This document shows positions 1-64,000 of a stretch of 64,000 nucleotides of DNA, piece after piece. Every line of letters starts with the position of its first letter. The stretch's first letter is position 1. Below the pieces are notes generated by a model that saw nothing but the letters and a program-made list of their open reading frames with translations, was not told the DNA's origin and did not search any database. The position numbers were made by a program, and so were the translations under genes. The stretch is from Phycisphaeraceae bacterium (GTDB lineage Bacteria; Planctomycetota; Phycisphaerae; Phycisphaerales; UBA1924), in NCBI GenBank assembly GCA_019636795.1, contig JAHBWW010000004.1, forward strand, positions 62,001 to 126,000. The letters run 5' to 3'.

Positions 1-1495
1 AGACCAGCAGCCGGATCAGCCGGGCCTGCTCACGCGGGATCAGGTTCTCCCACACGGGGTCGAAGCCGCTGAATGCCGCCTCGGCCTGCGCTTGGGTGAT
101 CGTCTCTGCGTCCAGTTCGCCGATCCGCTTCTCGACCTCGGGCAGCCGCTTGTCCCCGGCAGTGATCTGCTCATGCAGTTCTGCGATCCGCTGGGACACA
201 TCTGTATCCGCGAGCCCTCCGGCCGCGAGAGTCTGGAGTTCGCGGTGGCAACGGTCCAGCGTCCGCCTCAGATCGGCACGCTCCGTGACCAGACCCTCGC
301 GCTCCTCGGCGATCGTTGCTTGGGCGTCGGCCAGCACCTGCTTGAGCAAGGCTCGGTCGGAGCCCAACCCGCGGATCTCGTCGACCACCACCCGCTCGAT
401 CTCCGCCGCCGGCAGCGTCCGCGACGGGCACTCGGATGCCCCGTTCTTGATAGCGTGCGTACACCGGTAGTAGCGGTAGAACCGCGGCCCGCCCTTCTTG
501 TCCTTCGTGAATGTGTGCGTCATGGCATACCCGCATGCCTTGCAGGTGATCAGACCGCGTAGCAGGGCACCGTACTTGTTGCGGACCTCGAAACCGCCGG
601 TCCGCCCGTTGTAGCGCAGCAGCTTCTGGACCCGCTCGAAGATCTCCGGGTCCACGATGGCCTCGTGCACGCCGTCGTAGATCTCGCCCTTGTGGGTGAT
701 CTTCCCGACGTAGACCGGGTTTATGAGGTGATTGTGCAGCGTGGCCTTATTGAATGGCTTCCCGCCGATGACCTTGCCTGTCTTCTTCGTGACCCGCTTC
801 TTGTTGGTCCACTCGCGGTGTCGCAGCTCGCGGACGACCGGCAACAGCGACTGCTTCTCCAGGTACAGATCGAACAGGGCACGGACCCGCACCGCCTCGC
901 GGGCGTTCACCACCAGCCGCGGGCTCGGGCCGGAGCGGTCCACGTCGTAGCCCAGCACCGGCACGCCGCCGGCCCACTTGCCCTTGCGCTTCTGGGCCGC
1001 GATCTTGTCCCGGATCCGTTCGCCGATGATCTCACGCTCGAACTGTGCGAAAGAGAGCAGGATGTTGAGCGTCAGGCGTCCCATTGAGCTCGTCGTGTTG
1101 AACTGCTGGGTCACCGAGACGAACGACACGCCCTTACGGTCGAACGCCTCCATGATCCGAGCGAAGTCCATCAGCGAGCGGCTGAGCCGGTCCACCTTGT
1201 AAACCACGACGCAGTCGATCTTTCCCGCCTCGATATCGCGGAGCAGGTGCTCGAGCGCCGGCCGCTCCATGCTGCCACCGGAGAACCCGCCGTCGTCGTA
1301 GCGGTCCGGCAGGCAGACCCAACCCTCGGTCTTCTGGCTGGCGATGAACGCCTCGGCGCTCTCGCGCTGAGCATCAAGCGCGTTGAACTCCTGATCGAGA
1401 CCTTCTTCGCTGGACTTGCGGGTGTACACCGCACATCGCATGCGGCTGCCCGGGGCCGCGGCCTCCTTTGGCCGATCGCGTTTGCGTACCTTCAT
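1..1495 (-). CDS. Large serine recombinase (site-specific), C-terminus cut by window edge
   Basis: The reading frame stays open from ATG at 1495 to position 1, giving about 498 residues; the rest lies outside the window. The N-terminal resolvase domain begins RCAVYTRKSSEEG, so Ser28 is the probable nucleophile that forms the 5'-phosphoserine DNA link. Further on are VVYKVDRLSRSLMDF, TLNILLSFAQFERE and ERIRDKI, typical of this family, then a recombinase domain (NKATLHNHLINPVYVGK) and a zinc beta-ribbon with CKACGYAM and a later Cys pair, followed by a coiled coil. Family members catalyse integration or excision of mobile elements. The ATG overlaps the stop of the upstream DUF2924 gene by 4 bases (ATGA), so the two are translationally coupled. 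Such recombinase-DUF2924 cassettes occur in mobile or prophage-derived DNA; the substrate sites are not visible here. Confidence 0.93.
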   Translation of the reverse strand, partial: MKVRKRDRPKEAAAPGSRMRCAVYTRKSSEEGLDQEFNALDAQRESAEAFIASQKTEGWVCLPDRYDDGGFSGGSMERPALEHLLRDIEAGKIDCVVVYKVDRLSRSLMDFARIMEAFDRKGVSFVSVTQQFNTTSSMGRLTLNILLSFAQFEREIIGERIRDKIAAQKRKGKWAGGVPVLGYDVDRSGPSPRLVVNAREAVRVRALFDLYLEKQSLLPVVRELRHREWTNKKRVTKKTGKVIGGKPFNKATLHNHLINPVYVGKITHKGEIYDGVHEAIVDPEIFERVQKLLRYNGRTGGFEVRNKYGALLRGLITCKACGYAMTHTFTKDKKGGPRFYRYYRCTHAIKNGASECPSRTLPAAEIERVVVDEIRGLGSDRALLKQVLADAQATIAEEREGLVTERADLRRTLDRCHRELQTLAAGGLADTDVSQRIAELHEQITAGDKRLPEVEKRIGELDAETITQAQAEAAFSGFDPVWENLIPREQARLIRLLV

Positions 1496-2019
1496 CGCGT
1501 GCTCCTGTCCTGGCCGAGCCGGAAGAACCGGAAGCCGTTGATGTGGCTCCCGGTGATGTGTTTGGCCACCCCGCTGAGCGTCTTGAAACGCTCGCCGTCG
1601 CACTCGAAGCCCTCGCCGTAGGGGAGCACCAGCACCCGGATGGTCCGGCCTTGGTATTCGCGGACGATCGCTGAGCCGGGCGGCGGGACACGCGGGTCAC
1701 GCTCCGCCTCCGGGTTGAGTCCCCGCGTCACCGTGGCGGACCGCCCCGTCTGTGGCGGCGTGACAAGCGTCTTTGGGGCCATCACCCGAACCTCAGCGTC
1801 GTCTGCGAGCTCCTCGGCCCGCTTCCTCGCCCGCTCGCTGAGGTCACCCTCCTCGTTGGCCTGAAGCCGCCAGGCGATCTTGCGGATCAGGTACGTCCGG
1901 TGGCGCGTCCGGGTCTGGTAGCCGTGCAGCTCGACAAACCGCTCCACGAGCTCGTTGGTGGACATGTCTTTGAGCGAGTCGATCTCGTCCTCGATCCGTC
2001 TTGCCGTCGCATGCTTCAT
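1492..2019 (-). CDS. DUF2924 family protein
   Basis: This is a 175-residue protein matching the DUF2924 family, which is regularly encoded beside serine recombinases; its biochemical role is unknown. Recognisable parts are the N-terminal helical segment (EIDSLKDMSTNELVERF, then RTRHRTYLIRKIAWRLQ) and the C-terminal module REYQGRTIRVLVLPYGEGFE followed by GERFKTLSGVAKHITGSHINGFRFF, which resembles a small DNA-binding module. The start chosen is the ATG at 2019, preceded by AGGAGG with a 5-base gap. An alternative start pair at 2049/2046 overlaps the stop of the upstream small gene (TGATG). It overlaps the recombinase start by 4 bases, so both are probably made from one transcript. Confidence 0.88.
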   Translation of the reverse strand: MKHATARRIEDEIDSLKDMSTNELVERFVELHGYQTRTRHRTYLIRKIAWRLQANEEGDLSERARKRAEELADDAEVRVMAPKTLVTPPQTGRSATVTRGLNPEAERDPRVPPPGSAIVREYQGRTIRVLVLPYGEGFECDGERFKTLSGVAKHITGSHINGFRFFRLGQDRSTR

Positions 2020-2045
2020 GCGGCCTCCTGTGGCTGGTGTCTCCA

Positions 2046-2294
2046 TCACGCGTCTCCTTCACCCGCCGGTCGGGATTTGGATAGCGTCGCCACAGTGAGG
2101 CTCGGATCGCTCGGAAGTTCAAGGCATGTCGCGGCACCTTCTTCAACTTCGCGCAACGCCCGCGATGCGGCGTCCCGCTCGATGCGAACCGCGCGCACGA
2201 GACCACGCGCGAGGATGCGCGAGATCTCGTCCTGCCGCTCTTCGGATGTCATCGCTTCGGGGCTGCGCCGGCTGTCGTCGCTCGCTCGTGGCAT
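2046..2294 (-). CDS. Small helical protein of the recombinase/DUF2924 cassette
   Basis: An 82-residue protein whose core reads MTSEERQDEISRILARGLVR and continues as a charged helix. It lies immediately upstream of the DUF2924 gene, and its TGA stop overlaps an in-frame start of that gene, which supports it being a real member of the operon. Small proteins with an EISRILARG-like segment are often found at this place in recombinase/DUF2924 cassettes; no function is known. The start is uncertain: ATG at 2294 is used here, ATG at 2252 (MTSEER) is equally possible, and neither has a strong ribosome binding site. Longer upstream extensions look non-coding. Confidence 0.6.
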   Translation of the reverse strand: MPRASDDSRRSPEAMTSEERQDEISRILARGLVRAVRIERDAASRALREVEEGAATCLELPSDPSLTVATLSKSRPAGEGDA

Positions 2295-2676
2295 GGGTCG
2301 CTCCAAGGCGATCCGCGTGCATCGCGACCTCGCCACGGGTGACCTATGACGCCGCTTACCGACGGTGCGCGCCCGCTTCACCGCGGCGCATCGATTGGAT
2401 CAATGTCGCGAGCAGCCCTTGCAGTTGATCACCCCCGTCAAACCCGCTCACCCGGTCGAACAGAGACTTCACCGCGGCGGGTGTCTCTCGCCACCCGGCA
2501 GAGACCTCGAGGCGATTCGGGCGAATTAGCGCCCACCGAGCGGCCGAGCCGGTTATCCCGGCGTCCAGACCAGAGACCGCGTCACGTTTGGGGAGCGTTG
2601 GCCCACCGCCCCCACGGACGCGGGAACGGGGCCCGAAGGGGCCAACACGCGCGGGTGTCTCTCATCGGCCCGGCCC
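2295..2676. other. Intergenic stretch without recognisable gene
   Basis: This stretch of about 380 bases lies between the small cassette gene and the terminator of the tRNA. Open frames here are short, arginine/proline-rich and have no ribosome binding site or recognisable domain. It presumably contains the promoter of the recombinase cassette, but no clear -35/-10 pair was seen. Confidence 0.5.
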
Positions 2677-2712
2677 AAAAACCACAAAGCCGGCTGCTTT
2701 CGCAACCGGCTT
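2677..2712 (-). terminator. Rho-independent terminator downstream of tRNA-fMet
   Basis: An inverted repeat AAGCCGG (2687-2693) and CCGGCTT (2706-2712) with a 12-base loop; on the minus strand the stem is followed by TTTGTGGTTTTT. It sits 5 bases past the 3' end of the tRNA gene, so it very likely ends its transcript. Confidence 0.75.
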
Positions 2713-2717
2713 GGGAA

Positions 2718-2792
<75 letters not shown>

Positions 2793-2961
2793 ACAGGAGG
2801 GGAGGATAGGCTGGACTCATCTGGTGGTCAATGGATCGAAGCTCCGGAGTCGTTACGTCGAGTTGGGCTGCCTAGGGATGTGCAGCAACGGTTGGGCTTG
2901 ACGTGGGGTTTGCACTGTGGTTTTAGTGCCGTATATGGATTGACTCTGTCGTTCGACTCAG

Positions 2962-4299
2962 ATGTTTGCATACCATCGCCCGATGCCAGATTTTTCCAAT
3001 CAATCACGATCCAAGGTCAATGTGCTGCTCATTGGCGGCGGAGGACGTGAGCACGCGCTTGCGACAGCGATCGTTCGCTCGGATCGGCTTGGCGAACTGT
3101 GGATCACGCATCCATCGAACCCCGGATTGTCAACGCTCGGCAAGCCCGTTGATGTACCGGTGGACATCCGCGAAGTCTATCGCCTGCGTCAGTTCTGCGA
3201 TCATCATTCGATCGGGTTGGTGGTCATCGGGCCTGAGGATCCGCTGGCTGAGGGTTTTGCGGATGCACTGGCGACCGAGACGCGGTTAGTGTTCGGGCCA
3301 AGCAAGGCGGGCGCGATGCTCGAAGCTGACAAGTCATGGGCCAAGCAACTGATGCGGTCGGCGTCGATCCCGACAGGCGAGTCACGCAGTTTTGAGGACT
3401 ACGAATCTGCGATCAACTATGTGCAATCACGCAATGAGCCGCCCGTAGTCAAGGCTGCTGGATTGGCCAAGGGCAAAGGCGTGTTCGTGTGTTCGAGTCT
3501 TGAAGAAGCAGCAGATGCAGTCGAGCGCATTATGAAGCAGCGTGTGTTCGGCGATGCCGGGCGGCGCGTGGTGATTGAAGAGCGTCTCACCGGTCCTGAA
3601 GTTTCGTTGCTCGCACTGGTCGATGGGCGCAACATTCTCGTGTTGCCGCCGTGCCAGGATCACAAGCGGTTGCGCGATGGCGACCTGGGCCCGAATACAG
3701 GCGGGATGGGTGCGTTCTGCCCGGCTGGCACGATCGATGACGCGATGATGGCGCGCATCGAGCGGGAGATCCTTGTGCCGACTGTTGACGCATTGCGTCG
3801 CGAAGGCATCGACTATCGTGGTGTGCTTTACGCAGGCATCATGCTCACACCGGCCGGGCCAAAGGTGCTTGAGTTCAACGTGCGTTTTGGTGACCCGGAG
3901 TGTCAGCCTTTGATAGCGAGGCTCGATTGCGACATCATCGACCTGTTCGAAGCGACTGCGACGGGGCGTCTGGATGAGATTGATATCGCATGGAAGCCGC
4001 AAACTTCCGTTTGTGTTGTGCTTGCGAGTGCAGGGTACCCTGAAACGTCTTCGAAGCCTGTTCAGATTCATGGCGTCGAGGCTGCGGAACGGGTTGCGGG
4101 GGTGACGGTGTTCCATGCGGGCACACGTCGCGAGAGCGATGGCAAGTTGATGACCGCAGGCGGGCGTGTGCTGGGCGTGACCGCGTTGGGTGATGATCTC
4201 GAAACGGCGCGCGATCGCGCGTATGAGGCTTGCCGACATATTTCGTTCGCGGGGATGCAAATGCGGACGGACATTGCAGCCTTGGCTGCAACGCGCTGA
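2962..4299 (+). CDS. purD: Phosphoribosylamine--glycine ligase (GAR synthetase)
   Basis: This enzyme joins phosphoribosylamine and glycine with ATP, the second step of de novo purine synthesis in the cytoplasm. The 445-residue product has the N-domain start VLLIGGGGREHALA, the GPEDPLAEG segment, and the ATP-grasp core with VVKAAGLAKGKGV, EERLTGPEVSLLALVDG, QDHKRLRDGDLGPNTGGMGAF and LEFNVRFGDPECQPL; the length is normal. Start choice is uncertain: ATG at 2962, ATG at 2983 (MPDFSN) or a GTG just before VLLIGGG are possible, and none has a convincing Shine-Dalgarno. It stands alone; no other pur gene is adjacent. Confidence 0.96.
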   Translation: MFAYHRPMPDFSNQSRSKVNVLLIGGGGREHALATAIVRSDRLGELWITHPSNPGLSTLGKPVDVPVDIREVYRLRQFCDHHSIGLVVIGPEDPLAEGFADALATETRLVFGPSKAGAMLEADKSWAKQLMRSASIPTGESRSFEDYESAINYVQSRNEPPVVKAAGLAKGKGVFVCSSLEEAADAVERIMKQRVFGDAGRRVVIEERLTGPEVSLLALVDGRNILVLPPCQDHKRLRDGDLGPNTGGMGAFCPAGTIDDAMMARIEREILVPTVDALRREGIDYRGVLYAGIMLTPAGPKVLEFNVRFGDPECQPLIARLDCDIIDLFEATATGRLDEIDIAWKPQTSVCVVLASAGYPETSSKPVQIHGVEAAERVAGVTVFHAGTRRESDGKLMTAGGRVLGVTALGDDLETARDRAYEACRHISFAGMQMRTDIAALAATR

Positions 4300-4339
4300 G
4301 CGACTCAAGTTCAGAACGAACCAACCAGTCGGGCGCATG

Positions 4340-4378
4340 AAAAAGCCCCGCACGGTGTGTGCGGGGCTGTGATTTTTC
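4340..4378. terminator. Bidirectional terminator between purD and the secreted-repeat gene
   Basis: A perfect 10-base stem, AGCCCCGCAC (4344-4353) with GTGCGGGGCT (4359-4368), a 5-base loop, GATTTTTC on the right and a run of A on the left. It can therefore terminate purD from the left and the converging minus-strand gene from the right. Confidence 0.88.
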
Positions 4379-4411
4379 ACGATCAACGTTGGTTGGTTTT
4401 GGAGTCAACGA

Positions 4412-5068
4412 TCAGGGGCAGCCCTGTGAATACAGACTCAGGAATCGCTGCACATCGAAGAAGTCATAGATTCCGTCGTTGATGAGGTCGGCGCTCGAGT
4501 GTTGAGCGCTGAAGGCGTTGAGGAAGCCGAGCACATCGAAGATATCGAGGACGCCGTCGTCGTTGAAGTCTGCTGGGCATCGCAGCGCAACGTAGTGCTG
4601 GTTGTGATCGAGGTTGATCCATCCGACATTTTCGCTCCATGCGTGTCCGCGGAGGCGGCGGCTTTGCAGGTCGAGCCTTGCGTGCTGGTTCGAGTTGATG
4701 AGCGTTGGAGCGGTGTCGAAGTTGATCCATCCGATGTTCTCGCCCCATGCCATACCGAAGAGGTGGCCTGTAGATGGGTCGATGTTGACACCGAAGTCAG
4801 ATGCGTTGTTGTTGGCGTAGTGCTGTCCGCCGACCGGGGTGCCGTTGCCGAAGTTGATCCATCCGACATTCTCGCTCCACGCGTACCCCTTCATGTAGGT
4901 GCCATCGATGACGATGCCCTGGGTTCCGTTGTTCGCGTTGCGCCAGTTGATCCATCCAATGTTCTCGCCCCAAGCCCATTTTTTAGTGGCCGAGACATTG
5001 GACTGAGCAGCAGCGAAGGGAGCGAGGAGGGCGAGTGTCAGAAGTGTGATTGTGACTTGTTTGTTCAT
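4412..5068 (-). CDS. Secreted protein with WxENxGWIN repeats and GC-type dockerin-like tail
   Basis: A 218-residue protein with a signal peptide (MNKQVTITLLTLALLAPFAAAQ). Its body is made of about four repeats of the form (A)W(G/S)EN(I/V)GWIN(W/F/L) spaced 30-40 residues apart, a secreted-repeat type of unknown function. The C-terminus carries two EF-hand-like loops (DFNDDGVLDIFDV and LINDGIYDFFDV) and ends YSQGCP; this duplicated tail is shared with several other proteins in the window and probably serves in sorting or anchoring. ATG at 5068 is chosen because GGAGA lies 7 bases upstream; the in-frame extension to 5107 lacks this. It is 39 bases behind the beta-helix gene at 5108-6202 and probably in the same operon. 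Confidence 0.85.
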   Translation of the reverse strand: MNKQVTITLLTLALLAPFAAAQSNVSATKKWAWGENIGWINWRNANNGTQGIVIDGTYMKGYAWSENVGWINFGNGTPVGGQHYANNNASDFGVNIDPSTGHLFGMAWGENIGWINFDTAPTLINSNQHARLDLQSRRLRGHAWSENVGWINLDHNQHYVALRCPADFNDDGVLDIFDVLGFLNAFSAQHSSADLINDGIYDFFDVQRFLSLYSQGCP

Positions 5069-5107
5069 GACGATTCTCCGTGCAGTTAAAACTGCGTCGA
5101 GGTGCAA

Positions 5108-6202
5108 TCAGCGTGAGAAGTTGGCGAAAGGGCTGGTCGACATGATGGTGCCGCCAGTGCTGACAACTGGCCCGATCATGTTGTTGGCCTGGTTGACGGT
5201 GGCAAAGCCATTGCCGACTGTGGCGCTGCGTGAGTGGTTGCCGATGACGAGGTTGTCGATGCCGGAGTTTTCGATCTGCACAGCGTGCGGCCCGCCGTGG
5301 CAGAGGTTTCCTTCGATCCGAGATCCGTCTTCGATGACAGCGATGCATGCTACCTGAAGGCCGGATGAGCTGATGTTGTTGTCACGAACGATGGAGCTGT
5401 GATAAACACGGATGCCGCCTGAGCCGTTGTTGGTTGAGGAGTTTCCGAGAATCTTGAGTGCTCCGGAGTTGAGTTGGCCGGTGATGCCGAAGGCAGTGTT
5501 GGCGTTGACGGTGCATCCTTCAACGTGGGAGCCGTACGCGACGGAAATCCCGGACTGCGAGCACTGGTTGGCGAAACTGCCGATGACACGCCCCTGGGTT
5601 GAAGTTACAATTCCGTTTTGTCCAGCGCTGTAGACCGTGGAGTTTTCGACAATCGAGTGGGTGCTGACGACAATGCCATTGCCGAGCGGTGCCTCGATAA
5701 AGCAGTTTGAGATGATGCTGCGCTGTCCGACATTGATCCCGTCGCCCTTGGCATTGCGAACGGTGACGTTCTCGATGCGCGCGTTGCGGCCGAGGACGAT
5801 GCCGTGGTTGCCTGATTCGCGCAGGGCTCCGTTGCGGATGGTGGTGTTGCTGAAGGCGTTTGCGTCGACACTGATAAGCGGGCGGGTGCTGGTTCCACCG
5901 CCGGCGCGTGCGATGAAGAATCCGTTCATGTCGATCGTGACATCAGGAGCCGAGATGAGAATGGCACCCGTATCGCCCGTGACAATGAGTGAGGAAGCGA
6001 GGTAGTACGATCCAGGCTGGACAATAACGAAGAAGTGCTCGCCATTGCCGGGTGTGGTTTCGTACTTGAGGGGAGTGCGTGGTTCGACTTCGACAAGGGT
6101 CTTCATGGAGGAAGCGACAGGGCCTTCGGGCGGGTCGAGCGGACCAGCCAGGGCGGGGAGTGCGAAGAGTGCGACGGCGGTGGTGAGGATCAGTTTCTTC
6201 AT
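5108..6202 (-). CDS. Secreted right-handed parallel beta-helix protein
   Basis: A 364-residue protein with a signal peptide ending ALPALAGPLDPPEG. The region SSMKTLVEVEPRTPL, then QPGSYYLASSL and APDVTIDMNGF, starts a right-handed beta-helix: short repeats such as NTTIRNGALRESGNHGIVLG, ARIENVTVRNAKGDGINVG and SIVENSTVYSAGQNGIV follow one another. Such folds occur in pectate-lyase-like and NosD-like proteins that bind or cut polysaccharides; no catalytic residues can be assigned, so a surface or carbohydrate-binding role is inferred. AGGAA lies 8 bases before the ATG. The next gene upstream (6283-7473) is a paralogue sharing the AGPLxPP and KTLVEVEPR segments. Confidence 0.85.
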   Translation of the reverse strand: MKKLILTTAVALFALPALAGPLDPPEGPVASSMKTLVEVEPRTPLKYETTPGNGEHFFVIVQPGSYYLASSLIVTGDTGAILISAPDVTIDMNGFFIARAGGGTSTRPLISVDANAFSNTTIRNGALRESGNHGIVLGRNARIENVTVRNAKGDGINVGQRSIISNCFIEAPLGNGIVVSTHSIVENSTVYSAGQNGIVTSTQGRVIGSFANQCSQSGISVAYGSHVEGCTVNANTAFGITGQLNSGALKILGNSSTNNGSGGIRVYHSSIVRDNNISSSGLQVACIAVIEDGSRIEGNLCHGGPHAVQIENSGIDNLVIGNHSRSATVGNGFATVNQANNMIGPVVSTGGTIMSTSPFANFSR

Positions 6203-6282
6203 TGTTCAATTCCTAACTATGGTGATGGCGCGTTTGTGCGTGCCAGGTTGTGAGGCTGTGAGCCGCTCGAACAGACGAGCGC

Positions 6283-7473
6283 TCAATATGTGAAATTGGC
6301 GTTGGGGTCGGATGAACCGGGTGAAGTGCCACCAGAGTTGCCGCTGATAGCACCTGCATTGGTGGCCTGCACGACAAGACAGCGGTTTCCTACGACGACA
6401 TCCCAGTTCAGCGTTGTGTTCGAGGAGACTGTGTTGCGAGTGATGAAGTTGGTGCCAGCGGTGACGCGAATGCCATAGTCGTTGTCGTTGCAGACATTCC
6501 CCTCGATTCGGCTCCTGAAACCAGAGGTGAAGATCCCGGCTCCAAGTGTGGACTGGCCATTCGAGTTGCTGACATTTTCGCGCACGGTGCAGTTTCCCAG
6601 GAAGGAGATGCCGTGTCCGCCATTGAACGTGACGCTATTGTTTTCGATCAGGCTCGATGAGTTGGCTGTGATGCCATTGAGCGAGTTGCTGCGAACGACG
6701 CAGCTGGTAATGACCGAGCCATTGAGACCAACGATTCCGTGGCCGGAGTTGTTGGTCGAAGTGCAATCGAGCACTCGGGTGCCGTCGCCAGAGGCATCAA
6801 TGCCGTTATTGCTGTTGCTGCGGGCGATTGTTCTGGAAACGATCGAACTATTGAGGACGAACACGCCCGCGACGCTATTCTGCTCGCTGATGCAATCAAA
6901 CACTTGTGAGGAATCCAATGATCTGATTCCATAACCCGCATTGAATGCTGCGCGCGAGGAACGAACGATGGAGGCTCCCGGCAGACGCATTCCATCGTTG
7001 CCGTTGTTGAGTACTGAGACGTTTTCGACTTCCCATCCTCGAGATCCGGCAGCTGTATAACCCAACCCGACGCCATTGCCGATCGATCGAATCGTCCCAT
7101 TACGAACTGTGATGTTGGAGCGAGCACCGTCACCAATGATGCCGCCGAATGATGCGGTGTGACCTCTGATGGTCATGCCATTGAGGTCGATCGTGACATC
7201 ATCGGCAGCCACTTCGATGCACAACATGCCTGCAGCGCCGAATATGTTTTCTGTCAGGTAGTACGACCCGGGTTGCGAAATGCGAAACACGGAATCGGCA
7301 TCACCTGGTGTGTTGACTGCGTTGATCGCGATTCGGGGTTCGACCTCGACGAGGGTCTTATAAGTGCTCTGGACGCTGCCCGCGGGCGGGTTCAAGGGTC
7401 CGGCGATGATCAGGCCTGCAGTCCCGGCGACTAGCGTGAGCGCAGCGATAGCGAGTTTTGCTGAATGACGCAT
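6283..7473 (-). CDS. Secreted right-handed parallel beta-helix protein (paralogue)
   Basis: This 396-residue protein has a signal peptide (MRHSAKLAIAALTLVAGTAG) followed by IAGPLNPPAGSV, YKTLVEVEPRIAI and QPGSYYLTENIF, the same N-terminal design as the neighbour at 5108-6202. The body is a beta-helix with repeats like RGWEVENVSVLNNGNDGM, CTVRENVSNSNGQ and SRIEGNVCNDNDYGI. The frame remains open far upstream, but ATG at 7473 is the start because AAGGAGA lies 6 bases before it and a signal peptide follows; the longer frame would run across the sigma-factor gene on the other strand. The two beta-helix genes are probably a tandem duplication; no ligand can be predicted. Confidence 0.87.
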   Translation of the reverse strand: MRHSAKLAIAALTLVAGTAGLIIAGPLNPPAGSVQSTYKTLVEVEPRIAINAVNTPGDADSVFRISQPGSYYLTENIFGAAGMLCIEVAADDVTIDLNGMTIRGHTASFGGIIGDGARSNITVRNGTIRSIGNGVGLGYTAAGSRGWEVENVSVLNNGNDGMRLPGASIVRSSRAAFNAGYGIRSLDSSQVFDCISEQNSVAGVFVLNSSIVSRTIARSNSNNGIDASGDGTRVLDCTSTNNSGHGIVGLNGSVITSCVVRSNSLNGITANSSSLIENNSVTFNGGHGISFLGNCTVRENVSNSNGQSTLGAGIFTSGFRSRIEGNVCNDNDYGIRVTAGTNFITRNTVSSNTTLNWDVVVGNRCLVVQATNAGAISGNSGGTSPGSSDPNANFTY

Positions 7474-7692
7474 GGCGGTCTCCTTGTCTAGGGGTGCTTG
7501 GTTGGTAAAGGAACGCCCCCGATGCTCACCAGTGCGACATCTGGGCTTCGGCCGGCTGGTCGTGGAGAGAAAATTCTTTGAAAATCCGACTCGGGGGCCG
7601 ATTCTGCCATTGCGTTTGGGTCGGTGCTGTGGGATAATCGCTCGACCCGGTTCGGATGGAGGCGTCCAAGCCTTCTTGTAGCAGAGTCTTGC

Positions 7693-8325
7693 ATGCCTGC
7701 CGACCAACCTACGAACTACGCACTTGATCCGGCGACACCTCCCGCCCGGTCGCCGCATGAGGTGACCTTGCTGCTCGAAGCCGCCCGCGCGGGCGACCCG
7801 CAGGCGGCGGCCGACCTGCTTCCGCTGGTGTATGAGGAGCTGCGCAAACTTGCCCGGGTTCGGCTCGGAGCCGAAGCACCCGGCCAGACGCTTCAGCCGA
7901 CAGCCTTGGTGCACGAGGCTTACTTGCGACTGGTGGGCGATTCGGCCCTGCATTGGAACAGCCGGGGGCATTTTTTTGCATCGGCTGCGCTGGCGATGCG
8001 ACGAATTCTGGTCGAGCGGGCCCGGCACCGCAAGCGTATGAAGCATGGTGGGGGGCGCAAACGGGTTGAACTGGGCGACCATGCCATGAGTACAGAGCCC
8101 GATCCACTTGACATGCTCGCGCTCGACGAAGCCCTCGATCAACTTGCAGCCATTGACGAACGCAAGTCGAGCGTCGTCATGTTGCGTTACTTTGCCGGGT
8201 TGACCCTTGAGGAAACCGCTGCTGCGCTGGGCATCTCACTCGCTACCGTCAAGACTGACTGGAGTTTTGCTCGGGCCTGGCTTCACCGGGCCATTTCAGG
8301 CAAGAAGGATGAGGATCAGGCGTGA
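7693..8325 (+). CDS. ECF-type sigma factor paired with a Ser/Thr kinase
   Basis: A 210-residue sigma factor of the planctomycete ECF type. Region 2 reads LVYEELRKLARVRLGAEAPGQTLQPTALVHEAYLRLV and continues HFFASAALAMRRILVERAR; region 4 reads MLRYFAGLTLEETAAALGISLATVKTDWSFARAWL, a helix-turn-helix for the -35 element. No anti-sigma factor is adjacent. Instead the gene overlaps the downstream WD40 kinase by 4 bases (GTGA), the usual arrangement in Planctomycetota, suggesting the kinase controls the sigma factor by phosphorylation (inference). The start ATG at 7693 is chosen because the next ATG upstream lacks both homology and a ribosome binding site. Confidence 0.9.
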   Translation: MPADQPTNYALDPATPPARSPHEVTLLLEAARAGDPQAAADLLPLVYEELRKLARVRLGAEAPGQTLQPTALVHEAYLRLVGDSALHWNSRGHFFASAALAMRRILVERARHRKRMKHGGGRKRVELGDHAMSTEPDPLDMLALDEALDQLAAIDERKSSVVMLRYFAGLTLEETAAALGISLATVKTDWSFARAWLHRAISGKKDEDQA

Positions 8326-11300
8326 GCCCGGACCTGCTGAGACGGGTCGAGGAAGTTTTCGGCCTGGTGATAGAACTTCCTCGCGACGATCGACAGGCAT
8401 TTCTCGACGAACAACGCCTCGATCCGCTTGTGCGGGCCGAGGTTGAGAGTCTGCTCGCGCACGCTTCGTCGGACGAGGGCATTCTTGATGCTCCACCAGT
8501 TGCTGCGCCGTTTGGTCAGACATTTGGCGGCGCGGCGCCATTCGAGAACCTTTCTGTTTCGTCCGAGATCGGATCCTACCGCATTCTCCGGTTTCTCGGT
8601 GCTGGAGGCATGGGCGTTGTGTATCTGGCAGAACAGAACCGCCCAAGGCGGACTGTTGCACTCAAACTTGTTCGCGGTGGAGTCGTCTCGCCAACACTTG
8701 TGCGACGATTTGAGCGTGAGGCAGAGATCCTTGGCCGTCTTCAACACCCTGGAATCGCGCAGATTTATGAGGCCGGTATTGCAGCCGTTCATGGTCACGA
8801 TCAGCCGTTTCTGGCGATGGAACTTGTCGAAGGCCCGCCGATAACAGACTTCGTCGCGACGCGACATCTTTCGATCGATGCAACACTCGAACTCTTCGCG
8901 CTGATTTGCGATGCAGTTCATCACGCCCATCAGCGCGGCATCATCCATCGTGATCTCAAGCCGAGCAACATACTTGTGGACCCTCGAGGCCAGCCGAAGG
9001 TGCTCGACTTTGGCGTTGCACGCATCGCGCGCGATGACGCGGACCATACAACGCTGCGGACGCACGATGGCCAGCTCGTGGGAACTCTTGCCTACATGAG
9101 TCCCGAGCAGATTACGGGGAATCCTGATGAAATTGACGTGAGGAGCGATGTCTATGCGCTGGGAGTTGTGCTCTATCAACTTCTCACCGGACGGTTACCA
9201 CACGATCTGACGAGCCGGTCGATGCCCGAAGCGGCACGGACGATCCTTGATGACCCGCCAACAAAACTAAGCAGCATCAACAAGGATCTCCGGGGCGAAG
9301 TCGACGTGATTGTGGCCAAGGCCATCGAAAAGGATGTTGATCGGCGATACCAGTCGGCCTCCGAACTGCGTGATGACATTCGCAGATTTCTCGATGGCAA
9401 GCCGATTCTTGCTCGGCAGGATTCGGCCTTGTATGTGCTTCGCAAGAGTCTTGATCGCTATCGCGGTCTGACTCGAGTGGCAGTGGCCAGCGTGGTGCTG
9501 CTTGCGGCATTGGCCAGTGTTGCAGTATTTCAGGCTCACCGTGTCGATGAGCTTCGGGATGATCTGCAGGTGACGCTTGATGAAACCAGGCAACGAGCCG
9601 AGGTTTTACGGCAGGTCAACTACTTCACGCGAATTGGTTTCGCACAGGCGGCGCTTCAGGCTGGAGATGTCGGTCGCGCCCGCACGCTGCTGGCGGAATG
9701 CGCATCCGACATGCGCAACTTCGAGTGGCACTATCTCAATACGCGCGCGGACCAGAGCATTCGCACTCGAGTGGTCAATCCGCGTGGCATCAACCTTACG
9801 CAATTTTCGCCGACGCTTGCAGCCACGTTTCGCTATGGGACCACATTGGAACTGTGGGATCTTGCAACTTTCGATCGCATTCCATTTGATACATCGGATC
9901 AGGTCTGGCCGGCTTTCGCAATGAGCAACTTTGGTGAAGCGTTTGCAATCGCAGAGCATGAACAAGCACAGATCATCAACCCGCGAAGTGGCGACCCGTA
10001 CTGGTCGACGCCACTGGCGACATCCGAGTTGCGCATCGACGTCAGCGCCGATGGCCGATGCGTTATCCTGGGCCATCGGACCGTAACTTGCTACAGACAA
10101 GATGAACCGGGCAATTCCGTCACATTCAATCTGATGCGACCAGCATCCGCAGTCCGTATTTCACCTGACGGCCTGTGGGCGGCGGCGGGATTTCACGATG
10201 GCAGCCTGGTCATCATGGATCTGACGAGCACGACGGGTAATCTCAGGGGGAGTGCGTATCCGAAGCATCGCAGTGGTGTGCGTTGTCTTGCTTTTTCGCC
10301 CGACAGCAGTGAAGTTGCTGTTGGCACCATTGATGGCTCCCTTGTGGTGTGGCCCGTGGGGAACACCGCTCCGGATCGCCCGCGACTCATGGTGCCTCTT
10401 CACGAGAACAAAATTTCTGCAATCGCGTGGCGGGCAGACGGGAAGCGCATCGCGACAGGTAGTACTGACAACAGAATTCGCGTTATCGAAGCCGATTCCG
10501 GATACCTTGTCACAACCCGCATCGGTCATTCACACACAGTTCTTTCGCTTCAGTTCTTCGGTGAAGAAGAAGTTGTCTCAGCGTCACTCGACGGCACACT
10601 GCGTGCATGGAGCATTGCACCAAGCCTGGAGGAAACGCCATTGGCATTTGGCTCATCCATTTATGGGCTCGCCTTGAGCCCCGATGGTCGAACTGCATAC
10701 ATCGCAGGCACGATGTCCAGCATTGTCGCTGTTGACATCGATACCTTTTCTGTGAAGGAGTCCTGGAAGCATGACTCACGTTTCATCCGCCACATGATCA
10801 TGATGGAGGGGCAAAATACCGCATTGATGGCTTCATCGGAGGGAAACGTTTTATCCTTCGACACAAAGAGCAAAGCGGTTGTGTCCACTCCTAGCCAATC
10901 GGGATTGATCAATGAAGTGGCGTGGTCCCCCACACTCCGCCGTGCGTTTGCGGCCGGAGTTGATGGCGTTACATGGCACAAGTTTGATGGGACGGCCCTT
11001 GGTCCCGCCCAAAGTCTTATTGCTGATGGAGAAGTATTTTCTTTGGCAACTACCTCGGATGGCGGCGTCCTTGCGATGGGGTACGCTGATGGGCGTGTAT
11101 GCATTCACAATCTCATTACGGATACGAGGCGACTTCTCCCTGTCTCCATAGAGGGGCAAGTGTGGTCATTGATGTTCACGCCTGATGATGCGAATCTTAT
11201 CGTGACTGGCGAGGATGCCACGGTGCTTGCATACAACCTGCACACTGGGCATCAACGACGATTCATTGGGCACCTCGGGCCCGTCTACGCGTGCGTGCTC

Positions 11301-11516
11301 TCACCCGATGGTTCGCGGCTTGTGACGGGCAGTTTTGACAACACCGTGCGTGTCTGGGCGCTGGATCACGCGAGCGAACTCATCTCTCTCCGCGGCAACA
11401 CGTCAAGCGTGCACGGGCTCAAGTTCTCGGCAGATGGAACGCGGATCCTTGCGATCGCCGATGATGGGCGGATGTTTGTCTGGCATGCGCCGGGGGAGCC
11501 ATCCCTGAGCCCTTGA
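8322..11516 (+). CDS. Membrane Ser/Thr protein kinase with extracytoplasmic WD40 repeats
   Basis: A 1064-residue protein. Residues 1-80 form the short helical region common to sigma-linked planctomycete kinases (LVRAEVESLLAHASSDEGILDAP). The kinase domain follows, with LGAGGMGVVYLAEQ (about 92), VALKLV, HRDLKPSNILV (about 208), DFGVARI (about 230), MSPEQI and SDVYALGVVLYQLLTG, so all catalytic motifs are present. A single membrane segment lies near residues 382-402 (VAVASVVLLAALASVAVF). Beyond it are a short coiled coil and a beta-propeller of WD40-type repeats, e.g. GHLGPVYACVLSPDGSRL followed by TGSFDNTVRVW. The kinase is thus probably cytoplasmic with a sensing propeller across the membrane. 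GTG start, 4-base overlap with the sigma factor gene. Confidence 0.92.
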   Translation: MSPDLLRRVEEVFGLVIELPRDDRQAFLDEQRLDPLVRAEVESLLAHASSDEGILDAPPVAAPFGQTFGGAAPFENLSVSSEIGSYRILRFLGAGGMGVVYLAEQNRPRRTVALKLVRGGVVSPTLVRRFEREAEILGRLQHPGIAQIYEAGIAAVHGHDQPFLAMELVEGPPITDFVATRHLSIDATLELFALICDAVHHAHQRGIIHRDLKPSNILVDPRGQPKVLDFGVARIARDDADHTTLRTHDGQLVGTLAYMSPEQITGNPDEIDVRSDVYALGVVLYQLLTGRLPHDLTSRSMPEAARTILDDPPTKLSSINKDLRGEVDVIVAKAIEKDVDRRYQSASELRDDIRRFLDGKPILARQDSALYVLRKSLDRYRGLTRVAVASVVLLAALASVAVFQAHRVDELRDDLQVTLDETRQRAEVLRQVNYFTRIGFAQAALQAGDVGRARTLLAECASDMRNFEWHYLNTRADQSIRTRVVNPRGINLTQFSPTLAATFRYGTTLELWDLATFDRIPFDTSDQVWPAFAMSNFGEAFAIAEHEQAQIINPRSGDPYWSTPLATSELRIDVSADGRCVILGHRTVTCYRQDEPGNSVTFNLMRPASAVRISPDGLWAAAGFHDGSLVIMDLTSTTGNLRGSAYPKHRSGVRCLAFSPDSSEVAVGTIDGSLVVWPVGNTAPDRPRLMVPLHENKISAIAWRADGKRIATGSTDNRIRVIEADSGYLVTTRIGHSHTVLSLQFFGEEEVVSASLDGTLRAWSIAPSLEETPLAFGSSIYGLALSPDGRTAYIAGTMSSIVAVDIDTFSVKESWKHDSRFIRHMIMMEGQNTALMASSEGNVLSFDTKSKAVVSTPSQSGLINEVAWSPTLRRAFAAGVDGVTWHKFDGTALGPAQSLIADGEVFSLATTSDGGVLAMGYADGRVCIHNLITDTRRLLPVSIEGQVWSLMFTPDDANLIVTGEDATVLAYNLHTGHQRRFIGHLGPVYACVLSPDGSRLVTGSFDNTVRVWALDHASELISLRGNTSSVHGLKFSADGTRILAIADDGRMFVWHAPGEPSLSP

Positions 11517-11872
11517 TTCAAGGGTGCCTTGTGAAGCGAACCAGAGGGCATTCGCGATGCAAGGTGCGTCAAGATAAGCATCTGAAGTCCGGAAACCAGG
11601 TTGCAGCGGTCGGCTCTGGCTGATGGCATCGGGCCAGATCAGATCGGATGGTCAGGTTCCAAATCGGGGAATCGGCCCAAGTACAATTCACTTGACAGCG
11701 GAAGGAACTTCTGGTACCTTGAGTTTCGATGGGGTTGTTCTGATCCCTGCTGCTTGGTTTGTAAGCAAAATACGTTTATCTCTACGGCGACCGGAGAGAG
11801 TCTCCGTCGAGAGGCGATCCATTTGCTTGTGCAATGGATCTTTGTCTGTGCATCTATTGAGGAGACAAGATA
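11517..11872. other. Gene-free stretch: leader region of the PEP-CTERM gene
   Basis: No gene was found here. The first 170 bases hold nothing recognisable; the rest contains a consensus promoter (11692-11720) and two small hairpins in what would be a leader of about 145 bases before the PEP-CTERM gene. Confidence 0.6.
11692..11720 (+). promoter_or_regulatory. Sigma-70-type promoter of the PEP-CTERM protein gene
   Basis: TTGACA at 11692-11697, a 17-base spacer, and TACCTT at 11715-11720. Transcription would start near 11727 and leave a long leader. Within the leader are CGGAGA-GAG-TCTCCG (about 11791-11805) and a hairpin GATCCATT(T)GC-TTGT-GCAATGGATC (11816-11840) followed by TTTGTC. Confidence 0.65.
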
Positions 11873-12604
11873 ATGAAGAGGTTCACTGTACTGTGCGTGG
11901 CAACTGTGTGTGCCCTTGCTGGCGGGGCGAGTGCTGATATCGGTTTTGTCAGCGGGCAGGATTTGCGCGATGGGGGTCAGGCCACTCATTTCGGCAGCAT
12001 TTTCGGTCAGGTTGGCACCCGCGGAGGCACGGGCGACTCGTTCGTTGCCCGCGCGCTGCTTCAGGCGCCGCCAAACGCCTATTTCATCGATGATGTGCCG
12101 CATTCTCACACATTCGGCGGCTCTGAGTTCGCGGGGAACAACCTGATCACAGGCCAGCCCTTCACAATTACTTCAGCCAAGACGAGCCTTGGCGGAAATC
12201 TGTACCTGATTCAGGTCGAGATGGGGACGCAAGGTCCTTGGCAGCCGACCCCTGGGCTGACCGCACCGAACGGCAACGTCTTCCAGTCGTGGCGTCTGGA
12301 TGTCGGCATGCTTGCAGCAGGCACCGACGCGATTGATTTTGCCAATCCCATCACCGTCATGAGTTCAGGATTCAGCATCTTCAACTCAGTTGGCGGTTCG
12401 CTGGGAACCTTTGCTCTGACACTCAACGGCAGCACCGCTTCTTCCGTCGCGGGCATTGGTGTCGTCGGCCTTGGTGGGGGGGACATCGGCGGATTTGACC
12501 TTGCCAGGATCCAGCTCTTCTGGACGGTCGAGATCATTCCGGCACCCGGCACCGCCAGTCTGATCGGTCTGGGCGGGTTGGTTGCGATGCGCCGCCGTCG
12601 GTGA
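11873..12604 (+). CDS. Secreted protein with PEP-CTERM-type sorting signal
   Basis: A 243-residue exported protein: signal peptide MKRFTVLCVATVCALAGGASA, a beta-rich body without a domain I recognise, and a C-terminus IIPAPGTASLIGLGGLVAMRRRR, i.e. a PAPG motif, a hydrophobic stretch and an arginine cluster. This is the tripartite signal used by exosortase-dependent (PEP-CTERM) sorting; no exosortase is in the window. GAGGAG lies about 8 bases before the ATG. It is transcribed from its own promoter and followed by a terminator. The body mentions no catalytic motif; an extracellular matrix or surface role is only a guess. Confidence 0.85.
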   Translation: MKRFTVLCVATVCALAGGASADIGFVSGQDLRDGGQATHFGSIFGQVGTRGGTGDSFVARALLQAPPNAYFIDDVPHSHTFGGSEFAGNNLITGQPFTITSAKTSLGGNLYLIQVEMGTQGPWQPTPGLTAPNGNVFQSWRLDVGMLAAGTDAIDFANPITVMSSGFSIFNSVGGSLGTFALTLNGSTASSVAGIGVVGLGGGDIGGFDLARIQLFWTVEIIPAPGTASLIGLGGLVAMRRRR

Positions 12605-12633
12605 GTTTTGGGTTCATGATTGACATCGTGTAG

Positions 12634-12675
12634 GCAGGCTCCGTCTCAGTGGCGGGGCCTGCTTCTTTATGTTTT
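12634..12675 (+). terminator. Rho-independent terminator after the PEP-CTERM gene
   Basis: Stem GCAGGCTCCG (12634-12643) with CGGGGCCTGC (12653-12662), one G-T pair, a 9-base loop, followed by TTCTTTATGTTTT. It lies 29 bases after the stop. Confidence 0.8.
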
Positions 12676-12690
12676 GGCGCTCGGCCACAC

Positions 12691-13761
12691 TCATGAGGCC
12701 TGTTCAAAGTCGATGCCAAGTTTGCCGAGGATCGCTTCGAGATCACCTGCCTGCTCGATGGACCAACTTGCGGACGGATGGGCCGACTGTTCTCCTCGGA
12801 CCGCCGAGGCGAACGCTGTGAACTGATTGATGAACTTGTCTCCGCCGTGTTCGATGACAATCGTGCTCTGCCCGGGGCCGTGCGGGTGTTGTGCAGACCG
12901 TTCGACGTGAAGCTGAGCCCACTTTGGATCTGGCGACCAGGGCCAGTCGGTCCAGACGCTTCCCCATGCACCGGTCAGGCGCACTTCCTTCCGCCCGGGC
13001 CTGTCCATACGGGCTTCGAATGCGAAAGAGACATCGGAGTTCAGACGGCCCTCGACGCGGACTCGCTCATCAATTCCAGATGTCTCGCCGGCGAGCGGGG
13101 GCGCGATGGCACCCTGGGCGTGCCATTGGCTCGCGCTCGAGTCGGTCAGCGAACACCGCGTGACAGAGCGGATGAAACTGACGGGATAGCACCCGATATC
13201 CATCATCGTGCCGCCAGCGAGCGCATGGCTGTAGCGCGTTGCTTCGCGACCGGCGGCCTTCATGTCGGTTTCGAACCAGGCCTCGACGTGCTGCAAAGGT
13301 CCAATTGGTCCTGCCGGATCGCGAGCGATGCGTGCCAGTTCGGCGGTCTGCGGGTGGTGCAGGTACATGAATCCTTCCAGGAGGATGCGCTGGTGTCGCT
13401 CGGCGGCAGCAAAGAGTTGCTCGGCTTGCGCTCTGGTCCAGCAGAGGGGCTTTTCGCACAGCACATGAAACCCGGCTTCGAGCAATCGCGTGCACCACTG
13501 CGGATGCATCCGGTTGGGCAGCGTCAGGTACACAGCATCGATAACCTGTCGCAGGTCGGCTCGCTCGAACAGGTCGGCGTATGTCCCGGCGTGTTCGATG
13601 CCGAACTGCTGGGCGAAGGTCTTTGCCCGAGCCGCATCGCGTGAACATACTGCAGTGATTCGGTTTCCTTCTGCCGAGGCCAGCAGTGGGGCGACTTTGC
13701 GCGCGATGTCGCCGGTTCCGATGATGGCCCAACGAAGTTCTGGCATTTTGATCGTTCCCAT
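12691..13761 (-). CDS. Gfo/Idh/MocA family oxidoreductase
   Basis: A 356-residue NAD(P)-dependent dehydrogenase of the glucose-fructose oxidoreductase / inositol dehydrogenase family. The N-terminal Rossmann fold is WAIIGTGDIARKVAP, followed by ITAVCSRDAARAKTFA, DAVYLTLPNRMHPQW and GFHVLCEKPL with the conserved Glu-Lys-Pro; GTMMDIGCYPVSFIRSV supplies the C-terminal domain residues (D and C in the usual active-site helix). Substrate is probably a sugar or cyclitol but cannot be specified. ATG at 13761 (MGTIKMPELR) is preferred over 13788; MPELR at 13746 is another option. It is divergent from the NAD-epimerase gene, about 76 bases apart. Confidence 0.9.
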   Translation of the reverse strand: MGTIKMPELRWAIIGTGDIARKVAPLLASAEGNRITAVCSRDAARAKTFAQQFGIEHAGTYADLFERADLRQVIDAVYLTLPNRMHPQWCTRLLEAGFHVLCEKPLCWTRAQAEQLFAAAERHQRILLEGFMYLHHPQTAELARIARDPAGPIGPLQHVEAWFETDMKAAGREATRYSHALAGGTMMDIGCYPVSFIRSVTRCSLTDSSASQWHAQGAIAPPLAGETSGIDERVRVEGRLNSDVSFAFEARMDRPGRKEVRLTGAWGSVWTDWPWSPDPKWAQLHVERSAQHPHGPGQSTIVIEHGGDKFINQFTAFASAVRGEQSAHPSASWSIEQAGDLEAILGKLGIDFEQAS

Positions 13762-13837
13762 TGCCTTTTCCCGCAACCCGAGTGACAATCAACGGTATCA
13801 AAGAACGGGGTCGCGCACCGTTACGGAGACTTCGTCC

Positions 13838-15001
13838 ATGTCCATCGATCGTCGGGAGTTTATCGTCGGCACCTCGGCTGTGCTTGCTGCTGCGGCCGCT
13901 CTTCCTGCTTTTGCTTTTGCGGGCAAGATAAGCAGGAAGCCCATGCGCATCCTCTATCTTGGTGGCACCGGCTTTCTCGGGCCGCACATGGTGACCGACG
14001 CACTGGCCAAGGGGCATCATGTCACGCTGTTTAATCGCGGTCGCAGCAACCCGCACCTGTTCCCCGAGGTCGAGAAGCTCGAAGGCGACCGCTATGGCGA
14101 TATCTCCGCGCTCGAAGGCAAGACCTGGGATGTCGTGATCGACACATTCACCTACACGCCTGACACGGTCGGGCGCACGGCCGAACTGCTCAAGAATTCG
14201 GTCGGGCAGTACATTGTTGTTTCGACCGTGTCGGTGTATCGCGACTACGGCACGCCGGGCATGGATGAGGACGCCCCGCTGGCCGAGATTCCCGACGACG
14301 TTGCCGCCGCGATCCCGACGCACCGCGAGGTTGGGCAGCACTACGGCGCAATGAAAGCCCGCTGCGAGAAGCGCGTGGCTGAGATCATGCCGGGCAGGAC
14401 GTGCGTGGTGCGTCCGGGGTTGATCGTGGGTCGCGGCGATGACACGGATCGGTTCACCTACTGGCCAGCGCGCGTCGCGCGCGGCGGCGAGGTGCTTGCT
14501 CCGGGCGAGAGCGGGCACTTCACGCAGTCGATCGACGTGCGCGATCTGGCGGTGTTCATCAACCATTGCGCCGAGGCGCAGTTGATGGACACCTTCAACG
14601 CCGACTCCCCGGCAGCCGAGCGCACGATGGGCCAGTTGCTCGAGACCAGCCGTGATGTCAGCGGATCGAACGCGACGTTCACGTGGGCTGATGCCGAGTT
14701 TCTGGCGGCCAATGGTGTTGGCGCGTGGTCGCACATGCCCTGCTGGGTGCCGCCCGCGGGCAACTATGCCGGTTTCGGTCAAGTGAGCACGAAGAGGGCG
14801 ATGGCGGCGGGGCTCAAGGTCCGCCCGCTGGCCGACACCGTCGGCGATACGCTCGCGTGGCTGGCCGAAGTTCCTGAGCGTGAAGAAGAGCGGTCGGCAG
14901 CCGAGGCCCGGCGCGAGCGGCTCAAGACGGCGCCGCGCGCAGGCCTGACCCCCGAGCGCGAGGCTGAGGTGCTCAAGGCCTGGCACGCGCGCGAGGGTTG
15001 A
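13838..15001 (+). CDS. NAD-dependent epimerase/dehydratase with Tat-like signal
   Basis: A 387-residue extended short-chain dehydrogenase. It begins with a twin-arginine-like export signal (MSIDRREFIVGTSAVLAAAAALP), then the Rossmann motif ILYLGGTGFLGPHMV, later YIVVSTVSVYRDYG and YGAMKARCEKRV, the Tyr-x-x-x-Lys catalytic pair expressed as Y-G-A-M-K. Export of a folded, cofactor-loaded enzyme would fit the Tat route. The sugar-nucleotide or other substrate is unknown. ATG at 13838 has GGAG 9 bases upstream; the longer in-frame extension to 13490 overlaps the divergent oxidoreductase and is not credible. Confidence 0.88.
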   Translation: MSIDRREFIVGTSAVLAAAAALPAFAFAGKISRKPMRILYLGGTGFLGPHMVTDALAKGHHVTLFNRGRSNPHLFPEVEKLEGDRYGDISALEGKTWDVVIDTFTYTPDTVGRTAELLKNSVGQYIVVSTVSVYRDYGTPGMDEDAPLAEIPDDVAAAIPTHREVGQHYGAMKARCEKRVAEIMPGRTCVVRPGLIVGRGDDTDRFTYWPARVARGGEVLAPGESGHFTQSIDVRDLAVFINHCAEAQLMDTFNADSPAAERTMGQLLETSRDVSGSNATFTWADAEFLAANGVGAWSHMPCWVPPAGNYAGFGQVSTKRAMAAGLKVRPLADTVGDTLAWLAEVPEREEERSAAEARRERLKTAPRAGLTPEREAEVLKAWHAREG

Positions 15002-15021
15002 GCCGGCACCGCTTTCACGCA

Positions 15022-15441
15022 TTACTGATCGGCGTCGAGCGCCTCGAGCAGTCTCTCCGCGCGCACGACGATCGCGGTCAGGTGGCCGGTGTCGAACATC
15101 CCGCCCAGATGCCCTTCGCAGAAGCGTTCCTGCCGCAGGTGAGCGGTCAGCAGCCGGGCAAGATCTTCGGCGGTGGCGGCCTCGAGTGCGGCGGCGTCGT
15201 TGACGAGGCGCTGGGCTTCGGGCGTGCCCGCCCAGGCAGGCCAGTCGAAGTCTGCCTTCACCCATCCCAGGCGGTACATGTCATCCATGAAGCGGCTGGC
15301 GCCGTCGCTGAAGTCATACATCGGCATACCGCCGCCGAACTTCATCACCCCGAACGTGAAGGTGTCGCCAGTGAAGACTCGCTTGTACGCGACCAGACCC
15401 TCGAGTTGCTCGCGCAGGCCTGGTTCTTTCTCATCGGTCAT
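15022..15441 (-). CDS. DUF6508-like protein
   Basis: A 139-residue soluble protein. The C-terminal half (AEDLARLLTAHLRQERFCEGHLGGMFDTGHL followed by a final helix) resembles the DUF6508 family, whose conserved signature is an RFCEG-type motif plus a GHL-type motif; function unknown. The N-terminal half (YDFSDGASRFMDDMYRLGWV) is also usual for that family. It lies 9 bases downstream of the metallo-hydrolase gene at 15451-16461 on the same strand, so the two are likely co-transcribed. Assignment rests on motif memory, not on a search. Confidence 0.7.
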   Translation of the reverse strand: MTDEKEPGLREQLEGLVAYKRVFTGDTFTFGVMKFGGGMPMYDFSDGASRFMDDMYRLGWVKADFDWPAWAGTPEAQRLVNDAAALEAATAEDLARLLTAHLRQERFCEGHLGGMFDTGHLTAIVVRAERLLEALDADQ

Positions 15442-15450
15442 GGCTGTCTC

Positions 15451-16461
15451 TTACGCCTGATCTTCGACGAGTTCGAACCATCCCTTGCCATCGTCGCGCA
15501 CGCGGCGTACAGGATTGCCCGGCTCGTGATCGAGCACAAGCAGCCAGTCGTGCTCAGCGGCTTCCTTGAGAAACCAGTGACGCGAGAGCATGCTGGTGTA
15601 CGGCTCGACGTCGTACGCGAGGCTGTAGGCCGCGCCGACGTGCCAGGCCGTGGGCATGACGTCAGGTGTGAAGACGACGGTACGATCCTTCGTGTCCGTG
15701 AACAGGATCGCCTGCTGGCCCCACGTATGTCCCGGCGTAAGGAACACGCGCACGCCGGGGAGCACCTCGATCATGCGCTCGCTGGCGGCGGTTTTGGGCA
15801 GTTCATCGCGGTGGGGCTTGCGGCCGAGCGGGAAGGGGCGCGGCGCATCGATGAGCACGAGCCGCTCGCGGCCGCCATCGAGCGCGAGGGCTTCATCTTC
15901 GAGCGGCAGCAGGTGATCGCGGTAATAGGTGCGGGTCATGACCGAGTCGCCCGCGCGGGCATCGACCCATTCGCGCCGTTGCACGAACACGCGCGCGTTG
16001 GGGAAGGTGAGTTTGACGCGCGGCTCATCGCCCGAAGCGGCTCCGGGCCGATCGGCGACCCAGTCGGGCGTCTCGCCTTCGCGCACGCGCCGCGTGAGCC
16101 CGCCCGCGTGATCGAAGTGCAGGTGGCTGACGATGACGGCGTCGATGGTTTCGGGCGCGATGCGGATCTCGGCCAGTGCGGTTTGGATGGTGCGGCCGTC
16201 GAGGCCGAAGATCGCGGCCATCTTGGCGTCGAGCTTGTCGCCGGTGCCGGTCTCGATGAGAATGCGCCGCGGCCGCCCGACGTCGGGGTCGGGCGCTTCG
16301 CTTTCGAGCAGGATGCAGTTGTGGCTGAGTTCGATGCGGTTCTTGTCGTCGGTGGGCGCGGATCGGCTCCAGACGACGCGGGGGATGAGGCCGAACATTC
16401 CGCCGCCGTCGAGCAGCAGTCTTCCGGCCCGAAGCACGGTCCATGTGTATCGACTGGTCAT
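15451..16461 (-). CDS. Metallo-beta-lactamase-fold hydrolase
   Basis: A 336-residue enzyme of the MBL superfamily. The zinc-binding signature HLHFDHAGG is at about residue 112, with a later His in LTPGHTWGQQAIL, an Asp in TPDVMPTAW and a His near DHEPGN. The N-terminal strand part reads HNCILLESEAP and RRILIETGTGDKL, close to the AHL-lactonase/quinoprotein-relay-like branch with broad hydrolase activity. Substrate unknown. ATG at 16461 starts at MTSRYTWTVLRAG; the same frame is open to 17013, but that part is proline/threonine-rich and antisense to other genes. Probable operon with the DUF6508-like gene. Confidence 0.88.
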   Translation of the reverse strand: MTSRYTWTVLRAGRLLLDGGGMFGLIPRVVWSRSAPTDDKNRIELSHNCILLESEAPDPDVGRPRRILIETGTGDKLDAKMAAIFGLDGRTIQTALAEIRIAPETIDAVIVSHLHFDHAGGLTRRVREGETPDWVADRPGAASGDEPRVKLTFPNARVFVQRREWVDARAGDSVMTRTYYRDHLLPLEDEALALDGGRERLVLIDAPRPFPLGRKPHRDELPKTAASERMIEVLPGVRVFLTPGHTWGQQAILFTDTKDRTVVFTPDVMPTAWHVGAAYSLAYDVEPYTSMLSRHWFLKEAAEHDWLLVLDHEPGNPVRRVRDDGKGWFELVEDQA

Positions 16462-16588
16462 AGGGGCGATGGTAGGGGCAGTGGCAGGGTTAACGGCAGG
16501 GATAATGGCAGGGGCGGTGGCACGCCGATCGTCCTGATCGAGCGATGCAGGAGTGTGGTATGCTGCTGCATACTTCGGAGTCTGCACG

Positions 16589-16753
16589 ATGAACAGAACG
16601 GTTGTGGTCCTGATCGTGATTGTGGGTGCGGCGGCAGTGTCGGCGGTGCTGGGCCGCGTGCTCTTCGGCTCGAACGGGGCCGCGATTGGCGGGGCGGTGG
16701 GCGGTGCGCTCGGCGGCGTGCTGTGGGCGAGTTCGAGAAAGAAAGCGGGCTGA
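16589..16753 (+). CDS. Small membrane protein with glycine-zipper
   Basis: A 54-residue protein: MNRTVVVLIVIVGAAAVSAVLG forms one membrane helix, and GSNGAAIGGAVGGALGGVLWA a second, glycine-zipper-like helix that could pack in the membrane; it ends with a basic tail. CGGAG lies 8 bases before ATG 16589, and an extended -10-like TGGTATGCT lies near 16555. Function unknown. It is followed after 34 bases by the next membrane protein gene on the same strand. Confidence 0.6.
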   Translation: MNRTVVVLIVIVGAAAVSAVLGRVLFGSNGAAIGGAVGGALGGVLWASSRKKAG

Positions 16754-16787
16754 GCGATCAGCGCGGTGTGTATTGAAAGGATGCAGC

Positions 16788-17618
16788 ATGGCTCGGCGTG
16801 AACGAAGTCCTGGCCCGCGTTGGCGTGTGCGCCTGGTGCTGTGCGTGCTGCTGGGACTGGCGACCTCGTGGCTTGTAGCGTGGGGGCTTGCTGTTGCAGC
16901 ACGGACTCCGTGGTTTGGGCCGTGGTATCCCCTGGATCAACGAGGAGCGGCGTACATCGAGCCGCTGCTCCTTGAATACACCAGAAGTCAGAACCGTCCG
17001 ACGATCGTGACACTGTGGTTCATCACGCCTCTGAACCGTCATACCGTCTTTGGAGCCAATGCGCGGGCCCGGTACGCTGCTGAACTTCCTCCGGGTACGC
17101 CGTACCCCGACGGCCAACCGGAACTGGCCATGAGAAGTGCTTCGCAGTTTGATCAGATCGCAGCACGCTTTCATGAACTGCCGGTTGCCCGCCACATGAG
17201 CGACCATGACTTTGTGGTCATTGAGCAGTACGATTACGGCTGGCCCTTGAGAAGTGCATCACAGACGATTATTTCGCGTATGATCGACGCTCCTCCGTCG
17301 TTGGGCCAGGCACTTTCGAGCGGTGTCTTCGAAAAGCGGTGGAGCCTGACCATCCCCCTCGGTCGGTTTCATCTGCCCGGCACGACGCTGTCTGAAATTC
17401 GCCTGCCCCTGCGTCCGCTCCTGCCCGCTCTGGCGGCCAATTCGCTGTTCTATGGCCTGCTCTGGGCGCTGCCGCTGCTGGGCGTGCCGCTGCTCAAACG
17501 CTGGCGGCGCGGGCGGCGGGGCCTGTGCCTGTCGTGCGCCTACGACCTGGCTGCAACACCGGGCGATGTCTGCCCCGAGTGCGGCCAGCCGAGGCCGGGT
17601 CTGTCATCGAGGATGTGA
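16788..17618 (+). CDS. Membrane protein with C-terminal zinc-ribbon
   Basis: A 276-residue protein with an N-terminal membrane helix (VLCVLLGLATSWLVAWGLAVAA), a soluble region of about 180 residues with no recognised domain, a second membrane helix (LLPALAANSLFYGLLWALPLLGVPLL) and, after a basic stretch, CLSCAYDLAATPGDVCPECG, a CxxC...CxxC zinc ribbon frequently attached to planctomycete membrane proteins. The soluble part is therefore probably outside and the ribbon cytoplasmic. AAAGG lies 7 bases before ATG 16788. Function unknown. Its stop overlaps an alternative start of the next gene. Confidence 0.75.
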   Translation: MARRERSPGPRWRVRLVLCVLLGLATSWLVAWGLAVAARTPWFGPWYPLDQRGAAYIEPLLLEYTRSQNRPTIVTLWFITPLNRHTVFGANARARYAAELPPGTPYPDGQPELAMRSASQFDQIAARFHELPVARHMSDHDFVVIEQYDYGWPLRSASQTIISRMIDAPPSLGQALSSGVFEKRWSLTIPLGRFHLPGTTLSEIRLPLRPLLPALAANSLFYGLLWALPLLGVPLLKRWRRGRRGLCLSCAYDLAATPGDVCPECGQPRPGLSSRM

Positions 17619-17743
17619 TGTGGATCCGCCTATACTGCCGCGTTCAAGCCCCCGGGTGCGACGCCATCGCGGTGTCTGGACACATGCTCGCGCTTCCGGC
17701 ATGCACCGACATACAGATCCGACGATTGCGAGGAGTTGATCTT

Positions 17744-18202
17744 GTGTCCGTTGAAGAACCGCGGTGGTATCCCTCGAAGATCGATTGGTGGCTCGTCCCG
17801 ATTCTGTGCGTGCCGCCGGGAGCCGCGGTTGCGGTGTGCGTTACTACTGTGCTGGCGGGCTCCATCACCAGCCTGCTGGTGGGCGTTGCGGTTGTCGCGT
17901 TGGTTGCGGGGCTGTATGTTGGGCTTGTCTTTCCCATGCGTTACGGGCTCGACGAGACTCACTTGATTGTCAGACACGGCCTCTGCCGCCAGCGTATTGC
18001 GCTGGCCAAGATCGTGGAGGTGCGTCCGACGCGCAATCCCCTGAGTTCACCGGCGCTGTCGCTTGATCGTCTGCACGTCAGGTTCGGGCAGGGCGTCTTC
18101 AAGGCGGTGATGATTTCGCCCGCGGAGCGCGATTGTTTTCTGTCCGACCTGGCCGAGCAAGCCGGGCTCAACCGCGTGGGCAATGGTCTGAGCCGGACGT
18201 GA
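17744..18202 (+). CDS. Membrane protein with bacterial PH-like domain
   Basis: A 152-residue protein. Two membrane helices (WWLVPILCVPPGAAVAVCVTTVLAG and SLLVGVAVVALVAGLYVGLVF) are followed by a domain reading YGLDETHLIVRHGLCRQRIAL, IVEVRPTRNPLSSPALSLDRL and FKAVMISPAERDCFLSDL, which fits the bacterial PH (bPH_4 / former DUF1200) pattern. Function unknown; these domains probably bind protein or lipid at the membrane. GTG at 17744 is chosen because GAGGAG is 8 bases upstream; an ATG at 17618 overlapping the previous stop (TGATG) would add 42 unlikely residues. Confidence 0.72.
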   Translation: MSVEEPRWYPSKIDWWLVPILCVPPGAAVAVCVTTVLAGSITSLLVGVAVVALVAGLYVGLVFPMRYGLDETHLIVRHGLCRQRIALAKIVEVRPTRNPLSSPALSLDRLHVRFGQGVFKAVMISPAERDCFLSDLAEQAGLNRVGNGLSRT

Positions 18203-18921
18203 TCGGGCCCGGCGGCATCCGGGTTCGTGCTGCGCGTGCTGCTCAAGAGGTTGTTGTGGACTTCGATGGTCTCACTCTCCTGCTTCCTCTCTTGTGCGTT
18301 GCGTTGGTCGCGGCGCGGCCCGGACCTGATCGGCACACACGGCCCGACTGTGCAGCGCGCACCGGAAGCCTTGGTTGGGGTGGCGGCGGATCGAACGGGC
18401 GATCCACCGGTCCGGGTTTGGGTCCGCTCAGCTCGAGAGTGTGCTCTTGAAGCGGCCGTTTGTGCTCCTGCAACGCGCGCTGCAATGACTGCAACGCGCG
18501 CTGCAACGATTGAAGCGCGCGTTTGTGTTCTTGAAACGCGTGCTGCAACTCTTGCAACGCGCGTTTGTGCTCCTGAAGCGCGCGTTTGTGTTCCTGCAAC
18601 GGCCGTTTGTGCTCCTGCAGCGCGCGCTGCAACGATTCAAACGCGCGTTTGTGTTCTTGAAACGCGCGCTGCAACTCTTGAAACGCGCGTTTGTGTTCCT
18701 GCAACGCGCGTTTGTACGACTGAAACGGGCGAAGAAAGTGCCTGATTGTGGGGAAGTGCCCCCTCTGGCGCTGTCGCCAGTGCGGTTGTGGCTCCTCAGT
18801 GCCTTGCCCCGCACCCCGATGCGGAGACATCAGGCCGTGCAGACCCGCGCCCGCTTCGCGGACTTGCACGACCGCTCATGGCCGCCTCCGACACTTCACT
18901 GTTCTTCCGGGCGAGCGACGT
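18203..18921. other. Gene-free stretch carrying a 21-bp tandem array
   Basis: About 720 bases between the PH-like protein and the FG-GAP protein gene. Frames on both strands are open through the central array because its unit is 21 bases (7 codons), but none has a ribosome binding site, signal peptide or recognisable domain, so no gene is called. The flanks show nothing else recognisable. Confidence 0.6.
18442..18735. repeat. 21-bp tandem array, 14 units (array 1)
   Basis: Fourteen consecutive units of exactly 21 bases, imperfect but in perfect register. Each unit carries a GCGCG core and ends in TG(A/C)A(A/G)C; the variable middle takes mainly two forms, TTTGTGYTCYTG (form A) and CTGCAAYKMYTG (form B), in an irregular order. 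Twenty-one bases is two turns of B-DNA, so the cores lie on one face of the helix. Reading the minus strand gives heptads of the type QEHKRAL/QELQRAF, the plus strand KRAFVFL; both may be by-products of the unit length. Confidence 0.9.
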
Positions 18922-20481
18922 TCAGCCGCCCGGCGCTCCTTCCGGACATCCAGCCGAGAACTGGCCCAGAAACGAGATGATATCGAAAATGTCGAGTATG
19001 CCATCGCCATTGAAATCTCCGGGACAGGAGTTGCTGACGGCGAGAATGGCCATGGCGCTGGTCGCGCTTCCGCCCGGCCCGCTCGCCACGGCGTAGTACT
19101 GGCCGACGTGCTCGAAATCGGCGGGGTCGATGGTGAGCGTTGGGGTGTGTGCGCCGCTGACTGGGCCGCCATCAGACAGTGGCGCGTTGCCGAAGTACCA
19201 CTGCACGGTGACCGGCGGCGTCCCGCCCGCGACCTGCACCTGCAACTGCGCACCGGTCTTGCGCTTGACCGCGAGCGACTGCGGCTGAGCGGTGATGCTC
19301 GGACGCAGCAGGCACTGGTTCAGGAACACACGCAGCTCGTTGCTGGTTTCCGAGGCGACGATCAGGTCCAGGTCGCCGTCGTTGTCAAGATCGGCCAGTG
19401 CGACCGCGGACGGCCCGCCGGGCACGCTGAAGGTGGACGGCGGCGCGAACGTGCCGTCGCCGACACCGAGCCAGACCGAGACGAGCCCGGTGTTGCGATG
19501 CCCGAACACGAGGTCGATCTTCCCGTCACCGTTGATGTCAGCAAGGCCTCTGCGGCGCGCGGCACCTTGCGTGGGCATCTCCACGAAGGTCACGGGCTGG
19601 AAGGTTGCGTCACCATTGCCCAGAGCGACCATAAAGGTGAACGAGTTGTCGTTGTTGGCCACGATATCGAGCTTTCCGTCATTGTTGAGATCGACAAGAT
19701 CGATGTGGCGTGTCTGCGTCAGCAGTGAAACGGTGAGAACATACGGATCGAACGTGCCGTTCCCGATGCCAAGGTGCAGATGGACGAACGGAGCGCCACT
19801 CGTGGTGACGAGCATGTCGAGCACCCCGTCGCCGTTGACATCACCCAGGGCCAGTGACTCGGCACTCTGATGGTTGAACACGGTCTGGAGCGGCATGAAT
19901 CCGCCCGCGGGATTGTTCAGATAGACAGAGAGGACGACCGTGCCGGTGTTGCCGGCCTGCGCGACGACGATGTCGGGCAGGCCGTCGCCGTTGAGGTCGC
20001 CGGCGCGGGCGACGCGGGGGCTTTCGGCGGTGGGCAGGACGACCATCCCGCCCAGGGTGCCGTCGGGCTGGCCGTAGAAGACCCGGACTCCGTGATTCCC
20101 CGTCATCGACACCGGAATGGCCAGATCATCGCGTCCATCGCCGTTGAAATCGGCGACGACCGGGTTGTTCGGCGAGCCGCCGAGGGCGATGTCCTGGCGC
20201 GGCGCGAAGGTTCCGTCGCCAAGCCCGCGCCGCACGCTGACGGAGGTCGCACTGAGATTGGGCACCACGATGTCGAGCACGCCATCGTTGTCAAAATCGC
20301 CGGTCACGAGATTCCAAGGGAAGGCCGCGGTCGAGAGTGGAGTGAGCGCCGGGCCGAACGGCTGCCCGCTCCCGCAGTTTTGCGCCGCGGAGGGCGCTAC
20401 CGCCGCGCACGCTGCCAATCCCAGAGCGCACAATCCCCGCACCATCCGCAGACGGCACCCGAACAACACATCCTTCATCAT
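18922..20481 (-). CDS. Secreted FG-GAP/VCBS repeat protein with Ig-like and dockerin-like domains
   Basis: A 519-residue exported protein. After the signal peptide (LCALGLAACAAVAPSAAQ) come about seven FG-GAP/VCBS-type calcium-binding repeats (e.g. VTGDFDNDGVLDIVVPN, VVADFNGDGRDDLAIP, LADINGDGKIDLVFG) that form a beta-propeller. An immunoglobulin-like domain follows (PSITAQPQSLAVKRKTGA up to YYAVASGPGG), then a single EF-hand-like tail (CPGDFNGDGILDIFDIISFL) ending FSAGCPEGAPGG, a shortened version of the GC-type dockerin tail seen elsewhere in the window. AGGAG lies 5 bases before ATG 20481; the reading frame upstream of it is not credible. Probably cell-surface or extracellular adhesion (inference). 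Confidence 0.88.
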   Translation of the reverse strand: MMKDVLFGCRLRMVRGLCALGLAACAAVAPSAAQNCGSGQPFGPALTPLSTAAFPWNLVTGDFDNDGVLDIVVPNLSATSVSVRRGLGDGTFAPRQDIALGGSPNNPVVADFNGDGRDDLAIPVSMTGNHGVRVFYGQPDGTLGGMVVLPTAESPRVARAGDLNGDGLPDIVVAQAGNTGTVVLSVYLNNPAGGFMPLQTVFNHQSAESLALGDVNGDGVLDMLVTTSGAPFVHLHLGIGNGTFDPYVLTVSLLTQTRHIDLVDLNNDGKLDIVANNDNSFTFMVALGNGDATFQPVTFVEMPTQGAARRRGLADINGDGKIDLVFGHRNTGLVSVWLGVGDGTFAPPSTFSVPGGPSAVALADLDNDGDLDLIVASETSNELRVFLNQCLLRPSITAQPQSLAVKRKTGAQLQVQVAGGTPPVTVQWYFGNAPLSDGGPVSGAHTPTLTIDPADFEHVGQYYAVASGPGGSATSAMAILAVSNSCPGDFNGDGILDIFDIISFLGQFSAGCPEGAPGG

Positions 20482-20585
20482 GTCATCTCCTCGAAGGGGT
20501 GGTCTTTTCACCCTTTGGCCGCGAGTATACACATGATGGGGAGAATGCCACACAAGAATCTGAAAAAGTGCGGACCATGATCGCT

Positions 20586-20682
20586 CCCTTGCTCGCGCCT
20601 TTGGATCGCCAGCGGCGGCGTGCGGCCGCGCGGCACCCCCGCCCAGCAGCAGGCCGCCAACAACCTCACCCTCGCGGCCTGA
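20586..20682 (+). pseudogene. Possible remnant of a gene end related to the 32.3-33.0 kb protein
   Basis: One plus-strand frame ends RPRGTPAQQQAANNLTLAA at a TGA (20680-20682). The intact fibronectin-like protein at 32339-33010 ends FGAAPQQQDNPGLTLAA. In both places a strong terminator follows within about 65 bases. No start codon, ribosome binding site or upstream domain is present here, so this looks like the leftover end of a deleted copy. The match is only about 15 residues, and chance similarity is possible. Confidence 0.35.
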
Positions 20683-20714
20683 GACGCCGGGGCAGATAGA
20701 TCGAACCTTTGTAC

Positions 20715-20750
20715 ACTTCGCGCAGCCTGCACAGCTGCGCGAAGTTTTTC
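20715..20750 (+). terminator. Strong rho-independent terminator
   Basis: A perfect 12-base stem ACTTCGCGCAGC (20715-20726) / GCTGCGCGAAGT (20734-20745) with a 7-base loop and then TTTTC. No intact plus-strand gene precedes it, only the possible remnant ending at 20682. It may also help end the minus-strand PTS gene. Confidence 0.85.
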
Positions 20751-20765
20751 ATTTTGTGAGAACAT

Positions 20766-21221
20766 TCACCCTTCGCGCGAGCGGAGCAGGTCGTAGATTT
20801 CCTCCGCCGTGGTGGCGGCATAGATCCGCGAACGCAGTTCTTCAGCCGCCATCAGCTTGCTGATGCGGGCCAGGGCCTGGATGTGATCGCTCGTGCGATC
20901 GGGCGGACTGGCCAGCAGGACCACGAGGCGGACCGGCTGGCCGTCGAGGGCGTCAAAGTCGAGCGGCGTGGCGGGCTTGCCGATCGCCATCGCCAGGCTT
21001 GTCAGTCCGGCGCACTTGCCGTGCGGGATCGCCAGCCCGTGACCGATGCCGGTCGTGCGCGTCTGCTCGCGGGACCAGACGGCCGCCTTGAGTTCGGCGG
21101 GCGTCGAAACGGCACCGTGCTCGGTTAGCAGATCGACCAGTTCGTTGATGACGCCCTGCTTGTCCTGAGCGACGAGCGGGGCGCGGATGAACTCGGGCTT
21201 GAGAATGTCCAGCAGATTCAT
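20766..21221 (-). CDS. PTS EIIA component, nitrogen/fructose type (PtsN-like)
   Basis: A 151-residue phosphocarrier domain of the fructose/mannitol-Ntr EIIA family. The phosphorylation site is His67 in GHGLAIPHGK; flanking conserved parts are LKAAVWSREQTRTTGIG, PLDFDALDGQPVRLVVLLASPPD and HIQALARISKL. Standing alone, without EIIB/EIIC, it is more likely a regulatory PtsN-type protein than part of a sugar importer (inference). Start ATG at 21221 (MNLLDILKPE) has GGAA upstream; the longer frame starting at 21302 adds unrelated sequence. Downstream of rsmB on the same strand with an 81-base gap. Confidence 0.9.
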   Translation of the reverse strand: MNLLDILKPEFIRAPLVAQDKQGVINELVDLLTEHGAVSTPAELKAAVWSREQTRTTGIGHGLAIPHGKCAGLTSLAMAIGKPATPLDFDALDGQPVRLVVLLASPPDRTSDHIQALARISKLMAAEELRSRIYAATTAEEIYDLLRSREG

Positions 21222-21302
21222 GCGTGTTCCAGATGAGCCGCGACAGCGCGGAGCCAACCCCGGCCCCGAACCAGCGCGAGGCACCGTCTGCAAGGGTAGC
21301 AC

Positions 21303-22664
21303 CTACCGCTCGAGCACGGCACTGAACGCCCCGTCCATATAGCCCGCCGCGTCGGCCCCGGGAACGCTGCGCGGCCAGAGCAGCTCGGTCGAGGCGATGC
21401 GGAACGTGTGCCACTCGACCGCCCACGCCAGCGGCTCGGCGTCTTCTTCGGGCTCGAGGCTGCACGTCGAATACAGAATCGCGCCCGAAGCCGAGAGCAT
21501 CGGCACCGCATCGGCGATCAGCTGCCGCTGAATCTGCGCCAGCCGCCGCGTCTGATCGCGCCCGAAGCGATACTTGGCCTCGGGCCGGCGCGCCAGCACG
21601 CCGGAGTTCGAGCACGGCACATCGAGCAGCACCAGATCGGCCCGACCGCTCGTGCGCAGGAGGATCTGATCGACCGGCAGCACCTCGACGCGCGGATGAC
21701 CCTTGAAGAGCCGGGCCAGATCCCTGGCCCGCGCGCGATCGACGTCGCCCGCGACGATCGTCGCGCCCGGGAACGTCGCGGCCAGCTGGCGCGTCTTGGT
21801 CCCGCGCCCGGCGCAGCAATCGACAATCAGCGCGGGCGTGCGGCCCGCAACGCTGCGGATCGCGCTGGCCGAAGCGGCATCCTGTACCCATAGGTTCTCA
21901 TCGGCGGCAAGCACTGCGGAAAGTTCTGCGGCGGTGCCCTCGAAGACGTGATGCCCGCGAACCTCGTGCGGGCGCGCCCCGGCCGGGATCTGCCGGGCGA
22001 ACTGCGTATTGAGCACGACCGGCGGCTCGCACATCGTCGCCAGTGCCGCCGCCCGCGCATCGGCCACGCCGCGTGCGTCGATCCATCGGCGGATGACTCC
22101 GGCCGGCAGCGAGACCTGCTGACTCAGGCGGTCGATCGGGTCGGAAGCCAGGAACGGCTCGCTCAGCGCCCTCGCGCCGCCCGACGCGAGCATGATCTCA
22201 TCGCGCTGGTCGGTCCACTGCGCCCGCTCGCCCGCAAGGCGCCGCTGCACCTCGCGCAGCACCGCGTTGACCAGCCCGCCGGCTTTGGGGCGGATATGCG
22301 TCTTGGCCCACGCGACCGATTCATCGAGCGCGGCGTGAGCGGGGATGCGATCCATCAGCAGCAGCTGTGCCGCGCCGACCAGCAGCACCGCACGCATTTT
22401 CGGTTCGAGCTGTTCAAACGGCTGCGAGAGGCAGCCATCAAGCACCGCCGCCAGCGTCAGCCAGCGCCGCACCACCGCGTCATAGAGCGCATGGGCCAGC
22501 GCGGCGTCGCGCGGGTCGAGCCCGCCGGTGTCCAGAGCCGTCGGCACCAGATCCGGAAACCGCCGCGCGTGTTCAGCAATCGCCCACGTCGCGACGGACC
22601 GCGCCGTACGCTGGGTTGTTTCGCCGCCTCCGGTCTCGAATGATGCCCTGCGAGAATCAGCCAT
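21303..22664 (-). CDS. rsmB: RsmB-family 16S rRNA cytosine-C5 methyltransferase
   Basis: A 453-residue protein. The N-terminal part is a NusB-like RNA-binding domain (PRDAALAHALYDAVVRRWLTL, then MRAVLLVGAAQLLLMDRIPAHAALDESV). The C-terminal part is the SAM-dependent methyltransferase: LIVDCCAGRGTKTRQLA (SAM-binding motif I), VAGDVDRARA, DLVLLDVPCSNSGVLARRPEAKYR (Pro-Cys motif IV) and ILYSTCSLEPEED (Thr-Cys-Ser motif VI with the catalytic Cys). It would methylate C967 of 16S rRNA by analogy. ATG 22664 (MADSRR) is chosen; it overlaps the divergent histidine kinase start in a CATG, so one of the two starts may lie elsewhere. Confidence 0.9.
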   Translation of the reverse strand: MADSRRASFETGGGETTQRTARSVATWAIAEHARRFPDLVPTALDTGGLDPRDAALAHALYDAVVRRWLTLAAVLDGCLSQPFEQLEPKMRAVLLVGAAQLLLMDRIPAHAALDESVAWAKTHIRPKAGGLVNAVLREVQRRLAGERAQWTDQRDEIMLASGGARALSEPFLASDPIDRLSQQVSLPAGVIRRWIDARGVADARAAALATMCEPPVVLNTQFARQIPAGARPHEVRGHHVFEGTAAELSAVLAADENLWVQDAASASAIRSVAGRTPALIVDCCAGRGTKTRQLAATFPGATIVAGDVDRARARDLARLFKGHPRVEVLPVDQILLRTSGRADLVLLDVPCSNSGVLARRPEAKYRFGRDQTRRLAQIQRQLIADAVPMLSASGAILYSTCSLEPEEDAEPLAWAVEWHTFRIASTELLWPRSVPGADAAGYMDGAFSAVLER

Positions 22665-24192
22665 GAGCCGGACTGTAGACAATCAGACTTCAGCGCACCC
22701 GGCGCGGCGCCGCGGCGTGCTGGCGGGGATGCGCATCCGCAAGAAGATGATCGTGCTGCACACGATCTTTTCGCTGGCGATGACGCTGATCCTGCTCGTC
22801 ACGCTCCGCCCGGCGCTGCTTCGCGTCGTCTCGCGGGCCGAGGAGCAGGAAGCCTCGCGCTTGCTCGAACTGACGCTGCGGACCAGCCCGCGTGCGATCG
22901 CGCCCGCCGGCGAACTGCTGATCGATGGCGAGCAGGTGCGCATCCGTCGCGGCGTCGATCCGCGCACCGTTCCGGCCGACTGGGTCGAGCGGGCGCGGGC
23001 GGTGCCCGGCACGGCGCACATCGTCCCCGGGCGGGCGCTGCCCGGCGTGGCCACAGCGTGGACCGAACTCGACGGCATCGGCGAACTCTGGATTGTCGAA
23101 ACGTCGATCGAAACATCGAGGCGGGCGGTGCTGAGCGTCTACGGCCTGGCGGTGCTGGCCTTGTTGTTCTTTTATGCCCTTGTGGCGGGCGCGCTCGAGT
23201 TGTTCGTGCTGCCCCAGCATGTCTACGGCCCGATCTCGCGCATTCTCGACGCCGACCAGGCGTTGACCGACGGGCGCACCAGCGAAGAACTCGTGCCCGA
23301 CGACGCGATCACGCACGACGAACTGGGCGAGATCATGCGCTCGCGCAACGAGACCATCCGGCGCATCCGGCGGCACGAGCGGGCGCTGGCCGAAGCGCTG
23401 GCGCAGATCGAACTGGTCGCGGCCGATCTCAAGCGCAAGAACCACCTGCTCGAAACGGCGCGTCGCAATCTGGCCGGGGCCGATCGCCTCGTGAGCCTGG
23501 GCATCATGGCCGCGGGCATCGCGCACGAACTCAACACGCCGCTGGCCGTCGCCAAGGGACTGGTCGAGAAACTCGACACCGACCCGAGCCGCTCGCTCAG
23601 CCAGACCGAGTCGGCCCTGCTGCGTCGCGTCATCGGCCGGCTCGAACGCCTCAGCGAAGGGCTGCTCGATTTCGCCCGCGTGCGTCCGCCCGAATCGTCG
23701 CCTGTTGCCCTGCGCGAAGTCACGATCGAGGCGATGGAACTGCTTCGACTCGATCGCGGCTCGGCGCGCGCGCAGATCGTCAACGACATCCCTGCGGACC
23801 TGATCGTCGAGGCCGACGGCGATCGACTCGTGCAGGTCATGGTCAATCTCGTGCGCAACGCCATCGACGCGATCAGCCGCACCGACCATCCCGGCCTCGT
23901 GACGATCGAGGCCGAGACGATCGAGCGCGACGGCCAGGCGTGGGCGCTGGTCACGATCACCGACGACGGCCCCGGCATCGACCCGCAGGTGCTGCTGCAC
24001 CTCTTCGAGCCGTTCGTCTCGAGTCACCTTGATGATCGGGGCACCGGCCTGGGCCTGGCGGTCTCCGAGGGCATCGTCCGCGAGCACGGCGGGACGCTGC
24101 TGGCCCGCAACCGCACGGGGCAGTGCGGGGCTGTGTTTGAGGTGATGCTCCCGGTACGATCTCCTACCTTGTTGCCTCTGGAGACGCCATGA
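22663..24192 (+). CDS. Membrane sensor histidine kinase
   Basis: A 509-residue kinase. TM1 is MIVLHTIFSLAMTLILLVTL, then a periplasmic loop of about 110 residues, then TM2 (YGLAVLALLFFYALVAGALELF) and a HAMP-like linker and coiled coil. The phosphoacceptor domain contains AAGIAHELNTPLAVAKGL, with the His near residue 288. The ATPase domain follows: NLVRNAIDAI (N box), ITDDGPGIDP (G1), GTGLGLAVSEGIVREHGG (G2). All motifs are intact. It overlaps the response regulator gene by 4 bases (ATGA) and is presumably its partner. The start at 22663 overlaps the divergent rsmB start; ATG at 22729 (MRIRKKM) is a good alternative. Confidence 0.92.
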   Translation: MSRTVDNQTSAHPARRRGVLAGMRIRKKMIVLHTIFSLAMTLILLVTLRPALLRVVSRAEEQEASRLLELTLRTSPRAIAPAGELLIDGEQVRIRRGVDPRTVPADWVERARAVPGTAHIVPGRALPGVATAWTELDGIGELWIVETSIETSRRAVLSVYGLAVLALLFFYALVAGALELFVLPQHVYGPISRILDADQALTDGRTSEELVPDDAITHDELGEIMRSRNETIRRIRRHERALAEALAQIELVAADLKRKNHLLETARRNLAGADRLVSLGIMAAGIAHELNTPLAVAKGLVEKLDTDPSRSLSQTESALLRRVIGRLERLSEGLLDFARVRPPESSPVALREVTIEAMELLRLDRGSARAQIVNDIPADLIVEADGDRLVQVMVNLVRNAIDAISRTDHPGLVTIEAETIERDGQAWALVTITDDGPGIDPQVLLHLFEPFVSSHLDDRGTGLGLAVSEGIVREHGGTLLARNRTGQCGAVFEVMLPVRSPTLLPLETP

Positions 24193-24815
24193 ACATCGAG
24201 CTTGAAGTTTCGATCCCGCCGCTGTCGATCGTCGCGGTTGACGATGACCCGGACTTCCGGCAGTACATCGAAGCAACGCTCGCGGGCGAGGGCCACGACG
24301 TGCGCACGGTTGCCGATCCCGAGAGCTTCTTTGCCGCCTGCGAGCATTCGCTGCCTGATGTTGTCTTGCTCGACATCAAGATGGGCCGCTTCAGCGGCGA
24401 AGAGATGCTCGCCGAGATCCGCCGCAGGTGGAGCAAGCTGTGCGTGATTGTCGTCACGGGCTACCCGACGCTCGACAGCATGCGCCAGACATTCAAGCAG
24501 GATGTGTTTGATTACCTGGCCAAGCCGTTCTCGCTCGATGAACTGCGCCGCGCCCTGTCGCAGGCGGCCGCCGCCTTCGGCCTCGGGCAGCGCCCGCAGG
24601 ATCGCCTGCGTGCCGAGCTCGGGCGACAGATCAGGCTGGCCCGCACCGAGCGCGGCTGGACGCTCAAGGATCTGGGCGAACAGGCCGAACTGAGCGTGAG
24701 TCAGTTGTCCTCGATCGAGCGCGGCGCGCACCTGCCGAGTCTCGAGTCGCTGCTCTCGATCGCTGCGGCGCTCGATCGGCATCCTTCGGCGTGGCTTAAG
24801 GCAGCGGGATTTTAG
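24189..24815 (+). CDS. Response regulator with C-terminal XRE-type helix-turn-helix
   Basis: A 208-residue regulator. The receiver domain has VDDDPD near residues 18-22, the phosphorylated Asp62 in VVLLDIKM, a Thr in VVTGYPTLDS and Lys in DYLAKPFSLDELRR. After a short linker the output domain is a Cro/XRE-type helix-turn-helix (LGRQIRLARTERGWTLKDLG, ELSVSQLSSIERGAHLPSLES, then LLSIAAALDRHPSAWL), instead of the usual OmpR, NarL or NtrC types. Receiver-XRE fusions are uncommon. It is translated from a start overlapping the histidine kinase stop, so the two form a two-component system of unknown signal. Confidence 0.9.
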   Translation: MNIELEVSIPPLSIVAVDDDPDFRQYIEATLAGEGHDVRTVADPESFFAACEHSLPDVVLLDIKMGRFSGEEMLAEIRRRWSKLCVIVVTGYPTLDSMRQTFKQDVFDYLAKPFSLDELRRALSQAAAAFGLGQRPQDRLRAELGRQIRLARTERGWTLKDLGEQAELSVSQLSSIERGAHLPSLESLLSIAAALDRHPSAWLKAAGF

Positions 24816-24871
24816 TTCGGCCCCGTGCGATGCCGCCGCGGGCGTTCGTCCGGTCGCGGGGCGCGTGCGCA

Positions 24872-24898
24872 GAAAAACTAGCGTGAGTTCATCACGCT
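24872..24898 (-). terminator. Terminator of the second PEP-CTERM gene
   Basis: Stem AGCGTGA (24880-24886) / TCACGCT (24892-24898) with a 5-base loop; on the minus strand it is followed by AGTTTTTC. It lies between convergent genes and faces the minus-strand transcript. Confidence 0.7.
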
Positions 24899-24941
24899 GG
24901 TTCAAAGGCAAGTGTGGCGATCGGGCTTGCGCCGTGGCGTT

Positions 24942-25592
24942 TCAGCGGCGGCGGCGCATCGCGACCAGCCCGCCCAGGGCCAGCACACCGACCGAGCCGG
25001 GCGCGGGCACCAGACGGAAATCATCGACATGGATCCACGTCGGATTGGGTCCGGTGCCGTTGGCGACGGTCAGGTACGCCGCGTCGCTGCCGGCGATGAA
25101 CGTGTGCTCGAAGTATTGCCAGCTGCTGGGCGAGATCGGACCGGTCGAAAAGACCTGGGTGCCAAAGTCGGTGGCCGAGCTCGAGATCCCGATGAGCAGC
25201 GGCTCGCGTCCCGGGTCAAAGTCCATGACGGTCTGGGCCCAGAACGAGACCGTGTACTGACGGCCCGCGACGATCGAGTTCGACAGGTCGAACGAGAACG
25301 CATCGACCCCGCCGTCGGCGCGATAGTGCAGCGCGACCTTGTAGTCTCCGTCCACCGGCGCGAGGCCGAAGAAGTTGGAGGTATGCATGATGTCCAGTTC
25401 CTGCGAGGTGCCGAACGCGGTGGCATTGGCCATGATGGTGCTGAAGTCTGCGTTGACCAGGTTGTACAGCGTTCCTCCGGCTGTGTTGTTCTCGAAACTG
25501 CCGTTGAGGATCATGTTGCTCGGCCCGGCACCCGCGGCTGCGGCAACGCCGCCAAGGACGATGAGACTGACAAGACGCTTGTGTGTTGACAT
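24942..25592 (-). CDS. Secreted protein with PEP-CTERM-type sorting signal (second)
   Basis: A 216-residue exported protein: signal peptide MSTHKRLVSLIVLGGVAAAAGAG, then a beta-sandwich-like body (NMILNGSFENNTAGGT, HYRADGGVDAFSFDLS, YTVSFWAQTVMDF, TWIHVDDFRL) that resembles the carbohydrate-binding-like or DUF642 type of jelly-roll, and the tail LVPAPGSVGVLALGGLVAMRRRR. The tail is nearly identical to that of the protein at 11873-12604, so both would be sorted by the same exosortase. ATG 25592 is preceded by AAGGAG at 9 bases. The frame is open for another 768 bases upstream only because it runs through the 21-bp array. Confidence 0.85.
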   Translation of the reverse strand: MSTHKRLVSLIVLGGVAAAAGAGPSNMILNGSFENNTAGGTLYNLVNADFSTIMANATAFGTSQELDIMHTSNFFGLAPVDGDYKVALHYRADGGVDAFSFDLSNSIVAGRQYTVSFWAQTVMDFDPGREPLLIGISSSATDFGTQVFSTGPISPSSWQYFEHTFIAGSDAAYLTVANGTGPNPTWIHVDDFRLVPAPGSVGVLALGGLVAMRRRR

Positions 25593-26469
25593 GTTGTATT
25601 GCTCCTTGCTGGTTTCAATGGCAGCGATCTGCGGTGTCGGCTCGTTGATCACGGCTGCCGGCGCGATCGACAACGGTCGGTGGCTGACCGCTCCTGCGAG
25701 TCTGACGGCCAGCCGGCTCGAACTCCTCAGACGCGACTGAGGCACCTCCCACGGTTCCAAGCGCAACTCTCTGACCCGACTCACACTCCCGTCACGTAAA
25801 ATTGCAAAGTCCGGCTTTCGTCCGGCACTGTGTTTCGATGTGTCCCGCCCCGGGCGGCCGCGGGCGAGCGGCATGCAGTCGCACGACTCGATCAACCCGG
25901 CGGCGGGCACCCACCCCGCGCAGCAACCGATCCGGCCAGGGCCGCAACGCCGACGAAGCCTCCGAGTGACCCGCCCGGGGGCGTGCCTGCTGCGCCGAAC
26001 AGCTTCTGCGGCGCGCCGATCAACGATGTTGACGCGCCGATAGATCGTTTTGACGCGCCGATACACGATGTTGACGCGCCGAATTGTCGTGTCAACGCGC
26101 CGATAGATGATGTTGACGCGCCGAATTGTCGTGTCAACGCGCCGATAGATGATGTTGACGCGCCGAATTGTCGTGTTGACGCGCCGAATTGTCGTGTCGG
26201 CGCGACGATAAATGATCTTGACGCGCCGAATTGTCGTGTCAACGCGCGGCGCAATGACAATTCGGCGCGCCATATGGGACCTTCGGACCGTCACAACCGC
26301 GTTATCGAGGGTGCGAAGGCGGTTGATCCCCCGATAAAAGGGGCTGGTGGCCCTCCGCACCGAGCAATCCGCCTGCCCAGTGTGGTGAACGACTCATAAT
26401 GGCGGTCAGGATTTTGATAAGATCGCTTCGAAATCCCAACCACGCATTTCGGCTGCAAGGAGTTCTTTG
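25593..26469. other. Gene-free stretch carrying the second 21-bp array
   Basis: About 880 bases upstream of both the PEP-CTERM gene and the divergent DUF4041 gene. The parts outside the array show no gene or clear promoter; a GATAAGAT sequence near 26416 could be a -10 element for the DUF4041 gene. Long frames on both strands across the array have no ribosome binding site or domain and are not called. Confidence 0.55.
25992..26272. repeat. 21-bp tandem array, 13 units plus inverted end (array 2)
   Basis: Thirteen units of 21 bases in register (25992-26264), most of them beginning GCGCCGA and many ending TTGAC or TCAAC. The middle takes mainly two forms, ATTGTCGTG and TAGATGATG, which alternate in the central part. 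At the right end the sequence GACAATTCGGCGC (26256-26268) is the exact inverse of the left part of a unit. Unit length, GCGC core and the AAC/GAC-GCGC junction are the same as in array 1 at 18442-18735, although the rest of the sequence differs. Confidence 0.9.
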
Positions 26470-27078
26470 ATGGTCATTCTACTTTTCTTCCTGTTCATGT
26501 TCGCGCTGGGCGGAGCGTGCTATGCGGGTGTCATGTGGTTTCTGGAGCACAAGCGAGTGATGTCTCTCGAAGCCGAGGTTCATGAGGCTCGCAGTGCGGC
26601 CTCCGCTGCGGCAACCAAGGCGGCAGCTCTACTGGAAGCGGCCGAATCTGAGGCCCGCATCCTCACCACCGGGGCGCAGATGGAGGCTGACAGCACTGTG
26701 ACCAACGCCAAGGTGGAGGCTGATGCCATGACTGCCGCAGCCCGCACCAAGGCCAAAGAGCAACTCGCAGAGGCTCAGATGGCTCTATCGGCCGCGGCGA
26801 TGCGTTCAGAGCAAATCATCGCCGATGCCGAAAAGCATGCCGAGAGGATCGCGGGAAAGGCCTATGAGGCGGTGCGCGATGCAGATCGCTTTGAGCAGAC
26901 TGCACGCGCCATGCGCAACATCGTCGAAGGTTATGGCGATGCGTACCTGGCACCGGCCTCGGGGCTTCTCGACGAACTCGCCGAGGAGTTCAGCCACAAG
27001 GACGCAGGGCGGCACCTGAAAATGGCCAGAGAACACTCAGCCGCGATGGTCGCGGGGGGGGCATGCGGCGACCTGTGA
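26470..27078 (+). CDS. DUF4041/GIY-YIG protein, N-terminal part (frameshifted)
   Basis: This is the first part of a gene interrupted by a frameshift. The 202 residues begin with a membrane helix (MVILLFFLFMFALGGACYAGVMWFL) and continue as an alanine/glutamate-rich coiled coil (LEAEVHEARSAASAAATKAA onwards) into the start of the DUF4041 domain. The frame ends at TGA 27076-27078 shortly after a run of eight G (27054-27061). With seven G it would read on into the frame of the following feature through GGHAATCDYAESSRAKGAA. AAGGAG lies 8 bases before ATG 26470. Homologues are single proteins of about 520 residues, membrane-anchored with a nuclease-like end. Either a real mutation, a phase-variable tract or a sequencing error explains the shift. 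Confidence 0.75.
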   Translation: MVILLFFLFMFALGGACYAGVMWFLEHKRVMSLEAEVHEARSAASAAATKAAALLEAAESEARILTTGAQMEADSTVTNAKVEADAMTAAARTKAKEQLAEAQMALSAAAMRSEQIIADAEKHAERIAGKAYEAVRDADRFEQTARAMRNIVEGYGDAYLAPASGLLDELAEEFSHKDAGRHLKMAREHSAAMVAGGACGDL

Positions 27079-28051
27079 CTATGCCGAGTCGAGCCGGGCC
27101 AAGGGGGCTGCACGCTTCGTTCTCGACGCGTTCAACGGCAAGGTTGATTCGATCCTGTCGCGCGTGCGACACGACAACGTCGGCACGCTCGAAGCCGAGA
27201 TCCGCGATGCATTCACGATTGTCAATTTCGGCGGAAAACCATTCCGCGACGCGCGGATCACCGAGGCCTACCTCGCATCACGCCTCGAAGAACTGCGGTG
27301 GGCCGTCATCGCATTCGAACTGCGACAGCGCGAGCAGGAGGAGCAGCGGCAGATTCGTGAGCGTATCCGTGAGGAAGAAAAGGCGCGGCGCGAGTATGAG
27401 AAGGCGATCAGGCAGGCCGCCAAGGAAGAAGAGGCTCTGCGCAAGGCTATGGCCGAAGCTGAAGCACGCATCGCTGCTGCGACCAGCGAGCAACGGGCCG
27501 CCTTCGAGGCGCAACTGGCCGAACTGGCGGGACGGCTTGCCGAGGCCGAAGAGAAGAACCAGCGGGCGTTGTCGATGGCCCAGCAGACCAGGCGCGGGCA
27601 TGTCTACATCATTTCGAATGTCGGTTCGTTCGGCGAGGATGTCTACAAGATCGGATTGACGCGGCGTCTGGATCCGCTTGATCGGGTGCGTGAACTGGGC
27701 GATGCCAGCGTGCCCTTCGAGTTCGATGTTCATGCCGTGATCTTTTCCGAAGATGCCCCTGCACTCGAGACCCGGCTGCACAAGCATTTTCTCTTGAATC
27801 AGATCAACAAGGTCAATCATCGCAAGGAGTTCTTCAGGGCGCCTCTGACCGACATTCGTCGCGAGATTGATGTGCTGGGTGTGGAGGCCAAATGGACCAT
27901 GCTCGCCGAGGCGCGGCAGTACCGCGAATCGCTCGCCATCGAGGAAAGAATCGCCGCCGACCCGGCTGCACGCGAGGCGTGGCTGAACCGTCAGTTGATC
28001 CTCGAATCCGAGTCCGAAGGAGATGCAGTCGAACTCCTTGAAGAGGTTTGA
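27062..28051 (+). CDS. DUF4041/GIY-YIG protein, C-terminal part (frameshifted)
   Basis: This continues the gene at 26470 in the +1 frame. It carries the most conserved part of DUF4041 (FVLDAFNGKVDSILSRVRHDN, EIRDAFTIVNFGGKPFRDARI, LASRLEELRWAVIAFELRQ), a long charged coiled coil, and a T5orf172/MUG113-type GIY-YIG nuclease domain: GHVYIISN, DVYKIGLTRRLDPLDRVREL and the Glu in ALETRLHKHF. The catalytic Tyr, Arg and Glu all appear present. The first ATG in this frame is at 27164, without a ribosome binding site, so the part is unlikely to be made alone. The downstream neighbours are a methyltransferase-nuclease fusion and an OLD-like ATPase, which suggests DNA processing or defence. Confidence 0.75.
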   Translation, partial: HAATCDYAESSRAKGAARFVLDAFNGKVDSILSRVRHDNVGTLEAEIRDAFTIVNFGGKPFRDARITEAYLASRLEELRWAVIAFELRQREQEEQRQIRERIREEEKARREYEKAIRQAAKEEEALRKAMAEAEARIAAATSEQRAAFEAQLAELAGRLAEAEEKNQRALSMAQQTRRGHVYIISNVGSFGEDVYKIGLTRRLDPLDRVRELGDASVPFEFDVHAVIFSEDAPALETRLHKHFLLNQINKVNHRKEFFRAPLTDIRREIDVLGVEAKWTMLAEARQYRESLAIEERIAADPAAREAWLNRQLILESESEGDAVELLEEV

Positions 28052-28249
28052 TCGCGTGCGTTGGTGCGGGCCGCACGATCCGGGGGCAGGGTGCCGTGGT
28101 CATGGCTCTGCATGGCCACGACGAGGCGTCGATTCCCGCTCCTGTCACCTTGAGTTCACGCCAGTCCAGCGGCGCGACACATCGCTCTTTCAGTGCGCTC
28201 GGGTTTCCGATGGGCCTGTGGCCCCGGCGCGAGAACCGGGTTGTTCCGT

Positions 28250-28255
28250 TATACT
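28250..28255 (+). promoter_or_regulatory. Candidate -10 element of the methyltransferase gene
   Basis: TATACT lies 8 bases before the ATG at 28264. If this is the -10 box, transcription would start at or next to the A of ATG and the mRNA would be leaderless; there is also no Shine-Dalgarno sequence before this ATG. A good -35 match at the expected place was not found, so this is tentative. Confidence 0.35.
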
Positions 28256-28263
28256 TTCCGCCG

Positions 28264-29883
28264 ATGGCCAAACGCACACGACAGAAGCAACCACCCCCGC
28301 CGCCCGCGCCCTCCTCGCCGCCAGATCCCGCGAAGGTAGTCAGACGCACGCCCGCCGCCCCTGCCGAACCACCCGCGCGAAGCCGTCCATCGTCCCTCGT
28401 CGACACCCGCGTCGTCTGGTGTGGCGATTGCCTCGAACAACTCGCCAACCTGCCCGACAAATGCGTCGACCTCGTCTACATCGACCCGCCCTTCAACTCC
28501 AACCGCAACTACGAGGTCTTCTGGGGCGAGACCAAGGAAAAGCGGGCCTTCGAAGACCGCCACGCCAGCACGCAGGCCTACATCGAGTACATGCGACCGC
28601 GCTGCGTGCAACTCGCCCGCGTCCTCAAGGACACCGGCAGCTTTTATTACCACTGCGACTGGCATGCCAGCCACTACGTCAAGGTCATGCTCGACCAGAT
28701 TCTCGGCGAGAACTCATTTCGGAACGAAATCATTTGGCGTCGGACTACAGCCAAGTCACAGACCTTCCACTCGTTTCCCAATAATCACGACTCGCTCTTC
28801 TTTTATGTGGGTGGGGAGCAGCACACGTTCCATCGCCAGTTTAAGCCCCACAGCCAAGCACGCATTGACCAGCACTACAGCAACATCGAAGAAGGCACCG
28901 GACGCCGCTACTCCCTTGACAACCTGACAGCGGAAGGCATTCGAAACGGTAGATCAGGCCTTCCGTTCAGAGGCATTGACATCGGCGCTAAGGGGAATCA
29001 CTGGAAGTTCACAGTCGACAAGCTTGATGCGATGGATAAGGAGGGGCGGATCTATTGGCCAAAGAAGGCTGGCGGAATGCCACGACTGAAGCGTTACCTC
29101 GATGAACAAGAAGGCGTCCTTGTCGATACGGTTTGGGAGGACATCCCGCCGATCAACTCGCAGGCGAAGGAGTCCCTTGGCTACCCGACCCAAAAGCCCA
29201 TCGCCTTGCTCGATAGAATCGTGAAGTCTTCCAGCAACCCCAACGACATCGTCCTCGACGCCTTCTGCGGCTGCGGCACGGCGCTCGTCGCTGCTCAGAA
29301 CCTCAGCCGCCAGTGGATCGGGATCGACATCTCGCCCACCGCCTGCCGGGTCATGGCCAAGCGGCTCCGCGATGTCTGCGGCATGAAGGAGTCTGAGCCT
29401 TTGTGGAAAGCTCGCCGCGCTGATGCTTTCGTTGTCCGCGATCTGCCGTGGACGATCGAGAAGTTAAAGAAACTCCCGCCCTTCGAGTTCGAGAACTGGG
29501 CCGTCATCGCGCTGGGCGGCATTCCCAACAAGACGCAGGTCGGCGACATGGGCATCGACGGCCGCATCTACCCCGTCGGCTCGCGGCCGCAGGATGAAGC
29601 CAAGGGCACGAAAAACAAACATGGCGTGACCGGCGAGACGATGTTCATGGACGACTGGTTCCCGGTGCAGGTCAAGCAGACCGACAAGGTGGGCCGCCCG
29701 GACATCGATCAGTTCGAAGCCGTCATGGCCCGCGAGGACCGCACCCGCGGCTTCTTCGTCGCTTTCGGTTACAGTGCGGACGCCCAGCGCGAAGCCGCCG
29801 CGTTCTACAAGAAGACGGGGCGCATCATCAAGTTGATCTCGGTCCAGGAGATTCTGGACGAGGAACATGTGGGGAAGATGTAG
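28264..29883 (+). CDS. DNA methyltransferase fused to Mrr-type nuclease domain
   Basis: A 539-residue fusion. After a proline-rich N-terminus comes a beta-class DNA N4/N6 methyltransferase, in the order motif IV (DLVYIDPPFNSNRNYEVFW, about 70) then motif I (VLDAFCGCGTALVAAQ, about 330), with GYPTQKPIALLDRIV between them. Residues 405-535 look like an Mrr-type restriction nuclease: FENWAVIALGG, GDMGIDGRIY and FPVQVKQTDKVGRPDIDQFE supply the D...QxK active-site pattern. One protein could thus methylate and cleave, i.e. a single-chain restriction-modification enzyme; whether cleavage needs ATP or partners is unknown. It lies between the GIY-YIG gene and the OLD-like ATPase gene on the same strand. 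Confidence 0.88.
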   Translation: MAKRTRQKQPPPPPAPSSPPDPAKVVRRTPAAPAEPPARSRPSSLVDTRVVWCGDCLEQLANLPDKCVDLVYIDPPFNSNRNYEVFWGETKEKRAFEDRHASTQAYIEYMRPRCVQLARVLKDTGSFYYHCDWHASHYVKVMLDQILGENSFRNEIIWRRTTAKSQTFHSFPNNHDSLFFYVGGEQHTFHRQFKPHSQARIDQHYSNIEEGTGRRYSLDNLTAEGIRNGRSGLPFRGIDIGAKGNHWKFTVDKLDAMDKEGRIYWPKKAGGMPRLKRYLDEQEGVLVDTVWEDIPPINSQAKESLGYPTQKPIALLDRIVKSSSNPNDIVLDAFCGCGTALVAAQNLSRQWIGIDISPTACRVMAKRLRDVCGMKESEPLWKARRADAFVVRDLPWTIEKLKKLPPFEFENWAVIALGGIPNKTQVGDMGIDGRIYPVGSRPQDEAKGTKNKHGVTGETMFMDDWFPVQVKQTDKVGRPDIDQFEAVMAREDRTRGFFVAFGYSADAQREAAAFYKKTGRIIKLISVQEILDEEHVGKM

Positions 29884-29970
29884 TGTCCAGAAGAGAGGCC
29901 AGCCCGAAAACCTCGGGGGGCCCCGTTGCGATTCATAGGCACGGCAGTGGCCGCCGTGCGGAGGCCTAGT

Positions 29971-31893
29971 ATGCAGCTTCGTCGTGTTCACATCAGAAAC
30001 TTTCGGTCCGTGGAAAACGCGACAGTGGAGTTCACTCCGCGATTCCGAACCCTTGTCGGAAAGAACGAGGCGGGGAAGTCCAACATTCTTGAGGCGTTGC
30101 GCCACTTGGACGAAAGCCATATTCTCACCAAAGACGATCTCCGCGAAGTTCGTCAAGATGAAACACCGTACACCGAAGCATTCATTCGCTTCGTCTTTAC
30201 GCTAGACCAATCAGACACCGTCGCGATTGCGGAGCGGCTGCAATCTCTAGTACACGGTCGCAAGCTCTCAGACGTCGCCATGCTCGATGGGAGCACGGAC
30301 CTATCACTCGCCGAGATCGTGAGACGAATTCGAGAGGGGTTGTTTCAGGCGATCCTCCTCTCGCGCACTAAGCAAGCTACGCATTGGAAGCTCTCAGACA
30401 GCTTAGCGATGAACTGTGAGCTTTTTGCGCTCGTTGACGGCGCGAAAGCGCATGTCCTTATCGAGAACGCGCAGGTGTCCGCCATTCCGGGAAGTCTGTA
30501 TGACATCAGTGTTGTTCCGGAAGCGGCACGAACCTCATTCCGCACCGCGACTTTCTTGGACTTGAGTAAGATGATAAGCAAAGCTGTGACTGAGCGCGTA
30601 TCTGGTTCGTTACCAGATGTCGTTTTCTGGCAGTACTCGGATGATATGGTGTTACCTGGCAAGGTGGACATAGCGGAATTCGCAGCCGATCCGCAGTCGT
30701 GTGAGCCCTTGCGACAGATGTTCACCCTTGCGGGTGAAGAAGACCCCGCCGAGGCGATAGATGCCAGCAGGGCTCGAAGCAATGGCTTTCGGAATCTGTT
30801 GAATCGCGTTGCGGCTCAGTCTACCAAACACATCCGGGAGGTGTGGCCGGAATACCAGGGAATCGAGCTGTCGCTTGCGGAAAACGGAAGCTCGATTGAG
30901 GCGACGATTCGGGATGTCCACAATGTGTACGACCTCTCCCGCCGAAGCGACGGGTTCAAACGATTCGTCACGTTTTTGCTAATGATTTCCGCATCCGTGC
31001 GCAATGAAGAGATGGACGGAGCGCTTCTGCTTATCGACGACCCGGATCTGGGCCTGCACCCGTCGGGCGTGCGGTACCTTCGAGACGAGCTCATGAAGAT
31101 TGCGGAGACGAGCTATGTTGTGTGCGCGAGCCACTCTGTGTTCATGATAGACCGGGAGCACATTGAGCGCCATCTATTGGTGAAGAAAGCGGATGAGACA
31201 ACGACGGTATCTGAGGCGAATGGGGACAACATTGTTGATGAAGAGATCCTATACAATGCCCTCGGAGCTTCTGTTTTCGAAATTCTTCGGGCGAGGAATC
31301 TGGTCTTTGAGGGCCGTCGCGATCGCGTCCTGTTTCAAACCGCTCTCTCCCGCGTACCCAAGGAGTTCGCTGCGGCGAAGGCACTAAAGGAATTTGGAAC
31401 ATGCTATGTCCGTGGAATCAAAGATGTTCCGAGAGTCACCCCACTCTTGGACTTGGCGGGAAGGAGATACCTCGTTGTCTCAGACGGCGACGGCCCCGCC
31501 CGAGAAGGGCAACGATCTTTTAAGGGAGATGGCGCCTGGGTTCGATACGACGAGTTGGGTGACGGAACGGAATGGCAGACCGCCGAAGATTTCATCGTGT
31601 CTGCCGTCTTGGTTGCGGCGTCTATGCGAGTTGCAGCAGAGGATGTGCCTGCGGCAGATGCCGCGATGCTCGCTATTCCAGAGGGCCCCGGCAAACTATC
31701 TGCGATCGATAAGTGGCTCCAACTTGTAGAGAAAGATAGGGGAAAGCGGAAGGCGGTTCTGAGTCGAATCAAGGAAGAGGTATTCCAGTCACTGAAGACA
31801 TCTCACATTTCCCAAGAGTACTACGGCGTGTTGGTGCAGCTCGTGAATGTGGCCGAGGGCACGTCTACAAATCACCAACCGCCCACTAGTTAA
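29971..31893 (+). CDS. OLD-like AAA ATPase with TOPRIM-type nuclease domain
   Basis: A 640-residue protein. The ABC/SMC-like ATPase starts LRRVHIRNFRSVENATVEF with Walker A GKNEAGKSN (residues 30-38), a signature-like LSRRSDGFKRFV, and Walker B ALLLIDDPDLGLHP (an unusual DDPD where DEPE is common). Then CASHSVFMID is the H-loop region. The C-terminal third fits a TOPRIM domain: NLVFEGRRDRVLF with the acidic Glu, and YLVVSDGDGPA with the DxD pair. This layout is that of OLD-family nucleases, many of which act in phage defence. GGAGG lies 8 bases before ATG 29971. Codon use seems less GC-rich than in the neighbours, which suggests recent transfer; the statement is by eye. Confidence 0.85.
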   Translation: MQLRRVHIRNFRSVENATVEFTPRFRTLVGKNEAGKSNILEALRHLDESHILTKDDLREVRQDETPYTEAFIRFVFTLDQSDTVAIAERLQSLVHGRKLSDVAMLDGSTDLSLAEIVRRIREGLFQAILLSRTKQATHWKLSDSLAMNCELFALVDGAKAHVLIENAQVSAIPGSLYDISVVPEAARTSFRTATFLDLSKMISKAVTERVSGSLPDVVFWQYSDDMVLPGKVDIAEFAADPQSCEPLRQMFTLAGEEDPAEAIDASRARSNGFRNLLNRVAAQSTKHIREVWPEYQGIELSLAENGSSIEATIRDVHNVYDLSRRSDGFKRFVTFLLMISASVRNEEMDGALLLIDDPDLGLHPSGVRYLRDELMKIAETSYVVCASHSVFMIDREHIERHLLVKKADETTTVSEANGDNIVDEEILYNALGASVFEILRARNLVFEGRRDRVLFQTALSRVPKEFAAAKALKEFGTCYVRGIKDVPRVTPLLDLAGRRYLVVSDGDGPAREGQRSFKGDGAWVRYDELGDGTEWQTAEDFIVSAVLVAASMRVAAEDVPAADAAMLAIPEGPGKLSAIDKWLQLVEKDRGKRKAVLSRIKEEVFQSLKTSHISQEYYGVLVQLVNVAEGTSTNHQPPTS

Positions 31894-32338
31894 AACTCCC
31901 ACCCTTAGATCGGCGTGATGACACCAATCCGTCGTCCCGCTCGGTGCCCGTAACTTGTGCCACTGACCCGTATTCGGATCAGTGGTTCGTCGTCTGGGCA
32001 CCGCACTGACCTGAGGACAGGTCAGTGGCACGGTGGGTCACCCATTCAGGGCTCGGGGTTTGCGATCTGCTGTGAACACAGAGCCGCGGATCGGTGGCAC
32101 ATGCAGGCAAGGCGCAAGATCTGCCGACACTGCCGCGCTTCTGCACATACCAAAATATTCAACAACCTCGCGCGTCTCGTTCGATACCACCAGCACTGTG
32201 AGCGGCGTGATGTGCAGCCGCTTGTTTCATTCACCGCAGCACGCGCTGTGTGTGCTGCAGCCATTGTTCATAAGGAAGGCACAACATGAAGAAAACAGAT
32301 TCACATTCATCATCACATCACACACAAGGAGATCGCTC
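31894..32338. other. Gene-free stretch with REP-like hairpins
   Basis: About 445 bases between the OLD-like ATPase and the fibronectin-like gene. The first half holds the hairpin cluster at 31955-32100; the second half shows no recognisable gene, and short frames through it have no domain. AAGGAG at the right end belongs to the next gene. Confidence 0.6.
31955..32100. repeat. REP-like palindromes with GTGCCACTGAC motif
   Basis: Two clear hairpins: CCACTGACCCG-TATT-CGGATCAGTGG (31960-31985, one mismatch) and CACTGACCTG-AGGA-CAGGTCAGTG (32004-32027, perfect). The GTGCCACTGAC motif begins the first element, and its inverse GTCAGTGGCAC ends the second; a third inverse copy with one change, GATCGGTGGCAC, ends at 32100. 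Short intergenic palindromes starting GTGCCACTG are common in planctomycete genomes and are the kind of element mobilised by REP-associated transposases; none is encoded here. Confidence 0.7.
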
Positions 32339-33010
32339 ATGACAGTGCTTCCCCCGAATCGACTTGAAAAACTCGAATGGTTCGAGCAACGACTGGCCCT
32401 TTGGGCGATTTCGGCTTCTACCCTTGGTTTGTCTTCCGGCCAAATCACGAATCTGCAGACGCGCGTCTCGGCAGCAAGGGCTGCCTATACCTCCGCCCAT
32501 ATCCAGCGCAATAACGCCATGAGCGCGACGGCAAACTTCTATATCGCCTCCGATGCCCTGAACGAACTGGGCCGCCTCCTGATTCGCAACATCAAGACCA
32601 CCGCCGAAACCACCGGCAACCCGCAGGTCTACGTCCTGGCCGACGTGCCCGAGCCCGCCGATCCTTCGCCGCTGGGCGCGCCGCCCATCCCGACCAACCT
32701 GATCGCGACGCTCTCGACCAGCGGCATCGTCCACCTCAAATGGAAATGCACGCGACGCGGCGGAACCTCATTCCAGGTCTTCCGCTCGCTCACCAGCCCC
32801 GACAATCAGAACACCCCCTACGTCATGGTCGGCGTGAGCGAAGAACAGAAGTTCACCGATTCGAACGTGCCCGCGGGCTCCCTGGCCGTCACCTATAAGA
32901 TCGTCGCCGGACGCGGCGGCGGATTCAGCGATCCATCCGATCCCACCATCCTCTACTTCGGCGCCGCGCCCCAGCAGCAGGACAACCCGGGCCTGACCCT
33001 CGCGGCCTGA
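32339..33010 (+). CDS. Fibronectin-type-III-like protein of unknown function
   Basis: A 223-residue protein without a signal peptide. Residues 1-95 are helical (RLEKLEWFEQRLALWAISAS, then ITNLQTRVSAARAAYTSAHI), the remainder is a fibronectin-III-like beta-sandwich: TNLIATLSTSGIVHLKWKC, SFQVFRSLTSPDN and SLAVTYKIVAGRGGGFSDPS. It ends APQQQDNPGLTLAA. Such helical-plus-FN3 proteins recur in Planctomycetota without known function. AAGGAG lies 7 bases before ATG 32339; the longer upstream frame covers the hairpin repeats and is unlikely. A possible remnant of a second copy lies at 20586-20682. Confidence 0.75.
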   Translation: MTVLPPNRLEKLEWFEQRLALWAISASTLGLSSGQITNLQTRVSAARAAYTSAHIQRNNAMSATANFYIASDALNELGRLLIRNIKTTAETTGNPQVYVLADVPEPADPSPLGAPPIPTNLIATLSTSGIVHLKWKCTRRGGTSFQVFRSLTSPDNQNTPYVMVGVSEEQKFTDSNVPAGSLAVTYKIVAGRGGGFSDPSDPTILYFGAAPQQQDNPGLTLAA

Positions 33011-33032
33011 ACCGCTCGCCCTTCTCAACTCG

Positions 33033-33064
33033 CGCGGCCCCGGAAGACAACGCCGGGGCCGCTT
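33033..33064 (+). terminator. Terminator of the fibronectin-like gene
   Basis: GCGGCCCCGG (about 33033-33042) pairs with CCGGGGCCGC (about 33052-33061) over a loop of about 9 bases, followed by TTTC. It lies about 25 bases after the stop. Confidence 0.75.
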
Positions 33065-33141
33065 TCATTGGTTCGCGTAGTGCGTTCGCGCAATCGCCCG
33101 GTGCCCGGACTTGTGATATTGCATAACAGGCTCGCGCGGTC

Positions 33142-34923
33142 TCAGATTACGCGCAAATCCGCCAGTTCCGCCTCCACCTTCGTGCGCCCGCCCCAGGTCG
33201 AGAGTTTGGGCGTCAGGATCGCGTCGATCGTCGCGCCCGGGCCCAGCTGGCTTGCAACATCGCCCCAGTTCCACCCGACGACGCGCACGCCCCCGACTCT
33301 GCCCCCCGAACCACCAGGACCCTCTGAGCCCCCGCGCTCTTCGCCGCCCGCAAGATCAAATGTAAGATGCGCCCCGCGCGCGCCCATCGTCCGCGGCGCC
33401 GCGTTGAGCCGCCCGCCGCGCACCCGCAGCCGCACCGGCGGATTGCCGCGTCCGAACGGGGCCAGACGCGAGAGATCCTCGACCGCGCGCAGTGAGAACT
33501 CGCCCAGCGTCGCGTCCACGTCATATTCGAGCGTGCGCACCAGATCCGACGGCGCGAGCTGCTCGCCCGCATGATCGAGAAAAGCCTCGACAAACGCATC
33601 ATAACATTCATGCCGCACCCTCAGCCCCGCCGCCATGTCGTGCCCGCCGAACGATTCGAGGTGCCCCGCGCACGCCGCCAGAGCCGCGTGCAGGTTGAAC
33701 CCGTCGATCGAGCGCCCCGACCCAGTCGAACGCTCGGCCTGCCGCTGCATGAGCAGCACCGGACGGCTGAACCGCTCGACCAGGCGGCTGCACACGATGC
33801 CCACCACCCCCGGATGCCACGCTTCATGCGCCAGCACGATCGCGCGCCGGTCCGCGCCGGTCATCCCCGCAGCCTCGGCCAGCTGGCTGGCTTCATCGAC
33901 GATCGCGCGCTCGGTCGCGCGGCGCTGGTCGTTGAGGCTCGCAAGTTCGCACGCGATCGCCTCGGCCCGCGACAGATCATCAGTCAAGAGCAGTTCGATC
34001 GCCTCGCGCGCGTGCCCCATGCGCCCGCAGGCGTTGATGCGCGGGGCAAGACTGAAGCCGACACGCTCGGTGTCGATCGACTCTTTGGCCAGCCCCGACG
34101 CCGCGACCAGCGCCCGCAGGCCGATGAACGGCGTTGAACGAATCCGCCCGAGGCCGAAGTGTGTGAGCACGCGGTTCTCGCCCACCAGCGGCACGACATC
34201 GGCAATCGTGCCCAGCGCGACCAGCCCGAGCAGATCGATCAGCAGCGTGCGCAGGTCGTCGTGCACCCGCGCGGCCCCGCTGGCCATCGTTGCCAGCCGC
34301 CACGCCAGCTTGTACGCCACGCCCGCGCCGCACAGATCGCGCAGCGTGCTCGCCTCGCCAGCCAGAGCCGGATGCACAATCGCAAACGCCCCCGGCAGCG
34401 GCGCGCCATCCGCCGGCGGGTTGTGGTGATCGGTGATGATCAGATCGACGCCGGCCTCGCGCGCGATGCGGGCAGGCTCGACCGCCGTGATGCCGCAATC
34501 GACGCTCACGATCACGCGCGCGCCCTCGGCCGCGAGCGCTGCAATCGCCTCAGCGCTCAGGCCGTAGCCCTCGTCGATGCGGTGGGGGACGTAGGTCGTG
34601 ATGCGCGCCTCGGGCTCGATCGCGCGGAGCATGCGATAGACAATCGCCGTCGCCGTGATGCCGTCGACGTCGTAGTCGCCGTAGATCACGATCGGCTCGC
34701 GCGCCCGCGCTGCCGACAGCAGCCGCTCGGCCGCGCGATCGACGCCGGGAATCACAGATGGATCCGAAAGCTGGCTCAGCGATGGATTCAGGAAGGCCTC
34801 GGGCTGGGCAATCGCGCGCCGCGCGAGCACACGCTCGACCAGCGGGCCGCCAGCGGCGCACGGCGCGGTCTTCCAGCGAAACTTCAGCCCCCTCTCGATG
34901 GCTTCCGGCACGCGCTCACTCAC
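33142..34923 (-). CDS. recJ: Single-stranded-DNA-specific exonuclease RecJ
   Basis: A 593-residue 5'-3' exonuclease of the DHH superfamily, used in recombination and mismatch repair. The metal-binding motifs are IVIYGDYDVDGITATA (motif I), VIVSVDCGI (II), LIITDHHNPPADG (III, DHH) and VALGTIADVVPL (IV). The DHHA1 domain follows with SFGGHDMAAGLRV, and the C-terminal OB-like region with LRVRGGRLNAAPR. Length and order are as usual for RecJ. The start at 34923 is the only good ATG before the first motif. It is divergent from the cobalamin adenosyltransferase gene with a gap of about 95 bases. Confidence 0.95.
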   Translation of the reverse strand: MSERVPEAIERGLKFRWKTAPCAAGGPLVERVLARRAIAQPEAFLNPSLSQLSDPSVIPGVDRAAERLLSAARAREPIVIYGDYDVDGITATAIVYRMLRAIEPEARITTYVPHRIDEGYGLSAEAIAALAAEGARVIVSVDCGITAVEPARIAREAGVDLIITDHHNPPADGAPLPGAFAIVHPALAGEASTLRDLCGAGVAYKLAWRLATMASGAARVHDDLRTLLIDLLGLVALGTIADVVPLVGENRVLTHFGLGRIRSTPFIGLRALVAASGLAKESIDTERVGFSLAPRINACGRMGHAREAIELLLTDDLSRAEAIACELASLNDQRRATERAIVDEASQLAEAAGMTGADRRAIVLAHEAWHPGVVGIVCSRLVERFSRPVLLMQRQAERSTGSGRSIDGFNLHAALAACAGHLESFGGHDMAAGLRVRHECYDAFVEAFLDHAGEQLAPSDLVRTLEYDVDATLGEFSLRAVEDLSRLAPFGRGNPPVRLRVRGGRLNAAPRTMGARGAHLTFDLAGGEERGGSEGPGGSGGRVGGVRVVGWNWGDVASQLGPGATIDAILTPKLSTWGGRTKVEAELADLRVI

Positions 34924-35017
34924 TTTCTCGCGTTCACACGCGCGCCCGACGCTCGCTCTCGTGTCTGTTCACGTTCCGCCGCCGGGCACGATACTGTACC
35001 GGATCGGAGGCTGAGCC

Positions 35018-35596
35018 ATGGTCAAACTCAACAAGATCTATACCCGCACCGGTGATGACGGCTCGACGGGCCTGGGTGACGGCTCGCGCGTCGCCAAGGA
35101 CGACGCCCGCGTCGAAGCCTACGGCGCGGTCGACGAAGCCAACGCCGCGATGGGCCTGGCGGTTGTCGCGGCCGATGCAGCCGGGCAGTCGGCGATCGCT
35201 GATCTGCTGCGCTCGATCCAGCAGGATCTCTTCGACGTCGGAGCCGATCTATGCGTGCCGATCGACGCCAAGCAAAGGCTGCGGGTGGTTCAGTCGCAGA
35301 TCGATCGGCTCGAAGACGCGATCGACCAGCACAACGAAGCCCTTGCGCCGCTGACCAGTTTCATCCTCCCCGGCGGCAGCGAACTGGCGGCTCGCCTGCA
35401 CCACGCCCGCACCGAATCCCGCCGGGCCGAGCGCCGCGTCGTTTCCCTCATGGCGGTTGATGCCGAACGCACCAATCCGCTCGCGGCGGTCTATCTGAAC
35501 CGCCTCAGCGACCTTCTTTTCGTGCTTTCGCGCGTCGCCAACGACGGCGGGAAGGGCGATGTGCTCTGGATTCCCGGGGCAAATCGCAAGAGTTAG
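35018..35596 (+). CDS. PduO-type ATP:cob(I)alamin adenosyltransferase
   Basis: A 192-residue enzyme that transfers the adenosyl group of ATP to cob(I)alamin to make coenzyme B12. It has the N-terminal signature KIYTRTGDDGSTGLGDGSRV, then VEAYGAVDEANAAMG and, at the C-terminal side, RRAERRVVSLM and YLNRLSDLLFVLSRVAN, all typical of the PduO family. CGGAGG lies 8 bases before ATG 35018. No other cobalamin or diol-dehydratase gene is in the window, so it probably serves salvage of cobalamin for a B12-dependent enzyme elsewhere. Confidence 0.93.
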   Translation: MVKLNKIYTRTGDDGSTGLGDGSRVAKDDARVEAYGAVDEANAAMGLAVVAADAAGQSAIADLLRSIQQDLFDVGADLCVPIDAKQRLRVVQSQIDRLEDAIDQHNEALAPLTSFILPGGSELAARLHHARTESRRAERRVVSLMAVDAERTNPLAAVYLNRLSDLLFVLSRVANDGGKGDVLWIPGANRKS

Positions 35597-35662
35597 TGTT
35601 CAGCAACCTGCGCCAGACCTACGATCACGCTTCGGCTCGAAGACAGGCGGCCCGGCGAGATC

Positions 35663-37150
35663 ATGCACCCACTCCAGACAACCGAATCCATGCTCGGCGA
35701 AAGCATCTGGCGCATGCTCGATCCGCCGATCACACCCGAGCAGGAACCGAGAGTGCGCCGCCAACTCCTGCTGCTGCTGGCCATCGGCTTTGTGGTCGGG
35801 CTGGTGATGGCGGCCTTGCGCGTCAGCGCGTTTCGCAGCATCGGCTCGTACCCGGATGCCGCGATCGGTGTCGATATCGTCTGGGGCCTGTCGTATGTCG
35901 CGCTGGCCGTGGTCGCGATGCTCAAATCGGGGGGCGTGCTGCTCCTGCGGGTGTCGATCCTGATGACGCTTGTCGAGGCCTCGTTCGGAGCGGTGCGGCT
36001 GGTCTTCGGGTTCGACCCTCGCGCCGGCTCGTTTCTGGTCGGGGTGCTGGTGGCGCACGCGGGAGGGGCGATCCTCCTGCCCTGGACCCCGCTGCGGACA
36101 GTCCTGCCCGCTGCCGGCGCGTTGGTCATCGCGTGTCTGGCCATCATCGCCGAGGCACCGGTCGGATTGGGCAGGGCCGGGTTCATCCTCGTCGGAGGCG
36201 GGTTGTGCATGCCGGGCATCGTCATTTCGGTGGTGCGCAACTGGCGCGAGCAGTCGCGCGAGATGGTCGAATATTTCAGGCATCGCTACCACCAGATGCG
36301 GCAGGAACTGGTCGATGCGAGACTGATCCACGAGGCGGCGTTCCCTCCGCCCCGCGAGACGGGCAGCGTTCGCCTGGCGTTTGTCTATGAACCCATGAGC
36401 CAGATCGGTGGCGACTACCTGCACGCACACATCTCGCCCGGGCAGCGCGGCGGGGACGAAGCCCTCAGCGCCGCGGTGCTCGATGTCACCGGGCACGGGA
36501 TTCCCGCGGCCCTGACGGTCAATCGTCTGCACGGCGAACTCACACGGCTCTATGCGGAGAATACCCATATGGGCCCGGGCGCGATTCTTGCTGCCCTCAA
36601 CCGATACGTGTACCTGACCCTGGCCGATCATTCCGTGTTCGTCACGGGGATCGTGATGCGCGTTGATCCGACGACATCGACGCTCGAGTTCGCCAGTGCC
36701 GGGCACCCGCCGGCGTTCCTGCGGAGTTCTTCGGGACAGATCGAGGAGCTGCACGCGACGGCGATCGTGCTCGGCGCGCTGCCCGATATCGAGTTCGACC
36801 CCAACCCGCAGAGGCGACGTTTCATGCCCGGCGACTCGATCATCGCCTATACCGATGGCGCGACCGATGTCAGCTCACGCACAGGCCAAAGGCTCGAAGT
36901 TGCAGGGCTCCGGCAGATCATCGCCCAGGGTTGGGCAGACCAGACGCAGCGCTGGCCCGCGACCATCATGCGGGCGGTCAACCGGTTCAAGTCCGGGCCT
37001 CAGAACGATGACATTCTGGTCATTGAGCTGTATCGAACACTCGGCGAAGAATCCCACGGGCCGGTAGGGGAGGCCCAGTCCGAACCTGGACACCTGAATC
37101 GGGATCAGCACCCGCAGCAGGCCGGGACAAGTGTGCAAGAAAGTTCCTGA
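35663..37150 (+). CDS. Membrane PP2C (SpoIIE/RsbU-type) phosphatase 1
   Basis: A 495-residue protein. Residues about 30-195 form six membrane helices (LLLLLAIGFVVGLVMAALRV, GVDIVWGLSYVALAVVAML and others). After a short coiled coil (RHRYHQMRQELVDARLIHEAAF) comes a PPM/PP2C Ser phosphatase domain with FVYEPMSQIGGDYLHA (metal-binding Asp), AVLDVTGHGIPAAL, ASAGHPPAFL, IIAYTDGATDV and NDDILVIEL. These enzymes dephosphorylate anti-sigma antagonists or other phospho-Ser proteins. It is followed by a paralogue on the same strand. ATG 35663 has GGCGAG 4 bases upstream; ATG 35690 (MLGES) is an alternative. Confidence 0.9.
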   Translation: MHPLQTTESMLGESIWRMLDPPITPEQEPRVRRQLLLLLAIGFVVGLVMAALRVSAFRSIGSYPDAAIGVDIVWGLSYVALAVVAMLKSGGVLLLRVSILMTLVEASFGAVRLVFGFDPRAGSFLVGVLVAHAGGAILLPWTPLRTVLPAAGALVIACLAIIAEAPVGLGRAGFILVGGGLCMPGIVISVVRNWREQSREMVEYFRHRYHQMRQELVDARLIHEAAFPPPRETGSVRLAFVYEPMSQIGGDYLHAHISPGQRGGDEALSAAVLDVTGHGIPAALTVNRLHGELTRLYAENTHMGPGAILAALNRYVYLTLADHSVFVTGIVMRVDPTTSTLEFASAGHPPAFLRSSSGQIEELHATAIVLGALPDIEFDPNPQRRRFMPGDSIIAYTDGATDVSSRTGQRLEVAGLRQIIAQGWADQTQRWPATIMRAVNRFKSGPQNDDILVIELYRTLGEESHGPVGEAQSEPGHLNRDQHPQQAGTSVQESS

Positions 37151-37235
37151 TTCAGGGCGCACGCCCGCGGGAGAATCGGGTACGCTCATTGGGGTCGGGC
37201 GAGCAAAGCAGCCCGATTGAGGAGCATGTTCGGCT

Positions 37236-38690
37236 GTGGCAGGTGCAGAAACCATCGAGTTCAGGCATGAGTTCGTGCGCGAGACGTTCGGGTTGCTGCG
37301 CAAGCGCCTGCGCAACTTCGCACTGGGCATGAGCGCAGTCTGGGTGCTGGTGCGCGCGATCGAATGGATCGACCGGATCAGCGAGGGCATTGCCGAGCAG
37401 TTCCAGTGGCTCACGTTCGTCGGGCTGGCCTTGAGCGATCTGCTCATGGCGGGCGTGCTGGCGTGGTCCATCTATGTCGGGCTTGATCGCGGGTCGTCGC
37501 GCAACATGGCGCTGTACACGAGCCTGGGGCTCATCTCGTTCTTCAGCATTCACCTGGTCATCTCAAACTACTGGCTTGATCCATATACCGCGCCGCTGCT
37601 CGTCTTTGGAGCGGTGCATGTCTTGGCCTCGATCAACCACCCGTGGACGGGGGGTCAGGCGACGATTCCGCTGCTTGTGTTCCTGGTTGCTCGCGGCGTG
37701 TACGTCTTCAGTGACGGCGTTGGGGAAGTCTGGTCCGATGTGCTGGGAATCGCGATGTCTTCGCTCGTCGCCTTGCCCGGGATTCTGTATTCCTCCGTGC
37801 GCCACGAGTGGAGGCAGCACCGATTCGGGTACCGCGCACTGAGCAATCGCTACGGCGTGCTGCGCAATGAACTGGCGTCGGCACGGCGCATTCATGAAGC
37901 GCTGTTCCCGGAGCCGTTGACCGAAGGCGAGATCCGCGTCACCTATCGCTACGAGCCCATGCGACACATCGGGGGGGACTATCTGCATCTGACGCGCGTC
38001 GCCCATGGCGACGCGGCGGGATCGGTCAGTCTTGTGCTTGTCGATGTCACGGGGCACGGCATTCCCGCAGCACTGACCGTAAACCGACTGCATGGCGAGG
38101 TGGAACTGCTCTACGCCGATGACCCGAGCATCCCTCCGGGAAAGGTGCTCAAGCACCTGAACCGTTATGTGAATCTGACACTCGCCAAGCACTCGGTCTA
38201 CGCCACCGCGCTGTGTCTACGCTGCAGCCCGAAGAACCATACCGTCGAGATTGCCAATGGGGGCCACCCGCCGGTTTTTCTGCACTCGGTTGATGGCACG
38301 CTCGACGAGATTTCGTCGACAGCCTTCATGCTCGGTGCCTGCCGCGATGATGAGTTCGACCCGGGAACGCGCGTGCTGCCCTTCCATCCAGGAGACAAGA
38401 TCATCGCGTACACCGATGGCGTGACCGAGGCCCGGGCGCCCGACGGGCGCATGATGCGCATCGAAGGATTCCGCTCACTCATTGCAACGACCAAGTGTCC
38501 GCAGGGAATGCTGCCCGAACTGCTGCTCAGCGCGATTGCCGAGCACCGTGGGGGCGCGCCGACCGATGACGACACGCTTGTGGTCGAGATTCACCGGATG
38601 CTGCGCATGGCAGAGCCCGTCGAGCCGCAGTCGCCGGGTTCGTCCCTCGATGGCGTTCTGGCCACGGGCATCACTCGATCAGCAGATTGA
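37236..38690 (+). CDS. Membrane PP2C (SpoIIE/RsbU-type) phosphatase 2
   Basis: A 484-residue paralogue of the preceding phosphatase, with six predicted helices (LTFVGLALSDLLMAGVLAW, LGLISFFSIHLVISNYW and others), then YRYEPMRHIGGDYLHL, LVDVTGHGIPAALTVNRLHGE, IANGGHPPVFL, IIAYTDGVTEAR and TDDDTLVVEI. The metal-binding acidic residues are kept. The membrane part differs strongly from that of the neighbour, so the two probably sense different inputs and share a cytoplasmic output. GTG start with GAGGAG about 11 bases upstream. Its last 20 bases overlap the end of the converging peptidase gene. Confidence 0.9.
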   Translation: MAGAETIEFRHEFVRETFGLLRKRLRNFALGMSAVWVLVRAIEWIDRISEGIAEQFQWLTFVGLALSDLLMAGVLAWSIYVGLDRGSSRNMALYTSLGLISFFSIHLVISNYWLDPYTAPLLVFGAVHVLASINHPWTGGQATIPLLVFLVARGVYVFSDGVGEVWSDVLGIAMSSLVALPGILYSSVRHEWRQHRFGYRALSNRYGVLRNELASARRIHEALFPEPLTEGEIRVTYRYEPMRHIGGDYLHLTRVAHGDAAGSVSLVLVDVTGHGIPAALTVNRLHGEVELLYADDPSIPPGKVLKHLNRYVNLTLAKHSVYATALCLRCSPKNHTVEIANGGHPPVFLHSVDGTLDEISSTAFMLGACRDDEFDPGTRVLPFHPGDKIIAYTDGVTEARAPDGRMMRIEGFRSLIATTKCPQGMLPELLLSAIAEHRGGAPTDDDTLVVEIHRMLRMAEPVEPQSPGSSLDGVLATGITRSAD

Positions 38691-40746
38691 TCTCGCCGAT
38701 CAGTTCATGCGAGCGCTCGAAGAAGCGGATGTAACTCTGCCCCCGCTGCGTGACCAGATCCGGGTCGCCAAGCTCCACCGCGTGCCGCAGCGCAGGGAGC
38801 ATCCAGGCAGCGTACCCGGAAGTCTGATCGGGCGCGGCGTAACCGTTGCGGAACCAACTGCGCCCGGTGTCGAACCCGACAGTGCACCAGAGCCGCTCGA
38901 TGTCGATCAAGCGTTGATTGATCATCGAAGCGCGGTCGGGCGGTACATCGGCGATTGCAACCCTGGCCATGACGGCATCGGCAAGGACTTTGAACGCCTC
39001 AGCCTCAGAGGCGATGCGGTCGAGCGTTGGGGGGGCGATGGGAGCCAGACTCGCAGAAGTCGCAACCAGTCGTCGCAGGTTGGCGATGTGCCGCAGGGTC
39101 GCGTCGGTGTACCGTGTCGGCTCAAAGGGTAAAACACGAGCGTGAGCCAGGCGGGCCACAGTGCCATTGGTGATGCGTGTGATCATCAGAGCGGACTCGT
39201 AGTCCTCCCCGACTACTTTGCGATACCAGGCGAGCGTGTCGTAGTTCGAGTGATACGAGGTACCCGGCGAACCATGGGCACCGAGACTGACAGATGGAAT
39301 GCACAAATGGCAGAGGAACCCGATGTGGTCTGATCCACCGCCGAGGTCGCCAAGATTGGGCTGGTTGTTCGAACGCGTGCTCCAGTGATCGAGCACGGTC
39401 TGCTCGGGCGCGTTCGCCTGCGGGGTCGAGGCTGCGGCTATCCCGATGACAGCCGCGAGCGATGGAGTGCCCGAGGCCCCAAAGTTCGGACCCATCGCAG
39501 CCATGTCGAGATTGATGTATGCGATCGCCCCTTGAGCTAGGCTCTGCGCGTGCGCCTCGACGTACTCGACCGAACCGATGATGCCGTGTTCCTCCGCTCC
39601 CCACGCGGCAAAGCGAATCGTGCGGGCAGGTTTCCAGCCCTGACTTGCCAGTTCACCAAAGCAACGGGCCGACTCGATCAGGCAGATCAGACCCGCAAGC
39701 GGATCCGACGCGCCATGCCCCCAAGAATCGTGGTGGCAGCCGACAATGATGATTTCATCGGGATGCGTCGAGCCTCGAATCTCGCCGATAACATTGGCCG
39801 ACTTCACAAGTTTGCGCGTTTGCTCAACGCTCACGCGTACGCGCAGTGCAGCACCTCCTTCGAGTCGGTATGAGAAGGGGAGTCCGCCTTGCCATGCATC
39901 GGGCACACGCTGCCCGCTCATCCGTGAAAGGATCTCGTGAGCCGCGCCCCATCCGATTGGCTGCACAGGAATCCGTGGCAACGCAACCGATTCTGGATCG
40001 AGACGTTCGGCGCCTTCGGTCGCAGCGATGAATGGTGTGAGTGGATCGCCAGGATAATCAAGCGTGGCCAGCGACCCCCTCTGAATACTTGTTTCATTCG
40101 CCCAGCCGCCCTCGGGGTACGGGATGCCGCGCGTGTAACCGCTGTCTGCAGGGTCGGTGTAGATGACAAGCCCGATCGCGCCGGCTTCCTGCGCATACTT
40201 GGCTTTAAATCCGCGATAGTTTCCGCCGAAGCGGGCGATGACAATCTTCCCGCGGCAGTCGATGCCAAGGCGATTGAGTTCTGTGAAGTCCTCAAGCCGT
40301 CCATAGTTGGCATAGACGACTTCGCCGATGACGTCGCCGGAACCTGAGTAAGCACTCCAGCCATCGCCGAGGTGCGGATCCTGCGTGTCGGGATCAGAGT
40401 CCACCGGCTTTTCACGCAGCGGCAGTGTCACTGGTTCGTCGTCGCCCGCATGGACTTCTACGGTCGAGCGGCCTTGCACGGCGAGATAGGCCCAGAACTC
40501 CTGTGTCTCGACGTGTAAGCCGAAGGACGCGAACAGGGCCGCGATGCGTTCAATGGTGCGCTGGTCGCCGATCGAACCAGCGACATGAGGCTCGCTGGCA
40601 AGAAGATCGTGATACTCGCGCAGGCGGTCCGCGGAGGCGAGTTCGTTGACCGCATCGGCATAGAGAGCTTCGTCGTCGGGACCAGCCGCCAGAAACGAAG
40701 CGTGGCCCGAAAGCACCGCTCCACACAAGATAAGTCGAAAGAGCAT
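38671..40746 (-). CDS. Secreted M28 metallopeptidase (glutamate carboxypeptidase II-like)
   Basis: A 691-residue exported zinc aminopeptidase. A signal peptide (MLFRLILCGAVLSGHASFLAAG) precedes a PA-like domain (VIGEVVYANYGRLEDF, GKIVIARFGGNYRGFKAKYA). The M28 core has HHDSWGHGASDPLAG (His and Asp zinc ligands), FAAWGAEEHGIIGSVEYVE (catalytic and ligand Glu), AYINLDMAAMG (Asp) and SYHSNYDTLAWY (His). A helical dimerisation domain like that of transferrin receptor/GCPII follows. All ligands are visible, so it should be active on peptide N- or C-termini outside the cell. It is 30 bases downstream of the CstA-type transporter gene and likely co-transcribed with it. Confidence 0.92.
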   Translation of the reverse strand: MLFRLILCGAVLSGHASFLAAGPDDEALYADAVNELASADRLREYHDLLASEPHVAGSIGDQRTIERIAALFASFGLHVETQEFWAYLAVQGRSTVEVHAGDDEPVTLPLREKPVDSDPDTQDPHLGDGWSAYSGSGDVIGEVVYANYGRLEDFTELNRLGIDCRGKIVIARFGGNYRGFKAKYAQEAGAIGLVIYTDPADSGYTRGIPYPEGGWANETSIQRGSLATLDYPGDPLTPFIAATEGAERLDPESVALPRIPVQPIGWGAAHEILSRMSGQRVPDAWQGGLPFSYRLEGGAALRVRVSVEQTRKLVKSANVIGEIRGSTHPDEIIIVGCHHDSWGHGASDPLAGLICLIESARCFGELASQGWKPARTIRFAAWGAEEHGIIGSVEYVEAHAQSLAQGAIAYINLDMAAMGPNFGASGTPSLAAVIGIAAASTPQANAPEQTVLDHWSTRSNNQPNLGDLGGGSDHIGFLCHLCIPSVSLGAHGSPGTSYHSNYDTLAWYRKVVGEDYESALMITRITNGTVARLAHARVLPFEPTRYTDATLRHIANLRRLVATSASLAPIAPPTLDRIASEAEAFKVLADAVMARVAIADVPPDRASMINQRLIDIERLWCTVGFDTGRSWFRNGYAAPDQTSGYAAWMLPALRHAVELGDPDLVTQRGQSYIRFFERSHELIGEINLLIE

Positions 40747-40776
40747 GCGAGGCGTCCTTTCGTAAGGTGTGCGATG

Positions 40777-42630
40777 CTAGTCGAGCGAAGTTGGCCCGGC
40801 AGCGTTGTCTCCGCGTTTGAACAGAAGACGGATGCCCTCGACCGAGATCCAGATCTGAAGCACAAGCATGATCGCTGCGACGGCCGCCAGATGCCACTGC
40901 GGCAACGCCCCTTCACCAACGCCCGAAAACGATCGCAGCAGTTCAACAATCGCCCACGCGGTTATCGCGAGCATAAATGTCATGGGAATGGCGGTATACC
41001 GCGTGGGGCGACGGCTCTTGGCGAGCCAGACAGTGATGACAAGGAGCGCCAACCCGCCGAGCAGTTGGTTAATCGCCCCGAACACAGGCCAGAGGATCAG
41101 CCCGCCGCGGCCGGCAGAGGCCAGTCCGTTAAACTCTCCAGTGCGTGGATTGCGTGCAATGGCGTCAGAAAAGGCCAGCATCCCTGCAGACACCACAGCG
41201 AGCAAGGTGGCACCGTAGCGATTAGAGATCGCTTGGCGTAACGTGCCAAGTTGATGGCGAGGGCGGCTGCTCGCTGCGAGTTCAGCAATGACATAGCGCT
41301 GCAGGCGTGTGGCCGAGTCCAGCGTTGTCGCAGCAAATGACGCAACAAACACGCCCATGATCGCGGTGGCGAGCGCCGGCGAGATTCCGAGCGTTTCGAT
41401 CATATTCGCAGACCCGCGAATAAACGGAGCAAGAACATCGGCCAGCCCGCGATCACCGCCCCATGTCGCATAGTGGTGTGCCCATGCAGCATCGCCAGTC
41501 AGCAGGGTTTGATTGCTGCCAAGCGTCCCCATCCCGATGCCGGCAGCACACGCCAGAATAACAAGAATCGCAAGCATGCCTTCAGTCAGCATCGCGCCGT
41601 AGCCGACGTATTGCGCGTCCCGCTCTGAACTCAACTGCCGACTCGAACACCCCGACGCAACCAGGCAATGAAACCCGCTGATCGCACCACACGCGATCGT
41701 CACAAACAGAAATGGCATAAAACTCGGTACTCTCGCCCCAGGCGACGCAGGCTCAGGGTGCAAGTTGATCGCGTCGGCTACGACCGGGGGATGAGAAGCG
41801 ATCAACCCCAGCGCAAGCAGGCCCATCGCGACGAGCAGTTGATGACTGTTGATGTAATCGCGAGGCTGCAAAAGCCACTGAACAGGAATAATGCTCGCGA
41901 TCGCAACATACACAAGCAATACGATCGTCCAGACTCCCACGGGTGAAACATGCTCTGCCCACGCACGGGGAAGTATGCGCACCCCATCCGGGTTCACTGC
42001 TGTTGCCCAGTCAATCGAACCCGACCACGCGATCGAGCCATACATCAGAATCAAGGCGATCAGTGACCCAAGGATCAGGCTTCCGCCACGACGCAGATAG
42101 ACACCAAGCCCGACCGCGATTGGAATCTGAAAAAACACCGGCACGACGCTGCTCGGAAACATTGCGAACACACCAGCGATGACCAGACCGAAAATCGCCA
42201 GAACCATCCATAGCCCGATCAGCACCACCAGCAGGAAAAGCACGCGAACGCGCGGACTGATGACATCGCTCGAAAGATCGGCAATCGTCCGTCCACGGTG
42301 CCGCATCGAAATGATGAGCGACCCGAAATCGTGCACCGCGCCCATGAAAATCGAACCGAGCAGCACCCAGACGAGCGCGGGAACCCATCCCCAGACGACG
42401 GCCACCGCAGGCCCCACGATCGGCCCGGTCCCTGCAATCGAAGTGAAGTGATGGCCGAAGACGAGCTCTCGTCGACTCGGGACGAAATCCACGCCGTCGC
42501 TCAACTCGTGGGCCGGCGCGACGCGTTCGGGTTCGATCCGGAAGATTCGCCGAGCGAGAAATCGGCCATACGTGTGGTAGGCCGCCAGGTAGAGCACGAA
42601 TGAACCGAGTGCAATGATGACAGTCAGCAT
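40777..42630 (-). CDS. Carbon starvation protein CstA family transporter
   Basis: A 617-residue membrane protein of the CstA/BtsT family, which imports peptides or pyruvate under carbon limitation. Typical parts are YGRFLARRIFRIEP, FVPSRRELVFGHHFTSIAGTGPIVGPA, GSIFMGAVHDFGSLIISMRHRG and IACGAISGFHCLVASGCSSRQL, with about 16 hydrophobic segments. ATG 42630 (MLTVIIAL) is chosen with GGAAC about 7 bases upstream; the longer frame to 42708 overlaps the divergent psuG. Placement directly before a secreted peptidase fits a peptide-use module (inference). Confidence 0.92.
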   Translation of the reverse strand: MLTVIIALGSFVLYLAAYHTYGRFLARRIFRIEPERVAPAHELSDGVDFVPSRRELVFGHHFTSIAGTGPIVGPAVAVVWGWVPALVWVLLGSIFMGAVHDFGSLIISMRHRGRTIADLSSDVISPRVRVLFLLVVLIGLWMVLAIFGLVIAGVFAMFPSSVVPVFFQIPIAVGLGVYLRRGGSLILGSLIALILMYGSIAWSGSIDWATAVNPDGVRILPRAWAEHVSPVGVWTIVLLVYVAIASIIPVQWLLQPRDYINSHQLLVAMGLLALGLIASHPPVVADAINLHPEPASPGARVPSFMPFLFVTIACGAISGFHCLVASGCSSRQLSSERDAQYVGYGAMLTEGMLAILVILACAAGIGMGTLGSNQTLLTGDAAWAHHYATWGGDRGLADVLAPFIRGSANMIETLGISPALATAIMGVFVASFAATTLDSATRLQRYVIAELAASSRPRHQLGTLRQAISNRYGATLLAVVSAGMLAFSDAIARNPRTGEFNGLASAGRGGLILWPVFGAINQLLGGLALLVITVWLAKSRRPTRYTAIPMTFMLAITAWAIVELLRSFSGVGEGALPQWHLAAVAAIMLVLQIWISVEGIRLLFKRGDNAAGPTSLD

Positions 42631-42692
42631 GGTTGGTTCCGCTCGCGATCGATCGGCATCAGCGTAGCAAATAGACGCGCGAAAGGGAAACA

Positions 42693-43580
42693 ATGTTGCG
42701 CCAGCCAAGCCTTGTCAACCGGGCAGATTCGCGAAGTGTCGCGCTGGAAACCACCCTTCTGTGTCACGGCGTCCCTCGGTCCGTAGCCCCCGACTTTGCC
42801 CGCGAACTGTTCGAACTGGTGTCGGCACAAGGTGTCGCGCCCGCCTTGGTAGGAGTCCATGCGGGGCGAGGGATTGTCGGCATGACGCTCGACGAGCTCG
42901 GGGCGATGCTCCACTCTGCTCAGGTGCTCAAGGTGAACGCTGCGAACATCGGCGTCGCAATCCACCGCAAACTCAGCGCAGCAACAACAGTCGGCACAAC
43001 CATGGAACTGGCAGCAGCAGCAGGAGTCCGTCTCTTCGCGACAGGGGCTCTCGGTGGTGTACATCGCAATTTTGCCCAGAACCTCGATGTGTCGAGCGAT
43101 CTGGCCGCGCTGACGCGATACCCCGTTGCGGTTGTGTCCAGCGGCGTCAAAAGCCTCCTCGACGTTTGTGCGACACGAGAGGTGCTCGAAAGTCTTGGTG
43201 TGCCCGTCATCGGCTTCGGCACCGATCGGTTCCCCGCCTTCTATCTTCGCGATGGGGGCGTGGGTGTCGATGCTCGGTTCGACGAAGTCGAAGACCTTGC
43301 GCGATTCATCGCTGCCGAACTCGCTCGCACAGGGCGGGGGATCGTGATCGCCAATCCGATTCCTGAGGCTGACGAACTCAACGACGAGGATTGGACCCGT
43401 TGGTGCGATGAGGCGCTTGCCCAGGTCGCAATTTCGGGCGAGGTCGGCCGCGATGTAACGCCAGCAGTCCTCGCGAGGCTCCACGAACTCTCGGGCGGCG
43501 CAACACTGCGGGCTAATCTGGCGTTGGTGCGGTCGAATGTACTGCTGGCAGCAAGGCTGGCGCGGGCATTGCCGGAGTGA
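42693..43580 (+). CDS. psuG: Pseudouridine-5'-phosphate glycosidase
   Basis: A 295-residue enzyme that cleaves pseudouridine-5'-phosphate to uracil and ribose-5-phosphate. Family signatures are VALETTLLCHGVPR, LKVNAANIGVAI, AATTVGTTMELAAAAGVRLFATGALGGVHR, then DVSSDLAALTRYPVAVVSSGVKSLLD with the catalytic Lys, and GVPVIGFGTDRFPAFY. No pseudouridine kinase is adjacent, unlike in many genomes. Start ATG 42693 lies within the region upstream of cstA; the two genes are divergent with about 60 bases between starts. Its stop is 4 bases from the stop of the converging subtilisin gene. Confidence 0.9.
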   Translation: MLRQPSLVNRADSRSVALETTLLCHGVPRSVAPDFARELFELVSAQGVAPALVGVHAGRGIVGMTLDELGAMLHSAQVLKVNAANIGVAIHRKLSAATTVGTTMELAAAAGVRLFATGALGGVHRNFAQNLDVSSDLAALTRYPVAVVSSGVKSLLDVCATREVLESLGVPVIGFGTDRFPAFYLRDGGVGVDARFDEVEDLARFIAAELARTGRGIVIANPIPEADELNDEDWTRWCDEALAQVAISGEVGRDVTPAVLARLHELSGGATLRANLALVRSNVLLAARLARALPE

Positions 43581-43584
43581 TCGC

Positions 43585-46500
43585 TCAGTCGCAACTCGCA
43601 GCGTACAGGTTGAGGAACGCCTGAATGTCGAAGAAATCGATGATGCTATCGCCATTGATATCAGCGTCGGCATGTCGATTCGTATAGAGATTCAGGAACA
43701 TCTGGACATCAAAGAAATCGAGTATTCCGTCCGAGTTCAAGTCGACCGGACACACAGAACTGCACGCCCGTGACCACACACGCACGTGATCGATCGCAGC
43801 CTCGGTGACGGAATCGTTATTCACATCACTGATGATAAAGCGGATGCGCACTGCATTGCCCGTGGGGATGTAGTCCCGGACTGCTATGGTGTGGTCACGC
43901 CAGCCAAAGGTTGATCGCAGTGTTGCGACGGACATCCAGTTGTTGCTGGCTCCTGGAGCAATTTCGACTTCGAGTACATCTTCGCCCGCAACTCCCGCAT
44001 CATCACAAAACAACCAGTACGCAAATGTGATCTGAGGGTCATCGATGCCGGCAATGCTGATCTGTGGCGAGCGGAGTGTCGTCGGGCCGCCATCCACATC
44101 GCTGTTGCCCGGTGCAGGATCAGTCATCCAGCATGTTCCGCTGCCATCAGCGTCGATAATCGGGTCGCCGCGATGCCCGCCTCCGACCAGAGTGCCCCAG
44201 CCCCACGCACCGCCAGTTAACCCTGCGCTATTGGTCACGACCCAACCCGCGGGCGTTGTGAACTGCTCGACGGTGTAGACAGTCTGAGGCTCGACAGTGA
44301 TCTCAAAACCACTCAGCGGCGCGAGTTCGGGCCAGCGCTGTACTTGTCCGCTTGTCGTGAGGCCCTCGATGCTGAACCGAGTCTTGGTTCCGCACATTGC
44401 TGGGGGCAGCGTAACCTCAAACGCATTGCCTCCCAGGTGCGTCGCTGCCAGCGAAAGAGGCGTTGGACCGCCAGTTTCGACAAACGCGCGAACAGTTTGC
44501 GGGTCGATGCCCGTCGATGTTCCTAATAACTGAAACGGAACAACGAGGCTCCGGTATGGATCGCGCGTTTCTGGAAGACCGCTCGTGCCGAACGAGAGCC
44601 CGATCGCATCAGGCATCTTGATTCCGCCGGAAACGACCAGCGAGTAAGGCACGGAGATTCCGTCGTTCTGGCCGCTCATATCAATCTGCACATCAATGCC
44701 GATCACTTCAATCACCCACGATCCGGGCATCGGATTTGCAATGATGACCTGCTCGACGGTATTGATCGGATCTGATTGCCCGCCCGCAACCGAAGTTGTG
44801 CTGTCGAGCAGCCCGTGGTTGCCCCAATAGATGCTGCCATCAGGTGCGGTGACGCGGAGCGAAATGTCGTTGATCGTGTGCGACAGAGCGCCTGGGAACC
44901 CGGGGGGATCGAAGTACACGAGAGTAGCCTGGAACTTCGGTTCGCCCGGAGCAACATCGGCGTGATACATACGAACCGCGCCAGTAGCGACTTGTTCCGA
45001 TTGATTGATCACGATCATGCGATGCCGCAGGTCATAGAGATCCTGAACGTGAGGCATGCCCCAGCCCTGGCGATACCGCCCGAGATCATCAGCCACATGC
45101 GAAAAATCCCACTGTCTCGCAGTATTGATGAGTAGAGCCTTGATTGTCGTAGATGCCGGGCGCTCATCGAACACATCGCCACCGTTGACAGGGTTGCCGA
45201 AAATCCCATCGGCCCACATGCGGTACACAAGCCCACCAAGGCCGGCGACAATGGGCGTTGAGGCGCTCGTCCCGCCAAACTCTTCGTACGCAGCGTTCCC
45301 GCTACCCGAACTTGTGAAGACGCGATCATTCGCGTGGGCTAGATCCGGCTTGATGCGGCCATCAATCGCGGGGCCGGTGCTTGCAGATTGTGCCCAGCGA
45401 TCATCGAGCATCACAGCATTGTCGTAGTGATTGATCGCGCCGATCGACAGCACGTTCTTGGACCACGCCTCAGGCCGAGAATCTGCGTTACCCGAATTGC
45501 TCTGCGATTGCAGGATCAGCAGGTTCGTCGCGATCGCGATATCGTCGAGTTCTGCCGAGAGAGTCGTGTAGTGTCGTGTGCGATCTCCGCCCCAGCTGTT
45601 GCTCTGAAACACAGCGCGGAACGGCGACTGAACAAGAGCCAGAGCGTGGGCCGCCCGATCTGGGACCGCCGTGAATCGTGAGAAGATACCCATCGCGCCA
45701 GACAGAACGCCGCGCGTGGCGGGATTGCCTTGGCCCGACCCGAAGATGATGCCAAAGACAGGCGTGCCGTGACTGAAGTCTGATCCTGCCGTTGTACGCA
45801 GTATCGGTGGATTGGCAGCAAACTCCTGATGGTTGACGCGGATCCCGCTGTCCATCACTTCACCAGTAACACCCGTTCCGTCAAGCCCGATCAGACTTTC
45901 CAATGAGTTGACGCCAGAAATATGGCGAATGAGATTCAAATCGGTCTCGGGTGCTGACCAGCGGTCGATCCATACAACGGCATGGTGTGCTGCGAGTTCG
46001 AGCAAGTGCTGCGCAGGAATCTCGGCAACGATTCTGCGCGAGGCAGTAGGGCGATGTTCAGCCACCAGGCCAATGGCAAGTCCGTGCTGGAGTATGGCAT
46101 CGATCGTGGCAGGGGAGGAATCCCACGCCAAGATGTTGACCCGCACCGTGGCGGGTTCGGGGCCAGTGGCAAGGGTGAGCAGATCTGGCGCAATTCGCAA
46201 GTCTGCACCGAGGTCCGTCCAGGCTGACGCGTTGATTGTGGAGAGATCGATGGCTTCAGCTATCGGACCTGCACGGACGACCCAGGTTCGCGAGTCAATA
46301 CTCGGGCCCAGGTCAAGACCCTTGCTGGAAAGCTGGGCCATGAGATCGCTTGTAATGGGGGAGTGAAAGCGGATGGCCAGAATTGTGGAGTCCGTGATCA
46401 CCTGTATTGGCATTTCGGAGAGAGCTCGCGAACCAGGCAGCAGGGCGACATGCTGAATACCGGATTCAGGACCTGCCGGGGCGGACATCGTTGTATCAAT

Positions 46501-46608
46501 AGGTGGTTCTGGGCTGCGAATTTTGCCATATGCAGGCGCAACCACACCAGAACAGGTCAGTATCGCAGCAGCGATTGATGTGAGCGCAGAGACGCAACGA
46601 CGCGACAT
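43585..46608 (-). CDS. Secreted subtilisin-like (S8) peptidase with GC-type dockerin-like tail
   Basis: A 1007-residue exported protease. The signal peptide is MSRRCVSALTSIAAAILTCSG. The catalytic triad is seen as Asp in GEVMDSGIRVNHQEF, His in DFSHGTPVFGIIFG and Ser in FGGTSASTPIVAGLGG; the Asn of the oxyanion hole is in QSNSGNADSRP. After the peptidase domain come a beta-rich region (P-domain-like, IANPMPGSWVIEVIG) and an adhesion-like region, and at the end two EF-hand loops (DLNSDGILDFFDV, DINGDSIIDFFDI) with the ending YAASCD. Processing of a propeptide (residues about 30-200) is likely. A 12-base palindrome AAGGTGCACCTT lies between the ribosome binding site and ATG 46608. Confidence 0.92.
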   Translation of the reverse strand: MSRRCVSALTSIAAAILTCSGVVAPAYGKIRSPEPPIDTTMSAPAGPESGIQHVALLPGSRALSEMPIQVITDSTILAIRFHSPITSDLMAQLSSKGLDLGPSIDSRTWVVRAGPIAEAIDLSTINASAWTDLGADLRIAPDLLTLATGPEPATVRVNILAWDSSPATIDAILQHGLAIGLVAEHRPTASRRIVAEIPAQHLLELAAHHAVVWIDRWSAPETDLNLIRHISGVNSLESLIGLDGTGVTGEVMDSGIRVNHQEFAANPPILRTTAGSDFSHGTPVFGIIFGSGQGNPATRGVLSGAMGIFSRFTAVPDRAAHALALVQSPFRAVFQSNSWGGDRTRHYTTLSAELDDIAIATNLLILQSQSNSGNADSRPEAWSKNVLSIGAINHYDNAVMLDDRWAQSASTGPAIDGRIKPDLAHANDRVFTSSGSGNAAYEEFGGTSASTPIVAGLGGLVYRMWADGIFGNPVNGGDVFDERPASTTIKALLINTARQWDFSHVADDLGRYRQGWGMPHVQDLYDLRHRMIVINQSEQVATGAVRMYHADVAPGEPKFQATLVYFDPPGFPGALSHTINDISLRVTAPDGSIYWGNHGLLDSTTSVAGGQSDPINTVEQVIIANPMPGSWVIEVIGIDVQIDMSGQNDGISVPYSLVVSGGIKMPDAIGLSFGTSGLPETRDPYRSLVVPFQLLGTSTGIDPQTVRAFVETGGPTPLSLAATHLGGNAFEVTLPPAMCGTKTRFSIEGLTTSGQVQRWPELAPLSGFEITVEPQTVYTVEQFTTPAGWVVTNSAGLTGGAWGWGTLVGGGHRGDPIIDADGSGTCWMTDPAPGNSDVDGGPTTLRSPQISIAGIDDPQITFAYWLFCDDAGVAGEDVLEVEIAPGASNNWMSVATLRSTFGWRDHTIAVRDYIPTGNAVRIRFIISDVNNDSVTEAAIDHVRVWSRACSSVCPVDLNSDGILDFFDVQMFLNLYTNRHADADINGDSIIDFFDIQAFLNLYAASCD

Positions 46609-47026
46609 GAAGGTGCACCTTTGAGATTCGGGAACGCCAGTGGAGAGTGAGCGTACCCAAACTGCGAGTCAAACGCGAGAGGATTTGATGAGTTTTATGA
46701 TGAATCAGATTATGCTGACTGGGCATTCGGGAAGGATTCGGATGAGGTTTGAAACTCGGACCTGCAGTCTGGTCGTACGAGTGGGGGCATGTGAAAAGGA
46801 CGTGAATTTGGCTAGTCCCATGCGGCGTGCGGTGGATTGCAGACTACACTCATCCTGAGGAGCATCATCGGGTGGGTTCAAGGATCGGATCCGAGTCAAG
46901 CCCGATAATCGAAAGCAGCGTTGCACACGGGTGGGCGGATCGCGCAGGCGACGTCGCAGGGGATCTCTGCCTGCCCAGAGTCATGCCAGCAAAACTGGCG
47001 CGTTGACAATAGAGGAGTGGATCAAC
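46609..47026. other. Divergent intergenic region between two secreted-protein genes
   Basis: About 420 bases between the divergent starts of the subtilisin gene and the gene at 47027. It must contain both promoters; TTGACAAT at about 47003 lies too close to the right-hand start to be its -35 element. Frames in it are short and show no domain. Confidence 0.5.
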
Positions 47027-49141
47027 ATGGCGAGTTCGAACAGTCGGTTGGTTGTGGGAATGATGATGGCGTGCGCTGGCGTGGCAGGTTCTGTTCACGC
47101 TCAGGACAGCATCGCGACGGGGGGATCGCTGCCGGGCGACTCGCTCGATCCTTGGAACACCGGATTGCAGAGAACGTCGTATGTGGTTGACATGGCTCCG
47201 TTCACCACTTCGTGGGGCAACACGTTTGCCATCGCGCCGATCGTCAAGTCTTCCAAGACATCGCCAGCCTTCTCGGGTTCGTTGATGAGCGCCCAGTTTC
47301 TGAGTGCGGATCTGCTGAGGGGCGTGCCGTTCGCGTCAGGCTCTTACGCGCTGTGGGAGAACGCGCCGGGCGCGGGCGTGAACCCGAATGGCACCAACCT
47401 TGTGCCCGGTTCTGTGTCTCCAACCGGCTTTGCCCATCAGTTTGGGGCGCTTGTCGCCGAATACTCGACGACGACCGGCGGGTTCAACTACGGCGGTATT
47501 CTGGGCGCGGTCGTGAATTACAAGCACTCCGACCCAGGTCGGCTGTATGTGACACGTGTTGTGGGTGCGGTTAATACCGCCAATGCGACGACGGGCGATT
47601 CAGCGCGCATGGGTATCGGTTCGGTCGATGCTCATGGCAATGCGTACTTCCGTGCAGATTCGTTCCAGACGGCGGGAAGCCCCGGGCTGCCATCGGTGTC
47701 GGGGAATAATCTGTTCCGTACGGCGCTGCTTCAGCGCGGAGCGGTGCTGAACCACATCAATGGCAACACGGCGCTGCATAACGCGACGACGAATCTCGTG
47801 ATCAATGCGGTGCCGAACTACGGAGCACCGGCCCACATTCCGCAGAGCATCGCAGGCGTTCCGGTTGTTTCTACCCCGACGTTTGTCGGCCAGTACGCTC
47901 GTGGTTCGACCGCGCCGCTTACGGTGGATACTTCGCACTATGCTGCGGGTGTTGTGGATCATCGTGGCGCCTTTGGCATGACTACCGATTTCGCGTTGGG
48001 CGTGTGCGGCACAACGTTTGGTGTGCTTGCCAAGGATCCGGCCAACATCACCACCGGCATGAATATTTTCACGACCGACAACAGCGGTTCTGTTCTGGCC
48101 GCGCAGGCGTACTTTGCTCCGACGACTGTGACGGACAACAGCGACAGCTTTACGCTCACATACACCAACCCCTCTCGCGAGTTCGGGCATTATCGCAGCC
48201 AGACCGGGTTCCTCGGCGGAACGGGACAGGTGGCGGTCGCACGTGATCGCAACGGCATGGGACTCACCGCTGCGACGATGCATGAGAATGCGTTGATGAA
48301 TGACTTCTCTGCCCAGATCCTCGTGTGCCGCTTCAACCCTGCGACCGGGGCCAGTGCCTGGACGATGGCGGCTTATATCGATCAGGCGTTCGTCTCGGGG
48401 CGCAGCGGCAAGGAAGTCTTCGATGGCAATAACAACGTGATCGGTGTGCTCACGCCGCTGTTCAATGTGACGGGTGGCAGTCCGCTTGGGCCGTCGCTTT
48501 CGAGCCCCGCGTTCGACGCTGCGGGCAATGTTTGGTTCATTGGCGCGGTCGAACTCTTCAACCGTCTGCCGGGCGGCGGCAGCGATTTCGACTCGGCGCT
48601 GTTCCGCGCGGTGTATGACGAGGTGACATTCAGTTACAAGCTCGAACTCGTGCTCGAACTCGGTTCGGTGTTCGCAGGGCAGAACTCGGGTCGCAACTAT
48701 CAGATCCGCTTCCTGAACATGGCCGACCATGACTCGGTGGATTCGGGCACGATCTTCAGCGGTAACGGCTCAAGCCACACCTGGGGCAACCTGCCGCTTT
48801 CGAGCATGAGCAATGCTGATCCGCGGACCAATGGCGGCATGGTCCTTCAGGCGAGCATCGTGTACGACGTCGATGATGACGGCACGTTCGATCTTGCGGG
48901 TGGTGCCGACCAGCAGTACAACGCGCTGCTGTTCATCGGCAACCCGACGTCGGCAGGGACTGTGCCGTGCAACATCGCAGACTTTTCATCGCCTTACGGG
49001 GTGCTGGACTTCTTTGACGTGCAGGCCTTCCTGCAGGCATTCTCGGCCCAGAACCCGACAGCAGACATCAACAAAGATTGCTTGTTCAACTTCTTTGACG
49101 TTCAGGCATACCTTCAGGCGTTCTCAGCCGGTTGTCCTTGA
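47027..49141 (+). CDS. Large secreted protein with GC-type dockerin-like tail
   Basis: A 704-residue exported protein (signal peptide RLVVGMMMACAGVAGSVHAQ). The body of about 600 residues is rich in beta-strand sequence (WGNTFAIAPIVKSSKTSPAF, YNFGGILGAVVNYKHSDPGR-like segments, GNVWFIGAVELFNRLPGGGS) with no domain I recognise; similar large secreted proteins occur in Phycisphaerae. The end has two EF-hand-like loops (YGVLDFFDVQAFLQAFS and CLFNFFDVQAYLQAFS) and the terminal GCP. GAGGAG lies 9 bases before ATG 47027; the longer frame from 46931 has an arginine-rich start and no ribosome binding site. Function unknown, probably surface-located. Confidence 0.85.
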   Translation: MASSNSRLVVGMMMACAGVAGSVHAQDSIATGGSLPGDSLDPWNTGLQRTSYVVDMAPFTTSWGNTFAIAPIVKSSKTSPAFSGSLMSAQFLSADLLRGVPFASGSYALWENAPGAGVNPNGTNLVPGSVSPTGFAHQFGALVAEYSTTTGGFNYGGILGAVVNYKHSDPGRLYVTRVVGAVNTANATTGDSARMGIGSVDAHGNAYFRADSFQTAGSPGLPSVSGNNLFRTALLQRGAVLNHINGNTALHNATTNLVINAVPNYGAPAHIPQSIAGVPVVSTPTFVGQYARGSTAPLTVDTSHYAAGVVDHRGAFGMTTDFALGVCGTTFGVLAKDPANITTGMNIFTTDNSGSVLAAQAYFAPTTVTDNSDSFTLTYTNPSREFGHYRSQTGFLGGTGQVAVARDRNGMGLTAATMHENALMNDFSAQILVCRFNPATGASAWTMAAYIDQAFVSGRSGKEVFDGNNNVIGVLTPLFNVTGGSPLGPSLSSPAFDAAGNVWFIGAVELFNRLPGGGSDFDSALFRAVYDEVTFSYKLELVLELGSVFAGQNSGRNYQIRFLNMADHDSVDSGTIFSGNGSSHTWGNLPLSSMSNADPRTNGGMVLQASIVYDVDDDGTFDLAGGADQQYNALLFIGNPTSAGTVPCNIADFSSPYGVLDFFDVQAFLQAFSAQNPTADINKDCLFNFFDVQAYLQAFSAGCP

Positions 49142-49183
49142 TCGGCCCAAGTGCTGAAAGAGGGATCGGTTTGAAAGGTTCAC

Positions 49184-49218
49184 GATTGCCCGCGCCGAAA
49201 GGTGCGGGCGATCTTTAT
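49184..49218 (+). terminator. Terminator with GAAA tetraloop
   Basis: Stem GATTGCCCGCGCC (49184-49196) / GGTGCGGGCGATC (49201-49213) closed by a GAAA loop and followed by TTTAT. It lies about 40 bases after the preceding stop, between two co-oriented genes that are therefore separately transcribed. Confidence 0.85.
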
Positions 49219-49270
49219 ACTTGGCTTGTGGTAGAGACTGGCCGCCACTGCGTGCGAATGAGGGGACATC

Positions 49271-50638
49271 ATGCATCGAGCAGGTTTCGGTTCACTGATC
49301 ATCATGGGCGTTATGACGGGTTGGGCATCGGCGCAGTGGGACCCGAACAACGGTGAATGGGGAAAGGAAGTCTCGACGGACCTGCGTGTCATGACGTGGA
49401 ATATCCGCGATGGCATCGTGTCGACTTCTCCACGCAAGCATGACGGGTTTGTCGACTGGAATGCGATTGTTCATATCGTCGCGGCGCTTCAACCCGATGT
49501 GCTGCTGATTCAGGAAGCGGGAGATCGCAGCGGCAACGGGTCGGGCACTGGCGTTGATTCTGTTGGCGAACTGACAACGGCTCTGGGGCTGTTCATGTAC
49601 GGCGGACCGGACCCGTTCAACGGTGGACAGATGGTGACGTCGTATGTTCAGCGATGGATGCCGAAGTATGACCTGCCGTATGTGTTTGTGTCGAGCTCGA
49701 CGGATCAGTTCAATCGCAACATCATCATGTCGCGGTATCCGATTGCTGACATCAATGGTGACGGGCAGTCGGCATTCTCGAACTTCGTGCTGATACCGGA
49801 CGCATACCAGAATGGTGGCAATGGGGGTATTCGCGACTTCATGCATGTCGAGATCGACCTGCCCGATGGCGTGTATGCCGGCGATGTGGTGGTGGGCAAT
49901 ATGCATCTCAAGAGCGGCGGCGCATCGTCGGACCTTGCCGATCGTCTTCGCGCTTCGCAGAATATTGCGTATTTCATTGATTACTTTTTCAATGGCGCAG
50001 GAACGGGAGTATCGGATCCGAACAACAAGATCGCGTTTCCTGCATCGACACCAGCGGTGCTTGACGCCAACACGCCGGTGATTGTCGGAGGCGATCTGAA
50101 TGAGAACGAGGCCACCAATGGCCGCAAGGGTCCGGCGGAGTGGATCGCTCGGGCTGCTGTCACGGGCGGAACGGATGGGACCGACCGCGACCGTTCGGAT
50201 TCGACGTATGACTCGGCGCAGCACCCGATCAGTGGCGAGACAGGAACGTTCAGTGCATCAAACAAGCTTGACTACCTGATCTGGCAGGACAGCATCGCGA
50301 CAGCACGACGACAGTTCACGTTTGCGTCGTTTACCACGGGCATGACGATTGACAAGTTGCCGGTACCAGTGCGTACGTTTCCGATTCAGCCACTTTCGAC
50401 GAGCGGCGTTGCATCGGATCACAGGCCGGTGATCATCGACTTCATCCTGCCGCTGGCCGAGGTGGTCGAGTGTCTGGCGGACTGGAACAACGATGGCGAG
50501 TTAAACTTCTTCGACGTGTCGTTGTTCCTGGGTGACTTCTCAGGCGGGGTCGCGCGGGCAGACCTGAATGGCGATGGAGAGTTCAACTTCTTCGATGTTT
50601 CGTTGTTCCTCGCAGCGTTCAGCGCAGGTTGTCCTTAA
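49271..50638 (+). CDS. Secreted endonuclease/exonuclease/phosphatase-family protein with dockerin-like tail
   Basis: A 455-residue exported enzyme. Residues 1-22 are a signal peptide. The EEP fold has the standard order: RVMTWNIRDG, VLLIQEAGD (metal-binding Glu), VVGNMHLKSGG (His-x-Lys), VIVGGDLNENE (Asp/Asn) and VASDHRPVIIDF (Asp-His). It could cut nucleic acids or phosphoesters outside the cell; DNA use as a phosphate source is a guess. The end has EF-hand-like loops (DWNNDGELNFFDV, DLNGDGEFNFFDV) and the terminal GCP. GAGG lies 7 bases before ATG 49271. A terminator separates it from the gene before. Confidence 0.9.
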   Translation: MHRAGFGSLIIMGVMTGWASAQWDPNNGEWGKEVSTDLRVMTWNIRDGIVSTSPRKHDGFVDWNAIVHIVAALQPDVLLIQEAGDRSGNGSGTGVDSVGELTTALGLFMYGGPDPFNGGQMVTSYVQRWMPKYDLPYVFVSSSTDQFNRNIIMSRYPIADINGDGQSAFSNFVLIPDAYQNGGNGGIRDFMHVEIDLPDGVYAGDVVVGNMHLKSGGASSDLADRLRASQNIAYFIDYFFNGAGTGVSDPNNKIAFPASTPAVLDANTPVIVGGDLNENEATNGRKGPAEWIARAAVTGGTDGTDRDRSDSTYDSAQHPISGETGTFSASNKLDYLIWQDSIATARRQFTFASFTTGMTIDKLPVPVRTFPIQPLSTSGVASDHRPVIIDFILPLAEVVECLADWNNDGELNFFDVSLFLGDFSGGVARADLNGDGEFNFFDVSLFLAAFSAGCP

Positions 50639-50672
50639 ACCCGATGGATGATGTCGCGTGCGGAGCGGTGCC

Positions 50673-51482
50673 TTAGCCTCCGCGCGGTGTGCGTGCACTC
50701 CGAACGAGTTGTTCGCAGCGGCGTGGGTCCACGGGGTTGCTCCAGATGCCTTCGTGTTTGATAGAAGAACCAACGATGACTGCGTCGGCGTGCGCGAGCA
50801 TGTCGAGGACGTTGTTTGGGGTCGTGCCGCTGCCGACGAGAATTGGGAGCGTGGTTGCAGACCTTGCAGCCGAAACGTCGTCGATCGAAGTCGGCAGGCC
50901 TGTTGCGGAGCCTGTGACGATGATGCCATCGGCACCAAAGAATTCGGCAGCATTGACGCACTGCGCGAGATCGAGATCGGCTGTGATTGCGTGAGAGGCG
51001 TGTTTTTTCTTGATGTCGCAATAGATCGCGATGTGATCGGCACCAATGTTGCGACGATATCGCAGAAGTGGTCCGGCTTCGGCTTCTGCGAGGAGACCTT
51101 CATCGGCGATGTGGCTGAAGACGAAGTTCTCGCAGCGGATGAACTGCGCGTCGATGGCCAGAGCGACGGCCAGAGCGTGACGATTGCCGCCACTGAGGAT
51201 TTGGACGCCAAGCGGGAGCGAGATCGCATCGCGGACGGCCTGACCGATTTTGGTCATTGCGGAGGTGATCTCGGGCCCGAGCGCTTCGCCATGAACATAT
51301 GGGCAATCGTGCATGTTCTCGATCATGACGGCGTCGAGGCCAGCGGATTCGATCGCGGCGGCTTCGCGTGCGGCGTCTGCAGCGAGGGCTGAGACAGACA
51401 TGCGACTCTTTGGGGTGCCAGGGAGTGCGCCAACATGGACCATGCCGATCACGGCTTTGCGCTCAAAGGGCCAGTTGTTCAT
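50673..51482 (-). CDS. BtpA/SgcQ family protein
   Basis: A 269-residue TIM-barrel protein of the BtpA family: KAVIGMVHVGALPGTPK at the N-terminus, GLDAVMIENMHDCPYV, LPLGVQILSGGNRHALAVALA, FIRCENFVFSHIADEGL and FFGADGIIVTGSATGLPT are the family signature segments. In cyanobacteria BtpA is needed for photosystem I assembly, which cannot be the role here; SgcQ relatives lie in sugar operons. ATG 51482 overlaps the stop of the methyltransferase gene by 4 bases, so it is the last gene of a coupled three-gene operon with a nucleoside transporter first; a role in nucleoside or pentose handling is an inference. Confidence 0.9.
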   Translation of the reverse strand: MNNWPFERKAVIGMVHVGALPGTPKSRMSVSALAADAAREAAAIESAGLDAVMIENMHDCPYVHGEALGPEITSAMTKIGQAVRDAISLPLGVQILSGGNRHALAVALAIDAQFIRCENFVFSHIADEGLLAEAEAGPLLRYRRNIGADHIAIYCDIKKKHASHAITADLDLAQCVNAAEFFGADGIIVTGSATGLPTSIDDVSAARSATTLPILVGSGTTPNNVLDMLAHADAVIVGSSIKHEGIWSNPVDPRRCEQLVRSARTPRGG

Positions 51483-53215
51483 GGTGTGCGATCCTGAACT
51501 GATGGTTGGGGAGAAGTCGCAAACGGTTCCATTTTACTATCGTGTGATGCATGACAAAGTGATGAGATGAATGTGCGATGGCGAAAGGCGCACCCATCGA
51601 TGATCGTGAGAAGCGCGGGCGAAGTGAGAGAAGTAGAAAGGGGAAGGTGAATTGAATCGCCGGGGTTGAGGCCAGAAGCGAATGGAGGTTCGTCTGTACA
51701 ATCCGAGTCTGCATAATGGGCGAACCATCGCAGAACGCGGGTTTCGTCGCAAATGTGGACAAAGCGAGCCTGAGTTGTATTGAAGCGATAGATCGGCCGT
51801 GTATAGCGGACTTTGAGCGTGTTGTCATGCACTGAAGTGTGCAGTTGTGGCGACCCGGCGAAGACCAGACTGCGTGTCGATGCTGCGGTTGCACTTTCCG
51901 GGAGATAAGCGAGGCACTGAATCAAGCAATCGTCGGTCGTTGAGCCGAAGTTGGCACGATCAAAGTGCGTTGCGAGAAGTGTACAGCGTGTGCGCGAAGG
52001 CGCGTATAGAGATGCGTGTTCGAGAGTCTCGCGTAAAGGGGGGGTTCCTGCTGGGCAAACGATGATGCGATGGTCGCCTGTCTCAGCGATGGCCGCAGTT
52101 ATGGATTCGTCCCATGTTGCGTTGGGTGCGAACAAGGCAGCAAGTGAGCACGCATTGGCACAAACTTCCGAGTGGACTTCACGGACCTGAATCGATGCAG
52201 CATTGGGCTCTGAAAGCATGCGGTGCGCTGTGGTTTCAATGGCGCGCGCGCCGAGGTCGGCTGCGATTGTCCTGCGAGCCAGGCGCTGGGCGACGACAGC
52301 CGTGGTGCCGCTGCCACAGAAGAAATCGGCGACGAGATCGCCCGGCTCACTCGATGCTTCGACAATGCGCTCGAGGAGTTTCTCTGGCTTTTGGGTTGGG
52401 TATCCGGTTGATTCGTCGAGGATCGGGGACCGCGAGAGCATGGCGGGGCAGTCATTCCAGACCGAGCCGACGAGTCGGCCCTGATCGGCGTAGTAGTGGT
52501 AGGAGCGCCCGTTGATCTGGCGTGTACGAAAGTGCCTGCCTTGATCGTCGCGTTTGCGGAAGTGCGATTTGATGCTGGTCTGCGCGTAGGGCTCGCGCAG
52601 TGCGGGGTGATCGTGGCGGAAGGTGAAGTCAGCACCCTTCGAGAAACAGAGAATGTCGTTGTGCACGCAACTCCAGGCGCTGCGACTCTTGGCACCGTTG
52701 CCGAGGCTCCAGACGATCGCGCCGCGATCATATTCGCGGCCGAAGATTTCTTGCAGAATGCATCGCACCCAATGGCTCGTGCGTTGATCGACATGAACGT
52801 AAATTGAGCCATCTTCAGAGAGAAGTTCGCGACAAACGATGAACCGCTCGTAGAGAAACTGGATATAGGCGTCGAGCGTCGGCCAGCGGTCGCTGTATGC
52901 GAATATCGGCTCTGGGCGTTGCTCGGTGCGCAGGGCAGCGTCAAAGTCCATTCCTACGGCATAAGGCGGGTCGAGGTAGATCAGTTTGATGCGGCCACGA
53001 AAGTCTTCGAGAAGTGTGCACGCGACTGCAAGACACTCACCACGCACGAGAATGTTGGATGAGGCAGCGTCTGATCGCGAACTCACTTCGAGCGATTGCG
53101 ATTGCGTGCGAGCGAGTACGGCAGAAATGTCGGGTGCCCGCTTGCCAGCCCAGGACAGAGTTATACCAGGCTGGAGTGAGGCGTGTTGAGTGTGTTCGGG
53201 CCCGGATGTGTTCAC
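51479..53215 (-). CDS. Orphan DNA methyltransferase (beta class) with unknown C-terminal part
   Basis: A 578-residue protein. The methyltransferase core (residues about 60-330) has motif IV LIYLDPPYAVGMDFDAAL before motif I DLVADFFCGSGTTAVVAQRLA, with STGYPTQKPEKLLERIV between, i.e. a beta-class N6-adenine/N4-cytosine enzyme like the Mod subunits of type III systems. The C-terminal 240 residues (FAPNATWDESITAAIAETG onwards) match nothing I recognise and could hold target recognition. No restriction gene is adjacent. The start chosen is GTG 53215, which overlaps the transporter stop by 4 bases (GTGA); the longer frame to 53374 lies inside the transporter. It sits between transporter and BtpA genes, an odd position. 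Confidence 0.85.
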   Translation of the reverse strand: MNTSGPEHTQHASLQPGITLSWAGKRAPDISAVLARTQSQSLEVSSRSDAASSNILVRGECLAVACTLLEDFRGRIKLIYLDPPYAVGMDFDAALRTEQRPEPIFAYSDRWPTLDAYIQFLYERFIVCRELLSEDGSIYVHVDQRTSHWVRCILQEIFGREYDRGAIVWSLGNGAKSRSAWSCVHNDILCFSKGADFTFRHDHPALREPYAQTSIKSHFRKRDDQGRHFRTRQINGRSYHYYADQGRLVGSVWNDCPAMLSRSPILDESTGYPTQKPEKLLERIVEASSEPGDLVADFFCGSGTTAVVAQRLARRTIAADLGARAIETTAHRMLSEPNAASIQVREVHSEVCANACSLAALFAPNATWDESITAAIAETGDHRIIVCPAGTPPLRETLEHASLYAPSRTRCTLLATHFDRANFGSTTDDCLIQCLAYLPESATAASTRSLVFAGSPQLHTSVHDNTLKVRYTRPIYRFNTTQARFVHICDETRVLRWFAHYADSDCTDEPPFASGLNPGDSIHLPLSTSLTSPALLTIIDGCAFRHRTFISSLCHASHDSKMEPFATSPQPSVQDRTP

Positions 53216-54531
53216 AGCATGACTCCGACAATGCAAGCCGTCATCCATGATGCCATCGCTCCGCCGATCATGGCGCGAAGAGCCAGCTGTACAAAGTCGC
53301 GACGGCGTCCGGGGGCCAGTGCGCTCAGGCCTCCGATCTGGATTCCGATTGAAGCGAAGTTGGCAAACCCGCACAGTGCATAGGCCGCCATGCGTGCCGA
53401 ACGAGGGCTGAGCACGGGTGATTCGGTATTGATATCGCTAGCAAGACTGAGGTAAGCGATGAACTCTGTCACCACGATCTTCTCGCCCAGCAGCGAGCCG
53501 AAGAATGTGCATTCAGCCCAGGGCACGCCCATTGTCCAGGCCAGTGGCGCCAGAAGCCAGCCGAAAATAACCTTCATACTCAGTTCATCGACGCCGCGAG
53601 CATCGAGCGCCTGCGCGATCGGGGCCCATTCTCCCAGTGCGCGCAAAGGCCAATCAATGAGAGCGATGAGCGAGACGAATGCGATGAGCATGGCGGCAAC
53701 GTTGAGCGCGAGGCGCAGGCCATCGGTCGCGCCGATCGCTGCAGCGTCGAAGAGGTTGGCCGGTGGATCGAGTGGCTTGAGTGCGGCAACGTGCTCATCG
53801 GGCGGCGTGTCGGTTTCAGGCACGAGCAGCCTTGCCATCACGAATGCAGCGGGAGCGGACATGACGCTTGCAGTCAGCAGATGTCGAATCCACTCGGCCC
53901 GTACTGCTGCTGCGGCAGCCTGCGTGGCTTGATCGGCGTCGGCGGCTGCAGCGGGGGCCAGAAACATGACGAACCCGGCGAGCACGCTGCCTGCGATCGT
54001 CGCGAAACCACCGACCATGAGCGTCATGAGTTGGGCGCGGGTCATTGTGTCCAACAGTGGCTTGATGCACAACGGGGCTTCGGTTTGTCCTACGAAGACG
54101 TTGGACGCCATGGCGGTGGCTTCGGCCCCCGTGACGCCGAGTGTGCGACGAAGCACCCATGCAAACGCAGCAATAACGCGAGGCATCACGCCCAGGTAAT
54201 ACAGCACTCCCATCAGCGAGGCAAAGAAAATGATGATCGAAAGCACGCGGACCGCAAAGATGAATCCCCATGAGCCGGACGTATCACCCAGCGAACCGAA
54301 GACAAACGAAATGCCTGCGTCCGCGCGTCCAATGACACCGGCAATGCCGAAGGCGAGGTACTGCATGGCGTCGGCGGTAATCGGCACGCGCAGCATGAGC
54401 AACGCGGCAGCGACCTGGAGCGACAAGCCCCCAGCGATAAGTTTCCAATCGAGCGATTTCCTGCGCGGCCCGAGCATCCACGCGATCGCGATCAGCACAC
54501 CAATCCCGATGAACCCCTGCACGTTGGGCAC
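53212..54531 (-). CDS. Concentrative nucleoside transporter (CNT/NupC family)
   Basis: A 439-residue membrane protein of the CNT family, which imports nucleosides with Na+ or H+. Signature segments: IGRADAGISFVFGSLGD, SIIIFFASLMGVLYYLGVMP, NVFVGQTEAPLCIKPLLDTMT (gate loop with the conserved Gln-Thr-Glu-Ala-Pro), FATIAGSVLAGFVMF, and AAYALCGFANFASIGIQIGGL near the C-terminus. The start is a GTG at 54531 (VPNVQGF) preceded by AAAGGAGG with a 5-base gap; the longer frame starting at 54609 extends into the divergent gene. First gene of the coupled operon with the methyltransferase and BtpA. Confidence 0.92.
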   Translation of the reverse strand: MPNVQGFIGIGVLIAIAWMLGPRRKSLDWKLIAGGLSLQVAAALLMLRVPITADAMQYLAFGIAGVIGRADAGISFVFGSLGDTSGSWGFIFAVRVLSIIIFFASLMGVLYYLGVMPRVIAAFAWVLRRTLGVTGAEATAMASNVFVGQTEAPLCIKPLLDTMTRAQLMTLMVGGFATIAGSVLAGFVMFLAPAAAADADQATQAAAAAVRAEWIRHLLTASVMSAPAAFVMARLLVPETDTPPDEHVAALKPLDPPANLFDAAAIGATDGLRLALNVAAMLIAFVSLIALIDWPLRALGEWAPIAQALDARGVDELSMKVIFGWLLAPLAWTMGVPWAECTFFGSLLGEKIVVTEFIAYLSLASDINTESPVLSPRSARMAAYALCGFANFASIGIQIGGLSALAPGRRRDFVQLALRAMIGGAMASWMTACIVGVML

Positions 54532-54575
54532 GCATGCCTCCTTTGACAGTGCATGGTACAGCAAAACATCAGCAT

Positions 54576-55202
54576 ATGGTTGAGGCAGTGGAAGATGTGC
54601 ACTGGCCACACATGATCCCCATGGAAAAGGCTCCGGATTTGATCCGGGACCTCGTGGCGTCGCGTTCGGGCTCTCCCCGCCAGATCGTCGGTATCACCGG
54701 CCCGGTCGGGGCGGGCAAGTCCACCCTCGCGCGCGAGTTGACCAGGCCCGCTGGCATCATCGTTGCAACTGATGACTATCTGCCTGACTACTCCGACCTT
54801 CCTGAGCATGAACGGGACGACCCAAAGCACGCGGATCTTGACGCGCTCGCAACCCATCTCGCACAGTTACGACTTGGCATGACGGTCGAATCCCCGGTCT
54901 GGTGTTTCAAAGAACATCGACGCGTGGCCACGCGGCGGATTGAGCCAGCGATGTTGATTGTCTGCGAGGGGATTCATGCGTTCGATCCACGGGTCCGACA
55001 GATGCTTGATGTGGCGGTCTACGTCGAGGCACCCGCCGATCAACGCTGGCGGCGGTGGGAGGCTATCGAAAGGGCGGGCGAGCGGGGATGGGGGATCGAG
55101 CGGGCCAGGCAGTTTTTCGAGGGGGTTGCGGAGCCGACATTCGCGCACGTTTCGGAGCGATGGCGAGCGAGCGCGGATGTGGTCGTTGTCAATCCCGGTT
55201 AA
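54576..55202 (+). CDS. Uridine kinase-like P-loop kinase
   Basis: A 208-residue P-loop NTPase of the uridine kinase/phosphoribulokinase type: Walker A GITGPVGAGKSTLAREL, the acceptor-site Asp in IIVATDDYLPDYSDLP, VESPVWCFKEHRRV, MLIVCEGIHAF and LDVAVYVEAPADQRWRRWEA. Substrate is not certain; uridine or another nucleoside fits with the divergent nucleoside transporter next to it. The start is unclear: ATG 54576, or ATG 54621 (MIPMEK) close by, have no good ribosome binding site. Only about 45 bases separate it from the transporter start, so the promoters must overlap. Confidence 0.82.
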   Translation: MVEAVEDVHWPHMIPMEKAPDLIRDLVASRSGSPRQIVGITGPVGAGKSTLARELTRPAGIIVATDDYLPDYSDLPEHERDDPKHADLDALATHLAQLRLGMTVESPVWCFKEHRRVATRRIEPAMLIVCEGIHAFDPRVRQMLDVAVYVEAPADQRWRRWEAIERAGERGWGIERARQFFEGVAEPTFAHVSERWRASADVVVVNPG

Positions 55203-55345
55203 GTGCCCGCGTCTACACTGGCCGAGTGATTCAAGCAGTTTGTGTCGTGTTGAGTGTGCTCGCGTTCTGCTCGGTACTTGTCGTGTGGAGCTGAGCGCTG
55301 GCTGCTTGGCAGTTTGATGTGGTCCAAAGCAAGGACAACCAGACA

Positions 55346-56545
55346 ATGCTCATCGCCGGACATCTTCTCGTGCATGATGGATCAACCAGCCGGCTCGAGA
55401 GAGGCTGGCTGCTGGCGCGCGATAGGCTGATTGTGCAGATGGGGGCGGGCGAAGCACCGGCAGCAGCGGATCTGGGTGGAGATGACTTCATCATCATGCC
55501 AGGGTTTGTCGATGCGCATGTACACCTGCCGCAGTACGACGCGATTGGTATCGCGGGTCTCGAACTGCTTGAGTGGCTCGAGTGTGTGATCTTCCCGGCC
55601 GAGGCGTTGTGGGCGGATACGGACTACGCCGCAGCGATGGCCCAGCGGGCGGTGCGCGGACTGATTTCGTTTGGCACGACGGCGATGGCGGCGTATGCCA
55701 GCGTGCACCCAGCCGGTGCGCGGGCAGCAATGGAGGCCGCAGCGGCCTTGGGAGTGCGCGGGGTGCTGGGGCCTTCGCTGATGGACCGCAACGCACCCCC
55801 CGAGTTGTGCCTGCCGCGCGAGGTGCAACTGGCCGAACTGGCGCGGTTCGAGCGCGTCGGGCGGCTCGAACCGGCGGTGACGCCTCGGTTCGCGGTGGCG
55901 TGCACGCCCGAACTGATGCGTGACGCGGCCCAACTTGCAGCCCGGCGAGGGTGGACGATCCAGACTCATCTGGCCGAGACCCACGCCGAGGTGGCGCTGG
56001 TCGAGTCGCTGTTCCCGGGGCGTTCGTATACGCAGGTCTACGACGACGTGGGCCTGCTCACCCCGCGGACGATCCTGGCACACACGATTCACCTTGCGCC
56101 TGCCGATGCAGCGCTCATCGAGTCCCGCGGTTCATGCGCAGCCCACTGCCCGACCGCGAATCGGTTTCTCGAAGCCGGCATTATGGATCGCGCGGGGCTG
56201 GCAACGGCCGGCATTCCGGTCGCGCTCGGGAGCGATATCGCGGGCGGCCCGGACCGGAGCATGGTGCGCGTGGCCCGGGCGATGATCGAGTCGGCCCGTG
56301 CGCGTGGCGATGAGGCACCGACGGCTGCGCAGGCGTTTCATGCGATCACTGCGGGCAGCGCTGCGGCGCTGGGATGGCATGGTTGCGGAACACTCACGAC
56401 CGGGGTCGACGCGGATGTGGTTGTGGTCCGTCCAGATCGCGCGTGGTTGACGAGTCCCGACCCGCTGGGCACGCTGCTTTACAGTTGGGATGATCGATGG
56501 ATCCGTTCTGTGCTGGTAGCGGGTAGGGTCATGTTCACAGCGTGA
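55346..56545 (+). CDS. guaD: Guanine deaminase-type amidohydrolase
   Basis: A 399-residue zinc hydrolase that by family converts guanine to xanthine. The zinc site is made of PGFVDAHVHLPQYD, a later His in QTHLAETHAEV, HTIHLAP and the Asp of ALGSDIAGGPD; LELLEWLECVIFPAE is a guanine-deaminase-like segment. Length is slightly shorter than usual (about 430). ATG 55346 (MLIAGHLL) is chosen; GTG 55319 (MVQSKDNQ) is an alternative. It sits beside a nucleoside-kinase-like gene and a nucleoside transporter, so a purine/pyrimidine salvage cluster is plausible. Confidence 0.82.
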   Translation: MLIAGHLLVHDGSTSRLERGWLLARDRLIVQMGAGEAPAAADLGGDDFIIMPGFVDAHVHLPQYDAIGIAGLELLEWLECVIFPAEALWADTDYAAAMAQRAVRGLISFGTTAMAAYASVHPAGARAAMEAAAALGVRGVLGPSLMDRNAPPELCLPREVQLAELARFERVGRLEPAVTPRFAVACTPELMRDAAQLAARRGWTIQTHLAETHAEVALVESLFPGRSYTQVYDDVGLLTPRTILAHTIHLAPADAALIESRGSCAAHCPTANRFLEAGIMDRAGLATAGIPVALGSDIAGGPDRSMVRVARAMIESARARGDEAPTAAQAFHAITAGSAAALGWHGCGTLTTGVDADVVVVRPDRAWLTSPDPLGTLLYSWDDRWIRSVLVAGRVMFTA

Positions 56546-56577
56546 AGCGCTTGCGCAGCGGGGCCGGTTCTGCTCAT

Positions 56578-58272
56578 TCAACTGGGCATGCCGGCTGCGC
56601 GGGCCTGACGGCTGATCGCGATGAGTTGCTTCATCGCCGTGCGCAGGTCCATGGCGCTGTGCCCGCGACCGAAGGCATCGTGCAGGGCCGAGTACACCGC
56701 GAAGAGTTCGTCGTACACGCGCGTTGCGGCGGGGTTGGGTACCAGCACGCGGCTGGGCGGGCGTGTCATGGCGGCGATGGCGGCAGGCATGTCGGGGTGA
56801 GCACCCGCGGCGACGGCGGCGCAGATCGCTCCGCCCAGCGCACAGGCCTGTGAAGACTCGGCCACATGCATCGGGCGTCCGATGGCGTCGGCGTAGATCT
56901 GCATGGCCAGCGGGTTCTTCTCGGCGATGCCGCCGCAGACGATGATGGTGTCGAGCGCTGTGCCCTGCTCGGCCAGACGGTCGATGATGGTGCGCGCGCC
57001 AAAGGCGGTGGCCTCGATCAGGGCACGGTAGATCTCGGCCGCGGTGGTGTGCAGGGTCTGGCCGATCAGCACTCCGCTCAAAAGCGGATCGACCAGCACG
57101 CACCGATTCCCGTTGTTCCAGTCGAGGGCGACCAGCCCGCTTGCGCCGGGGGCCAGACGTGCAGCCTCGCGCGTGAGCTCCTCATGCGTCCGGGCGATCG
57201 CAGCAGCGTCGCTCCCGCTGCGCGCGACGTGGCGCACGAACCAGTCGAAGAGATCACCAACCGCGCTCTGTCCAGCTTCGATCCCGAGGCAGCCGGGCAC
57301 AACCGACCCATCGACAACGCCGCACACGCCAGGAATGTCGAGCGACGATCCCGCTTCGGCGATGAGGATGTCGCAGGTGCTTGTGCCCATGATCTTGACC
57401 ATGCTGCCCGCGCGCACGCCCGAGCCGATTGCTCCCAGGTGTGCGTCGATACCTCCAGCCGCAATGACGACGCGCGGCGAAAGCCCGCAACGGGCCGCGA
57501 GTGGGGCGGTCAGCGTGCCAATAGGCGTTGTGCTCGTCACCGCCGGCACCGCGCACGACTCACGCACGCCCGCGAGGGCCGGGTGCAGGCGTTCGAGCAC
57601 GGCAACGGGCGGATAGCCGCCCAGATCCGCCGCGTAGAGCGCCTTGTGTCCGGCGGCGCACACGTTGCGGGGCATCGTGGCCGCGTCGCTCAGACCCGCG
57701 AGCACCGCCGGGATGTAGTCGCTCTGTTCGACCCAGGTTGCAGCCGCGCGCGCCACGCGCTGGTTCGTGCGCGCGACACGCAGGATCTTGGACCAGAACC
57801 ACTCGCTCGAGTACGTCATGCCGCAGCGGGCCAGATGAGCGGGGGCGCTTCGCGTCAGTTCGGCGGTGATCTGGACCGCCTCGGCATGGGCGGTGTGATC
57901 CTTCCACAGGTGTGCCAGCGCGTCAGGATCGCCCGCAAAAGCCGCGTCCAGCGCCAGCGGCCGCAGGGCAGCGTCCACCGGGATCGGGGTCGAGGCGGTG
58001 GCATCGACGCCGATGCCCACGATGCTGGCGATGTCGATCGAGGCCGCGGCCTTGCACGCGACCTGCCCGAGCAGAGCGTCGATCGCGGCCAGATAGTCGC
58101 CCGGGTGCTGGCGCGCCAGGTTCGCATCGGTTGCGCTGGTGATGACTCCTGCCGTGCCGCTCGGGTAGTCGAAGGTGGCCGACGCGATGATCGCGCCATC
58201 GCTGATGCGGGCCACGATGGCCCGGGCGCTGGAAGTGCCAAAGTCCAGCCCGATCACGCAAGGCCCGCTCAC
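56578..58272 (-). CDS. araB: L-ribulokinase (FGGY family)
   Basis: A 564-residue sugar kinase that phosphorylates L-ribulose. It begins GLDFGTSSARAIV, followed by VGIGVDATASTPIPVD, LWKDHTAHAEAVQI, MTYSSEWFWSKILRV, WVEQSDYIPAVLAG and SMVKIMGTSTCDILI, then LIEATAFGARTIID and CGGIAEKNPLAMQIYADAIG at the nucleotide-binding side. The order and the KDHTA and SEWFWSKI motifs point to AraB rather than other FGGY kinases. GTG 58272 follows directly on the TAA of the PhoU-like gene, so the two are co-transcribed. No other arabinose gene is in the window. Confidence 0.87.
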   Translation of the reverse strand: MSGPCVIGLDFGTSSARAIVARISDGAIIASATFDYPSGTAGVITSATDANLARQHPGDYLAAIDALLGQVACKAAASIDIASIVGIGVDATASTPIPVDAALRPLALDAAFAGDPDALAHLWKDHTAHAEAVQITAELTRSAPAHLARCGMTYSSEWFWSKILRVARTNQRVARAAATWVEQSDYIPAVLAGLSDAATMPRNVCAAGHKALYAADLGGYPPVAVLERLHPALAGVRESCAVPAVTSTTPIGTLTAPLAARCGLSPRVVIAAGGIDAHLGAIGSGVRAGSMVKIMGTSTCDILIAEAGSSLDIPGVCGVVDGSVVPGCLGIEAGQSAVGDLFDWFVRHVARSGSDAAAIARTHEELTREAARLAPGASGLVALDWNNGNRCVLVDPLLSGVLIGQTLHTTAAEIYRALIEATAFGARTIIDRLAEQGTALDTIIVCGGIAEKNPLAMQIYADAIGRPMHVAESSQACALGGAICAAVAAGAHPDMPAAIAAMTRPPSRVLVPNPAATRVYDELFAVYSALHDAFGRGHSAMDLRTAMKQLIAISRQARAAGMPS

Positions 58273-58989
58273 TTACGGCTCCTCGGCGCTGGGGCGCTCG
58301 ACCCATTGCTCATCCGTGTGCCTGACGATCAGCCCGGTCTGCATGTAGATCACCTGTTCGGCGATGTTGGTGCAGTGGTCTGCGATGAACATGCAGTGGC
58401 TGACGAGTTCCTGCAAGTTGAAGGCGGCATCGACGCTCATGGCCCCTGCGGCCACGCGCTGTTCGGCCGTGCGCAGGATCCGGGCCTTGAAACCCTCGAC
58501 CACATGCTCGCTGGCCAGCACCACCCGCGCCACATCCGCGTCCTGGCGTGCAAAGGCCCGCATCGCGTCGCGCATGAGTCCGACCACGCTGTTGGTCATC
58601 ACGCGCGTCGTCGCGGGCAGGTCGCGCTGGCCCGCATCGGCGACCGCCGCCAATGCGGCAATTTCGCCCCCGGCGTCGGCGATCCGCTCGACTTCGTTGT
58701 TGACTTTGACCACGGTCAGCAGCTGGCGGATCGTCGCGGGCGCGACGGTGATGCAGGTTGCCGCGGCCGCGGTGAGCAGTTCGACGGCGTGCTGCTCAAT
58801 CTCGACATCGATCCGGTCGATCTCGTCATCGGCGGTCATGGCCGCTCTGGCGGCCTGTGCATCACAGGCGTAAAACGCCACCAGCGCGTCTTCGACCAGC
58901 CCCAGCGCCAACTGGCCCATCGCGCTCAGACGCCGGTGCAGCGTTTCGATGCCGTCCGCAAACTCTTCCCTGGTCAGATCGGGAGCCAT
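58273..58989 (-). CDS. PhoU-like protein
   Basis: A 238-residue all-helical protein with two PhoU-type three-helix bundles: FADGIETLHRRLSAMGQLAL, EIDRIDVEIEQHAVELL, QLLTVVKVNNEVERIADAGGEI for the first and VVGLMRDAMRAFARQDADV, EELVSHCMFIADHCTNIAEQV-like segments for the second. PhoU proteins tie phosphate transport to two-component control, but no pst genes lie here. ATG 58989 is chosen; the frame upstream to 59322 overlaps enolase on the other strand. The ribulokinase gene starts directly after its stop. Confidence 0.82.
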   Translation of the reverse strand: MAPDLTREEFADGIETLHRRLSAMGQLALGLVEDALVAFYACDAQAARAAMTADDEIDRIDVEIEQHAVELLTAAAATCITVAPATIRQLLTVVKVNNEVERIADAGGEIAALAAVADAGQRDLPATTRVMTNSVVGLMRDAMRAFARQDADVARVVLASEHVVEGFKARILRTAEQRVAAGAMSVDAAFNLQELVSHCMFIADHCTNIAEQVIYMQTGLIVRHTDEQWVERPSAEEP

Positions 58990-59062
58990 ATCTGCAAAGG
59001 ATACACGCCCTGCATCGCCCGTGCGGGCAGTTCGGCTCGGCGACCGCGCTATCCTTGCGTGA

Positions 59063-60379
<1,317 letters not shown>

Positions 60380-60534
60380 GCCGGGTCGGGCGGTGCGGCA
60401 TTGACCACCAGTTCTTCGTGAGCGCAGCTGGCCTCCGGCGGGTACCGAACTGTCGGACAAAATGCGCACCGTGCAGGTTGGGGCACTTGCCGCAATATCT
60501 TGGTCGCAAGGCACTTGCCCGCGGCCGCCTCGCC

Positions 60535-61752
60535 TTAGGGGCAGCCCTCGCTGAAGGCTGCAAGGAATGCCTGCACGTCAAAGAAGTTGAAGAACCCGTC
60601 AGCCGTGAAATCGGCCCGGGCATCTTGAGCCGCAAACAGGCTCAGGAACAACTGCACATCAAAGAAGTCGAGCACTCCGTCGGCGTTGAGGTCCGCCGGA
60701 CACTCGGGCGGCGGGGGCGGCGGACCGCCAGGCCCAAAGCGGAAGGCTCGCCACTGGCCTTGCGCGTTCTGAGCGTTGCCCACGATGTACTGGCCGTTCG
60801 TCGAGATGCCCGTGGCCTCGGCCTCGTTGCCGCCCAGCGTCCCGATGTCCACCATGCCCGCGATCGCGTCCCAGCGGAAAGCCCGCTTGCGGTTCTGGCT
60901 GTCGCGCGACCAGCCGACGATCACGGATCCATCGGCCGAGATGCCCGTCGCGGCCGAACTGGTCCCGCCCAGCGTGCCCAGCGCGAGCATTCCATGCTCG
61001 GCCGTCCAGCGAAAGGCGAGCAGGTTCTGGTTCGCATCGCCCGCCATGCCCGCGACCACCGTGCCGTCGGCACTCACAGCCTGTGCCGAGCCGATCTGCC
61101 CGCCGAAACTGGGCAGGATCGTGACTCCGGTCGGTTGCGACCAGACAAAGGGGCGGTATGAACTGGCACCCGTGCGGATGATGCCGACAACCACCGACCC
61201 GTCGGCGTTGACGCCGTAGCCCTCGCTGTCGGCATTGCCGGTGAGATTCTCAGGAAGTCCGTTGCCAACCCAGCGGGCCGCCTTCCGCCAGCCGCCGGGC
61301 ACTTCGGCCCAGCCGACCGTCACCAGCCCATCGTCACTGACGGCAAACGCCTCGGACCGGACCCCGTCCAGCGGAGCCAGTTCGACCATCGGGCCTGGAG
61401 CAACCCATCGAAACGCCCGCCAGCGGTTGTCTGCGTTGTACGACTGCCCGACCACCACATCGCCCAGTGCCGACACCCCGCGCCCGAAGGAACTCACTCC
61501 GCCAAGGGTGCCCAGATTCTCGATTGTGCCCGGCGCCGTCCAGCGCACAGCCCGCCACTGGTTCTGCTCGGTGTACTGCTGGCCAACGACGATGCCGCCC
61601 AGAATCGAAGCGTCCGAGGCCGAGTGCAGACCCAGGTCGAGCATCAGGGCCCGCTCATCCTGCGCCGCGACTGCGGGCACAAGCAGCCCGAACGTCGACG
61701 CCGCAATGACCCAGGCGACGCTTCGCCGCTTGCCACACTGCACCATGAGCAT
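60535..61752 (-). CDS. Secreted HAF-repeat protein with GC-type dockerin-like tail
   Basis: A 405-residue exported protein. The signal peptide (VAWVIAASTFGLLVPAVAAQ) is followed by about seven repeats of the HAF type, e.g. ENLGTLGGVSSFGRGVSALG, DVVVGQSYNADNRWRAFRW, GTLGGTSSAATGISADGSVIV, which fold as a beta-propeller-like structure of unknown function. A proline linker leads to a duplicated EF-hand tail (DLNADGVLDFFDV, FTADGFFNFFDV) ending FSEGCP. Two ATGs at 61752/61746 are possible starts. Convergent to enolase with about 155 bases between stops. Confidence 0.87.
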   Translation of the reverse strand: MLMVQCGKRRSVAWVIAASTFGLLVPAVAAQDERALMLDLGLHSASDASILGGIVVGQQYTEQNQWRAVRWTAPGTIENLGTLGGVSSFGRGVSALGDVVVGQSYNADNRWRAFRWVAPGPMVELAPLDGVRSEAFAVSDDGLVTVGWAEVPGGWRKAARWVGNGLPENLTGNADSEGYGVNADGSVVVGIIRTGASSYRPFVWSQPTGVTILPSFGGQIGSAQAVSADGTVVAGMAGDANQNLLAFRWTAEHGMLALGTLGGTSSAATGISADGSVIVGWSRDSQNRKRAFRWDAIAGMVDIGTLGGNEAEATGISTNGQYIVGNAQNAQGQWRAFRFGPGGPPPPPPECPADLNADGVLDFFDVQLFLSLFAAQDARADFTADGFFNFFDVQAFLAAFSEGCP

Positions 61753-61975
61753 CTTTCCCTACCCCCCGGCGACGGACGCCGCTGCGGGTCAATTTGCCGA
61801 CTTCGCTGCGACCGCGGGAGGCAGCATAGAGGCCTCAAGTTCGCATTGCAAGGGAATTTACGCTGTCGTTCCGGGTATTTACGTCGGCGGGAGATGGGAA
61901 AAATGGGTGGAATTTTGTAGAGAATCAACCGAATTAGCGAAACTCGTAGGGAGAATTGCTGGTAGACTCCATACG

Positions 61976-62572
61976 ATGGACCCGCCCGATCACACGGCTG
62001 ACACTTTACCCTCACCCGCTGGGTTTATGACCGACGCGGCCGCGGCAGTCCGGAGCCTAGCTGAACAGTTACACACCATCGCGGTGGCGCAGTTCGCCTT
62101 GGAACGAGCAGGCCACACCCTGCAACCAACAGCCCTGGTGTCCGAAGCCTGGCTGCGACTGATGCGTACTCCGGGAGCCGAGTATCGCACCGAGGCCGAG
62201 TTTCGGTCTCTGGCGGCGACGGTGGTGCGGAACATATTGGTGGATCACGCCCGCTCGCGACGTGCGACTCGACGAGGCGGAGGGATGGTGCGCGTGCCGG
62301 CGGAACTCGATGAGATTCCCCAGTTCGATTCCCCGAGAGAAATCGAAGCCCTGCACGAGGCACTTGAGCGACTCGCGGCCAGGAAGCCGGACCTGGCCCG
62401 CATCGTGGAACTCAAGTTTTTCGGCGGCCTGAGCGCGGCCCAGATCGCAGTGCAGATGGGCATGACCGAGCGGAACGTGCGCAAGGACTGGACGCTGGCG
62501 CGCGTGCTGTTGCGGCGACTGATGGGCGCGGCGGGCGTCGGACCCGACGAGACACACACCCAGAGCGCATAG
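61976..62572 (+). CDS. ECF-type sigma factor paired with a Ser/Thr kinase (second pair)
   Basis: A 198-residue sigma factor of the same type as that at 7693-8325: FALERAGHTLQPTALVSEAWLRLM, EFRSLAATVVRNILVDHARS and RRATRRGGG in region 2, IVELKFFGGLSAAQIAVQMG and TERNVRKDWTLARVLLRRLM in region 4. It lies 18 bases before the kinase gene. The upstream open frame (from 61235) runs antisense through the HAF gene and is not real; ATG 61976 is the best start, though without a clear Shine-Dalgarno. The intergenic region before it is AT-rich, which would suit its promoter. Confidence 0.9.
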   Translation: MDPPDHTADTLPSPAGFMTDAAAAVRSLAEQLHTIAVAQFALERAGHTLQPTALVSEAWLRLMRTPGAEYRTEAEFRSLAATVVRNILVDHARSRRATRRGGGMVRVPAELDEIPQFDSPREIEALHEALERLAARKPDLARIVELKFFGGLSAAQIAVQMGMTERNVRKDWTLARVLLRRLMGAAGVGPDETHTQSA

Positions 62573-62590
62573 CAGGAGACGGATCAGGCG

Positions 62591-64000
62591 ATGCGGCCAC
62601 AGGCAGACGACAGGTTGGGCCAGCCCCACGCGACCGAGGAGAGCGGCGATGCCGTGGCCGCGAATAGTCCCGAAATCGAAGAACTCGTGTGCACCGATCG
62701 CGTCTGCACCATCTTCGGGCAGGTCTTCGAAGCCCCGCCCGCCGATCGCGCCCGGCTGCTCGACGAACTGTCCTGCGGCGACGCGGTGCTCCAGGCCCAG
62801 GTCAAGAGCCTGCTCGACGAAGCCGAAGTGATCGACCGCGAGGGGTTTCTCGATGCGCGCACGGGAACATGGGTCAGCAGAGTTTTGTCTGGCGATGAGC
62901 CCGAGCCAAATCCGCCTATGCCCGAGGTCATCGGGCAGTACGCGATCACGGGCGTGCTGGGACAAGGAGGCACGGGCATCGTCTATCGCGGGCGCTCACC
63001 CGCTCCGCTCGAGCGCGACGTGGCGATCAAGGTGATGCGATCTGCCGGTTCGCCGCGCGACGCCCGGCGTTTCATGCGCGAGGTGAGCGTGATGGCGTCG
63101 ATGAGTCACCCCGCGGTGGCACAGGTGTACGACAGCGGACGACTGAGCGACGGGAGATGGTGGGCCGCCTGCGCTCTGGTCGAGGGCAAGCTCATCACGA
63201 CGGCGGCACTCGAAGGCAGGCTCGACTGGAGCCGGCGCGTGGATCTCGTGCGGCAGGCGGCCGAAGGCGTGCATCACGCCCATCAGCGAGGAATCATACA
63301 TCGCGACCTCAAGCCCTCGAACATCCTGGTGTCGAGTGACGATCACGGCCGGTCGCGGGCCACCGTCATCGACTTCGGCGTGGCCAGACTGGTCGGGGCG
63401 GGCAGCGCCAGGAGCGAACTGACCGAAGCGGGACTGGTGGTCGGGACGCTGGGGTACATGTCGCCCGAACAGATCGACGATCAGGATGTAGACGCGCGCT
63501 CGGACGTGTATGCACTGGGGCTGGTGCTCTCTGAAGTACTGACCGGCGCCCCCGCGCGGGCCCGCACGAGTCTGCGCCAGATGGCCAAGGCGGCAGCAGC
63601 GCCGGTGGACGTGCGACTCAGAGCCTGCGGCGGACGCGAGCACGATCTCGAAGCCATCATGGCACGCGCGACAGACCCGGATCCGGCCCGCCGCTATGCC
63701 TCGGCCCAGCACATGGCCGACGATCTCGAACGCGTCCTGACCGGCATGCCGGTGACGGCACGCAAGAACAACGCAGCCTATCACGCGCAGTTGCTGGCCC
63801 GGCGCCATCCGATGGCGTCGTTGGTGTCGCTGGCGTGCGCCGCATTGCTGGTGATACTGGTGATCAACATCGTGGCCTCGCGGAGCCGACTGGCGCGCGA
63901 GGTGCAGGACCAGCGCGAACTGATCGCCTCGCTCATCGTCGAGACGCTCGACCGCCTGAGCGTGCTCAGCGGGACAGCCGAATCGAGGGCAGCCATGGTC
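62591..64000 (+). CDS. Ser/Thr protein kinase linked to ECF sigma factor, C-terminus cut by window edge
   Basis: The frame is open from ATG 62591 to the end of the window (470 residues, incomplete). The N-terminal helical part (DRARLLDELSCGDAVLQAQV, SLLDEAEVIDREGFLDA) matches that of the kinase at 8322. The kinase domain has LGQGGTGIVYRGR (about 122), VAIKVM, HRDLKPSNILV (about 237), VIDFGVARLV, MSPEQIDD and SDVYALGLVLSEVLTG, thus complete. A membrane segment (MASLVSLACAALLVILVINIVA) and the start of a coiled coil follow; the sensing end is outside the window. GGAG lies 13 bases before the ATG. Forms a pair with the sigma factor gene in front. Confidence 0.92.
   Translation, partial: MRPQADDRLGQPHATEESGDAVAANSPEIEELVCTDRVCTIFGQVFEAPPADRARLLDELSCGDAVLQAQVKSLLDEAEVIDREGFLDARTGTWVSRVLSGDEPEPNPPMPEVIGQYAITGVLGQGGTGIVYRGRSPAPLERDVAIKVMRSAGSPRDARRFMREVSVMASMSHPAVAQVYDSGRLSDGRWWAACALVEGKLITTAALEGRLDWSRRVDLVRQAAEGVHHAHQRGIIHRDLKPSNILVSSDDHGRSRATVIDFGVARLVGAGSARSELTEAGLVVGTLGYMSPEQIDDQDVDARSDVYALGLVLSEVLTGAPARARTSLRQMAKAAAAPVDVRLRACGGREHDLEAIMARATDPDPARRYASAQHMADDLERVLTGMPVTARKNNAAYHAQLLARRHPMASLVSLACAALLVILVINIVASRSRLAREVQDQRELIASLIVETLDRLSVLSGTAESRAAMV

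Follow-up and report, generated by a model that had tools for sequence, protein, structure and literature searches.

Bacterial intergenic tandem repeats are normally treated as locus-specific accidents, and several described systems invite comparison with the arrays reported here. Plasmid and phage iterons are tandem initiator sites of ∼17–22 bp that lie about two helical turns apart and sometimes carry a dyad, and in phased A-tract curved DNA the helical phasing extends over 100–300 bp. CRISPR arrays share a regular intergenic spacing with the arrays described below, but the latter consist of contiguous 21-mers with recurring forms, show no partition into repeat and spacer, and generally have no adjacent cas genes. 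Bacterial minisatellites, or VNTR satellites, are likewise short intergenic tandem repeats, some of them dispersed as families, and our arrays fit their description as head-to-tail units of 10–100 bp; the unit length of minisatellites, however, is specific to the locus, whereas nearly all long intergenic arrays here have period 21. Among 119 bacteria, most species had few satellites, and transposed non-coding families were rare (Subirana and Messeguer 2019, PMC6749651); compared with those satellites, the present arrays differ in having a single period throughout, many unrelated sequences, and positions conserved between species. REP and BIME elements (PMC3733652) are, like these arrays, intergenic, palindromic, and lineage-specific, but REPs are conserved in sequence and do not form exact 21-bp tandem arrays.

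The window, a stretch of 64,000 nucleotides from a Phycisphaeraceae bacterium, corresponds to positions 62001–126000 of contig C4 in a 3.49-Mb genome (G000). For one protein of the window, the closest named matches come from Planctomycetota and Phycisphaerales MAGs, and the bacterium is accordingly termed Phycisphaerales-like. The array at 25991–26272 (hereafter the window array) and its surroundings comprise the following features.

18440–18731, no strand assigned: second 21-bp array of the window, with a palindromic CGCGCG core (TRF and sequence).
24942–25589, minus strand: left neighbor, a secreted protein with a weak choice-of-anchor C/CBM_4_9 match, a signal peptide, and an ATG at 25589 with a Shine-Dalgarno sequence.
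25991–26242, plus strand: 12 direct 21-bp units, the first degenerate, with a CGCGCC core (sequence, repeat search, and TRF).
∼26243–26272, minus strand: terminal inverted unit, pairing with the last direct unit (26222–26242) as a hairpin or palindrome with a 13-bp stem.
26240–26336, plus strand: conserved right flank, common to copies at C1:726281–726377 (86%) and C4:219083–219178 (75%) of the same genome.
26470–27078, plus strand: right neighbor, a membrane-anchored coiled-coil protein with weak matches only, divergent to the gene that starts at 25589.

The window array thus lies in an 880-bp gap that separates divergent genes (starts at 25589, minus, and 26470, plus). An open minus-strand frame (24942–26360) spans the array, but the Shine-Dalgarno start and signal peptide are at 25589 instead. 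Direct reading and the repeat search agree that the start-to-start distance is exactly 21 throughout. A first-pass annotation had described here thirteen 21-base units in two forms, an exact 13-base inverse at the right end, and a similar array 7.5 kb away. All of this was confirmed, the count of thirteen being right when the inverted unit is included, and the similar array is that at 18440–18731. The two unit forms, CGCGCCGAATTGTCGTGTCAA and CGCGCCGATAGATGATGTTGA, plus variants, alternate and give rise to 42- and 63-bp harmonics (TRF, period 21, scores up to 245). The 13-base inverse is GACAATTCGGCGC versus GCGCCGAATTGTC, within a longer inverse arm of 17 nt (94%; 26219–26235/26256–26272), and the 13-bp-stem palindrome formed by the last direct and inverted units, CGCGCCGAATTGT...ACAATTCGGCGCG, closes the array. 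Five GCGC at step 21 occur 18 times in G000, and at steps 22 and 24 there are no matches. The regularity of the window array is far beyond chance.

The first-pass annotation had also proposed a period search for further arrays, and many were found. The genomes compared comprised one per species, and no congener of G000 was among them. Unbiased scans covered ∼1.95 Mb from eight related genomes and counted intergenic tandem arrays no shorter than 84 bp: 20 of the ∼26 arrays (21 with G061:1751254) had period 21, typically with 6–15 units, and ∼5 had other periods. TRF without a preset core assigned period 21 to 9 of the 19 repeat clusters in 443 kb of contig C4 and to 7 of the 13 intergenic ones. 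By the same program, intergenic repeats had period 21 in 8 of 10 cases in G023, where units are CCGG/GGATC-like, and in 8 of 12 cases in G061, and the scan of G015 gave zero intergenic period-21 repeats. Further 21-bp arrays were present in G010 and in G057, which belongs to another family of the order. In a whole-genome control, GCGC repeated five times at step 21 was found in 18 of 61 relatives (249 forward matches summed; 81 in G057 and 45 in G023), compared with 2 of 61 at step 22 (7 matches) and 2 of 61 at step 24 (4 matches). Outside the order, step-21 matches elsewhere in the phylum look on inspection like heptad-coding repeats, and genus g40 was dropped as a comparison because its matches were mostly chance-like or coding-like. 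Among intergenic period-21 repeats, a group of short ones stands beside a broad peak at 7–14 units, the longer arrays peaking there instead of declining steadily in number, whereas genic ones mostly have ∼2 units. A literature search of partial coverage returned no account of 21-bp intergenic arrays in Planctomycetota.

The proposal that a GCGC core is part of a general plan did not hold. The array at C4:150956, with units such as AGAAGATCGCTCTTCTG, contains no GCGC, and the cores in genus g24 are different ones, so that GCGC belongs to the dialect of G000. The first-pass annotation itself had named 21-bp arrays with unrelated cores, if just as frequent, as what would make the shared plan accidental; as regards the core, such arrays do refute it.

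Arrays occupy convergent, divergent, and tandem gaps alike; that at 18440–18731, for example, lies between the convergent genes 17579–18202 (+) and 18922–20481 (−). On the question whether preferred sites exist, there is an excess in convergent gaps (7/20 versus 66/501 intergenic regions), although the numbers are small and divergent and tandem gaps are also used. The genes flanking the loci examined share no common family (transporters, FG-GAP, radical SAM, kinase, and others), and pairing of a regulator with an operator at the adjacent gene was rejected because the neighbors lack a shared family. The exact 21-bp step corresponds to the two-helical-turn spacing of iterons, but in contrast to iterons the arrays occupy many chromosomal loci, have locus-specific sequences, and adjoin no initiator gene at the loci examined.

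Within arrays, the step is kept while the bases vary. In 41 arrays, the register is exact for 339 of the 341 internal units, a count that array delineation favors by selecting in-register units, and 18.6% of bases differ from the consensus of their own array. Array edges do break register, as with the 17-bp steps at G061 2189k. In genus g24, homologues of the same divergent genes flank arrays in G023 (145595) and G063 (L303:1816–2059), and single-gene orthologues have an upstream array in G062 (L304:1475–1731) and on another G063 contig (L305:2191–2495). These four arrays have step 21, 11–15 units, and differing sequences, with an ATCYCGGAT-like motif kept. At a second locus, the arrays G023 309071 and G061 2189k align gap-free over 98 bp (86%), lag 21 is the top periodicity in the orthologous G063 gap, and the array is absent from the congener G065. 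A further pair of regions, G023 C1 and G061 1.68–2.02 Mb, proved non-syntenic (25 reciprocal best hits, 41% median identity), and their arrays were excluded as orthologues. That arrays are kept at the same spots in related species suggests that the spacing matters. The earlier proposal of selection for spacing is supported in that unrelated sequences keep the 21-bp step across genomes and the order, and congeners at the same locus keep the step and change the sequence in part or completely.

Sharing of recurrent 6-mers was 0.196 within G000 (a value that includes copied arrays), 0.067 within g24, and 0.021 between lineages. The higher sharing inside lineages points to a lineage dialect: ACGCG/CGCGC/GTCAA in G000 and CCGG/GGATC-type units in g24. 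The shared plan of the first-pass annotation was this G000 dialect. Arrays of one genome can also have unrelated sequences, as in G010, which is awkward for a single sequence-specific protein.

Two turns of B-DNA take up 21 bp, so that an exact 21-bp step would present the same helix face in every unit. The simplest account of the fixed step, the variable sequence, the intergenic position, and the persistence is that the step itself is used. We therefore tentatively place the window array in a class that spans the lineage: non-coding intergenic arrays of 6–15 units with an exact 21-bp step, which may act in cis as helically phased DNA sites for a putative protein partner; we regard this as a plausible reading, though still short of a probable one. 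Selection would hold the step, and the units would be phased duplex-DNA sites, whose sequence could drift by concerted turnover inside a lineage-specific dialect. The candidate reader would be a protein that binds or wraps DNA and oligomerises, probably as a dimer, with a possible role in chromosome organisation or in insulation of adjacent genes.

The strongest counter-reading is that the arrays are non-functional or selfish minisatellites, produced by a lineage-specific mutational preference for 21 bp (slippage, unequal exchange, or hairpin-mediated template switching), homogenised in concert, and occasionally copied. This is a serious possibility, and copying, hybrid arrays, and inverted end units agree well with it. 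In G000, which was read in sampled stretches, exact or near-exact units of the window array occur at C1:726k and C4:219k, and weaker ones at C4:427k. The first two of these arrays are homologous to the window array in units, inverted end unit, and ∼95 bp of right flank, and the stem of the terminal hairpin is identical in the three copies, with the loop deviating in one. Therefore, the window array was dispersed by copying. A search of a contig database with its exact unit pattern gave no match. The array at C3:613770 is a hybrid, with left units of the 18440–18731 type and right units of the 25991–26272 type, and the two arrays of the window are therefore not unrelated inventions. The first-pass annotation had favored a shared plan rather than common descent by copying; for the window array, the diverged copies with their flank and the hybrid speak against this.

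In addition to the copies and the hybrid, the 42-, 63-, and 126-bp higher-order harmonics, the terminal inverted units of some arrays, which suggest foldback, and the sequence turnover at the same locus are in keeping with a minisatellite origin. A mutational origin must, however, account for a single exact step despite very different sequences, for the missing indels within arrays, for the peak at 7–14 units, and for the same inter-gene position kept across diverged species. We lean slightly toward function over the mutational alternative because of the positional persistence and the lack of register shifts; neither is proven.

Tests of the type of constraint bear on what in the arrays could be read. 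Dyad symmetry is frequent: it exceeded column-permuted controls in 13 of 34 arrays (p < 0.05; Fisher, 5e-16), a result inflated because the set was partly picked by a palindromic pattern, and 5 of 6 unselected G023 arrays passed the same test. The window array gave p = 0.067 against column-permuted units, and some of the 34 arrays are without a dyad. The excess of self-complementarity does not differ between the strands (mean z, −1.7 and −1.9; sd of the asymmetry, 1.07; strand-specific nulls) and therefore points to a property of duplex DNA and not of RNA.

Transcribed hairpin arrays that act as RNA, whether as terminators, in protection of mRNA ends, or as small RNAs, would be in accord with the excess in convergent gaps and with the finding that, in 28 of 42 arrays, at least one strand folds better than after column permutation. 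We nevertheless consider this improbable because both strands show the folding excess equally, G-U pairs show no strand bias, and some arrays sit between divergent genes; in addition, covariation beyond the consensus is absent in most arrays, in which within-column shuffles were not exceeded, and Rfam gave no match at the arrays of the window. The proposal that the 21 bp are seven codons of a coiled-coil repeat, in proteins that were mis-called or left unannotated, draws on the heptad-like look of genic period-21 repeats in these genomes and the phylum, on an open frame in some phase of most arrays, and on the array at G010:C6:119169, which is probably coding, but it is very improbable and already largely refuted, because variation shows no codon-phase bias in 17 of 17 arrays (permutation p 0.1–0.95), genic repeats mostly have ∼2 copies against 7–15 in long intergenic arrays, no conserved frame or start was seen, and a 21-bp repeat is expected to have open frames by chance.

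Helical phasing by itself is expected to raise the curvature of most 21-bp repeats above that of shuffled DNA. Calculated with roll and twist values that are reportedly those of Olson et al. 1998, the curvature of the arrays was above that of base-shuffled DNA but not above that of column-permuted 21-bp arrays (combined p = 0.125), and selection for bending beyond phasing is not supported. The arrays thus share helical phasing with phased A-tract DNA but have no A-tract basis, and GC/AT segregation within units is weak.

Returning to phased duplex-DNA sites, a broader proposal is that these arrays are a new class of Phycisphaerales element, sequence-agnostic and, by extrapolation, present at ∼50 per genome; its conserved information would be the step, read by a putative DNA-wrapping or polymerising protein. 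We consider this proposal possible but rather unlikely. A class that keeps one exact helical step at many loci and in several genera, despite unrelated sequences, would give access at the sequence level to chromosome organisation in a phylum that has been little studied, and it makes it possible to ask directly whether function can come from spacing alone, sequence aside.

Several other features of the window and its genome were recorded. In the window, what looks like a defence cassette spans 28048–31893: a fusion of an N6/N4 DNA methylase with an Mrr-type nuclease domain, and after it an AAA/OLD-like ATPase; a second DNA methyltransferase, of the type II/III kind, is at 51479–53047, and two divergent genes at 43585–49141 encode GC-type dockerin-anchored proteins. 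Hairpins of the GTGGCACG/CCATGGC type occur as dispersed short intergenic repeats that array flanks have in common (the flanks of L039 and the right flanks of L033, L035, and L037), and are probably a separate REP-like family. Elsewhere on contig C4, a 2.9-kb block with a 66-bp period (134426–137301; L083:8426–11301) is possibly a large CRISPR array. Locus L035 (C3:540000–555000) encodes at 2330–7390 a Cas12b of 1686 aa (NCBIfam NF033949, 578 bits), which is unusually long for a profile of 1253 positions; a block with a 70–71-bp period at 1038–1877 looks like its CRISPR array, and the region upstream of the cas12b start holds a 21-bp array.
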